From: Agromyces allii
GTDB lineage: Bacteria > Actinomycetota > Actinomycetes > Actinomycetales > Microbacteriaceae
NCBI RefSeq assembly: GCF_009749385.1
Contig: NZ_WBIN01000016.1
Span: 1 to 64,000 of the forward strand
Length of the DNA: 64,000 nt
Direction: 5' to 3'
The notes below the pieces were generated by a model, which saw only the letters and a list, made by a program, of their open reading frames with translations, did no database searches and was not told the DNA's origin. Shown one piece after another: positions 1 to 64,000 of this stretch; position 1 is the stretch's first letter; each line of letters starts with the position of its first letter. A program made the position numbers and the translations under genes.

Positions 1-2040
1 GCCGGCGACGCCGGCCGCAGCCGCACCGCCGAACGCGAGCGCGCGCAGCGGCGAGCCCGCGGGCTCGTCGGCGCGGGGGTCGTCGGCCGTCGGGTCGGGG
101 CTGATGCCCCACTGGTAGACGGGCTCCTCGTCGTCGACGCCGGGTTCCTGGTCGGCGGACCGCTCGTCGTCGGGCACCGCGGACCAGGCGCGCGCGGCGC
201 CGTACTGGGGCACGAACGGGGCGTCTGCCCGACCATCACCACGAGCGTCGGGCTCGCCTTCGTCGTCGAACTCGAGGCCGAGGCCCGCAAGCCCGTCGGT
301 CTCGTCATCGGCCTGGGAGCCGCCGAACGGCTGCTCGCCGAACGGCTGCTCGCCGAACGGCTGCTCGGCGAACTGCTGCTCGGCGCGCTGCGGAGCCGGC
401 ACCGCCCGGGGCGCCGCGAACGGCGTGGTCTCGGCGGCGAACGCGGCGAACCGACCGAGGTCGGGCTCAGGCGCGACGGGCTCGGGAGCGGCCTGCTCGA
501 AGGCCGTCGCCGCCGCACCGCCGCCGAGCGCGGCGAGCAGGTCGTCGACCGGCTGCACCGGCTGCGGCGCGAGGGGGGCGGATGCCGCGGGCGCCGTCGC
601 GAAGGCGGGGAACGGCATGCGTGGCGCGTCGGGGCCTGCCGCGGGCGTCACGGTCGGGAGGGCGCGCGTCTGCGCCGCGAGGAACTCGGCCTCGGCAGCG
701 GCCTCGGCGGCCGCGTTGGCTTCGGCCTTGGCACGCGCCTCTGCCGCCGCACGCGAATCTGCAGCAGCCTGCGCCTCAGCGGCGGCCCGTGCCTCGGCCG
801 CGGCCCGGGCGGCGGCGAGTGCCTGCGCCTCGGCTGCCGCCTGAGCTTCGGCTGCCGCCTTCGCCTCGGCAGCGGCCTGCGCCTCTGCTTCGGCGTCGGC
901 GCGCTGCTGCTCGAGTGCGAGACGTTCGCGGCGCGTCAGCTCGGCTGCGGCCGGTGCGGCTGCGGCGTACTGGGGTTCGGGCTCCTGGAGTGCCGACCAG
1001 AGGTCCGCCTCGTACTCGGCAGTCGGTGCGGGCGCCACGGGCGTGAAGGAACTGCGGGCGACGCTCGGCGGCGCGAACCCTGCGAACGGCGACGCGTCGG
1101 GCGCGGCATCCGTCGTCGAGTCGAACGCGGTCGGCTGCTCGAAGGTCGGTGCAGCGGGCGCGACCGGCTGCGCAGGGGCGACCGGCTGCGCGGAGTCGAC
1201 GGGGGCCTCGGGCTGCGACAGACGGCGGAACGCCTCGCGCAGGGCGTCTTCGGAGGTCAACGAGCCGCCATCGGGCTCACCCCAGGTGAGCGCGAACGGC
1301 GCGGTCGGGGTTGCGGGGCCGGGCACGACGGGCGGCGTCGGCTCGAAGGCCTGCGGTGCGGCGGCGGCGCCAGCGGCAGCGGCAGCGGCGTCCCAGGCGG
1401 AGGGCGCAGGCTCGGCGGACTGGGCGGCGCGCTGCTGGCCGACGGGCGGCTCGACGGTGAGCGGTGCATGCGAAGCCGGGGCCGGCGGGAAAGCGGGCGG
1501 GGCAGCCGGCGCGGCGGGCGTGTTCCAGGTCGGGAACGGCGACGCCGGCGGTGCGGGCGCCACGGGTGCAGCGGGTGCGGGTGCTGCCGGGGGCCAGGCC
1601 GCGGCGGGGGGAGCGGCAGCAGCCCCTGCCTGCCACGACGGCGGCGCGACGGGCAGCGGCGACACGGCCGGGAACGCCTGCGGATGGATCGGGGCGGCGG
1701 GCGCCTGCGGCTGGATCGGCTCGCCGACGACGGGCAGCGCGCGGGTCGCCGTGTCGCGAGCGGGCGGCTCGGCGAGCGAGAACCAGTCGAGCACCTCGTC
1801 GTTCCGACGAGGTGCGGGCGCCGAGGAGGAGGGCGACGGAACAGCGGGCGACGGGGCGCCGAAGGACGGAGCGGGCGCGACCGGGGCGGCGGGCGGCACG
1901 GGCGCGGCCGGCGCCGCGGGCTGCGCGAACGACGGCGGCGTCACGGAATGCTGCGGGCGCGGTTCACCGCTGCCTCCGCCTGCCGCGAGCTGCGCGAGGA
2001 GCCAGTCGGCGTCGTTGCCGCCCAGTCGGTCGCCCGACAT
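1..2040 (-). CDS. Ala/Pro-rich hypothetical protein, C-terminus outside the window
   Basis: I do not recognise a family. The frame is open from an ATG at 2040 to the window edge (680 codons, no stop), and the start overlaps the pyrE stop as TGATG, so it is probably translated with pyrE. The N-terminus reads MSGDRLGGNDADWLLAQLAAG. A long low-complexity Ala/Pro region follows. Around residues 345-445 is an Ala/Glu-rich tract built from AEAxAAAEA-like repeats, likely a long helix or coiled coil. Next come three FGEQP-like repeats near 330-370 on the DNA, then an acidic region. A small hydrophobic Ala/Gly stretch lies at the truncated end and could begin a membrane segment. A linker-rich envelope or scaffold protein is possible; function unknown. 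Confidence 0.6.
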   Translation of the reverse strand, partial: MSGDRLGGNDADWLLAQLAAGGGSGEPRPQHSVTPPSFAQPAAPAAPVPPAAPVAPAPSFGAPSPAVPSPSSSAPAPRRNDEVLDWFSLAEPPARDTATRALPVVGEPIQPQAPAAPIHPQAFPAVSPLPVAPPSWQAGAAAAPPAAAWPPAAPAPAAPVAPAPPASPFPTWNTPAAPAAPPAFPPAPASHAPLTVEPPVGQQRAAQSAEPAPSAWDAAAAAAGAAAAPQAFEPTPPVVPGPATPTAPFALTWGEPDGGSLTSEDALREAFRRLSQPEAPVDSAQPVAPAQPVAPAAPTFEQPTAFDSTTDAAPDASPFAGFAPPSVARSSFTPVAPAPTAEYEADLWSALQEPEPQYAAAAPAAAELTRRERLALEQQRADAEAEAQAAAEAKAAAEAQAAAEAQALAAARAAAEARAAAEAQAAADSRAAAEARAKAEANAAAEAAAEAEFLAAQTRALPTVTPAAGPDAPRMPFPAFATAPAASAPLAPQPVQPVDDLLAALGGGAAATAFEQAAPEPVAPEPDLGRFAAFAAETTPFAAPRAVPAPQRAEQQFAEQPFGEQPFGEQPFGGSQADDETDGLAGLGLEFDDEGEPDARGDGRADAPFVPQYGAARAWSAVPDDERSADQEPGVDDEEPVYQWGISPDPTADDPRADEPAGSPLRALAFGGAAAAGVAG

Positions 2041-2612
2041 CAGGCCAGGCCCAGGTCTTCCAGGTAGATCGCCGCGAGGTACTGCACGCCGGCGGCCTCG
2101 ATGACCTCGCGTGCCCCGGTGGCACGGTCGACCACGACGGCGACGGCGACGACCTCTGCGCCGACCTTGCGGAGCGCCTCGATGGCCTTGAGCGGCGAAC
2201 CGCCCGTGGTCGACGTGTCTTCGAGCACGATGACGCGCTTGCCCGCGACGTCGGGGCCCTCGACCTGACGGCCCCGGCCGTGGTCCTTCGGCTCCTTGCG
2301 CACGACGAACGCGTCGTACTCGAGGCCGCGCGCGGCCCCCTGGTGCAGCACGGCCGACGCGATCGGGTCGGCGCCCATCGTGAGACCGCCGACCGCGGCG
2401 ACATCGGGGACGTCGGCGATGAGGTCGATCATGACCTGGCCGATGAGCGGCGCCACGCGGTGATCGAGGCTCACCTTGCGGAGGTCGACGTAGTACGTCG
2501 CCTTCTTGCCGCTGGTGAGCGTGAAGTCGCCGTGGAACACCGCATCGGCGGAGATGTAGTCGATGAGCTGCTGACGGGCGTCGGCGCTGCTGTGGGGGTC
2601 TGTGAGCGTCAC
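2040..2612 (-). CDS. pyrE: Orotate phosphoribosyltransferase
   Basis: Transfers ribose phosphate from PRPP to orotate, giving OMP, in cytosolic de novo pyrimidine synthesis. The 190-aa product has the usual length of the family. The PRPP-binding loop RVIVLEDTSTTGGSPLKA, with its acidic pair and TTGGS, is near residues 125-142. The substrate-side segment SGKKATYYVDLRKV is at about 34-47. The start codon is GTG, placed only six bases after a TAGAGT -10-like box with no Shine-Dalgarno, so the mRNA is probably leaderless. The stop overlaps the ATG of the Ala/Pro-rich gene by one base. The identification is secure; other pyr genes are not nearby. Confidence 0.96.
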   Translation of the reverse strand: MTLTDPHSSADARQQLIDYISADAVFHGDFTLTSGKKATYYVDLRKVSLDHRVAPLIGQVMIDLIADVPDVAAVGGLTMGADPIASAVLHQGAARGLEYDAFVVRKEPKDHGRGRQVEGPDVAGKRVIVLEDTSTTGGSPLKAIEALRKVGAEVVAVAVVVDRATGAREVIEAAGVQYLAAIYLEDLGLA

Positions 2613-2618
2613 CCGAAT

Positions 2619-2624
2619 ACTCTA
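2619..2624 (-). promoter_or_regulatory. -10-like box TAGAGT of leaderless pyrE
   Basis: TAGAGT on the minus strand ends six bases before the GTG start of pyrE. With the usual 6-7 base gap from -10 to transcription start, the transcript would begin at the start codon. No purine-rich ribosome site lies between. The same arrangement recurs at other genes in this window. Confidence 0.5.
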
Positions 2625-2663
2625 CGGCGCACTCGCCTGAGAAGAAGGTCCGTATTTTCGGGT

Positions 2664-4061
2664 TCAGCGGTCGGAGCCGGGGTCGTCGCGCCCCGCCTGC
2701 GCACCGGCATCCGCCCGTCGTGCCTTCGGGCGATGCCCCCAGAACGACCGCGGCGTGCCCGGCAGGATGCGCGCCCAGAACGGCGGCTCCTCGGCCTCGG
2801 TGAGCGCCGCGGGCACGTCGATGTGGAACTGCGCGATCTCCTCGGCCCCGTGGTGCACCACCCGGTAGAGCGCGGTGCCGATGAGCACGCCGAGCGCGAT
2901 CGACATGACCGAGGTGAGGGCGCTCGCGAAGTTCTCGAGGCCCGCACTCGTGCCGACGGCCTCGGTGATGCCGACGAGTCCGGCGGCCCCCGGAACGAGC
3001 AGCCAGAACGCCGGAAGGAACGTCAGCTGCGAGGGGGCGCCCCGACGCAGGGTCGCGATCCAGAGCACGACGGGCGTCATCGCGAGCGCCCCGATGAAGC
3101 CGCTCACGGTCTGCCCGACGAGCGCGATGCCGAGTTGCTGCCCCGTGAACGCGACGAACAGGGTGAGCAGCACCCAGCCGAACGCGCCCCTCGGAGCCGA
3201 GAAGTGCAGGTAGTTGCCGATCGCGAACAGCACCACGCCGATCGCGGGGATCCACCACGGCAGGGTCGCGGATGTCTCGAGCGGCAGGTAGCTCGAATCG
3301 TCCACGCCGACGAGGGTGCCCGCGGCGAGGATGCCGAACGCGAGCAGCGCGAGCTGCACCAGCCCGAACACCAGGCGGGAGGCGCCGGCGACCATCTGGC
3401 CGGCCGCGAGCTCGACGGTCGCCGTGGTCAGCACCCCGCCGGGCAGGAAGGTGGCCAGCGGGGCGATGAGCAGCCGGATCGGGTCGCCGATCTCGACGTA
3501 CGGGGCGATGAGGAAGACCGCCAGCGCGCACACGAAGGCCGCGAACACCGGGAACACGAGCTGCAGCGTCGGCGAGCGCACGAGCTTCAGGAGGCCGAGC
3601 ACCGCCCCGAGTGCGAACGCGATGATCGCACCCTGCCACGTCGGCGCGAGCAGCAACGCGAGCGCGGTGGTCAGCACGGCGTGGCCGAACACGCGCACCG
3701 GCCACCCGAAGCGCTGGCGCATCGCGCCGATGTCGTTGAGCCGGTTGATGCCGTCGAGCGGATCGATCGCGCCGGCCCTGGCCGTCTCGATGAGGCGGTA
3801 CAGCGCGGCGATCTGGTCGAAGCGGAACGACACGTTGACCGCCGAGCGGATCGCGACCCGGCCGTCTTCTCCGGCACCGGTCTCGATGAGCACCACGGTC
3901 GGCAGCACCATGACGTCGGTGTCGGCCCGCCCGTACGCCTTCGAGACGACGGCCATCGTCTCGCCGATCTTGTCGACGGACTCGCCGGCGGCGTTCATGC
4001 CCTGGGCGAGTCCCAGGAGGAAGCGGCGCAGCACCGCCTGATCGGCGACGACGTCGGTCAT
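2664..4061 (-). CDS. Threonine/serine exporter family membrane protein (ThrE type)
   Basis: Predicted secondary exporter of threonine and serine in the cytoplasmic membrane. The 465-aa protein has the two-part ThrE plan. A soluble start (FLLGLAQGMNAAGESVDKIGETM..., residues 11-40) precedes the conserved VMVLPTVVLIETG at about 50-62. About five hydrophobic helices follow, then a second five-helix half from about residue 280 that matches the ThrE_2 part, here fused in one chain as in corynebacterial ThrE. The short C-terminal tail is charged (RRADAGAQAGRDD). The start is the ATG preceded by GAGGGGGAG. It stands alone: 51 bp separate it from pyrE downstream and it lies behind a terminator-like hairpin upstream. 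The substrate is inferred from the family. Confidence 0.85.
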   Translation of the reverse strand: MTDVVADQAVLRRFLLGLAQGMNAAGESVDKIGETMAVVSKAYGRADTDVMVLPTVVLIETGAGEDGRVAIRSAVNVSFRFDQIAALYRLIETARAGAIDPLDGINRLNDIGAMRQRFGWPVRVFGHAVLTTALALLLAPTWQGAIIAFALGAVLGLLKLVRSPTLQLVFPVFAAFVCALAVFLIAPYVEIGDPIRLLIAPLATFLPGGVLTTATVELAAGQMVAGASRLVFGLVQLALLAFGILAAGTLVGVDDSSYLPLETSATLPWWIPAIGVVLFAIGNYLHFSAPRGAFGWVLLTLFVAFTGQQLGIALVGQTVSGFIGALAMTPVVLWIATLRRGAPSQLTFLPAFWLLVPGAAGLVGITEAVGTSAGLENFASALTSVMSIALGVLIGTALYRVVHHGAEEIAQFHIDVPAALTEAEEPPFWARILPGTPRSFWGHRPKARRADAGAQAGRDDPGSDR

Positions 4062-4236
4062 CTCTCCCCCTCGCGTCAGGCCGGCACGCGTCTCACCGGT
4101 TCGCGTCCGGCCGTCCCAGGTCCGGCCGTCTCGCGTCGAGGCTCACGGTAGCGCCGCTCCGCACCGGGATCGGCGAGCACACGCGGCGCATCGGCATCCC
4201 CCCAGTGCATGCCGATGCGCCGCGGACGCACGATGA

Positions 4237-4276
4237 AGGGCCGCCCGGCGGAGTGTCCCTCTCCGTGGGCGGCCCT
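4237..4276 (-). terminator. Hairpin terminator after the 39-aa membrane peptide gene
   Basis: Perfect 10-bp inverted repeat: AGGGCCGCCC at 4237-4246 and GGGCGGCCCT at 4267-4276, with a 20-base loop. It sits between the end of the small gene at 4311 and the next gene start at 4061, both on the minus strand. There is no U-tract, which is common in high-GC actinobacteria. Confidence 0.6.
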
Positions 4277-4310
4277 GGACCCGGCGATGCCGGGGGTGTT
4301 CGCGCGACCT

Positions 4311-4430
4311 CTAGACGGTGCGCGCGAAAGTCTCGTTCGGCTGACGGCGGTAGCCGTCGCGGGCGGCGAGAACGATCGTGCCGACGATGCCGGCGACGGA
4401 TGCTGCTGCGACGAAGATGAGCGTGGCCAT
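4311..4430 (-). CDS. Small single-span membrane peptide, 39 aa
   Basis: Short gene of unknown function. The peptide MATLIFVAAASVAGIVGTIV... has one hydrophobic segment (about residues 2-23) followed by a basic cytoplasmic tail with RDGYRR, a layout expected for a small membrane peptide with its N-terminus outside. The ATG at 4430 is chosen over an upstream in-frame ATG because GAAAGGGAACC lies just before it at ribosome-site spacing. The same 14 bases (TCGAAAGGGAACCA) precede the SHOCT membrane protein gene at 6056, two gene positions away. A hairpin terminator follows. It is divergent from the LysR regulator at 4571, which could control it. Confidence 0.6.
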   Translation of the reverse strand: MATLIFVAAASVAGIVGTIVLAARDGYRRQPNETFARTV

Positions 4431-4558
4431 GATGGTTCCCTTTCGAACGGTGACGGCTGAGTGATCGAGCGGATCGTTGCGCCGTTGCAACCCTTCGACA
4501 TGTCCATCATCCTCCTCGAAACGATGCAGCACAAGCTCACAGAACTGCAATGAATATG

Positions 4559-4564
4559 TAGGCT
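4559..4564 (+). promoter_or_regulatory. -10-like box TAGGCT of the leaderless LysR gene
   Basis: TAGGCT ends six bases before the ATG of the LysR gene, and no Shine-Dalgarno is present between them. The box lies in the only AT-richer patch of the divergent region (around 4550-4565). Confidence 0.5.
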
Positions 4565-4570
4565 GGCTAC

Positions 4571-5512
4571 ATGGATGTGAACCGGCTCGACCTCCTCCGA
4601 GAACTCTCCGAGCGCGGCAGCGTGACCGCGGTGGCCGAGGCGACCGGGCGCACCCCGTCGGCCGTCTCGCAGCAGCTGAAGGTGCTCGAGCGCGAAGCCG
4701 GCATGCCGCTGACCGAGCGCAGCGGCCGGGGGCTCGTGCTCACGAGCGCCGGCCACGCGCTCGCCCGCAGCGCGGCCGACGTCGCCATCGCGCTCGAACG
4801 CGCGACCGCCCTGTGGGACGAGTTCCGCAACCACCCGAGCGGTGAGGTCACGCTGCTGACCTTCCCGACGATCGGAGCCAGCCTGCTGCCCGGCGTGCTC
4901 ACCGACCTGGCGAGCGTCGCCGGACTCGTGGTGCACTGCACCGACCTCGATCCGGAGCTCGCAGGGTTCCCCGACCTGACCTCCGACTACGACATCGTGC
5001 TCGCGCACTCCATGCCGGGCGAGCTGCCGTGGGGCGGTCGCGGACTCACGGTGGTCCCCCTGCTGACCGAGCCGCTCGACGTCGGCATCCCGAGCGACCA
5101 CCGCCTCGCCGGGCGCTCCCACGTCACGAGCGCAGACCTCGTCGACGAGACGTGGCTCGGGGTTCCGCTCGGCTTCCCGTTCGAGCGCATCCTGCACTCC
5201 ATCGAGCAGCAGGGCGGCAAGCGCGTGCACGTCTCGCAGCGCTTCAGCGACATGCGCATCATCGAGGCGTTCATCGCCGCGGGCCAGGGCGTGGCCTTCG
5301 TGCCGCGCTTCACCTCGGGCGCGGTGCCGGAGGGGGTCGTGCTGAAGCCGATCCGAGGCGTCACCTCGGCCAGGCAGATCGTCGCCCTCGTGCGACCGGA
5401 TGTCGCGGAGCGACTGGCCGTGCGCACGGTGCTCGACGTGCTGACGGCCCGCGCCACCCGGCTCGAGCAGTCCTACGCCCACCCCTCGCGTGGCGGCAGC
5501 CCGACCGACTGA
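4571..5512 (+). CDS. LysR-family transcriptional regulator
   Basis: DNA-binding regulator of 313 aa, normal length for LysR proteins. The N-terminal winged HTH spans about residues 1-65 and includes GSVTAVAEATGRTPSAVSQQLK and TERSGRGLVLTSAG. The remainder is the periplasmic-binding-like effector domain, ending in the conserved AAGQGVAFVPR and DVAERLAVRTVLDVL regions. The ligand cannot be read from the sequence. The gene is divergent from the 39-aa membrane peptide and convergent with the SHOCT membrane protein, with a strong bidirectional hairpin behind it. Either neighbour, especially the divergent one, is a candidate target. Confidence 0.92.
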   Translation: MDVNRLDLLRELSERGSVTAVAEATGRTPSAVSQQLKVLEREAGMPLTERSGRGLVLTSAGHALARSAADVAIALERATALWDEFRNHPSGEVTLLTFPTIGASLLPGVLTDLASVAGLVVHCTDLDPELAGFPDLTSDYDIVLAHSMPGELPWGGRGLTVVPLLTEPLDVGIPSDHRLAGRSHVTSADLVDETWLGVPLGFPFERILHSIEQQGGKRVHVSQRFSDMRIIEAFIAAGQGVAFVPRFTSGAVPEGVVLKPIRGVTSARQIVALVRPDVAERLAVRTVLDVLTARATRLEQSYAHPSRGGSPTD

Positions 5513-5589
5513 CGCGGGCGGGACGCGGGCGGCACGCGACCGGCCGGCCTACCGACGAGGACGGCGCGACGCCTCTCGACGCACGTGGG

Positions 5590-5645
5590 GCACGACGGCG
5601 GCGCGCGACATCCGCAGAGCAGATCGTCGCGCGCCGCCGTCGTGC
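5590..5645. terminator. Bidirectional 20-bp hairpin terminator
   Basis: Perfect 20-bp inverted repeat, arms 5590-5609 and 5626-5645, with a 16-base loop. It lies between the 3' ends of the convergent LysR (+) and SHOCT (-) genes and can serve both. It is the longest perfect terminator stem in the window. Confidence 0.85.
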
Positions 5646-5660
5646 ACTCGGCGTACGGGC

Positions 5661-6056
5661 TCAGGCGTTCTGGAGGGCCTTCGCCTTCAGCGCGTCGAAC
5701 TCGGCCTGCGTGATCGTTCCCGAGTCGAGGAGCCGCTTGCCCGACTCGATCTCGGACGCCGCAGAGGACGACGACGAGGATGCCCCTGCGACCGTCCTGA
5801 TGTACTCGTCGCTCTGCGCACGGGCGGCCTGCGCTTCGGCGAGCCGCCGCTCACCCATGCTGCGCCCCCGCGCGATGAGGTAGATGAAGGCGGCCAGGAA
5901 CGGGAGGAAGACGAGGAACACCACCCAGAGCGCCTTCGCCCATCCGTTCAGCGTCGGATCGCGGAAGACGTCCACGATCACCGTGATGAAGATCCAGATG
6001 CACGAGATGAGCACGTAGAACCAGAACAGCCAGACGAAGAAATCCCAGAGGTTCAC
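5661..6056 (-). CDS. PLD-nuclease N-terminal-like membrane domain plus SHOCT domain protein
   Basis: Membrane protein of 131 aa, function unknown. Two hydrophobic segments (about residues 4-28 and 40-64) with the WAKALWVVFLVFLPFLAAFIYLIARGR pattern match the small PLDc_N-type membrane domain. A charged linker and an eight-serine run follow. The C-terminal 30 residues (KRLLDSGTITQAEFDALKAKAL) are a SHOCT motif, a short helical module often found at the ends of bacterial membrane proteins. The start is GTG at 6056, preceded by GAAAGGGAACC at good spacing. The leader matches that of the small membrane peptide at 4430. Confidence 0.8.
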   Translation of the reverse strand: MNLWDFFVWLFWFYVLISCIWIFITVIVDVFRDPTLNGWAKALWVVFLVFLPFLAAFIYLIARGRSMGERRLAEAQAARAQSDEYIRTVAGASSSSSSAASEIESGKRLLDSGTITQAEFDALKAKALQNA

Positions 6057-6385
6057 GGTGGTTCCCTTTCGATCCGGGCATGCGCATCACGCCCGCGTGA
6101 GCAGCACGGTATTCTCGCGGCCGCCGGCACCGCATCACCCCGAACGGATGACTCCGATCCGCATCGACGCCCGACGGAGGCCGGTGACGGCGACGGTGAC
6201 GAGGCCGGAGGCGATGGCCGATGGCTCCCGCCGACCGGTGCCGCCCCGCCGACCGGAACCCATTGAGCCCCGAACAGGGGGCGGAACACCGGTGAGGGAG
6301 AGCGCTGCCAGTGGCATACTGACCGGGGGCCGACCGGCACTCGTCTGCTGGGGAGCGAGCAGCCTCGGCCGGCAGGGGGTGGGCC
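6057..6385. other. 329-bp divergent intergenic region
   Basis: Separates the minus-strand SHOCT gene from the plus-strand LuxR gene. It holds the SHOCT ribosome site at its left edge, a weak -10-like CATACT at 6315-6320 that could serve the LuxR gene, and an AGGGGG ribosome site just before 6386. I see no convincing gene, palindrome or repeat in the rest. Confidence 0.45.
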
Positions 6386-9046
6386 ATGTCCGAACACGTG
6401 TCGTCGCAGTACCTCGTCGATCGACCCGACCTCCTGCGCCGGATCGACCTCGCGCTCGACCTGCCCCTGACGATGGTCGTCGCCCAGGCCGGCGCCGGAA
6501 AGACGGTGCTGCTGCAGCAGTGGGTCGCGACGATGCCCCGTGCGGCCGTGGCCTGGCTCGACATCGAGCGCGAGGACGACGACCCGATGCGGTTCTCCCG
6601 GCGTCTCATCGACGCACTCGCCGGAGCCGGAGCGGCCGTCGGCGGGCTCGAACACCTGGCGGCGCTGAGCCCGGGAGGACTCGGTGGCAACCTGCTCGAC
6701 CGCCTCTCGACCGCGCTCGCGTCTGCCCCGCAGACGGTGATCGTCCTCGACGACCTGCACCACCTCTCGAACGGCGCACTCCTGGCCGATATCGGTCGCC
6801 TCGTCGCCTCGATCCCTCCGAACGTGCACCTCGTGATCTCGACGCGGGTCGATCCACCGATCGCGTGGAGCCGACTCCGCCTGCGCAACCGGCTGCTCGA
6901 GCTCCGGCAGTCGGACCTCGCGATGACGAGGCAGGAGTCCGCGGAGCTGCTCCGGCGCATCACCCGCAGGGACCTCGGCGCGGGCACCGTCGATGCGATC
7001 ATGTCGCGCACCGAGGGCTGGGCGGCGGGCCTGCAGCTCGCCGGACTGACGTTGAAGTTCCAGTCGCCCTCACCCTCGGCGGACTTCGTGACGGAGCTGA
7101 ACGGAAGCGATCGGCTCATCGCCGAGTACCTCACCGAGGAGGTGCTCGACGCGCTTCCCGAGAACTGGCGGATGCTGCTGCTCCGCATGGCGCCGCTCGA
7201 CGCGATGACGGCCGAACTCGTCGACCATGTGCTCGAACGCACCGACGCCCGACTGCTCTTCGAACGACTCGAGCACGAGTCGATGTTCCTCGTGGCGATC
7301 GACCGGAACCGCAGCCGCGTGCGGTTCCAACAGCTGTTCCGCGACCTGCTCCGCTATCGCCTGCGCGCCGAGGATGCCGCAGAGGAGCGCCGACTGCTCG
7401 CCCGCGCCGCCGACTTCCACCTCGCACGCGGCGAGCTCGCATCCGCCGTCGAGTACCTGCTCAGGGCCGGCGACTGGCATCGCGCCCTCGACGCGATCAT
7501 GACCCGCGGCAGCGAGGTCTTCGAACGCGGCGAGATGCGCACCGTGATCCGGTGGATCACCGCAGTCCCCGAACACGCCCGCGCCGAGCGCCTCGACGTG
7601 CAGCTCGAACTGGGCATCCTCGTCGGCATGCAGGGCGAGCCGGTGCTCGCGGTCGAGACGCTCAGGAGCGTCGCGAGCGACCCGCGCGCGACCCGCGGCG
7701 AGCGCACCATCGTCGACACCTGGATCTCGGCGACCGCGCAGTGGAGCGCCCGACCCGATGAGACGCTCAGGGCCGCCGAACGTGCCCTCGACGAGCTCGC
7801 AGACCCCGCCGGGTTCTCCGTGCCCGACCTGATGCGCCTCACGACCCCGACGCTGCTGCGCACGCTGGCGACGGGATCGGCCGGGCGCTCGCACTTCCTG
7901 CTGGGCGACCACGCCGAGGCCGAGGCGTGGATCGACCGGGCCCTCGCCACCGAGGGCGCGGCGTATCCGCCCTTCCGCATCGGGCTCCTCGGTTCGCTCG
8001 CACTGCTCCAGGCTTGGACGGGCCGCACCGTCGACGCCGAACTGCTCGCCGTCGAGGCGATCGAGACCGCGAACGCGGCCTCGCTGCTCGCGCATCCGGT
8101 CATGGCCGACGCCTACCTCGCGCAGGCGCAGGCGGCCTACGAGCACGGCCGAACGGATGCCGCGACCGCGCCGCTCGGCGACGGCGCCCTCAGCGCGAAG
8201 GCGAACGCCCGCACCCAGATGACGTGGATCGCGCGCACCCTCGCGGCGCTCGTCGCCGCGCTCGAGGGGCGGTTCGAGGAAGCGCTCGAGCTCACCGACC
8301 TCTCCGCGCAGGCGACCGCGCCCCCCGCTCCCCTGGTCTACGAGCGGCTCATCGCGGCCCGCATGAGCGTGCTGCGTCGCAGTGGCCGGCCGGAGCAGGC
8401 GCTGCGGCTGCACACCACCGATCGCCGCGGCATCCGTTCGGCTCCGGCCGTCGCGCAGGAGGCCGCCGCCGCCGCGCTCGCGCTCGGGCGATCCGAGACG
8501 GCCGAGCGGCTGCTGTCCGAACCCGTCGACGCCGGCGGGGCCGGGAGTGGAGCAGCGCACCCGCGGCTCGAGACCCAACGGCTCATGCTCCACGGATGGC
8601 TCGCCGCTGCCCGGGGCTCACGGCCGACGGCACTCGAGTTCGTCGAGGCGGCCCTCGACCAGGCCGAACCGGACGGGCTCACGGCGGTGTTCCTCGAGTC
8701 CGACCCGGTCGTGCTCGACCTCGTCGCGGAACTCGCGGCGGAACGCGGGGGCCTGGCCGAGGCCATCGTCGCACTGTCGCCGCACCGCGCACTCGCCGAT
8801 GCCAACAGCGGGCTGACCGAGCCCCTCACCGATCGCGAACTCGAGATCCTCGGCTACCTGCCCGATCACTCGACCACGGCCGAGCTCGCCGGCAGGTGCT
8901 TCGTCTCGATCAACACGATGAAGACCCACACCGCCCACATCTATCGCAAGCTGGGCGTGAACGGCCGGAGCGCCGCGATCGCCAGGGCGCGCGAACTCGG
9001 CGTCCTGGCCCCCCAGCTCAGTCGCTCGGATCAGGCAGGTGCGTGA
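6386..9046 (+). CDS. MalT-like large LuxR-family regulator (STAND NTPase + HTH)
   Basis: Signal-responsive transcription factor of 886 aa, typical of large ATP-binding LuxR (MalT-type) proteins. A P-loop GAGKT is at residues 36-40, and a Walker B-like stretch VIVLDDLHH is near 113-122. The middle is helical and repeat-like (about 340-800), the usual effector/TPR region. The C-terminal HTH (LTDRELEILGYLPDHSTTAELAG...INTMKTHTAHIYRKLGVNGR) occupies about 820-870. The start ATG follows AGGGGG. The last 29 bases overlap tail-to-tail with a small gene on the other strand. No obvious target operon lies directly downstream; the inducer is unknown. Confidence 0.92.
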   Translation: MSEHVSSQYLVDRPDLLRRIDLALDLPLTMVVAQAGAGKTVLLQQWVATMPRAAVAWLDIEREDDDPMRFSRRLIDALAGAGAAVGGLEHLAALSPGGLGGNLLDRLSTALASAPQTVIVLDDLHHLSNGALLADIGRLVASIPPNVHLVISTRVDPPIAWSRLRLRNRLLELRQSDLAMTRQESAELLRRITRRDLGAGTVDAIMSRTEGWAAGLQLAGLTLKFQSPSPSADFVTELNGSDRLIAEYLTEEVLDALPENWRMLLLRMAPLDAMTAELVDHVLERTDARLLFERLEHESMFLVAIDRNRSRVRFQQLFRDLLRYRLRAEDAAEERRLLARAADFHLARGELASAVEYLLRAGDWHRALDAIMTRGSEVFERGEMRTVIRWITAVPEHARAERLDVQLELGILVGMQGEPVLAVETLRSVASDPRATRGERTIVDTWISATAQWSARPDETLRAAERALDELADPAGFSVPDLMRLTTPTLLRTLATGSAGRSHFLLGDHAEAEAWIDRALATEGAAYPPFRIGLLGSLALLQAWTGRTVDAELLAVEAIETANAASLLAHPVMADAYLAQAQAAYEHGRTDAATAPLGDGALSAKANARTQMTWIARTLAALVAALEGRFEEALELTDLSAQATAPPAPLVYERLIAARMSVLRRSGRPEQALRLHTTDRRGIRSAPAVAQEAAAAALALGRSETAERLLSEPVDAGGAGSGAAHPRLETQRLMLHGWLAAARGSRPTALEFVEAALDQAEPDGLTAVFLESDPVVLDLVAELAAERGGLAEAIVALSPHRALADANSGLTEPLTDRELEILGYLPDHSTTAELAGRCFVSINTMKTHTAHIYRKLGVNGRSAAIARARELGVLAPQLSRSDQAGA

Positions 9047-9236
9047 CCGCCTCGATCTCGACGTTCAGGCCTCGCAGCAGGTCGAGCAGGCCGAGCAGCC
9101 TGGCCTGATCCGGCACCTCGCCCCGGAGCCTCGTCGAGCCGTCGCCCCTCGCGACCACGTCGAAGCCGACGAGTTCGTCGGTGATCATCGACCCGAGCTC
9201 CCCGCGCACCAGGATGTCGAACTTCTCCGCCCCCAT
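9018..9236 (-). CDS. 72-aa conserved-looking small protein downstream of DUF6325 gene
   Basis: Small soluble alpha/beta protein (MGAEKFDILVRGELG...) with an alternating hydrophobic pattern; it ends in LLDLLRGLNVEIEAVTHLPD. I do not recognise a named family; ACT-like or DUF-type small domains are possible. The ATG at 9236 is supported by GGAGGG seven bases upstream, so the longer upstream frame is rejected. It is probably the third gene of the minus-strand mini-operon that begins with DUF6325. Its 3' end overlaps the LuxR gene tail by 29 bp, an unusual convergent overlap. Confidence 0.65.
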   Translation of the reverse strand: MGAEKFDILVRGELGSMITDELVGFDVVARGDGSTRLRGEVPDQARLLGLLDLLRGLNVEIEAVTHLPDPSD

Positions 9237-9300
9237 CGGACCCTCCGCCCCGCACGAAGAGCACCTCGTGCTTCCTTGCTTCGAACGCGCCCCGGGGCGG

Positions 9301-9462
9301 CTAGATCCGGCGTCTGCGTCCGGGCGTGATGGCGGCGCCGACCACTGCGGCCTTCGCCACGGGTGCCGGCCCCGGTCGCACCGCGGCGCTGACGACGGCG
9401 GCCTTGGCGACGGGTGCGCCGACGACGCCGACCCGTCCGATTCGTGCTGGCCTGAGAGGCAT
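9301..9462 (-). CDS. 53-aa Ala/Val-rich small protein
   Basis: Short peptide MPLRPARIGRVGVVGAPVAKAAVVSAAV... with a basic N-terminus, an Ala/Val-rich central part containing two PVAKAAVV copies, and a basic RRRR end. It may be a membrane-associated hairpin. It starts one base after the stop of the DUF6325 gene (TGA-C-ATG), which strongly supports co-translation and the chosen start. Similar short basic/hydrophobic peptides accompany DUF6325 genes in other actinobacteria to my knowledge; function unknown. Confidence 0.6.
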   Translation of the reverse strand: MPLRPARIGRVGVVGAPVAKAAVVSAAVRPGPAPVAKAAVVGAAITPGRRRRI

Positions 9463-9463
9463 G

Positions 9464-9937
9464 TCACGCTCCGTTCTCATCGAGTGCGTCATCGGCCTCG
9501 ATGGAGGCGATGATCGCTTGGATCGGGATGCGGCCGTTCGCGATGAGCTGACCGCCGGCACGACGTGCCGCTGCCGCGAACGGCCCTGCCCAGACGTTCT
9601 CGTAGACGATGACGCCCGCGACACTGCCCGGATCCATCGCATTCGCGAGGTTGATCACGTCGTCGGCCGCGAGCAGCTCGGCGAGGTCGGCCTCGAGCTG
9701 CACGAGCGGGCCGAGGTCGCCTGCGTCCGAAAGCTCCACGGCATCGATGTCGCCGTTCTCGTCCTTCGTCAGGACGATCGCGTCGATGAGCCGGATGGTG
9801 CCGGCGTCCACGAGCCTCACGAGTTCCTCCGCGATCTCGCCCGTGAAGGTCTGGTGACCGGCGGGAAACTCGATGACGAGGTAGTCGACCGGTCCGAGGT
9901 CGTCCAGTGCGTGTTCGGCGATCTCAACTTCGGCCAT
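9464..9937 (-). CDS. DUF6325-family protein
   Basis: Protein of 157 aa with the DUF6325 pattern: LGPVDYLVIEFPAGHQTFTGEIAEELVRLVDAGTIRLIDAIVL..., then ...VIVYENVWAGPFAAAARRAGGQLIANGRIP. The family is common in actinobacteria and uncharacterised; it is related to DUF1269-type proteins that form small membrane-associated assemblies. The start is taken as the second ATG (9937): GGAGG at 9947-9951 abuts the first ATG but is nine bases from this one. It leads a mini-operon with the 53-aa and 72-aa genes and is divergent from the arylsulfatase. Confidence 0.8.
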   Translation of the reverse strand: MAEVEIAEHALDDLGPVDYLVIEFPAGHQTFTGEIAEELVRLVDAGTIRLIDAIVLTKDENGDIDAVELSDAGDLGPLVQLEADLAELLAADDVINLANAMDPGSVAGVIVYENVWAGPFAAAARRAGGQLIANGRIPIQAIIASIEADDALDENGA

Positions 9938-9946
9938 CTCAACCAT

Positions 9947-9951
9947 CCTCC
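9947..9951 (-). promoter_or_regulatory. Start-deciding GGAGG ribosome binding site
   Basis: GGAGG on the minus strand touches an upstream ATG with no spacer but stands nine bases before the ATG at 9937. It therefore selects the latter as the start of the DUF6325 protein. Confidence 0.6.
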
Positions 9952-10120
9952 GTGTCGCGTTCCGAACGATGCGAGTCCGCACCGTGGCTCAGGTTCCTCG
10001 CGACGCCGCGCGGGCGCGTCACCCGATCCGGATGATTCGGCGACGACGGGGCTTCGCTACCGTGTGCTCGCCGGGGCGTGGGGCGCCGCGGCGACCAACA
10101 GCCCTGAACTTGGAGAGATC

Positions 10121-12487
10121 ATGAGACCAGATCGCCATGCCCGCACGATGCTGCCGATCCCCGATCGACCGGCTCCGGGGCTGACCACGTACGACGCCAA
10201 GGACCCCGACACGACGTATCCGCCGATCACTCCGCTGCTGCCGCCGGAGGGTGCCCCGAACGTGCTGATCGTGCTGATCGACGACACCGGCTTCGGAGCG
10301 TCGAGCGCCTTCGGCGGCCCGTGCCGCACGCCCAACGCCGAGAAGCTCGCCGCACGCGGGCTGGCGTACAACCGGTTCCACACCACGGCGCTCTGCGCCC
10401 CGACCAGGGCGGCGATGCTCAGCGGCCGCAACCACCATTCCGTCGGGATGGGCAGCATCACCGAGACGGCGACCTCGGCACCCGGCAACAGCTCGCTGAA
10501 ACCGAACACGAAGGCCCCGATCGCGATGACCCTGAAGCTCAACGGGTACTCCACGGCGCAGTTCGGAAAGTGCCATGAAGTGCCGGTGTGGCAGTCCTCT
10601 CCGATGGGACCGTTCGATGCCTGGCCGTCGGGGGGTGGCGGATTCGAGACGTTCTACGGCTTCATCGGCGGCGAGAACAACCAGTACGACCCGGCGCTGT
10701 ACGACGGCACCACTCCGGTGGAGCCTCCGAAGACACCGGAGGAGGGCTACCACCTGACCGAGGACCTCGCCGACCACGCGGTGAGTTGGATCCGCACCCA
10801 GAAGGCGCTCATGCCCGACAAGCCCTTCTTCGTGTACTTCGCGCCGGGAGCGACGCATGCCCCGCATCACGTTCCATTGGAGTGGGCGGACAAGTACAAG
10901 GGGCAGTTCGCCGACGGCTGGGACGCCCAGCGCGAGGCGACGTTCGCCAGGCAGAAGGAGCTCGGCATCATCCCGGCGGAGGCCGAGCTCACTCCGCGGC
11001 ATCACGAGATCCCGGCGTGGGACGACATGCCCGCCGACCTCAAGCCCGTGCTCGAACGCGAGATGGAGGTCTACGCGGGGTTCCTCGAGCACACCGACCA
11101 CCACGTCGGCCGGGTCATCGACGCCATCGAGGACCTCGGAGTGCTCGAGAACACGCTGATCTACTACATCATCGGCGACAACGGGGCTTCCGCCGAGGGC
11201 ACCGTCAACGGCGCCTTCAACGAGATGGCCAACTTCAACGGCATGGCCGCGCTCGAGACGACTGAGTTCATGAACTCCAAGATGGACGAGTTCGGCACGC
11301 CGAGCTCCTACAACCACTACGCCGTCGGCTGGGCATGGGCGATGGACGCCCCGTTCCAGTGGACCAAGCAGGTCGCTTCGCACTGGGGCGGCACCCGCAA
11401 CGGCACCATCGTGTCCTGGCCCGCCGGCATCACCGAGCAGGGTGGCCAGCGGTCGCAGTTCACCCACGTGATCGATGTGGCACCGACCATCCTGGAAGCC
11501 GCCGGCCTGCCGGAGCCGACGATGGTCAACGGTGTGCAGCAATCGCCGATGGAGGGCACCTCGATGCTCTACTCCTTCACCGACGCGGATGCCACCGAGC
11601 GCCACGACCTGCAGTACTTCGAGATGTTCGGCAATCGCGGCATCTACCACAAGGGGTGGAGCGCCGTGACGAAGCACCGCACGCCGTGGGAGCTGGTCGG
11701 CGGCACCGTTCCGGCCTTCGACGACGATGTGTGGGAGCTCTACGACGGCAGCGTCGACTACAGCCAGGCCCATGACCTCTCCGGCGAGCAACCCGATCGA
11801 CTGCACGCCCTGCAGCGCCTGTGGCTCATCGAGGCGGTCAAGTACAACGTGCTCCCGATCGACGACCGCACGGGCGAACGCCTCAGCCCCGAACTCGCGG
11901 GCAGGCCGACGCTCATCCACGGCACGTCCCAGCAGTTCTTCCCGGGCATGGGGCGCCTCTCCGAGAACAGCGTCGTCAGCATCAAGAACAAGTCGTGGTC
12001 GGTGACCGCAGAGGTCGAGGTGCCCGAGGGCGGCGCGAACGGCGTGCTCATCGCCCAGGGCGGCCGGTTCGGGGGGTGGACCTTCTACCTGCACGAGGGG
12101 CGTCCGAAGTTCGTCTACAACGTGCTCGGCATCCAATCGTTCGAAACCGTTGCCGATGCTCCTGTGCCCGCCGGCAAGCACCAGGTGCGCATGGAGTTCG
12201 CGTACGACGGCGGCGGGCTCGCCAAGGGCGGCGGCGTCACGCTGTACGTCGATGGCGATGCCGTCGGCACCGGCCGCGTCGGGGCCACGCAGGCGATGGT
12301 GTTCTCGGCCGACGAGACGACCGACATCGGCTACGAGTCCGGCACCGCCGTGAGCCCCGACTACACGACCGCCACGAGCCGGTTCACCGGTCGCATCGAG
12401 TGGGTGCAGATCGATCTCGGCGACGACGATCACGACCACTTCATCGATCCCGACGAGCGGATGCGCATCGCGATGGCCCGCCAGTAG
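10121..12487 (+). CDS. Arylsulfatase (formylglycine-dependent)
   Basis: Hydrolyses sulfate esters. The 788-aa protein has the sulfatase core and a C-terminal beta-rich extension (about 590-788). Visible active-site elements are the metal-binding VLIVLIDDTGFG (Asp54/Asp55), the signature LCAPTRAAMLSGR with Cys92 as the formylglycine precursor and Arg96, and the second metal site near IIGDNGAS. Length and layout match the large PAS-like bacterial arylsulfatases. No signal peptide is visible. It needs a formylglycine-generating enzyme, which is not in this window. The start follows TTGGAGAGATC; an upstream open extension of over 260 codons lacks this and runs antisense to the DUF6325 operon, so it is rejected. 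A scavenging role for organic sulfate is inferred. Confidence 0.93.
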   Translation: MRPDRHARTMLPIPDRPAPGLTTYDAKDPDTTYPPITPLLPPEGAPNVLIVLIDDTGFGASSAFGGPCRTPNAEKLAARGLAYNRFHTTALCAPTRAAMLSGRNHHSVGMGSITETATSAPGNSSLKPNTKAPIAMTLKLNGYSTAQFGKCHEVPVWQSSPMGPFDAWPSGGGGFETFYGFIGGENNQYDPALYDGTTPVEPPKTPEEGYHLTEDLADHAVSWIRTQKALMPDKPFFVYFAPGATHAPHHVPLEWADKYKGQFADGWDAQREATFARQKELGIIPAEAELTPRHHEIPAWDDMPADLKPVLEREMEVYAGFLEHTDHHVGRVIDAIEDLGVLENTLIYYIIGDNGASAEGTVNGAFNEMANFNGMAALETTEFMNSKMDEFGTPSSYNHYAVGWAWAMDAPFQWTKQVASHWGGTRNGTIVSWPAGITEQGGQRSQFTHVIDVAPTILEAAGLPEPTMVNGVQQSPMEGTSMLYSFTDADATERHDLQYFEMFGNRGIYHKGWSAVTKHRTPWELVGGTVPAFDDDVWELYDGSVDYSQAHDLSGEQPDRLHALQRLWLIEAVKYNVLPIDDRTGERLSPELAGRPTLIHGTSQQFFPGMGRLSENSVVSIKNKSWSVTAEVEVPEGGANGVLIAQGGRFGGWTFYLHEGRPKFVYNVLGIQSFETVADAPVPAGKHQVRMEFAYDGGGLAKGGGVTLYVDGDAVGTGRVGATQAMVFSADETTDIGYESGTAVSPDYTTATSRFTGRIEWVQIDLGDDDHDHFIDPDERMRIAMARQ

Positions 12488-12529
12488 TCGGACATCGACA
12501 ACTCCCCCGGCCGCCTGCGCCGGCGGGGC

Positions 12530-12535
12530 TAGACT
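12530..12535 (+). promoter_or_regulatory. -10-like box TAGACT of the crotonase gene
   Basis: TAGACT ends eight bases before the ATG at 12544, with no Shine-Dalgarno between. Consistent with a leaderless or nearly leaderless transcript. Confidence 0.45.
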
Positions 12536-12543
12536 GCCCAACC

Positions 12544-13329
12544 ATGAGCGACGACGCCCTCCTGTTCGACGTGCGCGACGGACTCGCGCACCTCACCCTG
12601 AATCGCCCCGAGCGCCTGAACGCCGTCGGGCCCGACGCGATCGCGCTCTGGCACCGGTACGCCGGCGAGATCGCCGACCGCGACGACATCCGCGCCGTGC
12701 TGTTCGACGCCAACGGGCGCGCGTTCTGCGCCGGCGGCGACGTGCGCGCGATGTCGGAGCTCGGCGGCGACGGCACCTCGGCCGGGCAGGTCGTCACCGA
12801 ACTCGCCGACGCGATCCACGACGGGCACCGGATGCTGCGCGAGAGCGCCAAGCCCATCGTCGCCGCCGTGCAGGGCCCCGTCGCGGGCGGCGGGCTCGGC
12901 TTCATGCTCGTCGCCGACGTCATCGTGGCATCCGACCGGGCGACGTTCGCGAGCCGCTACGCCGACATCGGGCTCACGCCCGACTGCGGTGTGAGCACGC
13001 TGCTGCCGGAGGCCGTCGGCACCCGGCGCGCGCTCGAGCTCACGCTCACCTCGCGCACGCTCTCGGCCCCCGAGGCGCTCGACTGGGGGCTCGTCGCCGA
13101 GGTCGTCGCACCCGAGGCGCTCGACGCCCGCGCCCGCGAGATCGCGGACGTCTGGCTGCAGGGCGCCTCGGCGGCCTACGGACAGGCCAAGCGCCTGGTG
13201 CGCTCGGGGCTCGGGCGCCCGTTCCAGGAGGCGCTCGACGACGAGGCCCGCACCATCGGCGCCGCGTTCGACAGCCCCGAGGCGGCAGCGCGCGTCGCCG
13301 CGTTCGCCGGTCGCAGCTCACGCGGCTGA
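12544..13329 (+). CDS. Crotonase-family enzyme, PaaG-like isomerase type
   Basis: Acyl-CoA hydratase/isomerase fold, 261 aa. The oxyanion-hole segments AFCAGGDVRAM (about 60-70) and GPVAGGGLGFML (111-122) are clear. The first catalytic glutamate of true enoyl-CoA hydratases is replaced by glycine in GGGLGF. The second glutamate is not in place. Instead the stretch IGLTPDCGVSTLLP carries Asp147 at the position of the catalytic aspartate of PaaG (1,2-epoxyphenylacetyl-CoA isomerase). So an isomerase-type activity is likelier than simple hydration. It stands alone between the sulfatase and a convergent operon; substrate unknown. Confidence 0.85.
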   Translation: MSDDALLFDVRDGLAHLTLNRPERLNAVGPDAIALWHRYAGEIADRDDIRAVLFDANGRAFCAGGDVRAMSELGGDGTSAGQVVTELADAIHDGHRMLRESAKPIVAAVQGPVAGGGLGFMLVADVIVASDRATFASRYADIGLTPDCGVSTLLPEAVGTRRALELTLTSRTLSAPEALDWGLVAEVVAPEALDARAREIADVWLQGASAAYGQAKRLVRSGLGRPFQEALDDEARTIGAAFDSPEAAARVAAFAGRSSRG

Positions 13330-13387
13330 CCGCCGCCGCACCTCGTGCCGCCGCACGGGTCGCACGCTGCTCGGGCGAACGCGCGCC

Positions 13388-13420
13388 GCTCAGGACGGAT
13401 TCGGGCGAATCGTCCTGAGC
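13388..13420. terminator. Bidirectional hairpin between crotonase and aldehyde dehydrogenase genes
   Basis: GCTCAGGACG at 13388-13397 pairs perfectly with CGTCCTGAGC at 13411-13420. The stem extends outward to 13381 and 13427 with one bulge and one mismatch. It lies between convergent gene ends. Confidence 0.75.
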
Positions 13421-13462
13421 AGCGCGCGAATTCCTGATCGCCTGACGAGGCGAGTGAGGCCG

Positions 13463-14956
13463 TCAGTCGTGCTGCGGGAACCCCAGGTTCAGCCCGCCGT
13501 GGCTCGGGTCGAGCCACCGCGAGGTGACCGCCTTCTCCTGCAGGAAGAAGTCGAAGCCCTTCGGGCCGTACGCCTTCGCGTCACCGAACAGCGAGTCCTT
13601 CCATCCGCCGAACGAGTGGTACGCCACCGGCACCGGGATCGGCACGTTGATGCCGATCATGCCGACCGTGACCTCTCGCTGGAACCGCCGGGCGGCACCG
13701 CCGTCGTTCGTGAAGATCGCCGTGCCGTTGCCGTACCGCGAGGCGTTGATGATCTCGAGGCCCTGCTCGTAGCCGTCGACGCGCACGATCGAGAGCACCG
13801 GGCCGAAGATCTCGTCCTGGTACACGACGGATGACGTGGGCACCCGGTCGATGAGGGTCGGTCCGAGCCAGAAGCCGTCGGGCGCGCCGTCGACCTCCGG
13901 GTCGCGGCCGTCGACGACGAGCGTCGCACCGTCGTCGACCGCGACGTCGAGGTACCCGGCGACCTTGTCGCGGTGCTCGCGCGTGATGAGCGGGCCCATG
14001 TCGCACCCGCGGGTGCCGTCGCCGGTCGTGAGCCGCGACATCCGCTCGCTCACCTTCGCGACGAGCTCGTCGGCGACCGCATCGACCGCGAGCACGACCG
14101 AGACCGCCATGCAGCGCTCGCCCGCCGAACCGAAGCCCGCGTTCACCGCCGCGTCGGCCGCGAGATCGAGGTCGGCGTCGGGCAGCACGAGCATGTGGTT
14201 CTTCGCGCCGCCGAGGGCCTGCACGCGCTTGCCGTTGGCCGAGGCCGTCGAATAGATGTACTGCGCGATGGGAGTCGAGCCGACGAACGAGATGGAGCGC
14301 ACGACCGGGTGCTCGAGCAGCGCGTCGACCGCGACCTTGTCGCCGTGAACGACGTTCAGCACGCCGTCGGGCAGTCCGGCCTCCTTCATCAGCTCGGCCA
14401 TCCAGACGGCGGCCGACGGGTCCTTCTCGGAGGGCTTCAGCACGACCGTGTTGCCGGCCGCGATCGCGAGCGGGAAGAACCACAGCGGCACCATCGCCGG
14501 GAAGTTGAACGGGCTGATGATGCCGACCACGCCGACCGGCTGCTTGAGCGTGTACACGTCGACGCCGGTCGAGACGTTCTCGGAGTACTCGCCCTTCGTG
14601 TAGCCCGGCATCGCGCACGCGAGCTCGACGACCTCGAGGCCGCGCGCGATCTCGCCGGCCGCATCGGAGGTGACCTTGCCGTGCTCGCTCGTGAGGATCG
14701 CCGCGAGGTCGCCCGACCGGGCGTTCAGCAGCTCGCGGAACGCGAACATGACCTGCTGCCGCTTCGCGATCGAGGTGTCGCGCCAGGCCGGGAAGGCACG
14801 CGCGGCGGCCTGCACGGCCGCGTCGACGTCGTCGGTCGACGCGAGCCGGACGCGCTTCTGCTCGACGCCGAGCGCCGGGTTGTAGACCGGCCCGGTGCGC
14901 TCGGACTCGCCCGTCGCGGGCGCCCCGTCGATCCAGTGCTCGATGGTGGTGGTCAT
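13463..14956 (-). CDS. mmsA: CoA-acylating (methyl)malonate-semialdehyde dehydrogenase
   Basis: Oxidises malonate or methylmalonate semialdehyde with NAD and CoA to acetyl- or propionyl-CoA. The 497-aa protein shows the ALDH catalytic Cys282 in FGSAGERCMAVS. The usual general-base glutamate is replaced by Asn253 in LGGAKNHM, the hallmark of the CoA-dependent MmsA/IolA group. The cofactor region SPFNFPAMVPLWFFPLAIAAGNT is at 149-170. It is the last gene of the nine-gene operon, two bases after the aminotransferase. In that setting it would take malonate semialdehyde from beta-alanine to acetyl-CoA, closing reductive pyrimidine breakdown. Confidence 0.9.
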   Translation of the reverse strand: MTTTIEHWIDGAPATGESERTGPVYNPALGVEQKRVRLASTDDVDAAVQAAARAFPAWRDTSIAKRQQVMFAFRELLNARSGDLAAILTSEHGKVTSDAAGEIARGLEVVELACAMPGYTKGEYSENVSTGVDVYTLKQPVGVVGIISPFNFPAMVPLWFFPLAIAAGNTVVLKPSEKDPSAAVWMAELMKEAGLPDGVLNVVHGDKVAVDALLEHPVVRSISFVGSTPIAQYIYSTASANGKRVQALGGAKNHMLVLPDADLDLAADAAVNAGFGSAGERCMAVSVVLAVDAVADELVAKVSERMSRLTTGDGTRGCDMGPLITREHRDKVAGYLDVAVDDGATLVVDGRDPEVDGAPDGFWLGPTLIDRVPTSSVVYQDEIFGPVLSIVRVDGYEQGLEIINASRYGNGTAIFTNDGGAARRFQREVTVGMIGINVPIPVPVAYHSFGGWKDSLFGDAKAYGPKGFDFFLQEKAVTSRWLDPSHGGLNLGFPQHD

Positions 14957-14958
14957 GA

Positions 14959-16299
14959 TCAGTTCTCCCCTACGGTGCTCAGCACCTCGTCGTAGATCGA
15001 CACGGCCTCGGCGACCTCGTCGGCGGTGACCACGCACGGCGGCACCACGTGGATGCGGTTGTCCTGCACGAACGGCAGCAGCCCGCGCTCGACCATGCCG
15101 GTCTTGAGGCGGCCCATCGCCGCCGCGGCCAGCGGCTCGCGCGTCTCGCGGTCGGCGACGAGCTCGAGGGCCCAGAAGACGCCCTCGCCGCGAACCTCGC
15201 CGATGACCTCGTGCTTCGAGGCCAGTTCGGCGAGCGCCGGACCGATCTCGGTCTCGCCGACGCTGCGCGCGTTGTCGACGACGCCCTCGGCCTGCATGGC
15301 GTCGAGCGTCGCGACGATCGACGCCATCGCGAGCGGGTGCCCCGAATACGTGAGTCCGCCGGGGAATACGCGTTCGTCGAACGTCTCGGCCACGGGGTCG
15401 GAGATGATCACGCCGCCAGCGGGGATGTAGCCCGAGTTCACGCCCTTGGCGAAGGTGATGAGGTCGGGGCGCACGTCGTAGCCGTCGAACGCGAACCACC
15501 GGCCGGTGCGGCCGAAGCCCGCCATGACCTCGTCGAGGATCAGCAGGATGCCGTGCCGGTCGCAGAGCTCGCGCACACCGGCGAGGTAGCCGGGCGGCGG
15601 AAGCAGGATGCCCGCGGTGCCCGGGATCGACTCGAGCAGCACGGCCGCAATCGACGACGGCCCCTCGGCCTCGATCATGCGCCGGAGGTGCTGCAGAGCG
15701 CGCTCCGACTCCTGCTCGGGCGTCGTCGCCCAGAACTCGGAGCGGTACAGGTAGGGCCCGAAGAAGTGCACGTGTCCGCGCGCGAACTCGTTCGGGATGC
15801 GGCGCCAGTCGCCCGTCGACACGACGGCCGCCCCGGTGTTGCCGTGGTACGAGCGGTAGGTCGAGAGCACCTTGTCGCGGCCCGTGTGCAGCCGCGCCAT
15901 GCGGATCGCGTTCTCGTTCGCGTCGGCGCCGCCGTTCGTGAAGAACACGCGGCGGAATCCGTCGGGCGCTCGCCCGACGATGCGCTTGGCGGCCTGGCCG
16001 CGCGCGAGGTTCACGGTCGACGGCGCGATCGTGGTGAGCAGCTCGGCCTGCTCGCGGATCGCCTCGACCACGGTCGGATGCTGGTGGCCGATGTTGACGT
16101 TCACGAGTTGGCTCGAGAAGTCGAGGTACTCGCGCCCCGAATGGTCCCAGACGCGGCTTCCGCGCCCGCTCGCGATGACGAGCTGCGGGCTCTGCGCCTG
16201 CGCCGACCACGAGTGGAAGACGTGCTCGTGGTCGAGCTGCCTGGCGAGGTCGTCGAGATCGTCGAGGTCGTCGAGGTCTCCGGCGAGATTCTCGGTCAT
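14959..16299 (-). CDS. Class III PLP aminotransferase (beta-alanine / omega-amino acid type)
   Basis: Transfers the amino group of an omega-amino acid, probably beta-alanine, to pyruvate or 2-oxoglutarate. The 446-aa protein has the fold-I signature LILDEVMAGFGRTGRWFAF (Asp256) and PLP lysine Lys285 in ITFAKGVNSGYIP, with TNGGADANENAIRMAR for the phosphate side at 121-136. The N-terminus carries a DLDDLDDLDDL run coded by a short 9-base tandem repeat. It sits between the binding protein and MmsA. Its product, malonate semialdehyde, would be the MmsA substrate. GABA or taurine transaminase activity cannot be excluded from sequence. Confidence 0.88.
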   Translation of the reverse strand: MTENLAGDLDDLDDLDDLARQLDHEHVFHSWSAQAQSPQLVIASGRGSRVWDHSGREYLDFSSQLVNVNIGHQHPTVVEAIREQAELLTTIAPSTVNLARGQAAKRIVGRAPDGFRRVFFTNGGADANENAIRMARLHTGRDKVLSTYRSYHGNTGAAVVSTGDWRRIPNEFARGHVHFFGPYLYRSEFWATTPEQESERALQHLRRMIEAEGPSSIAAVLLESIPGTAGILLPPPGYLAGVRELCDRHGILLILDEVMAGFGRTGRWFAFDGYDVRPDLITFAKGVNSGYIPAGGVIISDPVAETFDERVFPGGLTYSGHPLAMASIVATLDAMQAEGVVDNARSVGETEIGPALAELASKHEVIGEVRGEGVFWALELVADRETREPLAAAAMGRLKTGMVERGLLPFVQDNRIHVVPPCVVTADEVAEAVSIYDEVLSTVGEN

Positions 16300-16311
16300 G
16301 GGCTTCGCTGC

Positions 16312-16343
16312 CTTTCAGGTGATCGATCTTTCAGGTGATCGAT
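16312..16343. repeat. Tandem 16-bp duplication spanning the aminotransferase leader
   Basis: CTTTCAGGTGATCGAT occurs twice head-to-tail (16312-16327 and 16328-16343), directly upstream of the aminotransferase start. The copy nearer the gene contributes the CTGAAAGG ribosome-site region. It looks like a recent duplication. Confidence 0.8.
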
Positions 16344-16352
16344 GCGGATGAT

Positions 16353-16395
16353 GGATGCCGCGCCGCCGACGAGCTGCGCCGGCGGCGCGGCATCC
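16353..16395 (-). terminator. Intercistronic 16-bp hairpin after the binding-protein gene
   Basis: Perfect 16-bp inverted repeat, arms 16353-16368 and 16380-16395, just behind the binding-protein stop at 16402 and before the aminotransferase. Inside a same-strand operon it probably stabilises the upstream mRNA end or gives partial termination. That would leave the binding protein more abundant than the last two enzymes. Confidence 0.65.
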
Positions 16396-16401
16396 GCCCG
16401 G

Positions 16402-17553
16402 CTAGTTGCCGCCCTCTTCGAGGGTGACGTCGATGGGCGACCAGTCGGCGCCCGTGAGGTCGAGGTCTTCGCCCTCGAGCTCGGACAGGGCCTTCTCGAT
16501 GTACTCGTTCGACCAGGCGCTCGCCGGCGGCTCCTCGGTGATGAGGTGATCTCCGGCCTCGTTCACCGCGGAGAGCGCACCCGCGACGGTCTTGTCCCAC
16601 GCGGTCTCGTCGATGACGCCGATGCCCTTGTCGGACGGCCAGATGAGCTTGTTCGTCTCGTTGACCATCCACAGCTCGTGGCTGGGGCCCCAGCCGGAGC
16701 CCGCCGCGATGGTGATGTCGGCGGCGTCCTGCGGGTTGGCCGCGGCGAACGCCCAGCCCTTGATGACGGCCTTGAGGAACTTGACCGTCGTGTCGGCGTA
16801 CTCGGTGTCGCTCTCGAGGCGCTCGGTGTCGGCCCAGATGGCGTCCTGGAGCATGGCGCCCTCGGTGTCCTCATAGGAGATGACGTTGAAGTCCTCGGGC
16901 TGGTACAGCTCGCCCGTGTCGGGGTTCACGGTCTCGAGCAGCTGCGCGTACTCGTTGTACGTCATGGCCTGGGCCGCGTCGATGTCGCCCTGCAGGAACG
17001 CGTTCATGTTGAAGTCCTGCGTGATGATCTGCACGGTCGAGGCGTCGAGGCCCTCTGCGGCCATGGCCGCGAAGATCTCCCACTCGTTGCCGAAGCCCCA
17101 CGAGCCGATCTTCTTGCCCTCGAAGTCGGCGACCGAGTCGATGCCCGAGTCGGCCCATGACACCTGCAGGGTGCCCGAGCGCTGGAAGATCTGGGCGATG
17201 TCGGTGAGGTTGGCGCCCTGCTCGATCGAGCCGAGCACCTTGGGCACCCAGGCGATGGCGTAGTCGACGTCGCCGTTGGCGAGCGCGTCTTGCGGAACGA
17301 TGTCGCCGCCCGACGGGATGATCTCGACGTCGAGGCCCTCGTCCTCGAAGAAGCCCTGGTCGACGGCTGCGAAGTAGCCGGCGAACTGGCCCTGCGGGAG
17401 CCACTGGAGCTGGAGCTTGACGGGCGTGAGCGCCGAGTCGTCGGTGGCGTCGCCGCCGGAGCCCGAGTCTCCGGACGAGCAGGCGGCGAGGAGGAGCGCG
17501 GCCGTGACGGCGAACGCTCCGGCCGCGATTCCGCGGCGTGTGCTGTGCTTCAT
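16402..17553 (-). CDS. NMT1/THI5-like ABC importer substrate-binding lipoprotein
   Basis: Extracellular solute-binding lipoprotein of 383 aa. The signal peptide ends in the lipobox LLAAC (Cys25), followed by a Ser/Gly/Asp linker. The mature domain (KLQLQWLPQGQFAGYFAAVDQGFFEDEGLDVEIIPSGGD...) is the NMT1/THI5-like fold used for thiamine-precursor pyrimidines, riboflavin, nitrate, taurine and similar small ligands. The start follows GGAAGGA. The two permeases and ATPase lie directly upstream, so this is a complete importer. Operon context suggests a pyrimidine or cyclic ureide as ligand; that is inference. Confidence 0.9.
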   Translation of the reverse strand: MKHSTRRGIAAGAFAVTAALLLAACSSGDSGSGGDATDDSALTPVKLQLQWLPQGQFAGYFAAVDQGFFEDEGLDVEIIPSGGDIVPQDALANGDVDYAIAWVPKVLGSIEQGANLTDIAQIFQRSGTLQVSWADSGIDSVADFEGKKIGSWGFGNEWEIFAAMAAEGLDASTVQIITQDFNMNAFLQGDIDAAQAMTYNEYAQLLETVNPDTGELYQPEDFNVISYEDTEGAMLQDAIWADTERLESDTEYADTTVKFLKAVIKGWAFAAANPQDAADITIAAGSGWGPSHELWMVNETNKLIWPSDKGIGVIDETAWDKTVAGALSAVNEAGDHLITEEPPASAWSNEYIEKALSELEGEDLDLTGADWSPIDVTLEEGGN

Positions 17554-17601
17554 GTCAGTCCTTCCTGGTTCTCAGTTCGAGGACGCCCGGTGCGGGACCC
17601 C

Positions 17602-18456
17602 TCAGTGCGAAACGGTGGTGCTGGTGGTGGAGCGAGTGCTGGTGCTGGTGGTGCCGGTTCCGGTGGTGCGGTCGGGTTGGATGGTGCGGGTTCGGAGCAC
17701 GAGCCGCTCGAGGCCGAGCGTCACGAGGTAGAAGAGCAGGCCGAGGGCGATGGATGCCACGACGTACGCCCAGGCGCGGGCGTAGGCGCTCGAGGCGGCC
17801 GACGTCGAGATGAGGCTCCCGAGTCCGCCTCTGGGTCCGCCGAAGTACTCGGCGACGAGGGCCGAGATCACGGCGAGCGACGACGCGATGCGGATGCCGG
17901 TGAGGATGAACGGTCGCGCGGTCGGCAGGGTCAGCGTTCGCAGGACCTGCCCGGGCGTCGCGGCGTAGGCGCGCATGAGCTCTCGGTGCACGGGCGTGGT
18001 CTGGCGGAACCCGCGCAGCGTGTTGATGAAGATCGGCACGAACGAGGCGATCGCGGCGATCGCCTGCCGGCCGAACTGGCTGTCGGCGCCGAACATCGAG
18101 TTCAGCACTGGCGCGAGCGCCACGATCGGCACGACCGCGAGCGAGGCGATGACCGGTGCGCTCATCTGGTCGACCGCGCGCCACCTCGCGGCGAGCGCGG
18201 CCAGGGTGATGCCGAGCAACGTGCCGACGACGAGTCCGATGAGGGCGTTCGTGCCCGTGATGAGCGTGGCCGACACGATCGAGTCCCACGAGGCGACGAT
18301 CTCCTCGAGGATCGACGCCGGGCTCGGCAGCAGGTAGTCCGAGATGCCGACGACGCTCACGAGGAACTGCCAGACGCCCAGCACGAACGCACCCACCGCG
18401 AGCGGCGCCACGATCCGCAGCGTCGTCTCGGCGCGCGGGGTCAGGTGGGCGCTCAT
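17602..18456 (-). CDS. ABC importer permease 1 (TauC/SsuC/ThiX type)
   Basis: Inner-membrane permease of 284 aa with about six helices and the EAA-like loop ELMRAYAATPGQVLRTLTLPTARPFILTG (about 170-200). Helices span roughly 12-250. The C-terminus is a Ser/Thr/Gly run (TTGTGTTSTSTRSTTSTT) coded by GTGCTGGTG-type repeats, probably a disordered tail. Start and stop overlap with neighbours: its ATG overlaps the ATPase stop as TGATG. The paired second permease on the far side of the ATPase makes a heterodimer likely. Confidence 0.9.
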   Translation of the reverse strand: MSAHLTPRAETTLRIVAPLAVGAFVLGVWQFLVSVVGISDYLLPSPASILEEIVASWDSIVSATLITGTNALIGLVVGTLLGITLAALAARWRAVDQMSAPVIASLAVVPIVALAPVLNSMFGADSQFGRQAIAAIASFVPIFINTLRGFRQTTPVHRELMRAYAATPGQVLRTLTLPTARPFILTGIRIASSLAVISALVAEYFGGPRGGLGSLISTSAASSAYARAWAYVVASIALGLLFYLVTLGLERLVLRTRTIQPDRTTGTGTTSTSTRSTTSTTVSH

Positions 18457-19346
18457 CAGCGGGTCTCCACTCCGCGTGCGCCGGCGGCGACCGGGGCGCC
18501 GTGCAGCGCCTCGCGCACGGCGGTGACCATCTCGAAGAACGAACGGTCCTCGCGCAGGCCGTCGGTGCGCGCGGCGCGGGCCGCGGCATCCGTCGTCGCA
18601 GCGTTCGACGCACCGAGCCGCATGGGCACGATCTCGCGGATGCGGCCGGGCCGCGGCGACATGACGACGACGCGGTCGCTGAGGAACACGGCCTCGGGGA
18701 TCGAGTGCGTGACGAAGACCACCGCGGCACCGGTCTCGGCCGAGATGCGCACGAGGTCGGACTGCATCTTCTCTCGCGTCATCTCGTCGAGGGCGCCGAA
18801 CGGCTCGTCCATGAGCAGCAGGCGCGGCTGCTCGGCGAGCGAGCGGGCGATCGCAACGCGCTGCTGCATTCCGCCCGAGAGCTGGTCGGGGTAGCGGTCG
18901 GCGAAGTCGGCGAGCCCGACCATGTCGAGCAGCTCCTCGACCTTGGCCTTGCGGGGGGCGGATGCCACGCCGTGCAGTTCGAGCGGCAGTGCGACGTTCG
19001 CGGCGACCGTGCGCCACGGCAGCAGTCCGGCCTGCTGGAACGCGATGCCGTACTCCTGGTCGAGTCGGGCCTGCGTCGGCGTCTTGCCGAAGACCGTGAT
19101 CGTCCCGGCCGACGGTGCGTCGAGGTCGGCGATCAGGCGCATGAGCGTGGACTTGCCGCACCCGCTCGGGCCGATGAGCGAGACGAACTCGCCGGCCGCG
19201 ATCTCGAGGTCGATGCCCTCGAGCGCGTGCACGAGGCCGCCGCGGGTCTCGAACACCTTGTTGACGCCGGCGACCCGAACGGCGGTCGCGGGGGCGGCTG
19301 CGGCGGCCGCCGGCTCGGGGGCGGCAGCGTTCTCGGGAGCACTCAT
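18456..19346 (-). CDS. ABC importer ATPase (SsuB/TauB/ThiZ type)
   Basis: Cytoplasmic ATPase of 296 aa powering the importer. Walker A GPSGCGKST (about residues 59-67), Q-loop FQQAGLLPWRTVAAN, signature LSGGMQQR, Walker B LLLMDEPFGALD and the H-loop VTHSIPEA are all intact. An Ala/Pro-rich 25-residue leader precedes the domain. It overlaps the downstream permease by one base and the upstream permease by four (ATGA), so all three are translationally coupled. Ligand specificity rests on the binding protein. Confidence 0.93.
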   Translation of the reverse strand: MSAPENAAAPEPAAAAAAPATAVRVAGVNKVFETRGGLVHALEGIDLEIAAGEFVSLIGPSGCGKSTLMRLIADLDAPSAGTITVFGKTPTQARLDQEYGIAFQQAGLLPWRTVAANVALPLELHGVASAPRKAKVEELLDMVGLADFADRYPDQLSGGMQQRVAIARSLAEQPRLLLMDEPFGALDEMTREKMQSDLVRISAETGAAVVFVTHSIPEAVFLSDRVVVMSPRPGRIREIVPMRLGASNAATTDAAARAARTDGLREDRSFFEMVTAVREALHGAPVAAGARGVETR

Positions 19347-20332
19347 GCGGCTTCCTCCGTTCGTCGGTAGTTCTTGAGGATCGCGCCGAGCAGCGCGACC
19401 GAGCCTGCGGCCACGAGCCCGAGGACGATGGCGCCGAAGATCGGGGCCCAGGCCTTCGCCGGGTCGCCGGAGGCCTGCCCGGCGAACTGGATGAGCAGTC
19501 GGCCGATGCCGCCCTGCAGGCCCGTGGAGACCTCGGCCACGACCGCACCGATGACGGCGTTGGCCGCGCCGAGCCGCAGCGCGGGCAGGAGGTACGGCAC
19601 CGCGGCGGGAAACCGCAGCTTCGCGAGCGTCGCCCAGTAGCCGGCCGCGTAGGTCTGCATGAGCTCCTCGTGGATGCGGTCGGGCGACTGCAGGCCCTTG
19701 AGGGCGCCGATCGCGATCGGGAAGAACGCGAGGTAGCTCGCGATCAGGGCCACCGACATCCAGTCCTGCCACTCGAACGAGCCGATCTCGACGCGCGAGC
19801 CCCAGCTCTTGACGATCGGCGCGAACGCGATCAGCGGCACGGTCTGGCTCAGCACGATCCACGGCAGCAGGCCCCACTCGGCGAGCCGCCACCGCTGCAT
19901 CACGAGGGCGAGCCCGATGCCGACGACGACGCCGACCAGCCATCCGGCGGCCGCGATGCCGAGGGTCGTGAGCGCCGCGAGCAGGATCACCAGCCACAGC
20001 GCCTGCGCCGAGGGAGACCTGGTCACGGGTTCGCCGAGACGCCCGATCATGTCCCACACGTGGGGCATCGCGAGGTCGGTCGGGCGCGGCAGCACGCGGG
20101 TCTCGCCGATCAGCACGCCGTCGGCGGGAGCGACCAGCTTGTACCCCTCCCACAGCGCGACGAGCAGCAGCACTCCGAGCACGCCCCAGCCGACCGCGGC
20201 GAGACGCCGGCGGGCGAGCGACCCGCCTCGCCGCGACGACCGGGCCGACCCGCCCGAGCGGATGCCGCGCGCAGGCGGGCCGCCCGCGGCATCCGTCGCC
20301 GGGGTCGTGCTGCGCACGTCGACGTCGGTCAT
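19343..20332 (-). CDS. ABC importer permease 2
   Basis: Second permease, 329 aa. A charged cytoplasmic head of about 45 residues (rich in Ser, Gly and Arg) precedes a first helix near 48-68 and five or so more. The EAA-like loop is ELMQTYAAGYWATLAKLRFPAAVPYLLPALRLG. It is longer than its partner at 17602. It overlaps the LLM oxidoreductase stop and the ATPase start by four bases each, locking the LLM enzyme into the transporter operon. Confidence 0.9.
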   Translation of the reverse strand: MTDVDVRSTTPATDAAGGPPARGIRSGGSARSSRRGGSLARRRLAAVGWGVLGVLLLVALWEGYKLVAPADGVLIGETRVLPRPTDLAMPHVWDMIGRLGEPVTRSPSAQALWLVILLAALTTLGIAAAGWLVGVVVGIGLALVMQRWRLAEWGLLPWIVLSQTVPLIAFAPIVKSWGSRVEIGSFEWQDWMSVALIASYLAFFPIAIGALKGLQSPDRIHEELMQTYAAGYWATLAKLRFPAAVPYLLPALRLGAANAVIGAVVAEVSTGLQGGIGRLLIQFAGQASGDPAKAWAPIFGAIVLGLVAAGSVALLGAILKNYRRTEEAA

Positions 20333-21345
20333 GCCTTCGCCGTGATGTGCTCGCTCATGGCCGGGATGACCGTCTCGCCGTAGACCCGCAGCGTCTCCTC
20401 CTTGTTGTCGTGCTGGAGGTAGCCGGCGAACTGGTCGACGCCGAGGTCGGCGAGCTGCTTGAGCTTCTGGATGTGCTGGTCGGCCGACCCGAGGATGCAG
20501 AAGCGCTCGACGATCTCGTCGGGCACGAAGTCGACGTGGTCGTTGTCGGCCTTGCCGTGCGAGTTGTAGTCGTAGCCCTCGCGCCCGCGGATGTAGTCGG
20601 TCAGGGCGTCGGGCACCGTGCCGTGCATGCCGTACTTCGCGACGATGTCGGCGACGTGGTTGCCGACCATGCCGCCGAACCAGCGGGACTGGTCGCGCAT
20701 GTGGCTCCAGTCGTCGCCGATGTACATCGGTGCGGCGACGCAGAACTTGATCGACATCGGGTCGCGCCCGGCCGCCTCGGCGGCGTCGCGGACGGTCTTG
20801 ATCATCCAGGCGGCGATGTCGACATCCGCCAGCTGGAGGATGAAGCCGTCGCCGACCTCGCCCGTGAGCTTCAGCGCCATCGGGCCGTACGCGGCGACCC
20901 AGACCTCGAGCTCCGAGCCCTTCGACCACGGGAACTGCAACTGCGAGCCCTTGTACTCGACGCTGCGCGAGTTGGCGAGCTCGCGGATCACGTGGATCGA
21001 CTCGCGGAGCTCGGACATGGACACGGGCTTGCCGTTCGTGACGCGCACGGCCGAGTCGCCGCGGCCGATGCCGCAGATCGTGCGGTTGCCGTACATCTCG
21101 TTCAGCGTCGCGAAGATCGACGCGGTCACCGTCCAGTCGCGGGTGGCCGGGTTCGTGACGAACGGACCGACCTTGATGCGATGCGTCTCGGCGAGGATCT
21201 TGCTGTAGATCACGTAGGGCTCCTGCCAGAGCAGGTGCGAGTCGAAGGTCCACGCGGTGCTGAAGCCGTACTGCTCGGCGAGCTTGGCGAGGTGCACGGT
21301 GCGGGAGGCGGGCGGGTTGGTCTGCAGGACGACGCCGAAATCCAT
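20329..21345 (-). CDS. LLM-class F420-dependent oxidoreductase (TIGR03842-like)
   Basis: Bacterial luciferase-like TIM-barrel oxidoreductase of 338 aa. The start MDFGVVLQTNPPASRTVHLAKLAEQYGFSTAWTFDSHLLWQEPYV and ICGIGRGDSAVR (about 101-112) match the family modelled as TIGR03842, related to methylenetetrahydromethanopterin reductase and expected to use F420 in actinobacteria. Its reaction is unknown. Here it lies between the dihydropyrimidinase and the permease, overlapping the permease by four bases. No dihydropyrimidine dehydrogenase (PreA/PreT) is present, so I infer that it may reduce the pyrimidine ring with F420H2, or oxidise a related substrate. An FMN monooxygenase role as in RutA is the alternative. 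Confidence 0.82.
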   Translation of the reverse strand: MDFGVVLQTNPPASRTVHLAKLAEQYGFSTAWTFDSHLLWQEPYVIYSKILAETHRIKVGPFVTNPATRDWTVTASIFATLNEMYGNRTICGIGRGDSAVRVTNGKPVSMSELRESIHVIRELANSRSVEYKGSQLQFPWSKGSELEVWVAAYGPMALKLTGEVGDGFILQLADVDIAAWMIKTVRDAAEAAGRDPMSIKFCVAAPMYIGDDWSHMRDQSRWFGGMVGNHVADIVAKYGMHGTVPDALTDYIRGREGYDYNSHGKADNDHVDFVPDEIVERFCILGSADQHIQKLKQLADLGVDQFAGYLQHDNKEETLRVYGETVIPAMSEHITAKA

Positions 21346-21392
21346 GAGGGGCTCCGTTCGATGGGGGCGGTGGGGGTCAGGTCGGGGTCGCC

Positions 21393-22835
21393 TCAGATGA
21401 GGTACTGACTGAGCCCCCGCTTGAGGTACTTCCCGTCGCCCTTGGCGCCGAGGTACCGGTCGCCCTCGACGATGACCTTGCCGCGCGAGAGCACGGTGTC
21501 GACCTTGCCGTCGATCTCGTAGCCCTCCCACGCGGAGTGGTCCATGTTCATGTGGTGCTTCTTGCCCTCGCCATAGCCGATCGACGTGTGGCCGTTCGGG
21601 TCGTAGACGACGATGTCGGCGTCGGCCCCCGGCTGGATCACGCCCTTGCGCCCGTAGAGGCCGAACATGCGCGCGGGGGTCGTGCTCGTGAGCTCGACCC
21701 AGCGCTCGAGCGTGATCTCGCCCGTGACGACGCCCTGGTACATGAGGTCCATGCGGTGCTCGATCGAGCCGATGCCATTGGGGATCTTGCGGAAGTCGCC
21801 GAGCCCGAGCTCCTTCTGGTCCTTCATGCAGAAGGGGCAGTGGTCGGTCGAGACCATCTGCAGGTCGTTCGTGCGCAGCGCCTGCCACATCGAGTGCTGG
21901 TGGCCCTCTTCGCGGGAGCGGAGCGGCGTCGAGCACACCCACTTCGCACCCTCGAACGCGCCCCACTCGTCGCTGGATGCCCCGAGCTGGTCCTCGAGCG
22001 AGAGGTAGAGGTACTGCGGGCAGGTCTCGCCGAACACGTTCTGGCCCTTGTCGCGCGCCCAGGCGAGCTGCTCGACGGCCTGCTTCGCGCTCACGTGCAC
22101 CACGTAGAGCGGGGCGCCGGTGAGCTTCGCGAGCATGATCGCGCGGTGCGTCGCCTCTTCCTCCATCTCCCAGGCGCGAGCGATGCCGTGGTAGTACGGG
22201 TCGGTGTTGCCGGCGTCGACGAGCTGCTGGGCGAGCACGTCGATCGCCGGCCCGTTCTCGGCGTGCATCATCGTCATCAGGCCCGTGTCGCGCGAGACCT
22301 GCATGGCCTTCAAGATCTGCGCGTCGTCGGAGTAGAAGACGCCCGGGTAGGCCATGAACAGCTTGAAGCTCGAGATGCCCTCGTCGGGCAGTCGCCTCAT
22401 CGCGGCCAGCGAGTCGGCGTTCACGTCGCCGACGATCTGGTGGAACCCGTAGTCGATCGCGCAGTTGCCGCCGGCCTTCTCGTGCCACGCGGCGAGGCCG
22501 TCTTCGATGCGCTGGCCGTAGGTCTGCACCGCGAAGTCGATGATCGACGTCGTGCCGCCGTGCGCGGCCGCCCGCGTTCCGGTCTCGAACGTGTCGGAGG
22601 CCTCGGTGCCGCCGAACGGCAGCTGCATGTGGGTGTGCGCGTCGATGCCGCCCGGGATCACGTACTTGCCGGTGGCGTCGATCACGCGGTCGACGGATGC
22701 CGCGACATCCGTTCCGAGCAGGGTGCTGCCCGGGGCGAGCACCGCGCGGATCGTCTCGCCGTCGACGAGCACGTCGGCCGCCGCGCGCCCCGTGGCGCTG
22801 ACGACGGTGCCGCCGGTGATGAGGGTGGTGGTCAT
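21393..22835 (-). CDS. hydA: Dihydropyrimidinase / D-hydantoinase
   Basis: Zinc amidohydrolase opening dihydrouracil, dihydrothymine or hydantoins to N-carbamoyl amino acids. The 480-aa protein shows a full binuclear site: His67 and His69 in DAHTHMQ, carboxylated Lys158 in SSFKLFMAYPG, His191 (MMHAENG), His247 (YVVHVSA) and Asp331 (STDHCPF). Length and motifs fit dihydropyrimidinase better than allantoinase. It lies 11 bp behind the beta-ureidopropionase gene, whose product would use its product. Exact ring specificity cannot be read. Confidence 0.93.
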   Translation of the reverse strand: MTTTLITGGTVVSATGRAAADVLVDGETIRAVLAPGSTLLGTDVAASVDRVIDATGKYVIPGGIDAHTHMQLPFGGTEASDTFETGTRAAAHGGTTSIIDFAVQTYGQRIEDGLAAWHEKAGGNCAIDYGFHQIVGDVNADSLAAMRRLPDEGISSFKLFMAYPGVFYSDDAQILKAMQVSRDTGLMTMMHAENGPAIDVLAQQLVDAGNTDPYYHGIARAWEMEEEATHRAIMLAKLTGAPLYVVHVSAKQAVEQLAWARDKGQNVFGETCPQYLYLSLEDQLGASSDEWGAFEGAKWVCSTPLRSREEGHQHSMWQALRTNDLQMVSTDHCPFCMKDQKELGLGDFRKIPNGIGSIEHRMDLMYQGVVTGEITLERWVELTSTTPARMFGLYGRKGVIQPGADADIVVYDPNGHTSIGYGEGKKHHMNMDHSAWEGYEIDGKVDTVLSRGKVIVEGDRYLGAKGDGKYLKRGLSQYLI

Positions 22836-22846
22836 GGCGTCTCCCC

Positions 22847-23695
22847 TTACGGCTTCGCGATCTTCGCGTACGAGTCGGGCCGACGGTCGCGGTAGAACTG
22901 CCAGTCGTCGCGCATCTGCTGCACCATGTCGAGGTCGAGGTCTCGCACGAGGATCTCCTCGTCGGTGCCGGAGCCGCGTTCGCCGACGAAGTTGCCGCGG
23001 GGGTCGATGACCTGGCTCGTGCCGTAGAAGTCGACGGCGAGGTCGCCGTACTCGTTGTCTTCGCGGCCGACGCGGTTCGGCTGGAGCACGAAGTAGCCGT
23101 TCGCGACGGCGGCGCACGGCCCCTCGACCTCCCAGAGGCGGTTCGAGAGTCCGGGCTTCGTGGCGTTCGGGTTGAAGACCATGTGCGCGTCGTTCAGGCC
23201 GAGCTCGCGCCACCCCTCGGGGAAGTGCCGGTCGTAGCAGATGTACATGCCGACGCGGCCGACGGCGGTGTCGAAGACCGGATAGCCGAGGTTGCCGGGG
23301 CGGAAGTAGAACTTCTCCCAGAAGCGGTCGAGGTGCGGCAGGTGGTGCTTGCGGTACTTGCCGAGGATCGTGCCGTCGGCGTCGACGAGCACGGAGGTGT
23401 TGTAGTAGACGCCGGTCTCGGCCTCTTCGTAGATCGGCAGCACCATGACGGTGCCGAGTTCCTTCGCGAGGTCGGCGAAGCGCTGCACGATCGGGCCCTC
23501 GGCCGATTCGGCGAAGCGGTAGTACTTCTGGTCCTGCGTGATGCCGAAGTACGGCCCGTAGAACAGCTCCTGGAAGCAGACGACCTGCGAACCCTGCGCC
23601 TTCGCGTCTCGGGCGAACTGCTCGTGCTTGTCGAGCATGGACTCCTTGTCGCCGGTCCACGTGGTCTGCGTGATGGCCGCTCTGACGATCGTCAT
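22847..23695 (-). CDS. Nitrilase-family beta-ureidopropionase (N-carbamoyl-beta-alanine amidohydrolase)
   Basis: Hydrolyses N-carbamoyl-beta-alanine (or a carbamoyl amino acid) to the amino acid, CO2 and ammonia. The 282-aa protein has the nitrilase Glu-Lys-Cys triad: Glu43 in CFQELFYGPYF, Lys116 in KYRKHHLPH and Cys153 in YICYDRHFPE. It is the promoter-proximal gene of the operon and is directly followed by dihydropyrimidinase. The ATG is followed by MTIVRAAITQ, the conserved family start. D-carbamoylase-like specificity for hydantoin products is an alternative. Confidence 0.9.
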   Translation of the reverse strand: MTIVRAAITQTTWTGDKESMLDKHEQFARDAKAQGSQVVCFQELFYGPYFGITQDQKYYRFAESAEGPIVQRFADLAKELGTVMVLPIYEEAETGVYYNTSVLVDADGTILGKYRKHHLPHLDRFWEKFYFRPGNLGYPVFDTAVGRVGMYICYDRHFPEGWRELGLNDAHMVFNPNATKPGLSNRLWEVEGPCAAVANGYFVLQPNRVGREDNEYGDLAVDFYGTSQVIDPRGNFVGERGSGTDEEILVRDLDLDMVQQMRDDWQFYRDRRPDSYAKIAKP

Positions 23696-23804
23696 GAATG
23701 TCTCCTGAGTCGGGCGGCGCCGTTGCCGTTCACTCGAGGATCGCCTGGCGTGGTGCTCGTGTCAGGTGTTCATCGGGTGCTGCTGCGACGCCGAGATGTA
23801 CCGA

Positions 23805-23827
23805 TGGAACTGCCGGTGGAACTGCCG
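23805..23827. repeat. Tandem 11-bp repeat TGGAACTGCCG in the divergent control region
   Basis: TGGAACTGCCG at 23805-23815 and again at 23817-23827, a 12-base period. Direct repeats of this kind are typical binding sites for MocR-type regulators. It lies between the catabolic operon and its divergent MocR gene. Confidence 0.5.
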
Positions 23828-23869
23828 AACGGATTGCGCGAGACCGGGCTTGTGGCCCGTTCTGTTATT

Positions 23870-23884
23870 GTTCGGCTTGAACAT
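23870..23884. promoter_or_regulatory. Inverted repeat TGTTC-N5-GAACA, putative MocR operator
   Basis: TGTTCGGCTTGAACA is a perfect 5-bp inverted repeat with a 5-bp spacer. It lies in an AT-rich patch (23865-23925) that is the obvious promoter area for the divergent nitrilase operon (-) and MocR gene (+). Further TGTT/AACA-like half sites (for example GTTAAACA near 23916) follow. A role as operator is inferred. Confidence 0.5.
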
Positions 23885-23949
23885 TTCTCTTCTGTTTCAC
23901 TCTGTGACGCTGTGGTTAAACATCCTGTCCCTCGCGCACGCTGGAGGCA

Positions 23950-25365
23950 ATGGTGGTGTCAGGTATTCGTGTGGATGCCGTTCGACTGATCGACCTCGCC
24001 GAGTTCGCCGACTCCTCGCCGCGCAGCATCGCCGCGGCGGTCGCCCGGCTCGTGAACGCGGGCGAGCTCGCAGCCGGCGAACGGCTGCCGACGGTGCGCG
24101 AACTCGCGGCCGAACTCGGCGTGAGCCCAGCGACGATCAGCCAGGCCTGGCAGGCGCTCGCACGCGCCGGCCTCATCGAGAGCCGCGGCCGAGCCGGCAG
24201 CTTCGTACGCGGTGCGGCCTCCGCCCGACTCGCGCCGCGCATGCGCGGCATGGCGGCCCCCGACGACCCCGTGCGCCTCGACCTCTCGCGCGGCACGCCC
24301 GACCCGCTGCTGTTGCCGGCCCTCGGTCCGGCGCTCTCGCGCGTCTCGGCCAAGGCCGAGACCGGCAGCTACCAGGCCGAGCCCGTGATCCCTGCGCTCG
24401 CGCGGGTGCTGCGCGACTCCTGGCCGAGCGACGCCGAGGCGATCATGGTCGTCGACGGCGCGCTCGACGCGATCTCGCGCACGCTCGAGCAGGTCGTGCG
24501 CTTCGGCGACCGCGTCGTCGTCGAGAGCCCCGGATTCCCGCCGTTCCTCGACCTCCTCGAGGTGCTCGGCGCGGTGCCGGTGCCCGTGCGGCTCGACGAG
24601 AGCGGCATGCGCCCCGAGTCCCTCGCCGCCGCGCTGCGCAAGCGGCCCGTCGCCGTGCTGCTGCAGCCGCGAGCCCAGAACCCCACCGGCGCGTCGATGA
24701 CGCCCGCCCGCGCCGAGGCCCTCGCCCGCACGATCGAGGGCGCCGAACGCGTCGACGACCTTGTCGTCATCGAGGACGACCACTCGGGGCTCATCTCGAT
24801 CGAGGGTGACGTGACCCTCGGCACCTGGCTGCCCGACCGGGTCGTGCACGTTCGCAGTTTCTCGAAGTCGCACGGCCCCGACCTGCGCATCGCCGCCCTC
24901 GGCGGCCCCCGCGACCTCGTCGAGCACATCGCCGGCCGCCGCATGCTCGGCCCCGGCTGGACCTCGCGCATGCTGCAGACGATCCTCCTCGACCTGCTCG
25001 TCGACGGCACCGCGATCAACACCGTCACCGAGGCCCGCCGGCAGTACTACACGCGCCAGCGCACACTCGGCGACGCACTCCGATCCCGCGGGGTCGCCGC
25101 AGCGCCCGCAGACGGCATCAACCTGTGGATGCCGGTGCTCGGCGAGCGATCCGCGCTCGTGCAGCTGGCGGCGGCCGGCATCAGGGTCGCGGCGGGCACG
25201 CCGTTCCTCGCGGCATCCGACGCGACGGACGCCGCGAACGGCATGCGCCAGCGCGCCGGAGGCGACTTCGTGCGGGTCACCGTCGGCGCGGTGCGCGAGA
25301 ACGCCGACGCCGTGGCCGACGACCTCGCCTCCGCCGCGACGCACCTCGCCGCCGGCGGCTACTGA
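23950..25365 (+). CDS. MocR-family (GntR HTH + aminotransferase-like) regulator
   Basis: PLP-dependent transcription factor of 471 aa. The winged HTH spans about 25-90 (ELAAGERLPTVRELAAELGVSPATISQAWQAL). A fold-I aminotransferase-like domain follows, with Asp276 (VIEDDHSG) and Lys306 in VRSFSKSHGPDLR for PLP. Such regulators usually sense an amine or amino acid through PLP chemistry; beta-alanine or a related product of the divergent operon is the natural guess. Start choice is uncertain: GGAGG is 2 bases before the ATG at 23950, but 5 and 8 bases before in-frame GTG codons at 23953 and 23956. The divergent layout makes it the likely operon regulator. Confidence 0.9.
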   Translation: MVVSGIRVDAVRLIDLAEFADSSPRSIAAAVARLVNAGELAAGERLPTVRELAAELGVSPATISQAWQALARAGLIESRGRAGSFVRGAASARLAPRMRGMAAPDDPVRLDLSRGTPDPLLLPALGPALSRVSAKAETGSYQAEPVIPALARVLRDSWPSDAEAIMVVDGALDAISRTLEQVVRFGDRVVVESPGFPPFLDLLEVLGAVPVPVRLDESGMRPESLAAALRKRPVAVLLQPRAQNPTGASMTPARAEALARTIEGAERVDDLVVIEDDHSGLISIEGDVTLGTWLPDRVVHVRSFSKSHGPDLRIAALGGPRDLVEHIAGRRMLGPGWTSRMLQTILLDLLVDGTAINTVTEARRQYYTRQRTLGDALRSRGVAAAPADGINLWMPVLGERSALVQLAAAGIRVAAGTPFLAASDATDAANGMRQRAGGDFVRVTVGAVRENADAVADDLASAATHLAAGGY

Positions 25366-25389
25366 GGCCCACACGGCGAGGGGCTGCGA

Positions 25390-25395
25390 TAGTCT
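25390..25395 (+). promoter_or_regulatory. -10-like box TAGTCT upstream of the DUF2156 gene
   Basis: TAGTCT stands 33 bases before the chosen start. Transcription would begin near 25402 and leave a short leader containing GGGGGGAG (25416-25423), the ribosome site five bases before the ATG at 25429. Confidence 0.4.
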
Positions 25396-25428
25396 GCCCC
25401 CGAATGCGGTCGCATGGGGGGAGTCCGG

Positions 25429-27621
25429 ATGACCGACTCGACGAGCACGACGGCGGACGCGGCATCCGTGGCACCGAACCCGACGCAGCCATCGGCGAGC
25501 GCGCCACCGAGGGCGACGCCGTCGGATGCCGCACCGGCCGCACCGTCACGCGCCCGCAGGGTGTTCAGGTTCCTCGGGCGGGTGCCGTTCACGATCGCGC
25601 TGCTGGCGACGCTCATCGTCGTGGGCATCCTCGTCGGCGGCTTCACCTCGCCCATCACCGAGGCCGACTGGTACGAGACGTTCGCCTACGGGGCGCCGTC
25701 CTTCGCCGACGGACGCTGGTGGACGACGCTCACCGGCACCTTCCTCGTGGCGCAGCCCATCGGCTACCTCGTATTGCTGCTCACGGCGGCCGGCGTCGGG
25801 TGGCTCGAGTTCCGGCGCGGCACCGGCCGGGCCGCCGCCTACTTCTTCGGCGGGCAGGCGCTCGCGGTCATCGGCTCGGCGATCGTCATCGCGGGCTTCG
25901 CCGAGATGGGCTCGCACTGGGCCGAGGCGCTCGTCACACAGGTCGACGTCGGTCCGTCGGGCGGCGTGTTCGCATGCATCGCCGCGGCCTCGGCGAGCCT
26001 CTGGTCTCCGTGGCGCGGTCGCGCGCTGCTCATCCTCACGGCCTTCACGCTCGTGAGCGTGCTCTTCCTCGGCACCGTCGCCGACGTCGAGCACGCGATG
26101 GCCGTCGGCATGGTGCTGCTCATCAACGCCGGCTCGTTCAGCAAGCCGACCCTGCGCGAGCAGCGGTACGTCGCCTTCGTCATGATCATCGCGCTCACCG
26201 TCGTGCAGATCGTGGCATCGATCGTGCCGACGTACGGTCCGTTCGGCATGACCCACGTCGGCGGCACCGATGTCTTCGACGTGCTATTCGATACCGTCAT
26301 CGCGGTGATCGTCGCGACCGGGCTGCGCGGCGGGTACCGGGCGGCCTGGGTCGTCGCCGTGATCCTCGCCTCCCTCAACGTGCTCGTCGGCGCCTTCTCG
26401 GTCTTCGTCATCGCCCACCCCGAACTGTTCGGTGGGCCCACCGCCTACGACGAGCGCGAGGGGCTGGCGTTCGCCGCGGCATCCGGATTCCTGTGGGCCG
26501 TGATGCTGGTGTGGCTCGTGGCGTGCGCGCGCGCGTTCCGGGCTCGGCTGCGTCGGCGCCTGAGCGGCGACCGCGGCGCCGACCGACCCGGCGCCCGACT
26601 CGACGAGGTACGGCACGTGGTGCAGACGGCCGGCGGCGGCGCCCTCTCTTGGATGGCCACTTGGCGCGACAACCGGCACTACTTCGGCTCCGACCCCGAG
26701 ACGGTCGTCGCCTATCAGACGCACCAGGGCGTCGCGCTCGTGCTCGGCGATCCGATCGCCGCGCCGGAGAAGCTCGGCGAGACGCTCACGGAGTTCATCG
26801 ACACGGCCGAGCGGGCCGGGTTCGTGGTGTGCGTGTTCGGCGCCGACAGCGCGGCGCGCGACGCGCTCCCCGAGGGGTGGCACGCCCTGCAGGTCGCCGA
26901 GGACACGATCGTCGACCTGCCCGGCCTCGAGTTCACGGGCAAGAAGTGGGGCGCGGTGCGCACGGCGCTGAACCGCGGCGAGCGCGACGGCGTGCGGTTC
27001 CGGCTCGCGTCGCTCGCGACCGAGCCGCGATCGGTGCGCGCGCAGATCTCCGAGATCTCCGAGCAGTGGGTCGGCGACAAGGGCTTGCCCGAGATGCGCT
27101 TCACGCTCGGCTCGATCGACGAGGCCCTCGACCCCGCCGTGCGCATGGCGATCGCGGAGTCCGCCGACGGCACCGTGCAGGGGTTCCTGAGCTGGCTGCC
27201 GGTGTACGCACCAGGCGGGCGCGTGCGCGGATGGACGCTCGACCTCATGCGTCGTCGCGACGGCGGCGCGTTCCCGCCCGTCATGGAGTACCTGATCGGG
27301 TCGTCGGCGCTCGCCTTCCGCGACGAGGAAGCGGAGTTCCTCTCGCTCTCCGGCGCTCCCCTCGCCCGCTCGGACTCGCCCGACGACGAACGGCAGATCG
27401 AGGTGATCCTCGACAAGCTCGGCGGCATCCTCGAGCCGGCCTACGGCTTCCGCTCCCTGCACCGGTTCAAGCAGAAGTTCAACCCGCGCGGCGAGCCCAT
27501 GTACCTGCTCTACCGCGACGGTGCAGACCTCGCGCGCATCGGCGTCGGCCTCGTGCGCGCCTACCTGCCCGACGCGTCGGTGCCGCAGCTCGTGCGCGCC
27601 GGCCTCTCGATCGGCAAGTAG
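25429..27621 (+). CDS. Rhomboid-like membrane domain fused to DUF2156 aminoacyl-phospholipid synthase domain
   Basis: Membrane protein of 730 aa. The C-terminal half (about 400-720) matches the DUF2156/LPG-synthase catalytic domain that transfers an amino acid from aminoacyl-tRNA to phosphatidylglycerol: DPIAAPEKLGETLTEFI, LPGLEFTGKKWGAVRTALNR, YGFRSLHRFKQKFNPRGEPMYLLYR. The N-terminal half is not the usual MprF flippase. It has about six helices with rhomboid-like features: GRWWTTLT (95-102), GPSGGVF with Ser177, and ADVEHAMAVG with His222. Start at 25429 is chosen by the GGGGGGAG site. Lipid modification for resistance to cationic peptides is the family role; the rhomboid part is my reading. 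Confidence 0.82.
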   Translation: MTDSTSTTADAASVAPNPTQPSASAPPRATPSDAAPAAPSRARRVFRFLGRVPFTIALLATLIVVGILVGGFTSPITEADWYETFAYGAPSFADGRWWTTLTGTFLVAQPIGYLVLLLTAAGVGWLEFRRGTGRAAAYFFGGQALAVIGSAIVIAGFAEMGSHWAEALVTQVDVGPSGGVFACIAAASASLWSPWRGRALLILTAFTLVSVLFLGTVADVEHAMAVGMVLLINAGSFSKPTLREQRYVAFVMIIALTVVQIVASIVPTYGPFGMTHVGGTDVFDVLFDTVIAVIVATGLRGGYRAAWVVAVILASLNVLVGAFSVFVIAHPELFGGPTAYDEREGLAFAAASGFLWAVMLVWLVACARAFRARLRRRLSGDRGADRPGARLDEVRHVVQTAGGGALSWMATWRDNRHYFGSDPETVVAYQTHQGVALVLGDPIAAPEKLGETLTEFIDTAERAGFVVCVFGADSAARDALPEGWHALQVAEDTIVDLPGLEFTGKKWGAVRTALNRGERDGVRFRLASLATEPRSVRAQISEISEQWVGDKGLPEMRFTLGSIDEALDPAVRMAIAESADGTVQGFLSWLPVYAPGGRVRGWTLDLMRRRDGGAFPPVMEYLIGSSALAFRDEEAEFLSLSGAPLARSDSPDDERQIEVILDKLGGILEPAYGFRSLHRFKQKFNPRGEPMYLLYRDGADLARIGVGLVRAYLPDASVPQLVRAGLSIGK

Positions 27622-27627
27622 GCCGAA

Positions 27628-30600
27628 TCAGCGGCGGGCGGATGCCGCGGCTCGCCGCGTCCGCAACCGCATCGCCGCTGCGCCGAGGAGCAGCAGCCCG
27701 AGGGCGACGAGCGTTGCCGGCATCGACTCGACACCGGTCGAGGCGATCGAGCCGCTCGTCGATCCCCCGCCCGTGCCGCCGGTACCGCCCGTCGAGCCGC
27801 CTCCCGGCGTCGTGCCCGGATCGGTCGGACCGCCGGTGGGCGGCGGCTCCTCGCCATCAGGCTCCTCACCCTCGGTGACCGTGATGGTGAACGAGTCGGT
27901 GGCGACCGCGAAGAGCACGATCTCCTCGGCGGGCGCCGAATCGGTCGCGGTGCAGGTCACCGTCGTGACACCGACCGGGAAGAAGTCGCCGGAGTCCGCG
28001 TCGCAGTCGACGATGACCGGGGCGACGCCACCGGTGGTCGTCGGCGGATCGAAGTCGACGGTGTCGCCGGTCTCGCCGAAGGGCACCTCGACGACGATGT
28101 CGTCGGGCGCCGTGATCGTGAGCGGTGCGGGCGGGAGGCCTTCCTCGAACGTGACCTCGTTGTCCTCGGAGGTCGACGCCTCACTCGGGTTCGACGCGGC
28201 ATCCATCGCGGCGCCGGCAGCCACCTCCGCGATCACGAGACCATCGGCGGACATGCCCGACACCTCGACCGTGTAGCTGGCGCCCGCACCGGACACCACG
28301 GCCGTCGTCGGATTCGCCGACCCGCTCAACACCACATCGGAGTTCGTGAACCCGGTGACTGGCTCGCTGAACTCCACCTCGAACACGATCGGCGAGGTGC
28401 CCGTCGGGTCGGCCTGCGCCGCGCCCTGCTCGATCGTCACCGTGGGGGCCGTCACGTCGCCCTCGTCGTACTGGAACGTGACCTCGTTGTCCTCGGAGGT
28501 CGACGCCTCACTCGGGTTCGACGCGGCATCCATCGCGGCGCCGGCAGCCACCTCCGCGATCACGAGACCATCGGCGGACATGCCCGACACCTCGACCGTG
28601 TAGCTGGCGCCCGCACCGGATACGGCGGCCGTCGTCGGGTTCGCCGACCCGCTCAACACCACGTCGGAGCTCGAGAGCCCGGTGACGGGCTCGCTGAACT
28701 CGACTTCGAACACGATCGGCGAGGTACCCGTCGGGTCGGCCTGCGCCGCGCCCTGCTCGATCGTCACCGTGGGCGCCACTTCGTCGAGGCCGGTGAACGT
28801 CACCTCATTGTCGACAGAGGTCGACGCCTCGCTCGGGTTCGACGCGGCATCCATCGCGGCGCCGGCAGCCACCTCCGCGATCACGAGGCCGTCGGCGGAC
28901 ATGCCCGACACCTCGACCGTGTAGCTGGCTCCGGCTCCGGACACGGCCGCGGTCGTCGGATTCGCCGACCCGCTCAACACGACGTCGGAGCTCGAGAACC
29001 CGGTCACCGGCTCGCTGAACTCGACTTCGAACACGATCGGCGACGCGGTCGTCGGATCCGCCTGGGCGGCCCCCTGCTCGATCGTCACCGTGGGCGCCAC
29101 CTCGTCGATCCCGGTGAACGTGACTTCGTTGTCCACGGAGGTCGACGCCTCGCTCGGGTTCGACGCGGCATCCGTTGCGGCGCCCGCCGCGATCTCCGCG
29201 ATCACGAGCCCGTTCGCGCTCATGCCCGACACCTCGATCGTGTAGCTCGCTCCGGTTCCGGACACGGCCGCGGTCGTCGGGTTCGCCGACCCGCTCAACA
29301 CCACGTCGGAGCTCGAGAACCCGGTCACCGGCTCGCTGAACTCGACTTCGAACACGATCGGCGAGGTGCCCGTCGGGTCGGCCTGCGAGGCGCCCTGCTC
29401 GATCGTCACCGTGGGCGCCACCTCGTCGATCCCGGTGAACGTCACCTCGTTGTCGACAGAGGTCGACGCCGCACTCGGGTTCGACGCGGCATCCATCGCG
29501 GCACCCGCCGCGATCTCCGCGATCACGAGCCCGTTCGCGCTCATGCCCGACACCTCGACCGTGTAGCTCGCTCCCGTTCCGGACACGGCCGCGGTCGTCG
29601 GGTTCGCCGACCCGCTCAGCACCACGTCGGAGCTCGAGAGCCCGGTCACCGGCTCGCTGAACTCCACCTCGAACACGATCGGCGACGCCCCCGTCGGGTC
29701 GACCTGCGCCGCCCCCTGCTCGATCGTCACCGTGGGGGCGATGGTGTCCTCGGTCTCGTCGTCGATGATCGTCACTGTCGCGGAGCCATCGGTGATCGCC
29801 ACGTCGAACCCGGGCGGGTCGGCCGGCACGCCGTCGATGATGATCTGGTAGGTCTCACCCGGATCGAGGTCGAGGTCCTGCAGGGCGTCCACCGGAATGT
29901 CGATCGACGCCGCGTCGGCCGGCACCGGGAAGGCGACCGAGTTGATCGGCGTGAAGTCGGCGGCGGTCGTCGGGGCGACCACCTGCGTCGACACCGTCAC
30001 CGAGAACGCCGGATGCGCGGCCGGCGACACCGCCAGAGGTACGGTGGTCGCTGCGCCCTCCGCCACCGCGACGTCGGTCGGCAGCGAGAGCTCGAGCAGT
30101 GCGTCGGGCACCTCGTCGTCGATGATCGTCACCGTGGCCGACCCATCGGTGATGGCCGCGTCGAATCCCGCCGGGAAGGGCGGGTCGGCCGGGAATCCGT
30201 CGATCGTCACGGTGTAGGTCTCGCCCGGATCGAGGTCGAGGTCCTGCAGGGCGTCCACCGGAATGTCGATCGACGCCGCATCCTCGGGCACGGTGAAGGA
30301 CTGCGCCGCGATCGGGGTGAAGTCGGCCGCACCGGTCGGCGGCACGGCGGTCGTCGAGATCGTGACGTCGAAGGCCGGATGCGTCGTGGGCGACACCGTG
30401 AGCGGCACCGTGGTCGCGCCGCCCTCGGGCACCGAGACATCCGTCGGCAGCGACACCTCGATGGTCTCGCCGTCGCCGACCTCGACGACGACCTTCTCGA
30501 CCGTCGGGAAGTCGTTCGTGTCGAAGTCGAACCCGAAGAACGGCACCTGGATGCCGTAGGGCGGATCGCCGAGGAACTGCACGGGGAGTCCGTTGTTGCC

Positions 30601-31911
30601 GAGGTCGCTCACGAGGTACCGCACGGTGCAGGTCACGTCGGCAAGCCCGGTCGCCTGGAACTCGACGTTGTCGAGCACGTAGTTGAGGGAATCGATCGCG
30701 TTCAGTCCGCTGACCACGCCGGCGAACGCGCTGTGCGGGTCGCTCGGGTTGCCGGTCGCGAACGGCAGGTTCTTGACCTCGTCGGGCAGGGCGGCCATCG
30801 CCGCATCGATGAGCGCGGTCTTGTTGGTCTGGTACTCGGCGTACTCGGGGTCGGAAGGGTCGGGCTCCAGCCCGAGATCGAGCGCGTCCTCGAACAGTTG
30901 CTCGAGGTCGTCGTAGATCGTGAACGGCGACGCGGGCATCGAGAACGTGCCGCAGTCGGCCCACGAGATGAGCAGCCACTCGTCGCCCGGCCCGTCGAGC
31001 GTGTCGTTCTCGTCGTTCTCGTCGTTGTCCTCGTCGACGACGTTCCAGTCCTCCTCGTCGGGCTGGCCCGTGTCGTCGCCGGCGTCGCCGAGGTAGCCGG
31101 TGCCGCCCGAGGGCACCTGGAACACCTGGTCGGGCACGGTGACCTCGGGGAACTCGTTGATCCGCTGCACGCGGATCTCGATGTCGGCGTTCACCGTGTC
31201 CATCGTCGAGTCACCGGGTGCCATCAGCAGGTCGATCGACTCGGGGTTGGAGCCGTTGTAGTAGTAGGGGTCGTCGGCCGTGCCGTCGCCGTCATCGTCG
31301 GTGTCGGGCGTGTAGACGAGCGTCGCGAGCGCCGCGTTGACCTGCGCGGTCGTGCCGATGATCGCGACCGCCGGGGCGGGCAGCTCGCCGAGCTCGTGCT
31401 TGTCGCGCTCGAGCGCGCCGTCGGCGAACTTCAGCACGTCGAAGTCGCTGTCGCCGTCGTCCTCCACCGACGGCAACGGGTCGAACGTCAGGGTGCCGTG
31501 CGAGACCGAGAGCTGCACGGCGGTGCAGCCGCCCTGGTTCCAGTCGGGCGCCGCCAGGGCGCAGCCCACCTCACCTGATTCGATCTCGATCGTGCGCACG
31601 TCCTGCGAGATGAGGTCGGTGCCGCCGTCGAACTTCAGTTCCCCTTCAGGGATCAGTGTCGGAAATCCGTCGGGGATCGTGACGGGCAGCGACCCGGCCG
31701 GAGCCATGTAGAGGCGCGTGGGCGGCTCGACGAGCGAGGGCGCGACCGCGAACGCCGGCGCGCCGATCGACAGCACCACGAGGGCCGCGCTCGCGAGCAC
31801 GGCGAGCAGTGCCTTCACCGGCGAGAGCGAGCGGATGCCGCGCCTCACCGCCCCAGCGCTCGGTTGCAGGCTCGCCGAATCGGCCTGTTGCCCTGGGACG
31901 CGTTCGGACAT
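27628..31911 (-). CDS. Large repeat-containing cell-surface protein with sortase-like signal
   Basis: Secreted wall protein of 1427 aa. A long signal peptide (helix about 32-55, cleavage near APAFA) is followed by a unique acidic region (about 60-485) with DDGDGTADD and DENDENDTLDG calcium-like stretches. Two Calx-beta-like modules follow (about 490-720), then five nearly identical 107-aa Ig-like units (each starting APTVTIEQGA..., about 725-1255), a HYR-like module (TITAPDDIVVEVPFGETGDTV...), a Pro/Gly linker, and a C-terminal IASTG motif, hydrophobic helix and RTRRAAASARR tail. IASTG resembles the LAXTG signals of class E sortases. Likely adhesion or matrix function; ligand unknown. RBS AGGAGG precedes the ATG. 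It is convergent with the DUF2156 gene, 6 bp apart. Confidence 0.85.
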   Translation of the reverse strand: MSERVPGQQADSASLQPSAGAVRRGIRSLSPVKALLAVLASAALVVLSIGAPAFAVAPSLVEPPTRLYMAPAGSLPVTIPDGFPTLIPEGELKFDGGTDLISQDVRTIEIESGEVGCALAAPDWNQGGCTAVQLSVSHGTLTFDPLPSVEDDGDSDFDVLKFADGALERDKHELGELPAPAVAIIGTTAQVNAALATLVYTPDTDDDGDGTADDPYYYNGSNPESIDLLMAPGDSTMDTVNADIEIRVQRINEFPEVTVPDQVFQVPSGGTGYLGDAGDDTGQPDEEDWNVVDEDNDENDENDTLDGPGDEWLLISWADCGTFSMPASPFTIYDDLEQLFEDALDLGLEPDPSDPEYAEYQTNKTALIDAAMAALPDEVKNLPFATGNPSDPHSAFAGVVSGLNAIDSLNYVLDNVEFQATGLADVTCTVRYLVSDLGNNGLPVQFLGDPPYGIQVPFFGFDFDTNDFPTVEKVVVEVGDGETIEVSLPTDVSVPEGGATTVPLTVSPTTHPAFDVTISTTAVPPTGAADFTPIAAQSFTVPEDAASIDIPVDALQDLDLDPGETYTVTIDGFPADPPFPAGFDAAITDGSATVTIIDDEVPDALLELSLPTDVAVAEGAATTVPLAVSPAAHPAFSVTVSTQVVAPTTAADFTPINSVAFPVPADAASIDIPVDALQDLDLDPGETYQIIIDGVPADPPGFDVAITDGSATVTIIDDETEDTIAPTVTIEQGAAQVDPTGASPIVFEVEFSEPVTGLSSSDVVLSGSANPTTAAVSGTGASYTVEVSGMSANGLVIAEIAAGAAMDAASNPSAASTSVDNEVTFTGIDEVAPTVTIEQGASQADPTGTSPIVFEVEFSEPVTGFSSSDVVLSGSANPTTAAVSGTGASYTIEVSGMSANGLVIAEIAAGAATDAASNPSEASTSVDNEVTFTGIDEVAPTVTIEQGAAQADPTTASPIVFEVEFSEPVTGFSSSDVVLSGSANPTTAAVSGAGASYTVEVSGMSADGLVIAEVAAGAAMDAASNPSEASTSVDNEVTFTGLDEVAPTVTIEQGAAQADPTGTSPIVFEVEFSEPVTGLSSSDVVLSGSANPTTAAVSGAGASYTVEVSGMSADGLVIAEVAAGAAMDAASNPSEASTSEDNEVTFQYDEGDVTAPTVTIEQGAAQADPTGTSPIVFEVEFSEPVTGFTNSDVVLSGSANPTTAVVSGAGASYTVEVSGMSADGLVIAEVAAGAAMDAASNPSEASTSEDNEVTFEEGLPPAPLTITAPDDIVVEVPFGETGDTVDFDPPTTTGGVAPVIVDCDADSGDFFPVGVTTVTCTATDSAPAEEIVLFAVATDSFTITVTEGEEPDGEEPPPTGGPTDPGTTPGGGSTGGTGGTGGGSTSGSIASTGVESMPATLVALGLLLLGAAAMRLRTRRAAASARR
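28144..29742 (-). repeat. Five tandem ~321-bp coding repeats in the surface protein
   Basis: The marker CCCTGCTCGATCGTCACC starts at 28424, 28751, 29072, 29393 and 29714, giving spacings of 327, 321, 321 and 321 bases. Units are nearly identical at both DNA and protein level, with long shared stretches including third codon positions, which points to recent duplication or gene conversion. The 327-base unit has a short insertion coding FQYDEGDV. Confidence 0.93.
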
Positions 31912-32089
31912 CCCGACCTCCTGTGGTCTGGCGCGGGGAACTCACCCCGAGACAAGCAGCCGCCGACCCGGAGCGTCAAGAGGATTCCTCAGTTCTGCTC
32001 GCTCGGCGTGCACCCAGTTCGGGGGGGGTGCCGCCTCGGGTGCGCGCCGCAGGACGCCCCGGACGCCCCGGCCTGCACTGCGATCCGCC

Positions 32090-32095
32090 TAGGCT
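32090..32095 (+). promoter_or_regulatory. -10-like box TAGGCT of leaderless cofD
   Basis: TAGGCT ends six bases before the GTG start of cofD. The identical hexamer at nearly the same distance precedes the LysR and exodeoxyribonuclease III genes. Confidence 0.5.
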
Positions 32096-32101
32096 TGCGG
32101 G

Positions 32102-33139
32102 GTGCGGATCACAGTGCTCGCGGGCGGCGTCGGAGGGTCGCGCTTCGTGCGCGGCGTGCGGGAGGAATGCGCGAGGCGGTGGCCCGACGGCGAGGGCGGC
32201 ACCGAGGCATCCGTCACCGTCGTCGTGAACACGGGCGACGACATCTGGCTCTCGGGCGTGCGCCTCATGCCCGACTTCGACTCGCTGCTCTACTCGCTCG
32301 CGGGCGTCAACGACACCGAGCGCGGCTGGGGTCGCGCCGGTGAGACCGAGCGGGTCGCCGCCGAGCTGCGCGAGTGGGGCGTCGGCTGGCCCTGGTTCAC
32401 GCTCGGCGACCTCGATCTCGGCACCCACCTGGCCCGCACCGCGTGGCTGCGCGAGGGACTCACGCCGTCGCAGATCACCGAGCGCCTCCAGCAGCGCTGG
32501 CCGCTCGGGGTGCGCCTGCTGCCCGCGACCGACACCGAGGTCGACACGCACGTACGCGTCGCCGACCCCGAGGCATCCGACCCCGAGGCATCCGACGCCG
32601 AGACGCGTGGCAAGCGCGAGATGCACTTCCAGGAGTGGTGGACGCGGTACCACGCGACCCTGCCCGCGCTCGCGTTCCGGCAGCAGAACATCGCCGACGC
32701 GCGCCCGGCGCCCGGCGTGGCCGAGGCGATCGCCGACGCCGACCTCGTGCTCGTCGCCCCGTCGAACCCGGTCGTGTCGATCGGCACGATCCTCGCGGTG
32801 CCCGGCATGCGCGAGGCGCTCGCGGCGACCACGGCTCCCGTCGTCGGCGTCTCGCCGATCATCGGCGGCAAGGTCGTCCGCGGCATGGCCGACGCGTGCC
32901 TTCCCGCGATCGGCGTCGAGACGAGCGCCGAGGCGGTCGGCCGGCACTACGGCTTCCGTCGCGACGGCGGGCTCCTCGACGCATGGCTCGTCGACGAGAC
33001 GGATGCCGCGGCGGCCGGCTCGCTGACGGCCGACGGCCTGCTCGCGGCATCCGCCCCGCTCTGGATGCACGACCTCGACCGCTCGGCCGACCTCGCCGGT
33101 GCGGCGATCGACCTCGGAACCGCCGGACGGAGCGCCTGA
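32102..33139 (+). CDS. cofD: 2-phospho-L-lactate transferase (CofD/FbiA)
   Basis: F420 biosynthesis: joins FO with the phospho-lactyl (or phosphoenolpyruvyl) group of the guanylylated precursor to give (dehydro-)F420-0. The 345-aa protein shows the family start RITVLAGGVGGSRFVRG (2-18), NTGDDIWLSGVRLMPDFDSLLYSLAG (about 43-68), WFTLGDLDLGTHLARTAWL and LVAPSNPVVSIGTILAVPG. An insert near 170 has a small duplicated segment (PEASDPEASD). Start is GTG, apparently leaderless. The partner genes cofC and cofE lie 23 kb away on the other strand, not in this operon. In actinobacteria the substrate is thought to derive from PEP. Confidence 0.94.
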   Translation: MRITVLAGGVGGSRFVRGVREECARRWPDGEGGTEASVTVVVNTGDDIWLSGVRLMPDFDSLLYSLAGVNDTERGWGRAGETERVAAELREWGVGWPWFTLGDLDLGTHLARTAWLREGLTPSQITERLQQRWPLGVRLLPATDTEVDTHVRVADPEASDPEASDAETRGKREMHFQEWWTRYHATLPALAFRQQNIADARPAPGVAEAIADADLVLVAPSNPVVSIGTILAVPGMREALAATTAPVVGVSPIIGGKVVRGMADACLPAIGVETSAEAVGRHYGFRRDGGLLDAWLVDETDAAAAGSLTADGLLAASAPLWMHDLDRSADLAGAAIDLGTAGRSA

Positions 33140-33144
33140 GCGCG

Positions 33145-33150
33145 TAGCGT
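33145..33150 (+). promoter_or_regulatory. -10-like box TAGCGT upstream of the 157-aa protein
   Basis: TAGCGT ends six bases before the ATG at 33157, within the 17-bp gap after cofD. This suggests an extra leaderless start even though the gene could be read through from cofD. Confidence 0.4.
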
Positions 33151-33156
33151 TGCCGC

Positions 33157-33630
33157 ATGGCGTACTTCAGCGAGACCCGCCACGACCTGCTCGACGGGGT
33201 CGCCCGGGAGTTCCTGCACCTGACCCCGCGAGGACGACGGCTCGTCGCGATCGAGGGCCTCGACCCCGTGCGTGCCGCGCGGTTCGCCGACGACCTCGCG
33301 GCAGCGCTCGAGGTGCAGGGCCAGACCGTGGCCCGACGATCGCTCGGCGATGTCGACGAGGCGACGCTGAGGGCCGAGACGGTCGAGCCGTTCCGCGCGG
33401 GCGCGCTCGAGGGTGCCGACGACCCCGACACCGTGCTCGTGGTCGACGGGCGCCGCCTGCTGAACGAGAAGGTGCGCGGCATCTGGCACTTCACCGTGTG
33501 GGTGCTCGCGGGCGAGGAACTGCCGCACGCCGGCGTCAACGTCATCGTCGACGCGACCCTCGAGTCAACGCCCAGGCGCTTCTTCTACGACTACTGCGCG
33601 CTGCCGCCGAGCGTCGGGGAACTCCGCTGA
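33157..33630 (+). CDS. Hypothetical protein resembling a nucleoside kinase with a degenerate P-loop
   Basis: Soluble protein of 157 aa, no firm family. The N-terminal segment LVAIEGLDPVRAARFADDLAAALEVQGQTV (about 29-58) follows the strand-loop-helix pattern of uridine-kinase-like P-loop proteins, but the GxxGxGKT loop is replaced by GLDPVRAAR, so ATP binding by that loop is not expected. Later pieces (DTVLVVDGRRLLNEKVRGIWHFTVWVL) also resemble kinase core strands. It sits 17 bp behind cofD and 2 bp before a GNAT gene. A role linked to cofD is only a neighbourhood guess. Confidence 0.6.
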   Translation: MAYFSETRHDLLDGVAREFLHLTPRGRRLVAIEGLDPVRAARFADDLAAALEVQGQTVARRSLGDVDEATLRAETVEPFRAGALEGADDPDTVLVVDGRRLLNEKVRGIWHFTVWVLAGEELPHAGVNVIVDATLESTPRRFFYDYCALPPSVGELR

Positions 33631-33632
33631 CG

Positions 33633-34196
33633 GTGCGGCTCAGGCGCGAGCGACCGACGGATGCCGCGGCCGTCGCAGCACTGCACCTCGCGGCGTTCGG
33701 CGAGCACGGCGCCGTCGTGAACGCGATCGTGCACGACCTCCGGCCGACGATCGCCGAGCTCGGCGGGTGCTCGTTCGTGGCCGTGGACGGCGGGAGCGGC
33801 GACGATGATCGCGACGGCCGGATCGTCGGCCACGTCATGATCACGATGAGCCTGCTCGATGCGCCCGAGCGCCTCATTTCGGCGCCGGTGCTGAGCCCGC
33901 TCGCCGTCGCGCCCGAGCGGCAGGGCGAGGGCATCGGCTCCGCACTCGTGCGTCGCGCACTCGAGCATGCCGAGGAGGCCGGATCGCCGTTCGTCGTGCT
34001 CGAGGGGGATCCCGAGTACTACTCGCGGCTCGGGTTCGTGGCGGCCGGCGGGCTCGGCTTCCGCCGACCGTCGCTGCGGATCCCCGAGGCGGCGTTTCAG
34101 GTGCATCCGCTTCGCGGGCACGAGCAGGGCATGACCGGGACGATCGTCTACGCCTGGCCGTTCTGGGCGCACGACGCGGTCGGTCTTCGCGACTGA
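33633..34196 (+). CDS. GNAT-family N-acetyltransferase
   Basis: Acyl-CoA-dependent acetyltransferase of 187 aa. The acetyl-CoA loop is RQGEGIGSALVRRALEHAEEAG (about 91-112), preceded by LSPLAVAPE, and followed by the YYSRLGFVAAG strand-helix typical of GNAT motif B. Substrate unknown; the pattern resembles the YhbS-like group. Start is taken as GTG two bases after the preceding stop, implying coupled translation; GGGGA lies 12 bases upstream. Confidence 0.85.
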   Translation: MRLRRERPTDAAAVAALHLAAFGEHGAVVNAIVHDLRPTIAELGGCSFVAVDGGSGDDDRDGRIVGHVMITMSLLDAPERLISAPVLSPLAVAPERQGEGIGSALVRRALEHAEEAGSPFVVLEGDPEYYSRLGFVAAGGLGFRRPSLRIPEAAFQVHPLRGHEQGMTGTIVYAWPFWAHDAVGLRD

Positions 34197-34239
34197 ACCG
34201 AACCCTGCGACCGGCCCGATCGCTGCGCGACCGGCCCGA

Positions 34240-34587
34240 TCAGGGGATGTAGTCGACCACCCCGTGCGGCGCGACGGCGGCGCGGTAGCGCTCGACGAGC
34301 TCGCGCCAGCCCGACTGGGGCGTGAACTCGTGGGCGTGCACCGCCTCCGTGAAGTGCCAGAGCAGGTACGGATGCGCGCCGAGCACGTAGAGCGCCTCGA
34401 CGTCACGGGCGGCGAACGCGGCCCGCTCCGCATCGGTGAGCACCCGGTCGTCGGTCGCTCCGTCGGGCCCACCGGCCTCGCCGAGCCAGCGCTCGACGTA
34501 GGCCGCGGGGTCGGCGGCGTACTCGGCGACGCGCTCGTCGGAAAGCTCCACGAAGCGCATGAACTTGTCGACCATGTAACGGCTCAT
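34240..34587 (-). CDS. Small subunit-like protein of a LigAB-type extradiol dioxygenase
   Basis: Protein of 115 aa resembling the LigA (alpha) subunit of protocatechuate 4,5-dioxygenase: MSRYMVDKFMRFVELSDERVAEYAADPAAYVERW..., then DAERAAFAARDVEALYVLGAHPYLLWHF. LigA caps the active site of LigB. The ATG overlaps the LigB-like stop by four bases (ATGA), so the two are coupled as in known LigAB pairs. It is the last gene of the operon. The 3' flank has a 15-base direct repeat (GCGACCGGCCCGATC twice) running up to the stop. Confidence 0.82.
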   Translation of the reverse strand: MSRYMVDKFMRFVELSDERVAEYAADPAAYVERWLGEAGGPDGATDDRVLTDAERAAFAARDVEALYVLGAHPYLLWHFTEAVHAHEFTPQSGWRELVERYRAAVAPHGVVDYIP

Positions 34588-35429
34588 CGGCGGGTCTCCC
34601 ACAGGAAGAAGGGACTCGACGCGAACCGCGACTCGGTCACGTCGGCGAAGTCGGCGGGGCGACCGCCCATCGCGGCGAGCGCGGCGACGGCGTTGAGGTA
34701 CTGGTAGGTCATGCAGCCGGCGTCGAGCATGCGGTCGAAGTCGCCGCAGCCGGCGATCGCGCCGTCGAGGTCGCCGTCGCGCATCCAGGCGGCGGCCTCC
34801 CGGTCGAACTCGGGGTCCGGCGAGCCGGCGAAGGTGCGCGGCCCGCCAACGTCGTTCGCCATGTGACCCGAGGTGAGCAGGGCCACGCGGGCATCGGACC
34901 GCCACGACTCGACCGCCGACCGCACGTGCTCGCCGAGCGCGACGAACCGGCGCACCGACGGCACGGGAGGCATCGACGCGTTCGTGTGGATCGGCACGAC
35001 CGGCACGTCGAGCTCGGGCCGCACGTACTGCAGCGGGATGACGAAGCTGTGGTCGAGCCGCCACTCGAGGCTCACCGAGAGGTCGATCGTCTCGGGCTGC
35101 ACCCGACGGCCCGTGATCTCGTCGGCGAGCTCGCGGTGCCCCTCGAGCTCGACGTACTCCATGCCGAACGTGCGCACCTCGTTCTCCCACGTGCCGTGGT
35201 ACGACTCGGCCTTGCCGACGACGAACGCGGGCGAGTGGTCGTACGAGAACTGCCGCAGGTGGTCGGTGCCGATCACGACGACCACGTCGACGTCGTGGTC
35301 GGCGAACGACTGCCGGAACCGGGCGAAGTTCGCCGCGACCCCGGCCAGATCATCGGGCATCGGGTCGCGCATCGCGCGCCAGAGCAGCGGGTTGTGGGGC
35401 GTGGCCGCCGCCATCACGAGCTGTGCCAT
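34584..35429 (-). CDS. LigB-type class III extradiol ring-cleavage dioxygenase, catalytic subunit
   Basis: Non-heme Fe(II) dioxygenase of 281 aa that opens catecholic (or hydroxylated heterocyclic) rings. Iron ligands at the family positions are visible as His12 (ATPHNPLLW) and His57 (IGTDHLRQF). The aligned segments HSFVIPLQYVRPELDVPVVPIHTN and LLTSGHMANDV are typical of LigB. The true substrate is not deducible; gallate, protocatechuate, methylgallate or dihydroxypyridine-like rings are all possible. It is cotranscribed with an ACMSD-type amidohydrolase and a CoA-transferase, suggesting a ring-opened acid is decarboxylated or hydrolysed and then activated with CoA. Confidence 0.85.
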   Translation of the reverse strand: MAQLVMAAATPHNPLLWRAMRDPMPDDLAGVAANFARFRQSFADHDVDVVVVIGTDHLRQFSYDHSPAFVVGKAESYHGTWENEVRTFGMEYVELEGHRELADEITGRRVQPETIDLSVSLEWRLDHSFVIPLQYVRPELDVPVVPIHTNASMPPVPSVRRFVALGEHVRSAVESWRSDARVALLTSGHMANDVGGPRTFAGSPDPEFDREAAAWMRDGDLDGAIAGCGDFDRMLDAGCMTYQYLNAVAALAAMGGRPADFADVTESRFASSPFFLWETRR

Positions 35430-35470
35430 GTGCAGTCTCTCTCAGCGTCTCGGTTCTCGGATGTCGGGGC

Positions 35471-36334
35471 TCAGAGCCCGAACAGCGTGCGGGCGTTGTC
35501 GAGCAGGATCTTCTGCCGCGACTCGGGCTTGAGGCCGAGCTCGTCGAACTCGGTCATCCACCGGTCGGCGGTCATCACGGGCCAGTCGGAGCCGAAGAGC
35601 ACGCGGTCGCTGATGAGCGAGTCGGCGTAGCGCACGACCTCGGGCGGCAGGTACTTCGGCGCCCAGCCGGAGAGGTCGAGGTAGACGTTGGACTTGTGCC
35701 AGACCATCGCGAGGTTCTCGAGGTGCCACGGCCAGGCGGGGTGCGCGCTGATGATCTTCAGTTCGGGGAACTCTGCTGCGACGTCGTCGATGTAGGGCAC
35801 GGGCCTGGCGTTCTCGAGGCGGTACCCGCCGCCGCCCGGCGTGCCGGCCCCGGCGCCCGGGAAGCCCGAGTGGAACATCACGACGAGCCCGAGCTCGGCG
35901 CACGTCTCCCAGATCGGGAAGAAGCGCCGGTCGTTCGCGAGGAACTTCTGCCGCGACGGGTTCAGCTCGCCGACGCCCTTGATGCCGTACTCGGCGTGCA
36001 TGCGCCGGATCTCGGCGATGGCCGCCTCGCCCTTCCACGGGTCGATGCCCGCGAACGCGAGGAACACGTCGGGGTGGTCGACCTGCGCCTGGCCGAGCAG
36101 GTCGTTCGGCGCGCCCTTGATGCCCGAGGTCGTCTCGGAGTCGGAGTTCACGATGACCGCCATCATCCTGCGGTCGCGGTACTGGTCGGCCTGCTCGGCG
36201 AAGCTGACCACCGGGCGTTCCCGCCCGAAGTGCTTGGCCATCTGCTGGTGCCGCTGCCCCATCGCCACGAGGAACTCCTCGGTCTGCGGGTGCGTGTGCA
36301 CGTCGATGGCGACGAGGTCGTCGATGGCGCTCAT
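35471..36334 (-). CDS. Amidohydrolase-2 family protein (ACMSD/LigJ-like)
   Basis: Metal-dependent hydrolase, hydratase or decarboxylase of 287 aa. The metal motif AIDVHTHPQ (about residues 8-16), the internal VMFHSGFPG, IISAHPAWPWHLENLAM and the C-terminal FGSDWPVM mark the ACMSD-like amidohydrolase-2 family, whose members decarboxylate or hydrate ring-cleavage products. Together with LigAB it fits processing of a ring-opened dicarboxylate. Its ATG overlaps the CoA-transferase stop by four bases. Confidence 0.85.
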   Translation of the reverse strand: MSAIDDLVAIDVHTHPQTEEFLVAMGQRHQQMAKHFGRERPVVSFAEQADQYRDRRMMAVIVNSDSETTSGIKGAPNDLLGQAQVDHPDVFLAFAGIDPWKGEAAIAEIRRMHAEYGIKGVGELNPSRQKFLANDRRFFPIWETCAELGLVVMFHSGFPGAGAGTPGGGGYRLENARPVPYIDDVAAEFPELKIISAHPAWPWHLENLAMVWHKSNVYLDLSGWAPKYLPPEVVRYADSLISDRVLFGSDWPVMTADRWMTEFDELGLKPESRQKILLDNARTLFGL

Positions 36335-37587
36335 GCGGTGGTCCCTTCGGTGGGCAAGGCTGCGGGGGCGGATGTCGCGGCGGCGCGCTCGGCTCGGGCG
36401 GCGTCGGCGCCGCCGAGCACGGCCCCATTGTCCGCGCCGAGGCGGGGCGCCGCACGCAGCTCGGGCCGGCCGCTGCGGTGGAACCTCGTGCTCGGGGCGG
36501 GAACCCGCAGCGCCGCGCCATCCGGTCCGACGATCTCCTCGACGAGGCCCATCGACGCGATCTGCGGATCGTCGAACAGGTCGGCGACGGTGTTCAGCGG
36601 GCCGTGCGGGATGTCGGCGGCCGCGAGCCGGTCGAGCCAGTGCTGCCGCGGCATCCGCTCGGTGATGGCCTTGAGCTCGACGTCGAGCTCGTCGTAGTTG
36701 CGCACGCGCGCCTCGCGGGTCGCGAAGCGGGGGTCGGATGCCAGCGCCGGCGTCTCGAGCACCTCGACGAGTCCGACCCAGAACTTCTCGGGCACCGACA
36801 TGTGGATGACGAACGCGCGCCCGTCGGACCCGACGCACGCGTAGGCCTGCGCCCGCCTTGGCCGCGAGTCGGGCCCCGCGACCTGGCCGGTCTCGAGGTA
36901 GGTCGACGCGGCCTCGGTGAGGAAGTCGATGAGCGAGCCGACCATCGACACCTCGAGGTGCTCGCCCTCGCCCGTGCCGTCGCCTCTGCCGTTGCCGTCG
37001 CCGGCGCGGTCGCGGGCGTCCCGTGCGTGCAGCGCCGCGAGCACGGCCTGCGACGCCGACATGCCCGAGAGCAGGTCGGAGAACGCGGGCCCGAGCGGGC
37101 GCAGGGTCTCGGCGGGAACGACCTGGCTGTACATCGCGCCGACCGCCGAGATGACGGTGTCGTAGGCGGGACGCTTCGCATACGGCCCGTCGGCGCCGAA
37201 GCCCGTGATCGAGCACGTGATCAGCCGCGGGTTCAGGGCGTGCAGCACCTCGGGCCCGAAGCCGAGACGCGTGGCGACGCCCGGGCGGAAGTTCTCGATG
37301 AGCACGTCGGCCGTGCGCGCCAGCTCGAGCAGCTCGGAGAGCCCGTCGTCGGTCTTCAGGTCGAGCGTCACGGCGCGCTTGCCGCGGTTGTAGGCCGCGA
37401 ACTGCGGGCTCATGGTGCCGCTGCCCTCCCAGCGCCGCATCGGGTCGCCCTCCGGCGCCTCGACCTTGACGACGTCGGCGCCGAGGTCGGCGAGCAGCTT
37501 CGCGGCGTACGGACCCGAGATGTACTGGCCGAGCTCGATCACGCGGATGCCGCTGAGCGGGCCGGCCTCGGGTTGGTGCGTGTTCAT
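36331..37587 (-). CDS. CaiB/BaiF-family (class III) CoA-transferase
   Basis: Transfers CoA between carboxylates. The 418-aa length is standard. The family start IRVIELGQYISGPYAAKLLADLGADVVKVEAPEGDPMRRW and RGKRAVTLDL are clear. Asp171 in GPAFSDLLSGMSASQA occupies the position of the catalytic aspartate of formyl-CoA transferase. In this operon it probably activates the ring-cleavage product or a side-chain acid. The acyl substrate cannot be told from sequence. Confidence 0.9.
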   Translation of the reverse strand: MNTHQPEAGPLSGIRVIELGQYISGPYAAKLLADLGADVVKVEAPEGDPMRRWEGSGTMSPQFAAYNRGKRAVTLDLKTDDGLSELLELARTADVLIENFRPGVATRLGFGPEVLHALNPRLITCSITGFGADGPYAKRPAYDTVISAVGAMYSQVVPAETLRPLGPAFSDLLSGMSASQAVLAALHARDARDRAGDGNGRGDGTGEGEHLEVSMVGSLIDFLTEAASTYLETGQVAGPDSRPRRAQAYACVGSDGRAFVIHMSVPEKFWVGLVEVLETPALASDPRFATREARVRNYDELDVELKAITERMPRQHWLDRLAAADIPHGPLNTVADLFDDPQIASMGLVEEIVGPDGAALRVPAPSTRFHRSGRPELRAAPRLGADNGAVLGGADAARAERAAATSAPAALPTEGTTA

Positions 37588-37638
37588 CGGGTCGGATCCT
37601 CTCGACGGGTTCGGGCTCGTGCACGGGCGGGGCGGGCG

Positions 37639-38643
37639 TCACACCACATCGATGACCACCTTGCCCCTCGGCGAGGCGCCGAAGTCGCGGTACGCGCCGA
37701 CGATCTCGTCGAGCGGATGTCTCGAGCCGATGATCGGCGCGATCGCGCCGTTCTGCACGTGCCGCAACGCGCGGCGCACGTGCTCGAAGTCGGCGCTCGC
37801 GACGCCGCGCAGCTGCTTGCGCCTCAGGTACAGGTCGCGGGCGTCGAGTTCGAGGCGCGCGTCGACGGAGGCCGAGCAGAAGACGGCTCGTCCGCCCCAG
37901 CCGAGCGCGGCGACGCCGGCGGCGATGGTGGCGCCGTGGCCGCTCACGTCGATCGCGACGTCGAACGGTCCGGCCTCGGCGAGGCGCTCGGCGAGCTCGC
38001 CGGCATCGGCGGCGACGACCCGCTCGATCCCGTCGGTGCGGGGGAGTTCGCTGCGCGACGCGGCGACGACCGTCGCGCCCAGGAGCCGGGCGTAGGCGAC
38101 GGCCGCGTGGCCGAGCGTGCCGCCCGCCCCCGTGACGAGCACGCGGTCGGCGGCGGTGACGGCGGCGGCGTCGAAGGCGTTGATGACGATCGGCAGGCTG
38201 TGCACGGTCGCGCTCGCGGTCGCGGCGTCGAGCTCGTGGCGGTCGAACGCGTTGCGGGCGGGCACGACGACGAACTCCGCCGCTCCCCCGTCGCGGTGCA
38301 CCCCGAGCACGGTCTGCGACGGGCAGTCGGCCTCGTGACCGATGGCGCAGTGGACGCAGTCGCCGCAGGGGATGTTCGGCTTCGCCACGACCGCCTGACC
38401 GAGTCGACCGGCGTCCACACCCTCGCCGAGCTCGACGACGACGCCGGCGGGATCGAGGCCGAGCACGCGCGGCAGGCGCGCAGCGCGCCCGGGGCCGTGC
38501 CCCGCGATGACGTTGAGGTCGAGCTGGTTGAGGCTCACGGCCTCGACGGCGACGAGCACCTCGCCGGGCCCGGGAGCCGGGCGCTGCACGTCGACGACGT
38601 GCAGGCCCTCGAGGCCGTTGGTCTGCAGTCGTGCCGCTCGCAT
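37639..38643 (-). CDS. MDR-family alcohol dehydrogenase/quinone-reductase-like protein
   Basis: NAD(P)-dependent reductase of 334 aa. The structural-zinc lobe is present (PNIPCGDCVHCAIGHEADC), and the Rossmann motif is VLVTGAGGTLGHAAV. The catalytic-zinc cysteine is absent (SLNQLDLN in place of GICGSD) and the HE pair is also gone (LGLDPAG), so it may act as a zinc-free reductase despite the structural zinc. The ATG at 38643 is preferred because GAGGGCGG precedes it; an in-frame ATG 18 bases upstream is possible. First gene of the LigAB operon, facing the operator at 38690. Confidence 0.85.
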   Translation of the reverse strand: MRAARLQTNGLEGLHVVDVQRPAPGPGEVLVAVEAVSLNQLDLNVIAGHGPGRAARLPRVLGLDPAGVVVELGEGVDAGRLGQAVVAKPNIPCGDCVHCAIGHEADCPSQTVLGVHRDGGAAEFVVVPARNAFDRHELDAATASATVHSLPIVINAFDAAAVTAADRVLVTGAGGTLGHAAVAYARLLGATVVAASRSELPRTDGIERVVAADAGELAERLAEAGPFDVAIDVSGHGATIAAGVAALGWGGRAVFCSASVDARLELDARDLYLRRKQLRGVASADFEHVRRALRHVQNGAIAPIIGSRHPLDEIVGAYRDFGASPRGKVVIDVV

Positions 38644-38689
38644 CCGCCCTCGCTCCCGCATCGGTCACGACGTTCGATGTCGTGATTTC

Positions 38690-38704
38690 TGGATACCGTA
38701 TCCA
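38690..38704. promoter_or_regulatory. Palindrome TGGATAC-C-GTATCCA, GntR-type operator
   Basis: TGGATACCGTATCCA is a perfect 7+1+7 palindrome, 47 bp upstream of the alcohol dehydrogenase start. The ATACNGTAT core is characteristic of FCD-type GntR operators. A second copy lies at 38861. The 299-bp region between the two divergent genes otherwise shows no gene. Confidence 0.75.
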
Positions 38705-38860
38705 ATCTGCGACGACGTGTCCACCGTACCGCCGTCAGGCGCCGGCATCCGATCGCCTCGGATCACCCTGCGCCGGGGCCCGCGAACCCGCCCGGGCGAC
38801 GGCGCAATCCAACCGTAACCATCGGCTTCGCCCGGAATCATGGACACTCGGGGGGATTTT

Positions 38861-38873
38861 GGATACGGTATCC
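38861..38873. promoter_or_regulatory. Second palindrome GGATAC-G-GTATCC
   Basis: GGATACGGTATCC, a perfect 6+1+6 palindrome preceded by TTTT, lies 69 bp upstream of the binding-protein gene on the plus strand. It is near-identical to the palindrome at 38690, so one regulator probably controls both divergent units. Confidence 0.75.
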
Positions 38874-38942
38874 GTCAATTCGCACGAGGCCCCGTACTGT
38901 GCGGCAGGTCCCGTTCGAGACACCCGCTGAGAATGGAGAGTC

Positions 38943-40025
38943 ATGCGCAGATCCATCCGCCGATACGGCCTGACCGCGGCCGCCGCCCTCGCAGCATTCA
39001 CGCTGCTGGCCGGATGCGCCGCCCCCGGCGGTGACGCCGCCGAAGCCGAGCCGGTCACGCTCGGTGACGGCGAGCCCGGCCCCGCCGAGGACACCGAGAT
39101 CACGGTGGCCATCCCCTTCCCCGACATCACGATGTACTCGATGTACGTGCTCGCGACCGACCTCGGCTACTACGAGGAGGAGGGCCTCACCGTCGAGGTC
39201 ATCACGGCCGACAACGTCACGGCCGCCGTCGCCAGCGGCAGCGCCGACATCGGCGTCGAGTCCACCGGCACCGTCATCGAGGCGATCCGAGGCGGCGTCG
39301 AGGTCGACCTGGTCGGCGGCCACTACTGCCGTCAGAACTTCGACTTCGCCGCCCAGAAGGGCATCACGAAGGTCGAGGACCTCGAGGGCACGTCGATCGT
39401 GCTCGCCGGCACCCCCGGCGACCCCGCCGAGTTCCAGCGCAAGCTGGTGCTGAAGGAGGAGGGCTGGGATCTCGACACCGTGCAGACCGAGGTCGTCTAC
39501 CCGGGCCCCGGCTCCGAGTCGTGGACCGAGTTCTTCGTGAACGACCGCATCTCGATGCAGCCGTTCTACGCCGACGACCTTCCCGCGCTCGAGGAGCACG
39601 GGGCGAACGTCATCGTCGAGTCGCTGCGCAACTGGGCGAACGACGTGCAGGTGGCCGGCAGCGGCTGGGTCGCCGAGAACCCCAACACGCTCGTGCGCTT
39701 CCTGCGGGCGACGCTCAAGGCGACCGACTACATGACGGCGCCGATGCCCGGCGAGTTCCCCGAGAACGTCGACTCGGTGCTCGACATCTACGAGGCCAAC
39801 GACTTCGACGTCGCGGCCCTCCGCGACAGCGAGAGCCCCTGGGTGCTCGACGGCCACCTCGCGTGCTCGAACCTCTACTTCGACACCGAGGCATGGGACA
39901 CCACGATCGAGACCCAGTCGCTCGAGCCGATCGAGTTCGACACGGCGCAGCTCGTGTACCTCGAGAAGGCGCAGGAGCTGCTCGGCATCGACAATTCGGG
40001 CCCCGAGACGCTGCCCTACCCCTGA
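38943..40025 (+). CDS. NMT1/THI5-like substrate-binding lipoprotein
   Basis: Solute-binding lipoprotein of 360 aa. The lipobox is LLAGC (Cys25) after a basic, Ala-rich signal peptide. The mature part (TEITVAIPFPDITMYSMYVLATDLGYYEEEGLTVEVITADNVTAAVASGSADIG) is NMT1-like. No permease or ATPase adjoins it. The only orphan permease/ATPase set nearby is the operon at 42949-45466, which lacks a binding protein, so they probably form one importer. RBS GGAGAG precedes the ATG. The operator at 38861 ties its expression to the LigAB operon. Confidence 0.88.
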   Translation: MRRSIRRYGLTAAAALAAFTLLAGCAAPGGDAAEAEPVTLGDGEPGPAEDTEITVAIPFPDITMYSMYVLATDLGYYEEEGLTVEVITADNVTAAVASGSADIGVESTGTVIEAIRGGVEVDLVGGHYCRQNFDFAAQKGITKVEDLEGTSIVLAGTPGDPAEFQRKLVLKEEGWDLDTVQTEVVYPGPGSESWTEFFVNDRISMQPFYADDLPALEEHGANVIVESLRNWANDVQVAGSGWVAENPNTLVRFLRATLKATDYMTAPMPGEFPENVDSVLDIYEANDFDVAALRDSESPWVLDGHLACSNLYFDTEAWDTTIETQSLEPIEFDTAQLVYLEKAQELLGIDNSGPETLPYP

Positions 40026-40057
40026 TCGAGGCCCGGCTCACCGAAGCCCCGATCATC

Positions 40058-40093
40058 GAAGCCCCCGCCGGAGCGCATGCCGACGGGGGCTTC
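40058..40093. terminator. Hairpin terminator between binding-protein and SDR genes
   Basis: GAAGCCCCC at 40058-40066 pairs with GGGGGCTTC at 40085-40093, with additional pairing inside. It lies between convergent genes and can serve both. Confidence 0.75.
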
Positions 40094-40121
40094 GTCGTGC
40101 GACGGATGCCGCGGGCGGCCG

Positions 40122-41066
40122 TCAGGCGGTCGGCACCCGGACTCCGCTGAGCTCCTCCGAGACCCGCCAGACGCGCGCCGCCTCCTCCTCGCTGCGCAGG
40201 CGCGAGTAGAGCTTCTGCGGACCTGGCGCACCGCCGAGGTGGCCGAGGCCGCGCGGCCCGGTGAGACTGCCGCCCGCCGTGTCGGGCGAGGTGGCGGCCA
40301 GGAGCGCCGGCAGCATCGCACTTTCGACCGTGCCGAGCAGGATGCCGCGGCTCGACAGCATGCGGATGATCCGCCGTCCGGACACCTCCTGGTCGCGACC
40401 GAGCTCCGACCGCGCGGCGAGCAGGTTCGTCGGGGCGATGCCCGGGTGGGACAGGTTGCTCGAGATGCCCCACCCTTCGGCGCGGCTGCGGCGGTCGAGC
40501 TCGAGGCCGAAGAGCCCGAGCGCGATCTTCGACTGGCTGTAGGCGACCATGCCGTCGTACGAGCGTTCCCAGTTCAGGTCGTCCCAGTTGATGCGGCCGC
40601 TGTTCGCCGCGATGCTGACCTGCGAGGTCACCCTCGCTCCGCCGGCACGCAGCAGCGGCAGCAGTCCGATCGCGAGCGCGAAGTGGCCGAGATGGTTGGT
40701 GCCGAACTGCAGCTCGAAGCCGTCGGCGGTCTCCTGTCGCTCGGGCGGGGTCATCACGCCGGCGTTGTTGACGAGCAGGTGGATCGGGCGCCCGTCTGCG
40801 CGGAGCGTCTCGGCGAGCGCGGCGACCGATGCCAGTGAGGCGAGATCGAGGTCGTGGAGTTCGACCCTCGCATCGGGCGCATGCTCGCGGATCGCAGCGA
40901 CCGCGCGACTGCCCTTCTCCGCATTCCTCACCGGAAGCAGCACCTCGGCTCCCGCCGCAGCCAGCCGGCGAGCCAGTCCGAGGCCGATGCCGTCGCTCGC
41001 GCCGGTGACGAGGGCTCGCCTCCCGGTCAGGTCGGGAACGCTGATGTCCGGGGTGTTGCGGGGCAT
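40122..41066 (-). CDS. Short-chain dehydrogenase/reductase
   Basis: NAD(P)-dependent SDR of 314 aa, close in pattern to the WWOX/retinol-dehydrogenase-like bacterial SDRs. The cofactor motif is [15 protein letters not shown] (about 18-32), NNAG is at about 97-100 in [12 protein letters not shown], and the active-site region shows Tyr-x-x-x-Lys as YSQSK, with serine upstream in VSIAANSG. Start ATG at 41066 follows GGAGGAG. It is divergent from a MmyB-type regulator, a frequent pairing in actinobacteria in which the regulator controls the SDR. Substrate unknown. Confidence 0.88.
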
Positions 41067-41142
41067 GGGATCTCCTCCTGGTCGGATGACGTCGTCCAGT
41101 CTCATCGAGCGCGCCGACGGCATTCAGGCCCGCTCGATCCAG

Positions 41143-41155
41143 GGATCGGCGATCC
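41143..41155. promoter_or_regulatory. Inverted repeat GGATC-GGC-GATCC in the SDR/regulator divergent region
   Basis: Perfect 5-bp inverted repeat with 3-bp spacer in the 144-bp gap between the divergent SDR and MmyB-type regulator genes. Position makes it a plausible operator; no further copy is seen. Confidence 0.4.
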
Positions 41156-41210
41156 GTGGATGCGCGGCGACATCCGCGGTAGACAGGTATCGCGCAGCGA
41201 AGGAGGCCGC

Positions 41211-42053
41211 ATGGAGATCGACCGAGGCGGACTCGCGGAGTTCCTCCGGCGCAGGCGCGAGGCGCTGCAGCCCGATGACGTCGGGCTCCCGCGCGGCCAG
41301 CGCCGGCGCACGAGCGGGCTCCGGCGCGAGGAGGTCGCCGCGCTGTCGCACATGTCGACGGACTACTACTCCAGGCTCGAACAGGAGCGCGGACCGCAGC
41401 CGTCGGAGGGCATGATCGCCTCGATCGCCCAGGGCCTGCACCTGTCGCTCGACGAGCGCGACCACCTGTTCCGTCTCGCCGGGCACCAGCCGCCGCCGCG
41501 CGGCGCGAGCAGCGATCACATCGGGCCCGGCCTGCTGCGGATCTTCGACCGATTGCAGGACACGCCCGCGGAGATCGTGACCGAACTGGGCGAGACCCTT
41601 CGGCAGACCCCGTTGGGCGTCGCGCTCAGCGGCGACCTCACGGGCCTGAGCGGCCCCGCACGCAGCATCGGCTATCGCTGGTTCACCGATCCCGGCACTC
41701 GTCGGCGTTACGACCCCGCCGATCACGCCCACCTCGGCCGCGTGTTCGCCTCGGGGCTGCGCGAGGTCGTGACGCTCCGTGGACCCGGCTCGCGAGCGGC
41801 GAAGCTCGTCGAGTCGCTCCTCGGGGAGAGCGCGGAGTTCCGAGCCCTCTGGGAGACGCACGAGGTCGGCGTCCGGCCCGCCGAGGTGAAGCACTTCGTC
41901 CACCCCGAGCTCGGCGGCCTCGAGGTCTCCTGCCAATCGCTCGTGGACCCGGTCGAATCCCACGCGCTGCTCGTCTACACCGCGGTGCCCGGGAGCGAGA
42001 GCGCCGAGAAGCTCCAACTGCTCTCGGTGCTCGGCGCCCAGGCGCTGAGCTGA
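41211..42053 (+). CDS. XRE HTH regulator with MmyB-like ligand domain
   Basis: Transcription factor of 280 aa. An N-terminal XRE helix-turn-helix (residues about 5-85) contains RRRTSGLRREEVAALSHMSTDYYSRLEQERGPQPS, the signature start of MmyB-like regulators. The C-terminal domain (about 105-275, ending HPELGGLEVSCQSLVDPVESHALLVYTAVPG) is the PAS-like MmyB ligand domain, thought to bind fatty-acid-like molecules. AGGAGG precedes the ATG at good spacing. Likely controls the divergent SDR. Confidence 0.9.
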   Translation: MEIDRGGLAEFLRRRREALQPDDVGLPRGQRRRTSGLRREEVAALSHMSTDYYSRLEQERGPQPSEGMIASIAQGLHLSLDERDHLFRLAGHQPPPRGASSDHIGPGLLRIFDRLQDTPAEIVTELGETLRQTPLGVALSGDLTGLSGPARSIGYRWFTDPGTRRRYDPADHAHLGRVFASGLREVVTLRGPGSRAAKLVESLLGESAEFRALWETHEVGVRPAEVKHFVHPELGGLEVSCQSLVDPVESHALLVYTAVPGSESAEKLQLLSVLGAQALS

Positions 42054-42152
42054 GCACGCGGGTACCGTGCGCGCCGAGCGCCGGTGCGCTGCACGCTCCG
42101 CACCACGCCACTGACGCAGATCTCCGCGCGGCGGCCGCAACGCCGAGAACGC

Positions 42153-42189
42153 AAGAACCCCCGCCGGAACGCATTCGGCGGGGGCTCTT
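42153..42189. terminator. Bidirectional hairpin terminator
   Basis: AAGAACCCCCGCCG (42153-42166) pairs with CGGCGGGGGCTCTT (42176-42189) with a single G-U pair. It lies between the convergent MmyB regulator and small basic protein genes. Confidence 0.8.
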
Positions 42190-42202
42190 CGAACGTCTGG
42201 TG

Positions 42203-42346
42203 CTACTTCTTGCGGTGCGTCGCCTCGGTGATGTCGCTGCCGGAGGAACGTCCGGCGGCCTTCGTCTTCTTGTCTGCCCGCTTCTCCTTGAGCGTGCGGG
42301 TGGCCGCGGTCTTCGATGCGGACTTCTTGGGGGACTTGTCGGACAT
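42203..42346 (-). CDS. Small Lys/Ser-rich basic protein, 47 aa
   Basis: Very basic peptide (MSDKSPKKSASKTAATRTLKEKRADKKTKAAGRSSGSD...) with a central KEKRADKKTK helix. Short lysine-rich peptides of this type are widespread in actinobacteria and have no assigned function; nucleic-acid or ribosome association is a guess from charge. The ATG at 42346 gives the shortest sensible product; the upstream frame extension is arginine-rich and lacks a ribosome site. Flanked by two hairpin terminators, so monocistronic. Confidence 0.6.
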   Translation of the reverse strand: MSDKSPKKSASKTAATRTLKEKRADKKTKAAGRSSGSDITEATHRKK

Positions 42347-42425
42347 GGTGACGACCTTTGATCGGGAGCTCGGACGGCCCCGTGCGCGCCACCCTACGCG
42401 GTGATGCTGCGCAGGCATGCAGGAA

Positions 42426-42462
42426 GCCGGCCCCCGCTGTCGCGCATGACGCGGGGGCCGGC
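42426..42462. terminator. 12-bp hairpin terminator of the RidA operon
   Basis: GCCGGCCCCCGC (42426-42437) and GCGGGGGCCGGC (42451-42462) form a perfect stem just behind the RidA stop. It ends the seven-gene operon that starts at 48988. Confidence 0.85.
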
Positions 42463-42475
42463 GGTCTGGGGCGCC

Positions 42476-42949
42476 TCAGGCGGCGCCGGCCGGTGGGAGC
42501 GCCGCGATCGCCTCGATCTCGAAGCGGTACGCCGGGGAGGCGAATCCGGCGACCTGCACGAGCGTCGACACCGGGAAGTCCCGGGTGAAGTGCCGGGCGC
42601 GGATCTCACGCAGGTCGTCGCGCACGAGCTCGAACGCCTCGCCGATGAAGACGTTCACCTTCACGACGTCGTCGGGCGCGGCATCCGCTGCTCGAAGCAC
42701 CGCGACGAGGTTCTCGAACGCGAGCTCGATCTGCTCGCGCGAGCTCTCGGGCATCGTGCCGTCGGGCCGCATGCCGATGATGCCGCTGACGAACAGCAGG
42801 TCGCCCGCCGGCACGCGGATCGCCTGGCTGAACGCCGCGGTCGGCGGATAGACGCCCTCGGGCACGATGACCTGCTTGCGCGGCGCGGGCACCGGCACCG
42901 ACTCCGGCACCGGCACCGGGCCCTGCTCGGGCACCTGCTGCCCGGACAT
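42476..42949 (-). CDS. RidA-family protein (Rid / YjgF-YER057c)
   Basis: Family of enamine/imine deaminases and related enzymes; RutC of the Rut pyrimidine pathway is a member. The 157-aa protein has a Pro/Val-rich head (about 1-25, with VPVPES and VPVPAP repeats) before the chorismate-mutase-like domain: FSQAIRVPAGDLLFVSGIIGMRPDG, EQIELAFENLVAVLRAADAAPDDVVKVNVFI. The C-terminal substrate arginine of archetypal RidA (usually in IEAIA-type ends after R) is present as YRFEIEAIAAL. Last gene of the operon; its start overlaps the permease stop as TGATG. It suggests an unstable enamine or aminoacrylate-like intermediate in the pathway. Confidence 0.88.
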   Translation of the reverse strand: MSGQQVPEQGPVPVPESVPVPAPRKQVIVPEGVYPPTAAFSQAIRVPAGDLLFVSGIIGMRPDGTMPESSREQIELAFENLVAVLRAADAAPDDVVKVNVFIGEAFELVRDDLREIRARHFTRDFPVSTLVQVAGFASPAYRFEIEAIAALPPAGAA

Positions 42950-43785
42950 CAGGTGCGCCCCATGATCTGGCGGTCGTCGTACCAGGGCGCGAGCCTCTTG
43001 CGCAGTACCGCGATGAGCGCGAGCGTCAGGTTCGCGATGATGACCATGACGATGACCATCGCGATCGCCTCGTCCATCTGGAACTGGTACGCCGCGAACT
43101 CGAGCATGTGGCCGAGCCCGCCCGTGCCGCCGAGGAACTCGCCGAGCACCTCGCCCGTGAAGCCGAGCGCGGCACCGCGCTGGATGCCCGCGAGGCTGTA
43201 CGGCAGGGTCGCCGGCAGGATCACCTTCCAGCCGAGGGCGACGCCGTTCACGCCGTACACGCGCCCCGCGCTGACCAGCGATGCGTGCACGGTGACCGCG
43301 CCCTCCATGGTGTTCAGGATGATCGGGAACACCGCGAGCAGGAACACGAGCGCGATCTTCGACTCGTTGCCGAGCCCGAGCACGAGGATGAACAGCGGCG
43401 CGAGCGCGACCTTCGGCGTCGAGTAGAGCAGCCAGAGGAACGGCGCGACGGTGAACCGCAGCACCGGCGACCAGCCGACCGCCAGGCCGACCGTGACGCC
43501 GACGACCACCGCGAGCACGAGGCCGATGAGCAGGTTCTGCATGCTGAAGGCGAACGCCTGCCAGAACTCGGGGTCGACGAGCAGTTGCAGGAACGCGGCG
43601 AACACCGCCGTGGGCGGCGGCAGGAACGCCTCGGGCACGAGGTGCAGCCACGAGACCGCGGCCTCCCAGATGAGCAGGATCGCGGCGATCACGCCCAGCA
43701 GGAGCCACGTCCACCGGCTGAGGCCGGCGCGGGGACGGCGCGGGGCCGGCGCGTTCAGCGCCTCGATCGAGACGGTGGCGGTCAT
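42949..43785 (-). CDS. ABC importer permease (NMT1-class system)
   Basis: Integral membrane permease of 278 aa with about six helices. The cytoplasmic EAA-like loop is SAGRVYGVNGVALGWKVILPATLPYSLAGIQRG. Belongs to the SsuC/TauC/ThiX group. It overlaps the second permease by four bases and RidA by one. No binding protein lies in this operon; the divergent lipoprotein at 38943 is the probable partner. Confidence 0.9.
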   Translation of the reverse strand: MTATVSIEALNAPAPRRPRAGLSRWTWLLLGVIAAILLIWEAAVSWLHLVPEAFLPPPTAVFAAFLQLLVDPEFWQAFAFSMQNLLIGLVLAVVVGVTVGLAVGWSPVLRFTVAPFLWLLYSTPKVALAPLFILVLGLGNESKIALVFLLAVFPIILNTMEGAVTVHASLVSAGRVYGVNGVALGWKVILPATLPYSLAGIQRGAALGFTGEVLGEFLGGTGGLGHMLEFAAYQFQMDEAIAMVIVMVIIANLTLALIAVLRKRLAPWYDDRQIMGRT

Positions 43786-44618
43786 CGGCTGCCCTTCCTC
43801 GTCCAGGGGGCGACCCGGCGCTCGATGAGCGTCACGACGCCCGTCATGCCGACGCTCCAGCACACGACGACGCCGATCGCGGCGAACGCCTGGTCGGTCT
43901 GATAGGTGTTGGCGGCCCGGATGATGAGCGCGCCCATGCCGCTCGACGAGCCCGAGAGCTCGGCCACGACCATGCCGATCGTCGCGAGCACCACGGCCTG
44001 CCTGAGCCCGGCGAAGAGGAACGGCACGGTCGAGGGCAGGAACACGCGTCGGTAGAGGTCGAGCTGCGAGCCGCCGTAGACGCGTGCGGCGCGAAGCAGC
44101 GACGGGCTCGTCGTGCGCATGCCGGCCGCGATGTTCAACATGATCGGGAACAGCGCGCTGACCACGACGAGGAAGATCACGGGGCCGATGCCGAAGCCGA
44201 ACCACGCCTTCGCGAGCGGCTGGTAGGCGATGGCCGGGGTCGCGTAGATGGTCCAGGCGATCGGCCCGACGACCTTGTCGACGGGCAGCGAGGCGCCCAT
44301 GAGCAGCCCGACCGGGATGCCGACGATCACCGCGATCGTGAAGCCCGTGAGCCAGGCCTGCAGCGAGACGGCGGCGTTCGCGGCGAGCGTGCCGTTGGCG
44401 ACGATCTCGGCGAAGCCCTGCGCGATCGCGAGCGGCGGCGGGAAGAAGACAGGGTTGATGAGCCCCCAGTACCCGACCACGAGCTGCCAGACGAGCAGTA
44501 CGAGGAACACCTCGACCGCGATGACGGCGGCCTTGCCGCCCGTCGAGAGCCCGGCGAGCCACGCGGCGGCCCCGCCACGACCGACGCGCGGGCCGCCGGT
44601 CGCGAAGAGCACGCTCAT
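43782..44618 (-). CDS. ABC importer permease (second of pair)
   Basis: Membrane permease, also 278 aa. The EAA-like loop is LLRAARVYGGSQLDLYRRVFLPSTVPFLFAGLRQA. Same group as its partner and about equal length, so a heterodimeric pore is likely. Coupled by ATGA overlaps to the ATPase upstream and the partner permease downstream. Confidence 0.9.
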   Translation of the reverse strand: MSVLFATGGPRVGRGGAAAWLAGLSTGGKAAVIAVEVFLVLLVWQLVVGYWGLINPVFFPPPLAIAQGFAEIVANGTLAANAAVSLQAWLTGFTIAVIVGIPVGLLMGASLPVDKVVGPIAWTIYATPAIAYQPLAKAWFGFGIGPVIFLVVVSALFPIMLNIAAGMRTTSPSLLRAARVYGGSQLDLYRRVFLPSTVPFLFAGLRQAVVLATIGMVVAELSGSSSGMGALIIRAANTYQTDQAFAAIGVVVCWSVGMTGVVTLIERRVAPWTRKGSR

Positions 44619-45466
44619 GATCCGCCCGCCACCGCGGCCTGGGTCGCCTCGGCCTGCAGGGCGTCCCACAGGTGGTCGCGCAGCTCGAGGAACCTCGGGT
44701 CGGACTGCACGCTGCGCTCCGAGCGCGGGCGCGCGAGGCCGGTCTCGATGACCTCCTTGATCGCGCCGGGATGGCTCTTGAACACGACGATGCGGTCGCC
44801 GAGCAGAATGGCCTCCTCGATCGAGTGCGTGATGAAGAGCACGGTCTTGCCGGTCGCGGCGATGAGCTTCTCGATCTCGTCGCGCATGACCTCGCGGGTG
44901 AGCGCGTCGACGGCGCCGAGCGGCTCGTCCATGAGCAGGATCCGCGGTTCGGCGACGATCGCCCGCGCCAGGCCCACCCGCTGCTGCATGCCGCCCGAGA
45001 GCTCCTTCGGGTACGACGACTCGAACCCCCGGAGGCCGACGAGCTCGATCGCCTCCTGCACGCGGTCGCGCCATCCGTCGCCCTTGAGGTGCTTCTGCAT
45101 CTCGAGCCCGAACTTCACGTTGTCGAAGACCGTGCGCCACGGCAGCAGCGCGTAGTCCTGGAAGACCACCGCGCGGTCGGGGCCAGGGCCCGTCACGGGG
45201 CGGCCGTCGACGAGCACCTCGCCCGACGTGGGCTTCACGAGGCCCGCGATGACGTTCATCACGGTGGTCTTGCCGCAGCCCGACGGGCCGAGCACGGTGA
45301 CGAACTCGCCCTCGTGCACCTCGAGGTCGACGCCCTCGACGGCGGTGAGGGTCGCCCCCGTGCGGGCCACGTGGTAGCTGACGGTCAGGTTCCGCACCGA
45401 GATCAGCGGGGCGGATGCCGCGGGCTCGGCCGGCCCGGAATCGGCGGCGGTCGTCGTCATCGTCAT
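44615..45466 (-). CDS. ABC importer ATPase
   Basis: Nucleotide-binding subunit of 283 aa. Walker A is GPSGCGKTT, Q-loop VFQDYALLPWRTVFDN, signature LSGGMQQR, Walker B ILLMDEPLGAVD, H-loop ITHSIEEA. The ATG at 45466 is chosen because GGAGAG stands seven bases upstream; the longer frame begins inside that site. A REP-like palindrome separates it from the upstream LLM gene, so either read-through or a second promoter would be needed for one transcript. Confidence 0.92.
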   Translation of the reverse strand: MTMTTTAADSGPAEPAASAPLISVRNLTVSYHVARTGATLTAVEGVDLEVHEGEFVTVLGPSGCGKTTVMNVIAGLVKPTSGEVLVDGRPVTGPGPDRAVVFQDYALLPWRTVFDNVKFGLEMQKHLKGDGWRDRVQEAIELVGLRGFESSYPKELSGGMQQRVGLARAIVAEPRILLMDEPLGAVDALTREVMRDEIEKLIAATGKTVLFITHSIEEAILLGDRIVVFKSHPGAIKEVIETGLARPRSERSVQSDPRFLELRDHLWDALQAEATQAAVAGGS

Positions 45467-45507
45467 GTCCTGTCTCTCCACATCGGTCTCGGTCGATCAT
45501 TCGGGCC

Positions 45508-45621
45508 GGTTGAGGAGCACCCGACGAACGAGGATGCGTATCGAAACCTGGCGGCCAGGGCTCGAGAGCCGAGCACCGGGTTTCGATACGCGTCGCCGCT
45601 TCGCTTCGGCGCTGCTCAACC
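45508..45621. repeat. REP-like palindromic element 1
   Basis: Imperfect inverted repeat. The left arm begins GGTTGAGGAGCAC (45508) and ends GTATCGAAACC (45548); the right arm begins GGTTTCGATACGC (45579) and ends GCTGCTCAACC (45621). It can form a long cruciform or RNA hairpin and sits in the gap between the LLM gene and the ABC ATPase gene. Related elements occur at 50308 and 58144. Confidence 0.8.
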
Positions 45622-45633
45622 AGCGGGGTGAGA

Positions 45634-46626
45634 CTAGGCCGCGGCCGCGTTCTCGCGCAGCTTCGGCAGCACCTCGGTGCCGAGCAGCTCGATCTGCTCG
45701 AAGAACCGGTCGAACTTGAACCGGAAGTCGAACACGAGGTGCTCGGTGCCGACGGCCTCGAACTTGCGGATCTCCTCGACGGCCTCGTCGGGGCTGCCGA
45801 CGATGAGCTGGCCCTCGAGGTCCTCGACGGTCTGGAAGCTGCCCGACTCGGGCTTGACCGTGAACCGCGCCTTGTTGGCCCAGGCGAGGAGCCCGGGGAT
45901 GTTGACGTGCTTCAGCGCCTCTTCGCGGGTCTCCTCGATCGAGGTCGGCGGAATGACGGCGATGGTCGGCATCGGCCGGCCCGAGACATCCGTCATGTCG
46001 CGCATGGTCGCGATGCGCTTCTCCATGGTGCGCAGCGAGATGCGGCCGGGCATCCAGCCGTCGGCGTACTCGGCCGCGAGGCGGGCGGAGGCGGGCGTCG
46101 CGCCGCAGTACCAGAACGGCACCGGGCCGCCGACGGGCTTCGGTTCGATCGTCACGTTCTCGAACGAGAAGATGCCGTCGTCGTAGGTGACGTCGTTCTC
46201 GGTGAACACGCGCTTCAGGATCTCGGCGTTCGAGCGCACCGCCTCGACCCGGTTCATGTCGCCCCAGCCGACGGCCTCGAACTCGTGGTCGAAGGTGCCC
46301 GCGCCGAAGCCCAGGATGAGGCGCGGACCGACGAGCTGGGTGATCGTGCCGGCCATGAGCGCGGTCACGAGCGGGTGGCGGAACGGGATCAGCGACCCGG
46401 TGCCGAGCTCGAGCTTCTCGGTGACGGCGCCGATCGCGGTGAGCGTCGTGAGCGCGTCGTAGAACGTGCGGTTGGGCTTCTCCATCTCGCCGTGGGGCTC
46501 GAAGACCAGGTGGTCGCGGACCCAGACCGAGTCGAAGCCCATCTTCTCGGCGAGCTGGGAGCCCTCGAGGAGCTTCTCCTTGCTCGCCTCTTCGCCGAAG
46601 TGCGGCAGCAGCAGACCGAATTTCAT
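45634..46626 (-). CDS. LLM-class flavin/F420 oxidoreductase
   Basis: Luciferase-like TIM-barrel enzyme of 330 aa. The family start MKFGLLLPHFGEEASKEKLLEGSQLAEKMGFDSVWVRDH and LILGFGAGTFDHEFEAVG are clear. Later segments match the F420-dependent subset better than the longer RutA-type FMN monooxygenases, but this is not decisive. It follows the dihydroorotase-like gene by two bases and precedes the ABC transporter, so it probably acts on the imported compound or its first hydrolysis product. Cofactor and reaction are inferred. Confidence 0.82.
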   Translation of the reverse strand: MKFGLLLPHFGEEASKEKLLEGSQLAEKMGFDSVWVRDHLVFEPHGEMEKPNRTFYDALTTLTAIGAVTEKLELGTGSLIPFRHPLVTALMAGTITQLVGPRLILGFGAGTFDHEFEAVGWGDMNRVEAVRSNAEILKRVFTENDVTYDDGIFSFENVTIEPKPVGGPVPFWYCGATPASARLAAEYADGWMPGRISLRTMEKRIATMRDMTDVSGRPMPTIAVIPPTSIEETREEALKHVNIPGLLAWANKARFTVKPESGSFQTVEDLEGQLIVGSPDEAVEEIRKFEAVGTEHLVFDFRFKFDRFFEQIELLGTEVLPKLRENAAAA

Positions 46627-46628
46627 GG

Positions 46629-48041
46629 TCACTTCCCTTCTGTTGCGGCCAGTTCGGCCGATCGTGCGGCCGGAGCGGCCGCGAGCTTCCCGAATCCGGG
46701 CTCGCCGACGACGACGCCGTCGACATACACGTCGTGGCCGCGCACGAGCGTGCGCTCGATGCGCGCGCTGATCGTGCGGCCGTTGTAGGGGGTCCAGCCG
46801 ATCTTCGACAGCACGTCGTCGTCGGTAATGGTCCACTGGTGCGCCATGTCGGCGATCACGATGTCGGCGTCGGCGCCCACCTCGAGCGTGCCCTTGACGC
46901 CCGCGAGGCCGAACTTGTCGGCCGGCACCTCGGCGACCATCTCGACGACGCGGTCGAGGTCGAGCTCACCGCGGTTCACGGCGTCGAGCATGAGCTCGTA
47001 GTAGTACTGGATGCCGGGGGTGCCGGTGTGGGCGCTCCACATCTGGGTCCAGCCGATCTCCTTCTCCTCGCGCGTGTGCGGCGCGTGGTCGGAGCTCGCG
47101 ACGTCGATGGTGCCGTCGCGCATGCCCTCCCAGATCGCGAGGCGGTTCTCGTCGGGCACCCAGTACGACAGCGCGTACGGGCCGAGGGTCTGCACGTCCT
47201 CCCAGGTGGAGAGGAACGGCGCCCAGTGGTTGACCTCGCACGTCACGTCGACGCCGTTCGCCTTCGCCCGGCGCACGGCCTCGATCGAGCGACGCGTCTG
47301 GATGTGCGCGATGTGCACGGGGCATCCGGATGCCTCGGCCAGGCGAAGCACGACGTCGATGGCCGTGTCCCAGATGACGCCTTCGCGGGCCGCGTAGGCC
47401 GACGCGTAGCCCTCGGGGGTGTTGTCGCCGCTGGCGAGCACCGCGCCCTCGATGTAGTCCATGAGCTTCTGGTCGTGGGGGTGCACGATGAACCGCTTGC
47501 CGGTCGGGGCGATGCGGTCCATGATCTCGAGCAGGTGGCCGTGGTCGTGGATGCCGGTGCCCGACGGGTGCGGGTAGTCGCGGCCCGTGTCGACGACCAT
47601 GTAGATCTTGAAGGCGTTGATGCCCATCTCGGCCATGGGCACGATCTCGTCGAACTTCGTCGGCGCGGGGTTGTGGTTCCAGTCGACGATCGAGCTCGAC
47701 GTGTAGCGCTCGAACACGTCGGTGAGGGTCTCGACGTCGACGGTCGGCGGCTTCAGGTTCGGCATGCCGAACATGGTCGTGACGCCGCCGGCCGCGGCCT
47801 GCCGCGAGGTCGTGAGGATGTCGTCCTTGTGCTCGTAGCCGGGCTCGCGGGTGTGCACGTGCACGTCGACCATGCCGGGCAGCACGAGCCGGCCCGACGC
47901 GTCGATCGTTCGCTCGGCGTCGACGGCGACGTCACGGGCGACGATGCCCGCGACCTTGCCGTCGTGCACGAGCAGGTCGCCGGCGACCGGGCCGCTCGGG
48001 GTGACGACGGTGCCGCCGCTGATTCTGAGGTCGATGCTCAC
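46629..48041 (-). CDS. Dihydroorotase/allantoinase-like cyclic amidohydrolase
   Basis: Binuclear zinc amidohydrolase of 470 aa opening a cyclic amide or ureide. Metal ligands are all in place: His61 and His63 in VHVHTREPG, Lys145 in NAFKIYM, His187/His189 (IVHPHDQ), His246 (IAHIQTR) and Asp318 (ASSDHAPH). The xxREPG form resembles dihydroorotase more than allantoinase, but pyr genes are absent and the operon is catabolic. Start is GTG, overlapping the alpha/beta hydrolase stop by four bases. A heterocyclic imide or lactam is the likely substrate; which one is unknown. Confidence 0.85.
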   Translation of the reverse strand: MSIDLRISGGTVVTPSGPVAGDLLVHDGKVAGIVARDVAVDAERTIDASGRLVLPGMVDVHVHTREPGYEHKDDILTTSRQAAAGGVTTMFGMPNLKPPTVDVETLTDVFERYTSSSIVDWNHNPAPTKFDEIVPMAEMGINAFKIYMVVDTGRDYPHPSGTGIHDHGHLLEIMDRIAPTGKRFIVHPHDQKLMDYIEGAVLASGDNTPEGYASAYAAREGVIWDTAIDVVLRLAEASGCPVHIAHIQTRRSIEAVRRAKANGVDVTCEVNHWAPFLSTWEDVQTLGPYALSYWVPDENRLAIWEGMRDGTIDVASSDHAPHTREEKEIGWTQMWSAHTGTPGIQYYYELMLDAVNRGELDLDRVVEMVAEVPADKFGLAGVKGTLEVGADADIVIADMAHQWTITDDDVLSKIGWTPYNGRTISARIERTLVRGHDVYVDGVVVGEPGFGKLAAAPAARSAELAATEGK

Positions 48042-48988
48042 TGGGGTGCCTCCGTGTGTTCGAGGGTCTCGCCGGGTGCGGCGGGGTCGGTGGTGCGCAC
48101 GACGACGTGGGCGGGCCGCACGTGGCGGTCGAGCCAGTCGACGATGCGCGGGGTGGTCTGCTCCCAGTAGCGGTCGTACGCCGCGTAGTGGGTGGTGTGC
48201 CGCTGCATGATGAGCTGCTTGGGCCCCTTGGCCGCGGCGTAGAGCGCCTCGGCGTGGTCGGTCGGCGTGGTCGCGTCACCCTCGACGCCGATCACGAGCA
48301 GCGGGGTGGTCAACCGCTCGGCGGCCGCGATGGGCTTGTACGCGAGGATCTCCTCGGCGCACGAGAGCGGGATCGCGCTCGGGATGCGGTCGTCGACGTC
48401 GGCCTTGATGGTGGTCGCGCGACGCTCGGGCGTCGGCACCATGATCTCCTCGCGCGGGTGCACGAGTCGGCCCTCGCCGGTGGTGACCCGCAGGCGGCGG
48501 TCCTCGTCGAGGCTCGCCAGGAACGCGAGCCACTCGTGCTCCTGGCGCATGCGGTGCAGCCAGTCGGTGCCGTCGGCGACGGGCACCTGGCTGACGGCGG
48601 CCTTGACGCGCGGATCGACGTCGGCGAGGAGCACGGCGTTGCCGCCGCCCGTGCCGCCCGTGCCGAAGACGCCGATCGCGTCGGCCACGACGTCGTCGCG
48701 CGTGGTCAGGTAGGTGACCGCGTTCACGAGGTCCTGGAGCTGGCGCGCCGGCGAGAGGATGCCTCGATCGCCCTCGGAGTCGCCGAATCCGCGGTAGTCG
48801 AAGATGAGCACCGCGAACCCGGCCGCGACGAGGGCCTCGTGGTAGCGCACGTAGAGCTTGGCGTCCTTCAGGCCGAGCCAGCCCGGGCCCTGCACGATCG
48901 CGCGGTAGGGGCCGGGAGTCTCGGGGGTTCGCCAGATCGCGGCGAGGCGGTCGCCGGAGCTGTAGAACTCGACGTTCGTGGTGATCAT
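48038..48988 (-). CDS. Alpha/beta-hydrolase-fold protein with altered nucleophile elbow
   Basis: Predicted hydrolase of 316 aa related to the X-Pro dipeptidase/dienelactone-type group: YRAIVQGPGWLGLKDAKLYVRYHEALVAAGFAVLIFDYRGFGDSEG (about 28-73) is the fold core. The nucleophile elbow reads FGTGGTGGGN (108-117): the expected Gly-x-Ser-x-Gly has Thr113 in the serine position, so ordinary esterase chemistry is doubtful. Near the C-terminus VIGVEGDATTPTDHAEALY carries a candidate acid, and HTTHYAAYDRY a candidate histidine. First gene of the seven-gene operon, 55 bp behind a TGGATCCA palindrome. Confidence 0.8.
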   Translation of the reverse strand: MITTNVEFYSSGDRLAAIWRTPETPGPYRAIVQGPGWLGLKDAKLYVRYHEALVAAGFAVLIFDYRGFGDSEGDRGILSPARQLQDLVNAVTYLTTRDDVVADAIGVFGTGGTGGGNAVLLADVDPRVKAAVSQVPVADGTDWLHRMRQEHEWLAFLASLDEDRRLRVTTGEGRLVHPREEIMVPTPERRATTIKADVDDRIPSAIPLSCAEEILAYKPIAAAERLTTPLLVIGVEGDATTPTDHAEALYAAAKGPKQLIMQRHTTHYAAYDRYWEQTTPRIVDWLDRHVRPAHVVVRTTDPAAPGETLEHTEAPQ

Positions 48989-49042
48989 GTGGTGCGGGTC
49001 CTCTCGGATCGGCGAAGCGGCGGTGCCCAGTCATCATTGCGT

Positions 49043-49060
49043 ATTCTGGATCCAGAATCC
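49043..49060. promoter_or_regulatory. TTCTGGATCCAGAA palindrome, putative GntR operator
   Basis: ATTCTGGATCCAGAAT (49043-49058) is a perfect 16-bp palindrome followed by CC, giving GGATTCTGGATCCA on the minus strand (49060-49047). The same 14 bases recur at 58082-58095, upstream of the F420 operon. It lies 55 bp upstream of the alpha/beta hydrolase start and 138 bp upstream of the plus-strand binding-protein gene. Confidence 0.7.
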
Positions 49061-49197
49061 AGTATTGATTCCGAATCGATCGTCGCCCTAGGATGAACAC
49101 GACCGCCGATCCGTCTTGATCGGTTGTGATGGCCCGGGATTGGGCCGTGAGTCCTCGACAGCTGTCGAAGTCCGCACCGAACCGTCCCGGAGGAACC

Positions 49198-50268
49198 ATG
49201 CCCATTTCCCGCCGTCACCCACTCGCCGTTGCTCGCCCTGCGCGCCCCGCACGCCCTGCGCGCCCCGCACGCCCTGCGCGCCTCGCCGCCGTGCTCGCGA
49301 TCCCCGCCGCCGTGCTGCTCCTCGCCGGCTGCGCGACTCCCACCGCCGCCTCGACGGGCGGCGCCGACCCCTCGGCGGAGGCCGCGGCATCCGCGTACCC
49401 GATCACCGTCGACAACTGCGGCACCGAGGTCGCCCTCGACGCCGCGCCCGAGCGCGTGCTCACCATCAAGTCCTCGACGCTCGAGCTGATGCTCGCGCTG
49501 GGCCTGGCCGACCGCGTGATCGGCTCGGCCTTCAGCGACGGCCCCGTCCCCGACGAGGTCGCCGACGCGGCATCCGGCATCGAGGTCGTCTCCGACAAGG
49601 TGCCCTCGCAGGAGGCGACGCTCGCACTCGAACCCGACCTCGTCTACGCCGGCTGGGAGTCGAACCTCTCGGCCGAGGGCGCCGGCGAGCGCGACGACCT
49701 CGCGAAGCTCGGCGTGGCGACCTACGTCGCCCCGGCCGCGTGCAAGGCCGAGGGCTACATGCCCGACCCGCTGACCTTCGACGAGGTCTTCCGCGAGTTC
49801 GGCGAGGCCGGCGACCTCTTCGGGGTTCCGGATGCCGCAGCCGACCTCGTCGCCGAGCAGCAGGCCGCGCTCGACGCGATCGAGCCGAACGCCGACGGGC
49901 TCACCGCCCTCTGGTACAGCTCCGGCGACGAGACGCCCTACGTGGGAGCCGGCATCGGCGCACCCCAGATGATCATGGGCGCCGCAGGCCTCGACAACAT
50001 CGCCAAGGACGTGCACGACACCTGGACCTCGATGAGCTGGGAGGCGATCGTCGACGCGAACCCCGACGTCATCGTGCTCGTCGACGCCGCGTGGAACACG
50101 GCCGACCAGAAGATCGCCCAGCTCGAGGCCAACCCCGCGACCGCGGCCCTGCCCGCCGTGCAGCAGAAGCGCTACGTCGTGCTCGACTTCCCGTCGACCG
50201 AGGCCGGCGTGCGCAACGTGGGCGCCGTGGCCTCGACCGTCGAGCAGCTCGGAGCCCTGGGGTACTGA
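49198..50268 (+). CDS. FecB-like substrate-binding lipoprotein, putative F420-0 (or FO) importer
   Basis: Solute-binding lipoprotein of 356 aa. The signal peptide has a long ARPARPARPARP head coded by an 18-bp tandem repeat, a hydrophobic core, and lipobox LLAGC (Cys45). The mature domain is of the siderophore/B12-binding fold (NCGTEVALDAAPERVLTIKSSTLELMLALGLADRVIGS). The sequence, including LEPDLVYAGWESNL and YVAPAACKAEGY, fits the group proposed (TIGR03868) to bind F420-0 in actinobacteria. F420 genes within 10 kb support that reading. RBS GGAGG precedes the ATG. Iron-siderophore or corrinoid uptake is the alternative. Confidence 0.72.
   Translation: MPISRRHPLAVARPARPARPARPARPARLAAVLAIPAAVLLLAGCATPTAASTGGADPSAEAAASAYPITVDNCGTEVALDAAPERVLTIKSSTLELMLALGLADRVIGSAFSDGPVPDEVADAASGIEVVSDKVPSQEATLALEPDLVYAGWESNLSAEGAGERDDLAKLGVATYVAPAACKAEGYMPDPLTFDEVFREFGEAGDLFGVPDAAADLVAEQQAALDAIEPNADGLTALWYSSGDETPYVGAGIGAPQMIMGAAGLDNIAKDVHDTWTSMSWEAIVDANPDVIVLVDAAWNTADQKIAQLEANPATAALPAVQQKRYVVLDFPSTEAGVRNVGAVASTVEQLGALGY
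49234..49287 (+). repeat. Three 18-bp tandem repeats in the signal-peptide region
   Basis: CGCCCTGCGCGCCCCGCA at 49234-49251 and 49252-49269, then a copy with two mismatches at 49270-49287. They code Ala-Arg-Pro triplets in the n-region of the lipoprotein signal peptide. The period is a multiple of three, so copy number could change without a frameshift. Confidence 0.85.
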
Positions 50269-51434
50269 TGACCGCCGCCGGTCGAGGAGCGAACGCGGCG
50301 ACCCCCGCCGGTCGAGGAGGCGCGCCGGCGCCGTATCGAGACCCGACCCCGCCAGAGGCCCCGGCGGGTCTCGATACGCTCGCTGCGCTCCCTACTCGAC
50401 CGGCGAGAGGCGGGCGCGCGCTCGCCTGGGGCCTGCTGCTCGCGGCGGTGCTCGCGGCATCCGTCATCGTCGCGGTCACCATCGGCCCCGCGCCGATCGC
50501 GCCGTCCGACGTGTTCGCGAGCATCGCCGCGCACCTGGGGTTCGGCGAGCCGACCCTCTCGACGATCCGCGACGGCATCGTCTGGGAGCTGCGGATGCCG
50601 CGCGTGCTCACCGCGGCCGTGGTCGGCGCCGGGCTCGCGCTCTGCGGCGCGGTCATGCAGGCCGTCACCCGCAACACCCTCGCCGACCCCTACCTGCTCG
50701 GACTCTCGTCGGGCGCCTCGGTCGGCGCGGTCGTCGTGATCGTGCTCGGCGTCGGGCTGCTGCTCCCGCTCGCGGCGTTCGCCGGCGCCCTCGCGGCACT
50801 CGTCGCGACGCTCGGACTCGCCATGGCCGCCTCCGCCAGGTCGGGGCGCGGTGCGCGGCTCGACCCCACCACCACGGTGCTCGCCGGCATCGCGGTGTCG
50901 AGCGTGTTCGGGGCGATCACGAGCCTCGTCATCTTCTGGAGCGCGACGGGCGACAGCTACCGCGAGATCCTCAACTGGCTGCTCGGGTCGCTCGCGGGCA
51001 CCGACTGGGGCTCGGTCGCGATCAGCGGCGCCGCGCTCGTCGTCGTCGGGGTGCCGCTCCTCGCGAGCGCCCGCACGCTCGACGCCTTCGCCCTCGGCGA
51101 GGCCGGTGCGGCCGCGCTCGGCGTGCACGTGGCACGTTCCCGAGTGCTGCTGCTCGGCGGCACCGCGCTGCTCACGGGCGCCCTCGTCGCGGTGAGCGGA
51201 TCGATCGGCTTCGTCGGCCTCGTGCTCCCCCACGCGGTGCGACTCGTGACCGGCCCCGGTCATCGCGCGCTGCTGCCGCTCTCGGCCCTCGCCGGCGCGA
51301 TCTTCCTCGTCTGGGCCGACACCGCCGCCCGCACCCTGTTCGACCCGCGCGAACTCCCGGTGGGCATCATCACCGCACTGGTCGGCGGCCCGGTCTTCGC
51401 CTGGCTGCTGCTTCGCACGAGGAGGACGGCATGA
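50268..51434 (+). CDS. FecCD-type ABC permease with a REP element coding its N-terminal tail
   Basis: Inner-membrane permease of 388 aa in the BtuC/FecD family: WELRMPRVLTAAVVGAGLALCGAVMQAVTRNTLADPYLLGLSSGASVGAV (about 105-155), and SGSIGFVGLVLPHAVRLVTGPGHRALLPLSALAGAIFL near 310-345. About ten helices start at residue 49. Residues 1-48 are an unusual Gly/Ala/Pro-rich head, of which about 14-45 are coded by a REP-like palindrome. The ATG overlaps the binding-protein stop (TGATG), which fixes the start. Fits the proposed F420-0 permease (TIGR03869). Confidence 0.85.
   Translation: MTAAGRGANAATPAGRGGAPAPYRDPTPPEAPAGLDTLAALPTRPARGGRALAWGLLLAAVLAASVIVAVTIGPAPIAPSDVFASIAAHLGFGEPTLSTIRDGIVWELRMPRVLTAAVVGAGLALCGAVMQAVTRNTLADPYLLGLSSGASVGAVVVIVLGVGLLLPLAAFAGALAALVATLGLAMAASARSGRGARLDPTTTVLAGIAVSSVFGAITSLVIFWSATGDSYREILNWLLGSLAGTDWGSVAISGAALVVVGVPLLASARTLDAFALGEAGAAALGVHVARSRVLLLGGTALLTGALVAVSGSIGFVGLVLPHAVRLVTGPGHRALLPLSALAGAIFLVWADTAARTLFDPRELPVGIITALVGGPVFAWLLLRTRRTA
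50308..50403. repeat. REP-like palindromic element 2, inside a coding sequence
   Basis: The left arm begins CCGGTCGAGGAGG (50308) and ends GTATCGAGACCC (50344); the right arm begins GGGTCTCGATACGC (50366) and ends CTACTCGACCGG (50403). Outer 9 and inner 12 bases pair perfectly. A further CCGCCGGTCGAGGAGCGAACG half-copy lies just upstream at about 50275-50295. It is read in frame as part of the permease N-terminus. Confidence 0.85.
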
Positions 51435-52276
51435 GCCTCGACCTGTCGCGCGTGCGCTTCGACCGCGCCGGACGCACGATCATCGACGGCGTCGACGCGA
51501 CGCTGCCCCACGGCGCCCTGACCGCCCTCATCGGGCCGAACGGCGCGGGCAAGTCGACGCTGCTGCACCTCATCGCCGCCGTCGAGCGAGCACGAGACGG
51601 CGAACTCCGGCTCGACGGCCGGTCGCTCGACGGCATGCGACGACGCGAACGCGCCAGGATCGTCGCGCTGGCCGAGCAGCAGGCCGAGGTCGACGGGCGG
51701 CTGACCGTCGAGGCATCCGTCGCCCTCGGGCGCACCCCGCACCTCGGCGCGTTCGGCGTCGCCGGCCCCCGCGACCGCGCGATCATCGACGGCGCACTCG
51801 CCGCGGTCGGCGCGGCGGAGTTCGCCCAACGCCACCTCGACTCGCTCTCGGGCGGCGAACGGCAGCGCGTGACCCTCGCCAGGGCGATCGCGCAGGAGCC
51901 GACCCTGCTGCTCGCCGACGAACCGACGAACCACCTCGACCTCGGCTCGCAGTTCGTCGCCCTCGACCTGCTCGCCGGACTCGCCCGCGACGGCCTCACG
52001 GTCGTCGCGGCCCTGCACGACCTCTCGCATGCCGCCGCCTACGCCGACCACGTGGTGGTGCTCGCGTCCGGCCGGGTCGTCGCGGCCGGGCCGCCCGCCG
52101 AGGTGCTGACCTCCGAGCTCGTGCACGACGTCTACGGCGTGCGGGCCGAGGTGCTCACGCACCCGCTCACGGGTCGCCCGCTCATCGCCGTCGCGAGCGC
52201 TGCGACGTCGGCACCGGTGCCGATTCCCCTGTCGGCCGCTGCCGGGGCCGCCCCGACCCCTCACCGCGGCTCTTAG
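51431..52276 (+). CDS. FecE-like ABC ATPase of the F420-0-type cassette
   Basis: ATPase subunit of 281 aa: Walker A GPNGAGKST (about 35-43), signature LSGGERQR, Walker B LLLADEPTNHLD, H-loop ALHDLSHA. Typical partner of FecCD/BtuC permeases. It overlaps the permease stop by four bases (ATGA), so the three cassette genes are coupled. The C-terminus has an extra Ala/Pro tail of about 30 residues. In the proposed F420-0 importer this is the TIGR03873 component. Confidence 0.88.
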   Translation: MSLDLSRVRFDRAGRTIIDGVDATLPHGALTALIGPNGAGKSTLLHLIAAVERARDGELRLDGRSLDGMRRRERARIVALAEQQAEVDGRLTVEASVALGRTPHLGAFGVAGPRDRAIIDGALAAVGAAEFAQRHLDSLSGGERQRVTLARAIAQEPTLLLADEPTNHLDLGSQFVALDLLAGLARDGLTVVAALHDLSHAAAYADHVVVLASGRVVAAGPPAEVLTSELVHDVYGVRAEVLTHPLTGRPLIAVASAATSAPVPIPLSAAAGAAPTPHRGS

Positions 52277-52324
52277 GACGAGGCGAGAGGCGCCGCACCC
52301 TTGTCCTGCGGCCACAGGCTCTGC

Positions 52325-52330
52325 CACGAT
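52325..52330 (+). promoter_or_regulatory. -10-like box CACGAT upstream of a lipoprotein gene
   Basis: CACGAT ends six bases before the GTG at 52337, following the same spacing as the TA-type boxes of other leaderless starts here. The first base departs from TANNNT. Confidence 0.35.
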
Positions 52331-52336
52331 CGGACC

Positions 52337-53110
52337 GTGACCCGACCCGATCGACGCCGCCTCGGCGTCGCCGGATGCCTCGCCCTCGCCGCGGCATCCG
52401 TCAGCCTCCTCACGTCGTGCGCGACGCCCTCGACCGCCGCCGAACCGTCGGCGCCTCCGCCCACTCCGAGCACGCCGGCCGAGGTGGCCGCCTCGATCGT
52501 GACGATCGAGATGCCCGACCTCGCTCCGTACCCCGAACCCGACCCGCCGCTCTCCGAGGCCGAGTCCGAGGCGAGACGCGTCGCAGATGCCGACGCGCAG
52601 TGGCAGGGCGTGCTCGCGACCTACCCGGATGCCGTTCGACCGGCCGACCCGTTCGCGGGCTACCTGACCGAGGAGGAACGCAAGCCGCTGTTGCGCTCGT
52701 GCGTCGAGGCCGCGGGCATCACGATCGACGAGGGGCACTCGCTGGACCCGGACGCCCCGCCTTCGATCGGCTGGTCGACGAACACCGAGGCCGAGATGGT
52801 CGCCGCCTACGCCTGCCAGATGATGCATCCCACGAAGATCACCCAGCCATCGGCGAACGACGCCCAGCTCGGCTGGATCTACGACTACATGGTCGCGTTC
52901 TATGCTCCGTGCTACGAGGCCAACGGCATCGCCGTACCGCCGCCTCCCGGCCGCGACGTCTGGGTCGAGACGTATCCCGGCTACGTCTGGTTCCCGTCGT
53001 ACTTCGACGACCCCCGGTTCCGCGACATGACCTTCGAGCTCGAGACGGCCATCCGAACGGCCTGCCCCGACCCCGACACCTACCTGCAGGCGCATCCCGA
53101 GATCCGCTGA
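52337..53110 (+). CDS. Putative lipoprotein of unknown function, 257 aa
   Basis: I do not recognise a family. The GTG start gives MTRPDRRRLGVAGCLALAAASVSLLTSC, a lipoprotein signal with lipobox LLTSC (Cys28); the longer upstream reading destroys the signal-peptide layout. A Pro/Ala/Ser linker follows, then a soluble domain with four cysteines after the lipobox (in LLRSCVEAAG, AYACQMM, FYAPCYEANG and IRTACPDP), which could form two disulfides outside the cell. Tyr/Trp-rich PGYVWFPSYFDDPRF is near residue 220. It lies 60 bp behind the ABC cassette but has its own -10-like box. Confidence 0.7.
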   Translation: MTRPDRRRLGVAGCLALAAASVSLLTSCATPSTAAEPSAPPPTPSTPAEVAASIVTIEMPDLAPYPEPDPPLSEAESEARRVADADAQWQGVLATYPDAVRPADPFAGYLTEEERKPLLRSCVEAAGITIDEGHSLDPDAPPSIGWSTNTEAEMVAAYACQMMHPTKITQPSANDAQLGWIYDYMVAFYAPCYEANGIAVPPPPGRDVWVETYPGYVWFPSYFDDPRFRDMTFELETAIRTACPDPDTYLQAHPEIR

Positions 53111-53150
53111 CCGACGGATCGGCCGGGCGCCGCGCCGAGGGCCCGTTCGG

Positions 53151-54068
53151 TCAGGCCGAGGGGTCGAACCCCGGCACCGTGCCGTCGGCGGGCGGGTACT
53201 TGGCGACGAGGCTCGCGTCCTTGTCCGCGTACCCCTCTGCCGCGAGCAGTCGGAACTGGTCGAGCGCGAGCTCCGCCGCCGGGATGTGCAATCCGGATGC
53301 CTCGCCCGCCGCGACCGCGAACGAGAGGTCCTTCTCGGCGAGCGCAGCCGAGAACGTGGCGTCGAAGTTGCGGTTCGCAGGACTGGTCTCGACGACGCCG
53401 GGAGCCGGGTACCAGGTGCGGAGCGGCCAGGAGTCGCCCGACGAGGCCGACGCGACCTCGTGGAACCGCGCGGGGTCGAGCCCGAGCGATGCGGCGAGCG
53501 CAGCCCCCTCCGCGACGCCGAGGAGCGAGACGAAGAGCATGAGATTGTTGGCGAGCTTCGACGCGATGCCGAGCGTGGGCCCGCCGAGGTCGAAGACGTG
53601 CGCCGCCATGGGCTCCACGAGCGGGCGGGCCGCCGCCACGGCGTCTGGGTCGCCGCCGAGCATGAACGTCAGCGATCCGCGGATCGCTCCGGCGATGCCG
53701 CCCGAGATCGGGGCGTCGACGAACCGGAACCCGTTCGCCGCCGACTCGGCGTGGCACCACCGCGAGGTGTCGACGTCGACCGTCGAGGTGTCGAGTAGCA
53801 GGGCGCCCGCCGGCGCCGTGGCCCAGACGCCGGCGGTCGCCGCGTAGACCTCGCGCACGTGCTCGTTGCGCGGCAGCGACGTGAACACGGCGTCGACGCC
53901 CGCGACGGTCTCGGCGATGCTCTCGCACACGCGAACGCCGCGCTCGGCCGCGACCAGGCAGGCTGCCTCGTCGAGGTCGAATCCGCGCACCTCGTGCCCG
54001 GCCGTGACCAGGTGCGCCGACATGGGGCCGCCCATGTGCCCGAGTCCGATCCATCCGATGACCGCCAT
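53151..54068 (-). CDS. 3-hydroxyisobutyrate-dehydrogenase-family oxidoreductase
   Basis: NAD(P)-dependent beta-hydroxyacid dehydrogenase of 305 aa. The cofactor motif is IGWIGLGHMGGPMSAHLV (about 4-21), the substrate loop DAPISGGIAGAIRGSLTFMLGG (about 118-139), and the catalytic lysine lies in GIASKLANNLM. This is the family of MmsB, tartronate-semialdehyde reductase and related enzymes. Start ATG follows GGAGGGG. It is convergent with the lipoprotein gene and separated from fgd by a terminator, so it is its own unit. The substrate is not deducible. Confidence 0.88.
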   Translation of the reverse strand: MAVIGWIGLGHMGGPMSAHLVTAGHEVRGFDLDEAACLVAAERGVRVCESIAETVAGVDAVFTSLPRNEHVREVYAATAGVWATAPAGALLLDTSTVDVDTSRWCHAESAANGFRFVDAPISGGIAGAIRGSLTFMLGGDPDAVAAARPLVEPMAAHVFDLGGPTLGIASKLANNLMLFVSLLGVAEGAALAASLGLDPARFHEVASASSGDSWPLRTWYPAPGVVETSPANRNFDATFSAALAEKDLSFAVAAGEASGLHIPAAELALDQFRLLAAEGYADKDASLVAKYPPADGTVPGFDPSA

Positions 54069-54136
54069 GGCCCCTCCTCCGACGTCGCTGTCGCCGCGGT
54101 CGCCCGCATCTTCCACGCTACGCCCAGGATGCGCGA

Positions 54137-54170
54137 CAGGGCGCCCCGGTCGTCGAACCGGGGCGCCCTG
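54137..54170 (-). terminator. 13-bp hairpin terminator of the F420 operon
   Basis: CAGGGCGCCCCGG (54137-54149) and CCGGGGCGCCCTG (54158-54170) form a perfect stem with an 8-base loop, 40 bp behind the fgd stop. Confidence 0.85.
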
Positions 54171-54210
54171 GGCTCTGCTGCCGTGCGCCCGCAGGCGCGG
54201 CGCGGCGGAG

Positions 54211-55245
54211 TTACTTCGCCGCGCGTGCGCGCAGCCGCGGCGCGAGGTCGCGCTCGAACAGCTGCAGGAACCGACGCTGGTCGTTCCCTGGCGCGTGGAA
54301 CACGAGGTGGTTGAAGCCCCAGTCCATGTACTGGCCGATCTGCTCGACGACCTCGTCGGGGTCGGTGCCCACGATCCAGCGCTTGGCGATCGTCTCGATC
54401 GGCAGGGCGTCGGCGGCGCGCTCCATCTCGACGGGGTCGGTGATGTCGTGCTTCTGCTCCTTCGAGAGCGAGAGCGGCGACCAGAAGCGCGTGTTGTCGA
54501 GCGCGGTCTCGAGGTCCTCCTCGTACGAGAGCTTGATCTCGATCATGCGGTCGTACTCGTCGAAGGTGCGCCCGTCGGTTCGGGCCTCGAGCCCCTCCTT
54601 CACGGCGGGCATGAGCTGGTCGGCGTAGAGCTCGGCGCCCTTGCCCGAGGTGCAGATGAAGCCATCGCCCGCGCGGCCGGCGTACTTCGCGACCTGGGGT
54701 CCGCCCGCGGCGATGTAGATCGGAACGCCGCCGTCGGGCCGGTCGTAGATCGACGCGTCGTGGGTCGAGTAGTACTCGCCGTCGAAGCTCACCTGGCCGT
54801 CGTCGAGCCACAGCGAGCGCATGAGGCGCACCGACTCGCGCAGGCGCGCATAGCGCTCGCGGAACTCGGGCCACTCCTGCTCGCCCGCTCCCTGGAAGCC
54901 CGTGGCGATCTCGTTGAGCGCCTCGCCCGAGCCGACGCCGAGGACGACGCGCCCCGGGTAGAGCACACCCATGGTCGCGAACGCCTGGGCGAGCACGGCC
55001 GGGTTGTAGCGGAACGTGGGCGTGAGCACCGAGGTGCCGATCTTGATGGTCGACGTGCGTTCGCCGACGGCGGCGATCCACGCGAGCGAGAACGGCGCGT
55101 GCCCGCCGGTGTGGCGCCACGGCTGGAAGTGGTCGCTCGTGAACACCGACTCCATGCCGTGCGCTTCGGCGGCGACGGCGATCTCGACGAGCTCGCGCGG
55201 GTCGAACTGCTCGGCGCTGGCCTTGTATCCGAGGGTGAGGGTCAT
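54211..55245 (-). CDS. fgd: F420-dependent glucose-6-phosphate dehydrogenase
   Basis: Oxidises glucose-6-phosphate and reduces F420 to F420H2, the main source of reduced F420 in actinobacteria. The 344-aa protein is very close to mycobacterial Fgd1: [35 protein letters not shown], and [14 protein letters not shown]. His39, Trp43 and Glu108 match the Fgd1 active-site residues. [19 protein letters not shown] and the C-terminal [22 protein letters not shown] are also conserved. It is the last gene of the LLM-cofE-cofC-fgd operon, overlapping cofC by four bases, so F420 maturation and reduction are co-expressed. Confidence 0.94.
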
Positions 55246-56021
55246 GCTGCTCCCTTTCTGGTGGAGTCGGTCGGGCGTGACGACGCCTGCGCGTCGGGTC
55301 GGTGGGCGTCGGGTCGGTGGGCGTCGGGCACGGCCGGGGTGTCGCGTGCGGCGAGGGCCGCCGTGGTGTGCGGGCCGAGTCCGAGTCGTACGGCGGCGTC
55401 GAGCGCGTCGACCGTGTCGACGTCGCGGCGCATGCGCTCGGCGAGGGCCGCGGGCACCTCGTGCGCGAGGTCGTGGAACCCGAGCGCGCGGTGCAGCAGC
55501 GCCGAGTCGGCGCCGAACGCTGGCTCGAACCGCGTGTGCGCGGCGGCCGTCGCGAGGGTCGTGCCGGTGCCCTCCGCGTCGGGCATGAAGGCGAGCGGAT
55601 GCCGCGACGCGGCGTCGAGCGCGGCATCGAGCGCCTGCGGGGTCAGCGCGGGCAGGTCGCCGAGCAGCACGGCGATGCCCCGGTGGCTGCGGGCCGGGCG
55701 GCCGCCGGCGGAGGCCGGCACGCGCTCATCGGCGGCGATGCGCCTGGCCTCCGCGATGCCGTGGCGGATCGCCGCCGAGAGCGACCGGGGCTCGGGCTCC
55801 GCGACGACCACGACACCGTTGGGCACCTCGTCGACGTGCCCGCTGAGGTCGCCGACGACGATCACCCGTGCGGCGCGGTCGGCGGCGAGCGCGGCATCGA
55901 TGGTGTCGAGCACGAACGCCCTGGCCAGGTCGGCGCGCGCGGTGCGGTCGAGGGAGGGCGCGAGGCGCGTCTTGGCCTCGGCGAGCAGCTTCACGGGCAC
56001 CACGACGTCGTACGTCAGCAT
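55242..56021 (-). CDS. cofC: 2-phospho-L-lactate/phosphoenolpyruvate guanylyltransferase (CofC/FbiD)
   Basis: Activates PEP (actinobacterial FbiD) or 2-phospholactate with GTP for CofD in F420 synthesis. The 259-aa protein has the family start [20 protein letters not shown] and [29 protein letters not shown] and [13 protein letters not shown] regions. The C-terminal tail carries a small tandem repeat ([12 protein letters not shown]). Its start overlaps cofE by seven bases and its stop overlaps fgd by four. The matching transferase cofD lies at 32102, so a de novo route to F420-0 is at least partly encoded. Confidence 0.92.
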
Positions 56022-56989
56022 GTCGTCGCCTCCGCCGCCGGAACGGCCGGCGAGACGCGCGATCGCGCCATGAGCGCCTCGGTGCGTGCGGCCGCGACGC
56101 CCTCGGCGTAGCCGGAGGCGAACCCCTCGGCCTGCCCGACGGCCCGCCCACGGGCGAACCCGGCCTCGTGTCCGTCGCGGCGCCCCAGTTCGACGGCCTC
56201 GTCGGTGCCGAGCCGGAACAGGTCGCGGTCGGACGGCCTCACGATCGAGGCCGCACCGGGCAGGTCGAGCGGTCCGACGGTGCGCGCGAGGCCCGAGACG
56301 ACGGCCACGGGGCATCCGCTCACCTTGCCCTTGACGAGGTCGCCGGCGCCCGCGAGCTCGTCGGCGAGGCAGGCCATGGTCACGGTGAGCGTTCGGCCGG
56401 CGGCGTCGGTGCCGCCGCGGAGGTCGTCGACGACGTGCACGCCGGCTGCGCCGATCGCGACGTCGGTCTGGCCCTCGCGCCACGGTCGGCCGAGCGTGTC
56501 GGAGAGGATCACGCCGACGTGCGCGCCGGTGCGTTCGCGGAGTCCGGCCGCGAGCGCGCGCGCCGAGGCATCGGGGTCGACGGGCAGGAGCAGCACGGTG
56601 CCGTCGGGCGTGTTCGACGCGTCGACGCCGGCCGCGGCGGCGACCATGCCCTGGCGGTTCTCGACGATGCGCGTGACGCCGCCCTCGTGCGCCCGGGTCG
56701 CGACGACGCGCACGGTCTCGTCGGTGATGGCCTGCTCGCGATCGGCCGCGTGCACGATGCGCCCCTCGGCCTTGGACACGATCTTCGAGGTCACGACGAG
56801 GATGTCGCCGTCGTGGAGCCCGCCGGCGGCCGCGGCGGCCCGTGCGATGAGGTCGACGAGGTCGTCGCCGGGGCGGATCTCGCCGAGGCCGGCGAGGGCA
56901 CGGACCGTGATGGCTGCGGCATCCGTCGCCCGATCGGTCGCCGCCCGCTGCGCGCGGGCGTCGGGTTCGGTCGCGAACGCGGTGCTCAT
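56015..56989 (-). CDS. cofE: F420-0:gamma-glutamyl ligase, copy 1 (operon copy)
   Basis: Adds glutamates to F420-0. The 324-aa protein has the CofE core: [18 protein letters not shown] (about 61-78), [52 protein letters not shown] and [17 protein letters not shown]. It lacks the C-terminal nitroreductase domain of mycobacterial FbiB; instead a helical tail ([20 protein letters not shown]) follows. The N-terminal 30 residues are extra compared with the second copy. It overlaps the LLM gene by four bases and cofC by seven. A paralogue lies 2.1 kb away at 59127. Confidence 0.92.
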
Positions 56990-57984
56990 CGCACGAGCCT
57001 CGGCAGCACCTCGCGCCCGAAGACCTCGAGCCACTCGCGCTGGTTGCGTCCGACGTTGTGCAGGTAGATGCGGTCGAACCCGAGGTCGATCAGGCGCTGG
57101 ATGTGCGCTCGGTGCACGTCGGGGTCGCTCGAGACCGTGAGGCGGCCCGTGAAGTCTTCCGGCCGCACCGAGCGCGCGAGCTGCTCGAACTCGAACGGCG
57201 AGCGGATGTCGCCGCGGGCGAAGCGCATGCCCGCGATGGGCCACTCGCGCAGCGCGTTCGCCATCGCCTCCTCGTCGGTCGGAGCCCACGAGAGGTGCAG
57301 CTGCAGCACGCGCGTGAGCTTCGAGCGATCGCGGCCGCCCTCTCGAGCACCCTCGTCGAACTTCGCGAGCAGCACGCGCAGGCGTTCGTCGTCGGCGCCC
57401 GTCGTGATGATGCCGTCGACCTGACGGCCGGCGCGCTTCGCGGTGACCGGCCCCTGGGTCGCGACGAAGATCTCGGGGGCGACGGGCGGCATCGTCCAGA
57501 GGCGGGTGGTCTCGAGCTTGAAGTGCGGGCCGGCGTGGCGCACCTCGCGCCCCGCGATCGACGCGCTGAAGAGCTTCTTGATGACGTCGACGGCCTCGAA
57601 CATGCGGTTGATGCGCTCGTGCGCCTCGGGCCAGTACTCGCCGACGATGTGCTCGTTGAGCGCCTCGCCAGAGCCGATGCCGAGCCAGTGCCGACCCGGG
57701 TACATCGATGCGAGCGTCGCACTGGCCTGCGCGACCATGGCCGGGTGCCAGCGGAACGTCGGCGTGGTCACGCCGGGGCCGAGGTCACCGGAGGTGCGTT
57801 CACCGAGCGCCGCGAGCACGCTCCACACGAACGAGGACTCGCCCTGCTGCGGCAGCCAGGGCTGGAAGTGGTCGGAGGCCATGACCCCCGTGAAGCCGTG
57901 CTGCTCGGCGAACGCGGCGAGCGCCACCGCCTCGGCGGGCGGGAACTGCTCGAGCATGGCGGCGTATCCGATGTGCACTGACAC
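56986..57984 (-). CDS. LLM-class F420-dependent oxidoreductase, G6PDH-like family
   Basis: Luciferase-like enzyme of 332 aa, close in plan to Fgd (TIGR03557-like). SDHFQPW (His39, Trp43) and [10 protein letters not shown] (Glu108) keep the F420-side active residues of Fgd, but the sugar-phosphate loop differs, so another alcohol or carbonyl substrate is expected. It heads the F420 operon and overlaps cofE by four bases, so it is produced together with F420 maturation enzymes and Fgd. Upstream, a TTCTGGATCCA word about 100 bp away suggests GntR control. Confidence 0.88.
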
Positions 57985-58081
57985 CCCTCCATCCTCCCGC
58001 TCCCGCGCGGGGCCGGGGCACGCATTCGAACATTCTGCGGGCCCGTTCAGGTCGTCGGCATCCCGACAGGTTCAGTATTTC

Positions 58082-58099
58082 GGATTCTGGATCCAAAAA
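58082..58099. promoter_or_regulatory. TTCTGGATCCAAAAA word, putative GntR operator of the F420 operon
   Basis: GGATTCTGGATCCA (58082-58095) is identical to the minus-strand sequence at 49060-49047, and TTCTGGATCCAAAAA (58085-58099) is identical to 59092-59106. The site lies in an AT-rich patch about 100 bp upstream of the LLM-cofE-cofC-fgd operon. Confidence 0.7.
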
Positions 58100-58143
58100 G
58101 CAATACGCAGATCGGATGTCGCGGGCGGGCGGTGGGGGTTCTG

Positions 58144-58225
58144 CCGGTCGAGAAGGCGCGCCAGCGTCGTCTCGAGACCCCGATGGCAGCTGGCTGGGTC
58201 TCGAGACGCTCCGCTCCTCGACCGG
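58144..58225. repeat. REP-like palindromic element 3
   Basis: The left arm begins CCGGTCGAGAAGGCGC (58144) and ends TCTCGAGACCC (58180); the right arm begins GGGTCTCGAGACGC (58196) and ends CTCCTCGACCGG (58225). A further CTCGACCGGCAGGG fragment follows at about 58240. It lies between the GntR gene end and the LLM operon promoter. Confidence 0.85.
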
Positions 58226-58269
58226 CGGGATCAGTTCACTCTCGACCGGCAGGGATCGTCGGCGAGCCG

Positions 58270-59052
58270 CTAGCGCGGCGAGCGCCCCCGCGACGCCGGC
58301 GCCGCGGCATCCGCCGCCGTCGACTCGGCCTCGAGCAGTTCGAGCACCGCATCGCGCACGCCCACGAGGTGGTCGCGCAGCACGTCGACGGCCCGGTCGA
58401 CCTCGCCGGAGGCGACGGCCTCGATGAGCTGCTCGTGCGTGTGGCTGTGCTCGGCATCGCCGACGAGGCGCCAGCCGAGCACGTAGCGGCCGACCTTGAG
58501 CCGGAGCTGCTCGATCATCTCCCAGAGCACGGGGCGCTGCTCGGCGTCGTAGAGCTCGGCGTAGAACTCGGTGCGGGCGTCGACGAAGTCCGAGCCCTCC
58601 TGCTGCCGGTCGGCGGCCTTGCCGAGTTCGCGCAGGCGCGCGACGCGGGCGTCGGTGAGGGCGGCCATCGTGAGCCGCAGCGCCTCGACCTCGAGCAGCA
58701 CGCGGATGTCGTAGACCTCCTTCGCCTGCGCCGGCGAGAGCGACTTCACGACCGCGCCGCGGCGGTCGTGGAACTCGACGAGCCCGTCGGCCTCGAGCTG
58801 GATCAGTGCCGAGCGCACGGGCAGCCGCGAGACGCCGATGAGCTCGGCGAGCGTCTCCTGGCGCAGCTTCTGGCCCGGCAGCAGCGCGCCGCTCAGGATC
58901 GCGTCCTTGAGGATGTCGTAGACCATCACGCCGACCGATCGGTATCCGGTCGCGTGCTGGCCCGCGAGCTGCTTGAGGGCGGCGGCTCCGCCGTCGGCCG
59001 AGGATGCCGGTGCGGCCGTGGTGCCCCGGGGGGCTGCGTTCTGCGCGCTCAT
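58270..59052 (-). CDS. GntR-family regulator, FCD subfamily
   Basis: Transcription factor of 260 aa. After a 38-residue Ala/Gly head, the winged HTH spans about 40-105 (VYDILKDAILSGALLPGQKLRQETLAELIGVSRLPVRSALIQLEADGLVEF). The all-helical FCD effector domain follows (about 110-235). In the usual metal site, the first histidine position appears as tyrosine in DARTEFYAELYDA, while HSHTHEQLIEAV and RDHLVGVRDAV retain the later histidines, so ligand binding may differ. It sits between the F420 operon and the second cofE, and a TTCTGGATCCA site lies 40 bp upstream of its own start, suggesting autoregulation. Confidence 0.92.
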   Translation of the reverse strand: MSAQNAAPRGTTAAPASSADGGAAALKQLAGQHATGYRSVGVMVYDILKDAILSGALLPGQKLRQETLAELIGVSRLPVRSALIQLEADGLVEFHDRRGAVVKSLSPAQAKEVYDIRVLLEVEALRLTMAALTDARVARLRELGKAADRQQEGSDFVDARTEFYAELYDAEQRPVLWEMIEQLRLKVGRYVLGWRLVGDAEHSHTHEQLIEAVASGEVDRAVDVLRDHLVGVRDAVLELLEAESTAADAAAPASRGRSPR

Positions 59053-59090
59053 AGATGCTGAACGTAGCGGATAACCGCTCCGATCACGCT

Positions 59091-59107
59091 GTTCTGGATC
59101 CAAAAAC
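59091..59107. promoter_or_regulatory. TTCTGGATCCAAAAA word upstream of the GntR gene
   Basis: GTTCTGGATCCAAAAAC shares 15 consecutive bases with the site at 58085-58099. It lies 40 bp before the GntR start and 20 bp after the end of the second cofE gene, fitting an autoregulatory operator. Confidence 0.7.
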
Positions 59108-59126
59108 CACGAACTGCGTCGAAGAG

Positions 59127-59906
59127 CTACAGATCCCGCCGCAGCGGTCCCTCGTTCTGCGCCTCGTCGAAGCCGTCGCGGTAGCCGTTGTCGTACGCCT
59201 CGTCGGCGCCGACCCGGAACAGGTCGCGCTCGGGCGGTCGCTGGATGCTCCGGGCCCCGGGCAGGTCGAGCTCGCCGACGTACCGGCCCAGGCCGCGCAC
59301 GACGGCGACCGGAACCCCGGCGGACTTGCCCTTGACCAGCTCGGCCGCGCCCGCGATCTCGTCGGCCACGCACGGCATGGTGACCGCGAGCGGCTTGCCC
59401 GCGGCATCCGTCGCCCCGCGCAGGTCGTCGAAGACGTGCACGCCGGCCGCGCCGATCGCGATGTCGGTCTGCCCGTCGCGCCACGGACGGCCGAGCGTGT
59501 CCGAGAGGATCACGCCGATCGAGATGCCGGTGAGCGCGCGGATGCCGGTGGCGAGCGCCCGCGCCGACGCGTCGGGGTCGATCGGCAGCAGCAGCACGGT
59601 GCCGTCGGGCGCGTTCGAGGCGTCGACCCCGGCCGCGGCGCCGATGATGCCCTGGCGGTTCTCGACGATGCGCGTGACGCCGCCCTCGTACTCGCGGGTC
59701 GCGACCACGCGCACGGTCTCGTCGGTGATGGCCTGCTCGCGGTCGGCTGCGGCGACGACCCGCCCTTCGGCCTTGGAGACGATCTTCGACGTGATCACGA
59801 GGATGTCGCCCTCTTCGAGGCTCGTGGCCCCGACGATGATCGCGGCGAGGTCTGCGCCCTTCGCGATCTCGGGCAGCCCTTCGACGCCGTCGATGCTGAA
59901 TCCCAT
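59127..59906 (-). CDS. cofE: F420-0:gamma-glutamyl ligase, copy 2
   Basis: Second CofE paralogue, 259 aa. Core motifs are nearly the same as copy 1: [87 protein letters not shown]. It starts directly with the core ([17 protein letters not shown]) and ends soon after it ([16 protein letters not shown]), so it is shorter at both ends. Start ATG follows GGGGG. It lies upstream of the GntR gene on the same strand and may be cotranscribed with it. Possible roles are a different tail length or a different acceptor. Confidence 0.88.
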
Positions 59907-60031
59907 GGGAACCCCCGATCTCACCCGGCGCACCCCGGTCTTCGCGCCTCGAACGATCTTCGCAGGTCGCGCGCCCGCGCACGAGCGCCGACCGTTGCCG
60001 TGGCGCACCCGACGCTGCCAGACTGCGTGAC

Positions 60032-60397
60032 ATGTCCGTGGCATCCGCACCGGCGAAGCGCCGGGTGATCGTGTGGGACCTGGTGCTCACGATCGTGCTC
60101 CTCGTCGTGATGATCGGCGTCGCCGTGGTCGCGATGTTCCTGTCCTTCCTCCTCGCCTTCGCGGGCGACTCGTGCGGCGCCGCCGGTCCGTGCGACTACG
60201 ACGTCATGGGCACCGGCATGGTGATCGCGTTCGCCGGGCCCATCACCGCCGCGTTCATCGCGCTCGTGGCGGCCGTCATCGTGCTGGTGCTCAAGCGGAT
60301 CGCGTTCTGGATCCCGCTCGTGGGCATCGTGCTCGTGATCGGCGTGTTCGTCGCGGGTGCCGCGATCACGGCATCGGGCGTCCCGTCGACGTCGTGA
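60032..60397 (+). CDS. Small membrane protein, 121 aa
   Basis: No recognised family. Three hydrophobic helices (about 12-42, 60-86 and 89-112), with a cysteine pair loop ([16 protein letters not shown]) between the first two that is probably outside the cell and may form a disulfide. Starts ATG seven bases after CAGACT, without a clear Shine-Dalgarno. Divergent from the second cofE. Function unknown. Confidence 0.6.
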
Positions 60398-60456
60398 GCG
60401 GCGCCCGTCGAGGCCCGCACGACGCAGGGGCTTGCGCCCGCGGCATCCGCCCTGCC

Positions 60457-60462
60457 TACGAT
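60457..60462 (+). promoter_or_regulatory. -10-like box TACGAT of the DUF6328-like gene
   Basis: TACGAT ends five bases before the ATG at 60468, with no ribosome site. Matches the leaderless pattern seen elsewhere in the window. Confidence 0.5.
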
Positions 60463-60467
60463 CGACC

Positions 60468-60974
60468 ATGGAAGACCACCTCGACGTCGTGCCCGGTGAC
60501 GGTCGCGACGAGACCGCGAACCAGCGCAGCGACCGCAACTGGAACGAGATCCTCCAGGAGCTGCGGGTCGCGCTGACGGGCACGCAGCTGATCGGCGGCT
60601 TCCTCATCGCGGTGGCGTTCCAGCCGCGCTTCGACGAGCTCGACGCGTACCAGCTGCGGCTGTACCTCGTGCTCGTCTCGCTCGCGGGGCTCGCGACGGT
60701 CATCGGCCTCGCGCCCGTGACGCTGCACCGCGCGCTGTTCCGCCGGAAGGTCAAGGAGCGGCTCGTGCTGACCGGCAACCGACTGCTCATCGGGCACCTC
60801 GTCGTGGTGGGGCTCCTGCTCGTCGGCGTCACGTCGCTCGTGTTCGACGTCGCCGTGTCCCGCGAGGCGGGGTGGTGGGCGCTCGGCGTGGGCGCGGTCG
60901 TGGTCGTCGGCGCGTGGGTGGTGCTGCCGCTCGCACGCAAGGCGACCGATCACGAGCCCGAACTGCCCGCCTGA
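60468..60974 (+). CDS. DUF6328-like integral membrane protein
   Basis: Membrane protein of 168 aa. The start has the family hallmark ETANQRSDRNWNEILQELRVALTGTQLIGGFLIAVAFQPRF (about 15-55), followed by helices at about 62-82, 105-128 and 135-155. Proteins of this type are common in actinobacteria and uncharacterised. Cytoplasmic N-terminus is predicted from charge. Monocistronic: leaderless start and a hairpin behind it. Confidence 0.75.
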   Translation: MEDHLDVVPGDGRDETANQRSDRNWNEILQELRVALTGTQLIGGFLIAVAFQPRFDELDAYQLRLYLVLVSLAGLATVIGLAPVTLHRALFRRKVKERLVLTGNRLLIGHLVVVGLLLVGVTSLVFDVAVSREAGWWALGVGAVVVVGAWVVLPLARKATDHEPELPA

Positions 60975-60977
60975 GAC

Positions 60978-61020
60978 GGCGAGCGGATGCCACGGGCGGC
61001 CGTCTGCGGCATCCGTCGCC
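60978..61020 (+). terminator. Hairpin terminator behind the DUF6328-like gene
   Basis: GGCGAGCGGATGCC (60978-60991) pairs with GGCATCCGTCGCC (61008-61020), with one bulge. It includes the recurrent GGCATCC word. It precedes the exodeoxyribonuclease III promoter. Confidence 0.6.
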
Positions 61021-61046
61021 CGTCCCTCGGTGTCGCACGCCGACCG

Positions 61047-61052
61047 TAGGCT
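61047..61052 (+). promoter_or_regulatory. -10-like box TAGGCT of exodeoxyribonuclease III gene
   Basis: TAGGCT ends seven bases before the ATG at 61060; no Shine-Dalgarno is present. Identical hexamer to those at 4559 and 32090. Confidence 0.5.
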
Positions 61053-61059
61053 TGATCCC

Positions 61060-61902
61060 ATGCGCATCGCCACCTGGAACGTCAACTCGATCCGCACCCG
61101 CGTCGAACGCACCGTCGACTGGATGGTGCGCGAAGACGTCGACGTGCTCGCGATGCAGGAGATCAAGTGCAAGCCCGAGCAGTTCCCGCATGAGGCGTTC
61201 GAGGCGGCCGGCTACGAGCTCGCGATCCACGGCCTGAACCAGTGGAACGGCGTCGCCATCGCGAGCCGTGCGCCGATCGAAGACGTGCAGATCGAGTTCC
61301 CGGGCATGCCCGGCTTCCTCAAGGGCCACGAGGGCCCCGACCTGCCGAAGGAGGCGCGCGCCCTCGGCGCGACCATCGACGGCGTGCGCGTGTGGAGCCT
61401 CTACGTGCCGAACGGCCGCTCGCTCGACGACCCGCACTACACCTACAAGCTCGACTGGCTCGCGGCGCTCACCGACTACACGCGCGCCGAGACCGCCGCG
61501 CACCCCACGCGTCCGTTCGCGCTCATGGGCGACTTCAACATCGTGCCGTTCGACCACGACAACGGCGACCCCACCGTCATCGAGGGCGTCACGACGCACG
61601 TCTCGCCCGCCGAGCGCGAGGCGTTCTTCGCGTTCGAGGGTGCCGGCGTCACCGACGTCGTGCGTCCGCTCGTGCCCGAGGGCTTCACCTACTGGGACTA
61701 CAAGCAGCTGCGGTTCCCGCGCAACGAGGGCCTGCGCATCGACTTCATCCTCGGCTCCGAGGCGTTCGCGCACGCCGTGACCGGCGCATCGATCCACCGC
61801 AACGAGCGCAAGGGCACCGCTCCGAGCGATCACGTGCCCGTGCTCGTCGACCTCGACCTGGGCGGCGACGACGATGAGTTCGATCGGCCGATGTTCCTGT
61901 AG
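61060..61902 (+). CDS. xth: Exodeoxyribonuclease III (AP endonuclease family)
   Basis: DNA repair nuclease of 280 aa in the Exo-Endo-Phos superfamily, cleaving at abasic sites and removing 3' blocks. Motifs in order: RIATWNVNSIRTRV (2-15, Asn of the metal site), MQEIKCKPEQFP (Glu metal ligand), SLYVPNGRSLDDPHYTYKLDWLAAL, MGDFNIVPFDHD (Asp/Asn catalytic), LRIDFILGS, and the C-terminal SDHVPVLVDLDL (Asp-His). Length and order match bacterial XthA. It appears leaderless. The downstream lipoprotein gene starts 10 bp later, so they may share a transcript. Confidence 0.94.
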   Translation: MRIATWNVNSIRTRVERTVDWMVREDVDVLAMQEIKCKPEQFPHEAFEAAGYELAIHGLNQWNGVAIASRAPIEDVQIEFPGMPGFLKGHEGPDLPKEARALGATIDGVRVWSLYVPNGRSLDDPHYTYKLDWLAALTDYTRAETAAHPTRPFALMGDFNIVPFDHDNGDPTVIEGVTTHVSPAEREAFFAFEGAGVTDVVRPLVPEGFTYWDYKQLRFPRNEGLRIDFILGSEAFAHAVTGASIHRNERKGTAPSDHVPVLVDLDLGGDDDEFDRPMFL

Positions 61903-61912
61903 GCGTGACGAC

Positions 61913-63496
61913 ATGAACACGGTCCGCAGGGCGTGCACGGCACTCGTCGCACTCGGTGCCGTGATCGGGGTCGCGGGGTGCACGCCGACACCCGAACGGG
62001 CCGAGCCCTCGGTCGTCGCCCTGCACGAGCCCGACGCTCCGCTCACGGTCGTCGACGAGGCGGATGCCGCGGCCGCCGCCATCGCGACGAGCGCCGCGCT
62101 GTTCGCCTCGTCGCCGGTCGCGGTCGTCGGCTCGACGTCCGACCTGCCCGAGAGCTCCGAGATCGCGGTCGAACTCGGGGTCCCGCTGCTCCTCGCACCG
62201 ACCACGTCATCCGGCGAAGACGGCGGCGCGGTCCCGTCGGCGTCGCCCACCTCCACGACGCCTCCCGTCGGCGACGGCGCCGCGCTCCTCGCCGAGCTCG
62301 ACCGGCTCGGCGTCACCGACGTCGTGTCGGTCGGCACGACGGGCGACGGCGACGGCGGCTCCGGTGATGCCGACGCCGACCTCGGCGATCGGCGGATCGT
62401 TCACGTCGAGGGCTCGAGCGCCGCATCCGATGCCGCCGACGAGCTGCCCGACGTCGAGGCGCCCGCCGAGCCGTCGGGGGTCGTGGCGCTCGTGACCGAC
62501 GTCGACGGCGCCCCTGCCGCGACGGCGCGGGCCGCGGGCGCGACCGTGCTTCCGCTGCCGGCCGCCGACCCGAACCCCCAGCGCTCACCCGACGCGATCG
62601 ATGCGCTTCACACGGCCGACGGAGCCCCGGTGCTCGCGATCGGGCCCGAGTTCGCGGCATCCGACGCCCTCGACTGGCAGGTGCGCACCGCGCGCACCGG
62701 CGTGCAGCTGCCCGGCGGCGGTCAGGTGCTCTTCCCCGACCGCATGCTCGTGGCGCTCTACGGCAAGCCCGACTCGCCGACGCTGGGGGTGCTCGGCGAA
62801 CAGCCGATCGACGCGACGGTGGAGCGGGCCGCGAAGGTCGCGTCGACCTACGACGCGCTGACCGACCGCACGGTGATGCCGGCGCTCGAGATCATCACGA
62901 CCCTCGCCTCCGGCGCGCCGACGCCCGACGGCGACTACTCGAGCGAGCCGGAGGCCGCCGACCTCGTGCCGTGGGTCGAGGCCGCCGGCGCCGCCGGTCA
63001 GTACGTGATCCTCGACCTCCAGCCGGGGCGCGACACGTTTCCGAAGCAGCTCGACGAATACCGCTCTCTGCTCGAGTACCCGTGGGTGGGGCTCGCGCTC
63101 GACCCCGAGTGGCGGCTCGATGCGAACCAGCATCACCTGGTCGACATCGGCCAGGTCGAGGCGAACGAGGTGAACCAGGTCATCGACGAGCTCGCCGCGA
63201 TCTGCGACGAGCACGACCTGCCGCCGAAGCTGCTCGTGCTGCATCAGTTCCGCAACGACATGATCCTGCACCGCGAACGCGTCGAGGTCGACCGGCCCGA
63301 GGTGAGCGTGCTCTTCCACGTCGACGGCAACGGCACCCAGCCCGCGAAGCAGGCGACCTGGAAGGCCCTGCGCGAGGGCGCATCCGAGGCCGCATGGGGG
63401 TGGAAGAACTTCATCGACGAGGACGCCCCGATGCTCACGCCCGAGCAGACGATGACCGAGGTGGTTCCGGCGCCCGACCTCGTCTCGTACCAGTGA
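61913..63496 (+). CDS. Putative surface lipoprotein of 527 aa
   Basis: Function unknown. A short signal peptide ends in lipobox VAGC (Cys23). The N-terminal part (about 40-270) has Rossmann-like alternation (SPVAVVGSTSDLPESSEIAVELGVPLLLAP, ...GVVALVTDVDGAPAATARAAGATVLPLPA) reminiscent of cell-wall-binding repeat type 2 domains. The C-terminal part (about 290-525) reads like a TIM-barrel: QYVILDLQPGRDTFPKQLDEYRSLLEYPWVGLALDPEWRL, LLVLHQFRNDMILHRE, VSVLFHVDGNGTQPAK, AWGWKNFIDEDAPMLTPEQTM. Similar two-part lipoproteins are, to my knowledge, common in actinobacteria without assigned activity. Lies 10 bp behind xth. Confidence 0.7.
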   Translation: MNTVRRACTALVALGAVIGVAGCTPTPERAEPSVVALHEPDAPLTVVDEADAAAAAIATSAALFASSPVAVVGSTSDLPESSEIAVELGVPLLLAPTTSSGEDGGAVPSASPTSTTPPVGDGAALLAELDRLGVTDVVSVGTTGDGDGGSGDADADLGDRRIVHVEGSSAASDAADELPDVEAPAEPSGVVALVTDVDGAPAATARAAGATVLPLPAADPNPQRSPDAIDALHTADGAPVLAIGPEFAASDALDWQVRTARTGVQLPGGGQVLFPDRMLVALYGKPDSPTLGVLGEQPIDATVERAAKVASTYDALTDRTVMPALEIITTLASGAPTPDGDYSSEPEAADLVPWVEAAGAAGQYVILDLQPGRDTFPKQLDEYRSLLEYPWVGLALDPEWRLDANQHHLVDIGQVEANEVNQVIDELAAICDEHDLPPKLLVLHQFRNDMILHRERVEVDRPEVSVLFHVDGNGTQPAKQATWKALREGASEAAWGWKNFIDEDAPMLTPEQTMTEVVPAPDLVSYQ

Positions 63497-63572
63497 GCAT
63501 CTCGCCGCCTACCGCATCGGCCGCGCTCGAGCCAGCCCTCGAGCCCGATGGGCGATTCCCGGCCGGTGGATC

Positions 63573-63578
63573 TACGCT
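63573..63578 (+). promoter_or_regulatory. -10-like box TACGCT of the kinase gene
   Basis: TACGCT ends six bases before the GTG start at 63585, another leaderless-type arrangement. Confidence 0.45.
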
Positions 63579-63584
63579 CGAAGG

Positions 63585-64000
63585 GTGACGACCTCTCCCG
63601 AACGCGTCGTCGGAGACCCGTTCATCGGGATCACGATGGCCGACCGATACCGCCTCGACGGATTCATCGGCCGCGGCGGCATGGCCGTCGTCTACCGCGG
63701 CGAAGACCTGGTGCTGCACCGGCCCGTGGCGGTCAAGGTCTTCGGGGCCGCGGCCGAGGGATTCGACGACCGCGACCGCCGCGCCTCCGAGATCGCGCTG
63801 CTCGCGAGCCTCTCGCACCGCGCGCTCGTGCGGCTCTACGACGCCGGCCACGATCCCTCGAGCGGCCGGGAGTTCCTCGTCATGGAGCTCGTCGACGGCC
63901 GAGACCTGCGCGAGACGCTGCGATCGGGACCGCTCGGCTCGGCCGACGCCGCGTCGATGCTCGCCGACCTCGCCGAGGCGCTGCACGCGATCCACGAGCG
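63585..64000 (+). CDS. Serine/threonine protein kinase (PknB type), N-terminal part
   Basis: Start of a Hanks-type Ser/Thr kinase, cut by the window end after 138 codons. GTG start gives MTTSPERVVGDPFIGITMADRYRLDGFIGRGGMAVVYRGED: the glycine-rich loop GRGGMAVV is at about 32-39. The ATP-binding lysine follows in PVAVKVFG, and the conserved helix-C glutamate may be in RRASEIALLASLSH. EFLVMELVDGRDLRETLRSG is the hinge region. The catalytic loop lies beyond the window. Such kinases in actinobacteria are usually membrane-anchored sensors of wall or growth state; whether this one has an extracellular domain cannot be seen. Confidence 0.92.
   Translation, partial: MTTSPERVVGDPFIGITMADRYRLDGFIGRGGMAVVYRGEDLVLHRPVAVKVFGAAAEGFDDRDRRASEIALLASLSHRALVRLYDAGHDPSSGREFLVMELVDGRDLRETLRSGPLGSADAASMLADLAEALHAIHE

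What the first reader, a model, noticed from the sequence alone, without database searches (positions are those of the whole stretch)
42476..48988. Rut-like operon logic with a cyclic amidohydrolase
Alpha/beta hydrolase, dihydroorotase-like enzyme, LLM oxidoreductase, importer and RidA protein recall RutD, RutA and RutC roles plus a ring-opening hydrolase. The LLM protein differs from RutA in length and start, and RutB/E/F are missing. This may be an undescribed route for a pyrimidine-like or imide heterocycle, joined to the LigAB operon by the shared importer.
Basis: inference. Interest (0 to 1): 0.65.

Follow-up and report, generated by a model that had tools for sequence, protein, structure and literature searches.

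The report
F420-linked ring-opening regulon in Agromyces
A soil actinobacterium carries a conserved, probably jointly controlled set of genes that seems to import a ring-shaped nitrogen compound, reduce the ring with the rare cofactor F420 and cut it open; the compound is still unknown, but the genes and their shared control site make the idea testable.

Summary
The genes are real: an alpha/beta hydrolase (ABH), a dihydroorotase-like cyclic amidohydrolase (DHO), a luciferase-like oxidoreductase (LLM), an importer without its own binding protein, and a RidA protein. ABH-DHO-LLM are adjacent in 23 of 23 same-genus genomes with a close DHO, and in 17 of 20 named loci with DHO identity of 53% or more, against 0 of 42 below 40%. 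In 37 same-genus genomes the LigAB-operon gene AH2 and DHO occur in exactly the same 18. [quoted passage not shown] DHO keeps dihydroorotase's Arg/Asn/His substrate residues although a separate PyrC exists. Best reading: F420H2-dependent reductive opening of a carboxylated cyclic amide or imide, co-regulated with cofactor supply and an extradiol module. Substrate, cofactor and reactions are inferred, not shown.

The parts
48038..48988 (-). ABH, alpha/beta hydrolase with G[TS]GGTGG in place of GxSxG
46629..48041 (-). DHO, dihydroorotase-like cyclic amidohydrolase with R65/N95/H322
45634..46626 (-). LLM, luciferase-like oxidoreductase, TIGR03619-related (153 bits, cut-off 166.9)
44615..45466 (-). 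ABC importer ATPase
43782..44618 (-). ABC importer permease 1
42949..43785 (-). ABC importer permease 2
   Evidence: synteny; not scanned for families
42476..42949 (-). RidA/Rid-family protein, not RutC
38943..40025 (+). NMT1/THI5-type binding protein, presumed partner of the importer
34240..38661 (-). LigAB operon: LigA 34240-34587, LigB 34584-35429, AH2 (Amidohydro_2) 35471-36331, CaiB-type CoA-transferase 36331-37587, Zn-dehydrogenase 37639-38661
54211..57984 (-). F420 supply operon: LLM-b 56986-57984, CofE1 56015-56989, CofC 55242-56021, FGD 54211-55245, all overlapping
58270..59052 (-). GntR/FCD regulator, candidate regulator of the regulon
49047..49061 (.). operator-like palindrome (exact) upstream of ABH
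38690..38704 (.). operator-like palindrome (exact) on the LigAB-operon side
38860..38874 (.). operator-like palindrome (one mismatch; matrix score only 12.5) before the binding-protein gene
58081..58102 (.). operator-like site (one mismatch; matrix 30.9) upstream of LLM-b/CofE/CofC/FGD
59095..59109 (.). operator-like site (one mismatch; matrix 21.4) upstream of the GntR gene

Best explanation
The stretch is the ring-opening part of a regulon for a nitrogen-containing ring compound. The binding protein and ABC importer bring the compound in. LLM uses F420H2 to saturate a C=C or C=N bond next to a ring amide; F420 is made by CofC/CofE and kept reduced by FGD, under the same operator. DHO, a metal-dependent amidohydrolase with dihydroorotase's substrate-binding residues, hydrolyses the resulting carboxylated cyclic amide or imide (dihydroorotate itself or an isostere such as 2,6-dioxopiperidine-4-carboxylate). 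ABH cleaves the opened product and RidA removes reactive enamines or imines. The LigAB/AH2/CoA-transferase/dehydrogenase operon handles a step before or after, or another part of the same compound. A GntR/FCD protein is the likely switch. Shown: genes, families, conserved linkage, shared DNA site, conserved residues. Inferred: cofactor use, order of reactions, substrate, and that this regulator binds this site.
For: ABH-DHO-LLM adjacency 23 of 23 in the genus and 17 of 20 named loci at DHO 53% or more, 0 of 42 below 40%. DHO and AH2 in the same 18 of 37 genomes. Operator-like palindrome exact upstream of ABH in 23 of 23; a matrix trained on those sites alone finds sites before LLM-b in 17 of 18, the Zn-dehydrogenase in 18 of 18, the binding protein in 15 of 18 and GntR in 10 of 19 gene copies, and before 0 of 36 CofE and 0 of 23 FGD matches. 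FGD, CofC, CofE pass family cut-offs in one overlapping operon. FGD or a related LLM stands beside ABH in Ruania, Leifsonia and Solirubrobacter. CofE is in 22 of 26 host genomes; 3 of the 4 without it have DHO but no LLM nearby. R65/N95/H322 match dihydroorotase, and L-hydantoinase and allantoinases lack the set; a true PyrC is elsewhere.
Against: No assay or expression data. LLM is below the TIGR03619 cut-off, and its model aligns as well with FMN-dependent SfnG as with F420-dependent Mer (Z 33.1 each). All 37 same-genus genomes searched have CofE whether or not they have DHO, so co-occurrence with F420 says nothing there. One locus with LLM and ABH (L068) lies in a genome without a CofE match. 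Mycobacteria, Frankiales and others have the triad without the LigAB module, so the two parts are separable. The strict whole-genome pattern also hits two places on contig C22. GntR has a site in only 10 of 19. L054 has DHO without LLM or ABH.
Confidence: 0.6

Rival explanations
1. Rut-like oxidative route: LLM is an FMNH2-dependent monooxygenase that opens the ring, with ABH in the place of RutD and RidA in the place of RutC.
For: LLM fold fits FMN monooxygenases as well as F420 enzymes; RidA is present in the window; isochorismatase-family hydrolases, the RutB family, lie near DHO in L056 and L076.
Against: RidA 30 of 169 bits on RutC, RutA not shown among LLM families; RutA below F420 enzymes by profile; F420 supply genes, and no flavin reductase that I recognised, in the regulon; a hydrolytic cyclic amidohydrolase is not part of Rut (recalled).
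Confidence: 0.15
2. Two independent pathways that sit side by side: the triad for an N-heterocycle and the LigAB operon for an unrelated aromatic acid, sharing only an importer or a broad regulator.
For: Mycobacteria and Frankiales keep ABH-DHO-LLM without LigAB in the flanks; in five mycobacterial genomes AH2 is found only as 37-38% relatives in three and not at all in two at E 1e-30.
Against: Same 18 of 37 genomes; the same operator-like site; order ABH-DHO-LLM-LigB-LigA in L060.
Confidence: 0.15
3. Plain reductive orotate catabolism: LLM reduces orotate to dihydroorotate, DHO acts as a catabolic dihydroorotase giving N-carbamoyl-aspartate.
For: Full Arg/Asn/His set of dihydroorotase; an aspartate ammonia-lyase follows LLM in L052 (731 of 510 bits); M20 or isochorismatase hydrolases near some relatives.
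Against: ABH, LigAB, CoA-transferase and the molybdenum hydroxylases of other lineages have no role in it; DHO misses the pyrC_multi cut-off (256 of 279 bits).
Confidence: 0.1

Closest known systems
Reductive pyrimidine degradation (Pyd) pathway
   Same: Reduce the ring first, then open it with a cyclic amidohydrolase, then hydrolyse further (PMC7332683, passages seen).
   Different: Pyd uses a flavin/Fe-S dehydrogenase; the genome has one DHO_dh-domain protein only, and here the reductase is an LLM and the hydrolase has dihydroorotase residues that hydantoinases lack.
F420-dependent picrate catabolism (npd genes, Nocardioides/Rhodococcus; recalled, cited in PMC8498797 references)
   Same: Aerobic catabolism by F420H2-dependent LLM enzymes with a dedicated F420 reductase.
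   Different: Nitroaromatic substrate; F420 reduced by NADPH (recalled), here by FGD; no dihydroorotase-like hydrolase (recalled).
Rut pathway
   Same: LLM, Rid protein and alpha/beta hydrolase by superfamily.
   Different: No RutC-level match, RutA remote, no RutB/E/F among the seven genes, an added cyclic amidohydrolase.
Lumichrome (lum) pathway of Nocardioides simplex (PMC12746152, outline and parts 1-2 of 6 read)
   Same: Hydrolytic opening of a heterocycle combined with an extradiol dioxygenase stage.
   Different: P450, TPP decarboxylase, xanthine-oxidase-type and Rieske enzymes; no LLM in the parts read.
Reductive uric acid pathway (PMC12507026, passages seen)
   Same: Authors propose an F420-dependent luciferase-family reductase beside an amidohydrolase in Chloroflexota.
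   Different: SsnA-type amidohydrolase and purine substrate.

Membership tests
Rut pathway | RutA-type LLM (TIGR03612) | tested here: inconclusive
   RutA not among the 25 of 30 families shown for LLM; RutA structures matched at 59 bits, below F420 enzymes.
Rut pathway | RutC-level Rid protein | tested here: not met
   29.8 bits, cut-off 169.1.
Rut pathway | RutB, RutE, RutF in the same operon | tested here: not met
   None among the seven genes.
Dihydroorotase (PyrC, TIGR00857) | Arg, Asn, His that bind dihydroorotate | tested here: met
   R65, N95, H322 align with 3mpg and are invariant in 7 sequences; residue roles from PMC8659124, passages.
Dihydroorotase (PyrC, TIGR00857) | Family score over the curated cut-off | tested here: not met
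   256 bits, cut-off 279; the PyrC on contig C14 scores 404.
F420-dependent LLM (TIGR03619) | Family score over the cut-off | tested here: not met
   153.1 bits, cut-off 166.9.
F420-dependent LLM (TIGR03619) | Use of F420 | not testable with these tools
   Context only: F420 operon under the shared operator; fold inconclusive.
Pyd pathway | PydA-type dihydropyrimidine dehydrogenase in the genome | tested here: not met
   One DHO_dh-domain protein only, on contig C16, presumed PyrD.
Class III extradiol dioxygenase (LigAB) | LigB and LigA domains over gathering scores | tested here: met
   LigB 92.3 (cut-off 26.3), LigA 26.3 (cut-off 25.3).
Serine alpha/beta hydrolase | GxSxG nucleophile elbow | tested here: not met
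   G[TS]GGTGG in 16 of 18 relatives, ATGGTGG and GTGGVGA in the other two.

The most novel reading that the evidence does not exclude
An undescribed aerobic catabolic regulon in which one GntR/FCD protein couples F420 assembly and reduction to the F420H2-dependent reduction of a carboxylated N-heterocycle, its opening by a dihydroorotase-derived enzyme and follow-up by an alpha/beta hydrolase with a threonine nucleophile; LLM-amidohydrolase pairs, two of them in this window, would be a general bacterial module for reductive opening of N-rings.
Probability: 0.4. Interest if true: 0.75.

Novelty: new variant of a known kind. Interest (0 to 1): 0.62.

Why it matters
F420-dependent catabolism is known for few substrates (recalled). 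A conserved regulon that ties F420 supply to a ring reductase and a ring-opening hydrolase would give a role to an unassigned LLM family, names a candidate regulator and operator, and predicts F420H2 as the reductant of N-ring breakdown in actinobacteria. None of the papers listed by my searches (titles and abstract starts seen) describes this cluster; the nearest statement seen is a proposed F420 reductase in Chloroflexota uric acid clusters (PMC12507026, passages).

Tried and rejected
The lumichrome (lum) and 4-hydroxypyridine (kpi) pathways were compared from papers and set aside because their enzyme sets differ. Isonicotinate/citrazinate was considered because 2,6-dioxopiperidine-4-carboxylate is a dihydroorotate isostere (my chemical reasoning) and a TcuA-like gene lies near DHO in L076 (594 bits, cut-off 369) and L059 (336, below it); the paper search gave nothing usable, so it remains a candidate only. 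The LLM fold comparison does not decide the cofactor. The promoter scan found no sigma-70-like site; it reads the ABH palindrome as a weak terminator. Plasmids: 1039 records matched DHO, every one below 60% identity. The SDR and XRE genes at 40-42 kb matched in only one of the 20 stretches (L026) and were left out. A 296-genome phylum sample gave DHO matches at E 1e-85 in 3 genomes: the own one, one same-genus, one other at 45%. Over the whole DHO tree the LLM-linked label needs 6 changes (at least 5 forced; shuffled mean 20.5), so linkage is not a single-clade trait; in the 18-row actinobacterial clade (support 100/100) 17 are linked. The window-wide scan for the bare palindrome with up to 2 mismatches gives 18 matches against 9.3 expected, so only the exact, one-mismatch and matrix-supported sites are used.
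Full report
What is there. The seven genes lie on the - strand at the stated coordinates: ABH 48038-48988, DHO 46629-48041, LLM 45634-46626, then after 167 bp ATPase 44615-45466, permeases 43782-44618 and 42949-43785, and RidA 42476-42949. Most junctions overlap by 1-4 bp. The 412-aa ORF listed from 42476 to 43714 is mostly out-of-frame reading of the permease; the RidA start is at 42949. The importer lacks a binding protein; an NMT1-type one (38943-40025, +) stands between it and the LigAB operon (34240-38661, -).

Where it comes from. Two contigs of unnamed same-genus genomes have the lengths of named Agromyces contigs (G040:C5 and A. subbeticus, 213,461 bp; G029:C5 and A. italicus, 778,213 bp), so the genus is inferred to be Agromyces (Microbacteriaceae).

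Conservation in the genus. DHO of 82% identity or more is in 23 of 60 same-genus genomes, a 53% relative in one more. In all 23, ABH and LLM flank DHO. Longer stretches were fetched for 19 of these 23 and for the 53% locus. In 18 of the 19 the binding-protein gene is there, and the LigAB-operon genes follow as far as the stretch reaches; the exception, L035, is an 8.6-kb contig. RidA was matched in 15 of 19. The 53% locus has only DHO with an ATPase and a permease. Among the first 37 same-genus genomes, AH2 at 90% identity or more and DHO occur in exactly the same 18. Common descent inflates such counts.

Conservation outside. At DHO identity of 53% or more, 17 of 20 loci have both LLM and ABH (40% or more, within 8 kb); L079 and L084 are cut by contig ends and L054 has neither. 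At 40-52%, 5 of 18 have LLM and 3 of 18 ABH. Below 40%, 0 of 42 have either. Hosts with the triad include Agromyces, Microbacterium, Leifsonia, Ruania, Mycobacterium, Actinomadura, Solirubrobacter and Frankiales, Chloroflexi, Acidobacteria and Deltaproteobacteria MAGs. The LigAB module is linked in another order in Actinomadura, and in MAG L060 the order is ABH-DHO-LLM-LigB-LigA. A molybdenum-hydroxylase family is near DHO in nine loci (L050-L054, L056, L065, L070, L076) that show no LigAB module in their flanks; it was checked by family for L050 and L070 only, in L070 with a CoxG-type protein. The window's own genome has no such hydroxylase.

Shared control. The DNA upstream of ABH, between the LigAB operon and the binding-protein gene, upstream of the LLM-b/CofE/CofC/FGD operon and upstream of a GntR/FCD gene shares a palindrome. 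TGGAT-N5-ATCCA is exact upstream of ABH in 23 of 23 genus loci. In the whole genome a stricter 16-base form with one mismatch allowed hits two places in the island and two on contig C22, none for the backwards control; it does not catch the degenerate sites at 58081 and 59095. A matrix trained on the 23 ABH sites alone gives 4 merged sites of score 15 or more in the 64-kb window, all in these promoters; 20 block shuffles gave 2 in all at that score and none at 20. The site before the binding-protein gene scores only 12.5. In 36 genus loci (578 kb; several genomes appear twice, so rows are not independent) a site of 18 or more lies within 250 bp upstream of LLM-b in 17 of 18, the Zn-dehydrogenase in 18 of 18, the binding protein in 15 of 18 (these two share one intergenic region), GntR in 10 of 19 and ABH in 19 of 19 (in-sample), and upstream of 0 of 23 FGD and 0 of 36 CofE matches, which here lie inside or beside operons. 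69 of 72 sites are so placed; one more lies just before LLM-b at a stretch end, and two are one place of one genome, between GntR and FGD. In Ruania and Leifsonia a GntR gene, a site and FGD or LLM-b come directly before ABH; in Actinomadura a GntR gene with a site follows LLM. That this GntR protein binds this site is inferred.

Cofactor. FGD (613 bits, cut-off 420), CofC (123, 105), CofE (230, 181) and, further off, CofD (309, 257) pass their cut-offs. LLM-b, CofE1, CofC and FGD overlap behind one operator-like site, so F420 supply appears to be part of the regulon. CofE is in 22 of 26 genomes holding DHO loci; of the four without it, L062, L074 and L080 have DHO without LLM nearby and L068 has LLM. 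In the genus all 37 genomes searched have CofE, so it does not discriminate; a second full-length CofE is seen in 8 of the 18 triad genomes and in none of the other 19, where G022 and G027 have weak or broken second matches. A profile of the LLM family matches F420-dependent Mer, Adf and FGD (113, 101, 94 bits), with an uncharacterised Bacillus LLM at 111, above RutA (59). But the LLM model aligns as well with FMN-dependent SfnG as with Mer (Z 33.1 each). F420H2 use is therefore inferred.

DHO. It misses the cut-offs of the 25 families shown, of 50 matched. Metal-ligand positions H61, H63, K145, H187, H246 and D318 are invariant in seven divergent sequences. R65, N95 and H322 align with a dihydroorotase (3mpg); the L-hydantoinase 1gkr keeps only the His, and the three allantoinases shown lack the Arg and the His. 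These residues bind dihydroorotate in dihydroorotases (PMC8659124, passages). As PyrC proper (404 bits) is on another contig, DHO is probably a catabolic enzyme for a ring that carries a carboxylate.

ABH. GxSxG is replaced by G[TS]GGTGG in 16 of 18 aligned relatives, ATGGTGG and GTGGVGA in the other two; Asp238 is invariant and His267 nearly so. In the AlphaFold model (mean pLDDT 89.6) the strand ends at 112 and the helix starts at 113, so Thr113 may be the nucleophile; the HMMER alignments to solved structures place the gap ambiguously here. The nearest structure is 7qjm, an alpha/beta hydrolase of Chloroflexus.

Mechanism and doubt. The proposed order (import, F420H2 reduction, hydrolytic opening, ABH cleavage, Rid clean-up, the LigAB operon before or after) follows from family chemistry and context. 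The place of the LigAB operon is the weakest point, since other lineages do without it. The substrate is not identified.

An internal parallel. At 13-24 kb the window has a hydantoinase (539 bits, cut-off 393), a nitrilase-family hydrolase, an aminotransferase, a methylmalonate-semialdehyde dehydrogenase, a second NMT1-type importer and an LLM of TIGR03842 (585 bits, cut-off 295), in a genome with one DHO_dh-domain protein. This looks like a Pyd pathway with an F420-family LLM in place of its dehydrogenase. It has no operator-like site. Of 30 TIGR03842 loci with short flanks, the window's included, 9 have the hydantoinase within about 1.5 kb and 6 more only the nitrilase or the semialdehyde dehydrogenase; 15 show none.

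Verdict. I file it as a new variant of a known kind, with confidence 0.6 in the general mechanism.

Noticed in passing
window 13463-23695: A reductive-pyrimidine-like cluster (hydantoinase, nitrilase-family hydrolase, aminotransferase, MMSDH, importer) with a TIGR03842 F420-family LLM where a dihydropyrimidine dehydrogenase would be expected; the genome has one DHO_dh-domain protein only. A candidate F420-dependent uracil reductase.
   Followed up: partly
window 56015-56989 and 59127-59906: Two CofE genes; among 37 same-genus genomes a second full-length CofE is seen only in 8 of the 18 that carry the DHO/AH2 island.
   Followed up: partly
window 56986-57984: LLM-b (TIGR03557 282 bits, cut-off 210), first gene of the F420 supply operon; in Leifsonia L049 a relative is the gene directly before ABH. 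Its role, second F420 reductase or pathway reductase, is open.
   Followed up: partly
L050:3461-4483, L063:3777-4799: A second, different LLM (L050: TIGR03619, 210 bits, over the cut-off) lies near the triad in mycobacteria and in a Deltaproteobacteria MAG.
   Followed up: no
L050-L054, L056, L065, L070, L076: A molybdenum-hydroxylase family lies near DHO in nine loci of several phyla, suggesting hydroxylation of the ring before reduction in those lineages.
   Followed up: partly
L050:15612-17333, L059:12410-14089, L077:3569-5254: TPP-dependent enzymes of one family recur near the triad or its relatives (L077 by similarity only).
   Followed up: no
window 48038-48988: ABH lacks the usual Ser elbow; Thr113 may be the nucleophile.
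   Followed up: partly
window 27628-31911: A 1427-aa surface-type protein with repeats; identical 15-mers from it recur in the operator scan.
   Followed up: no
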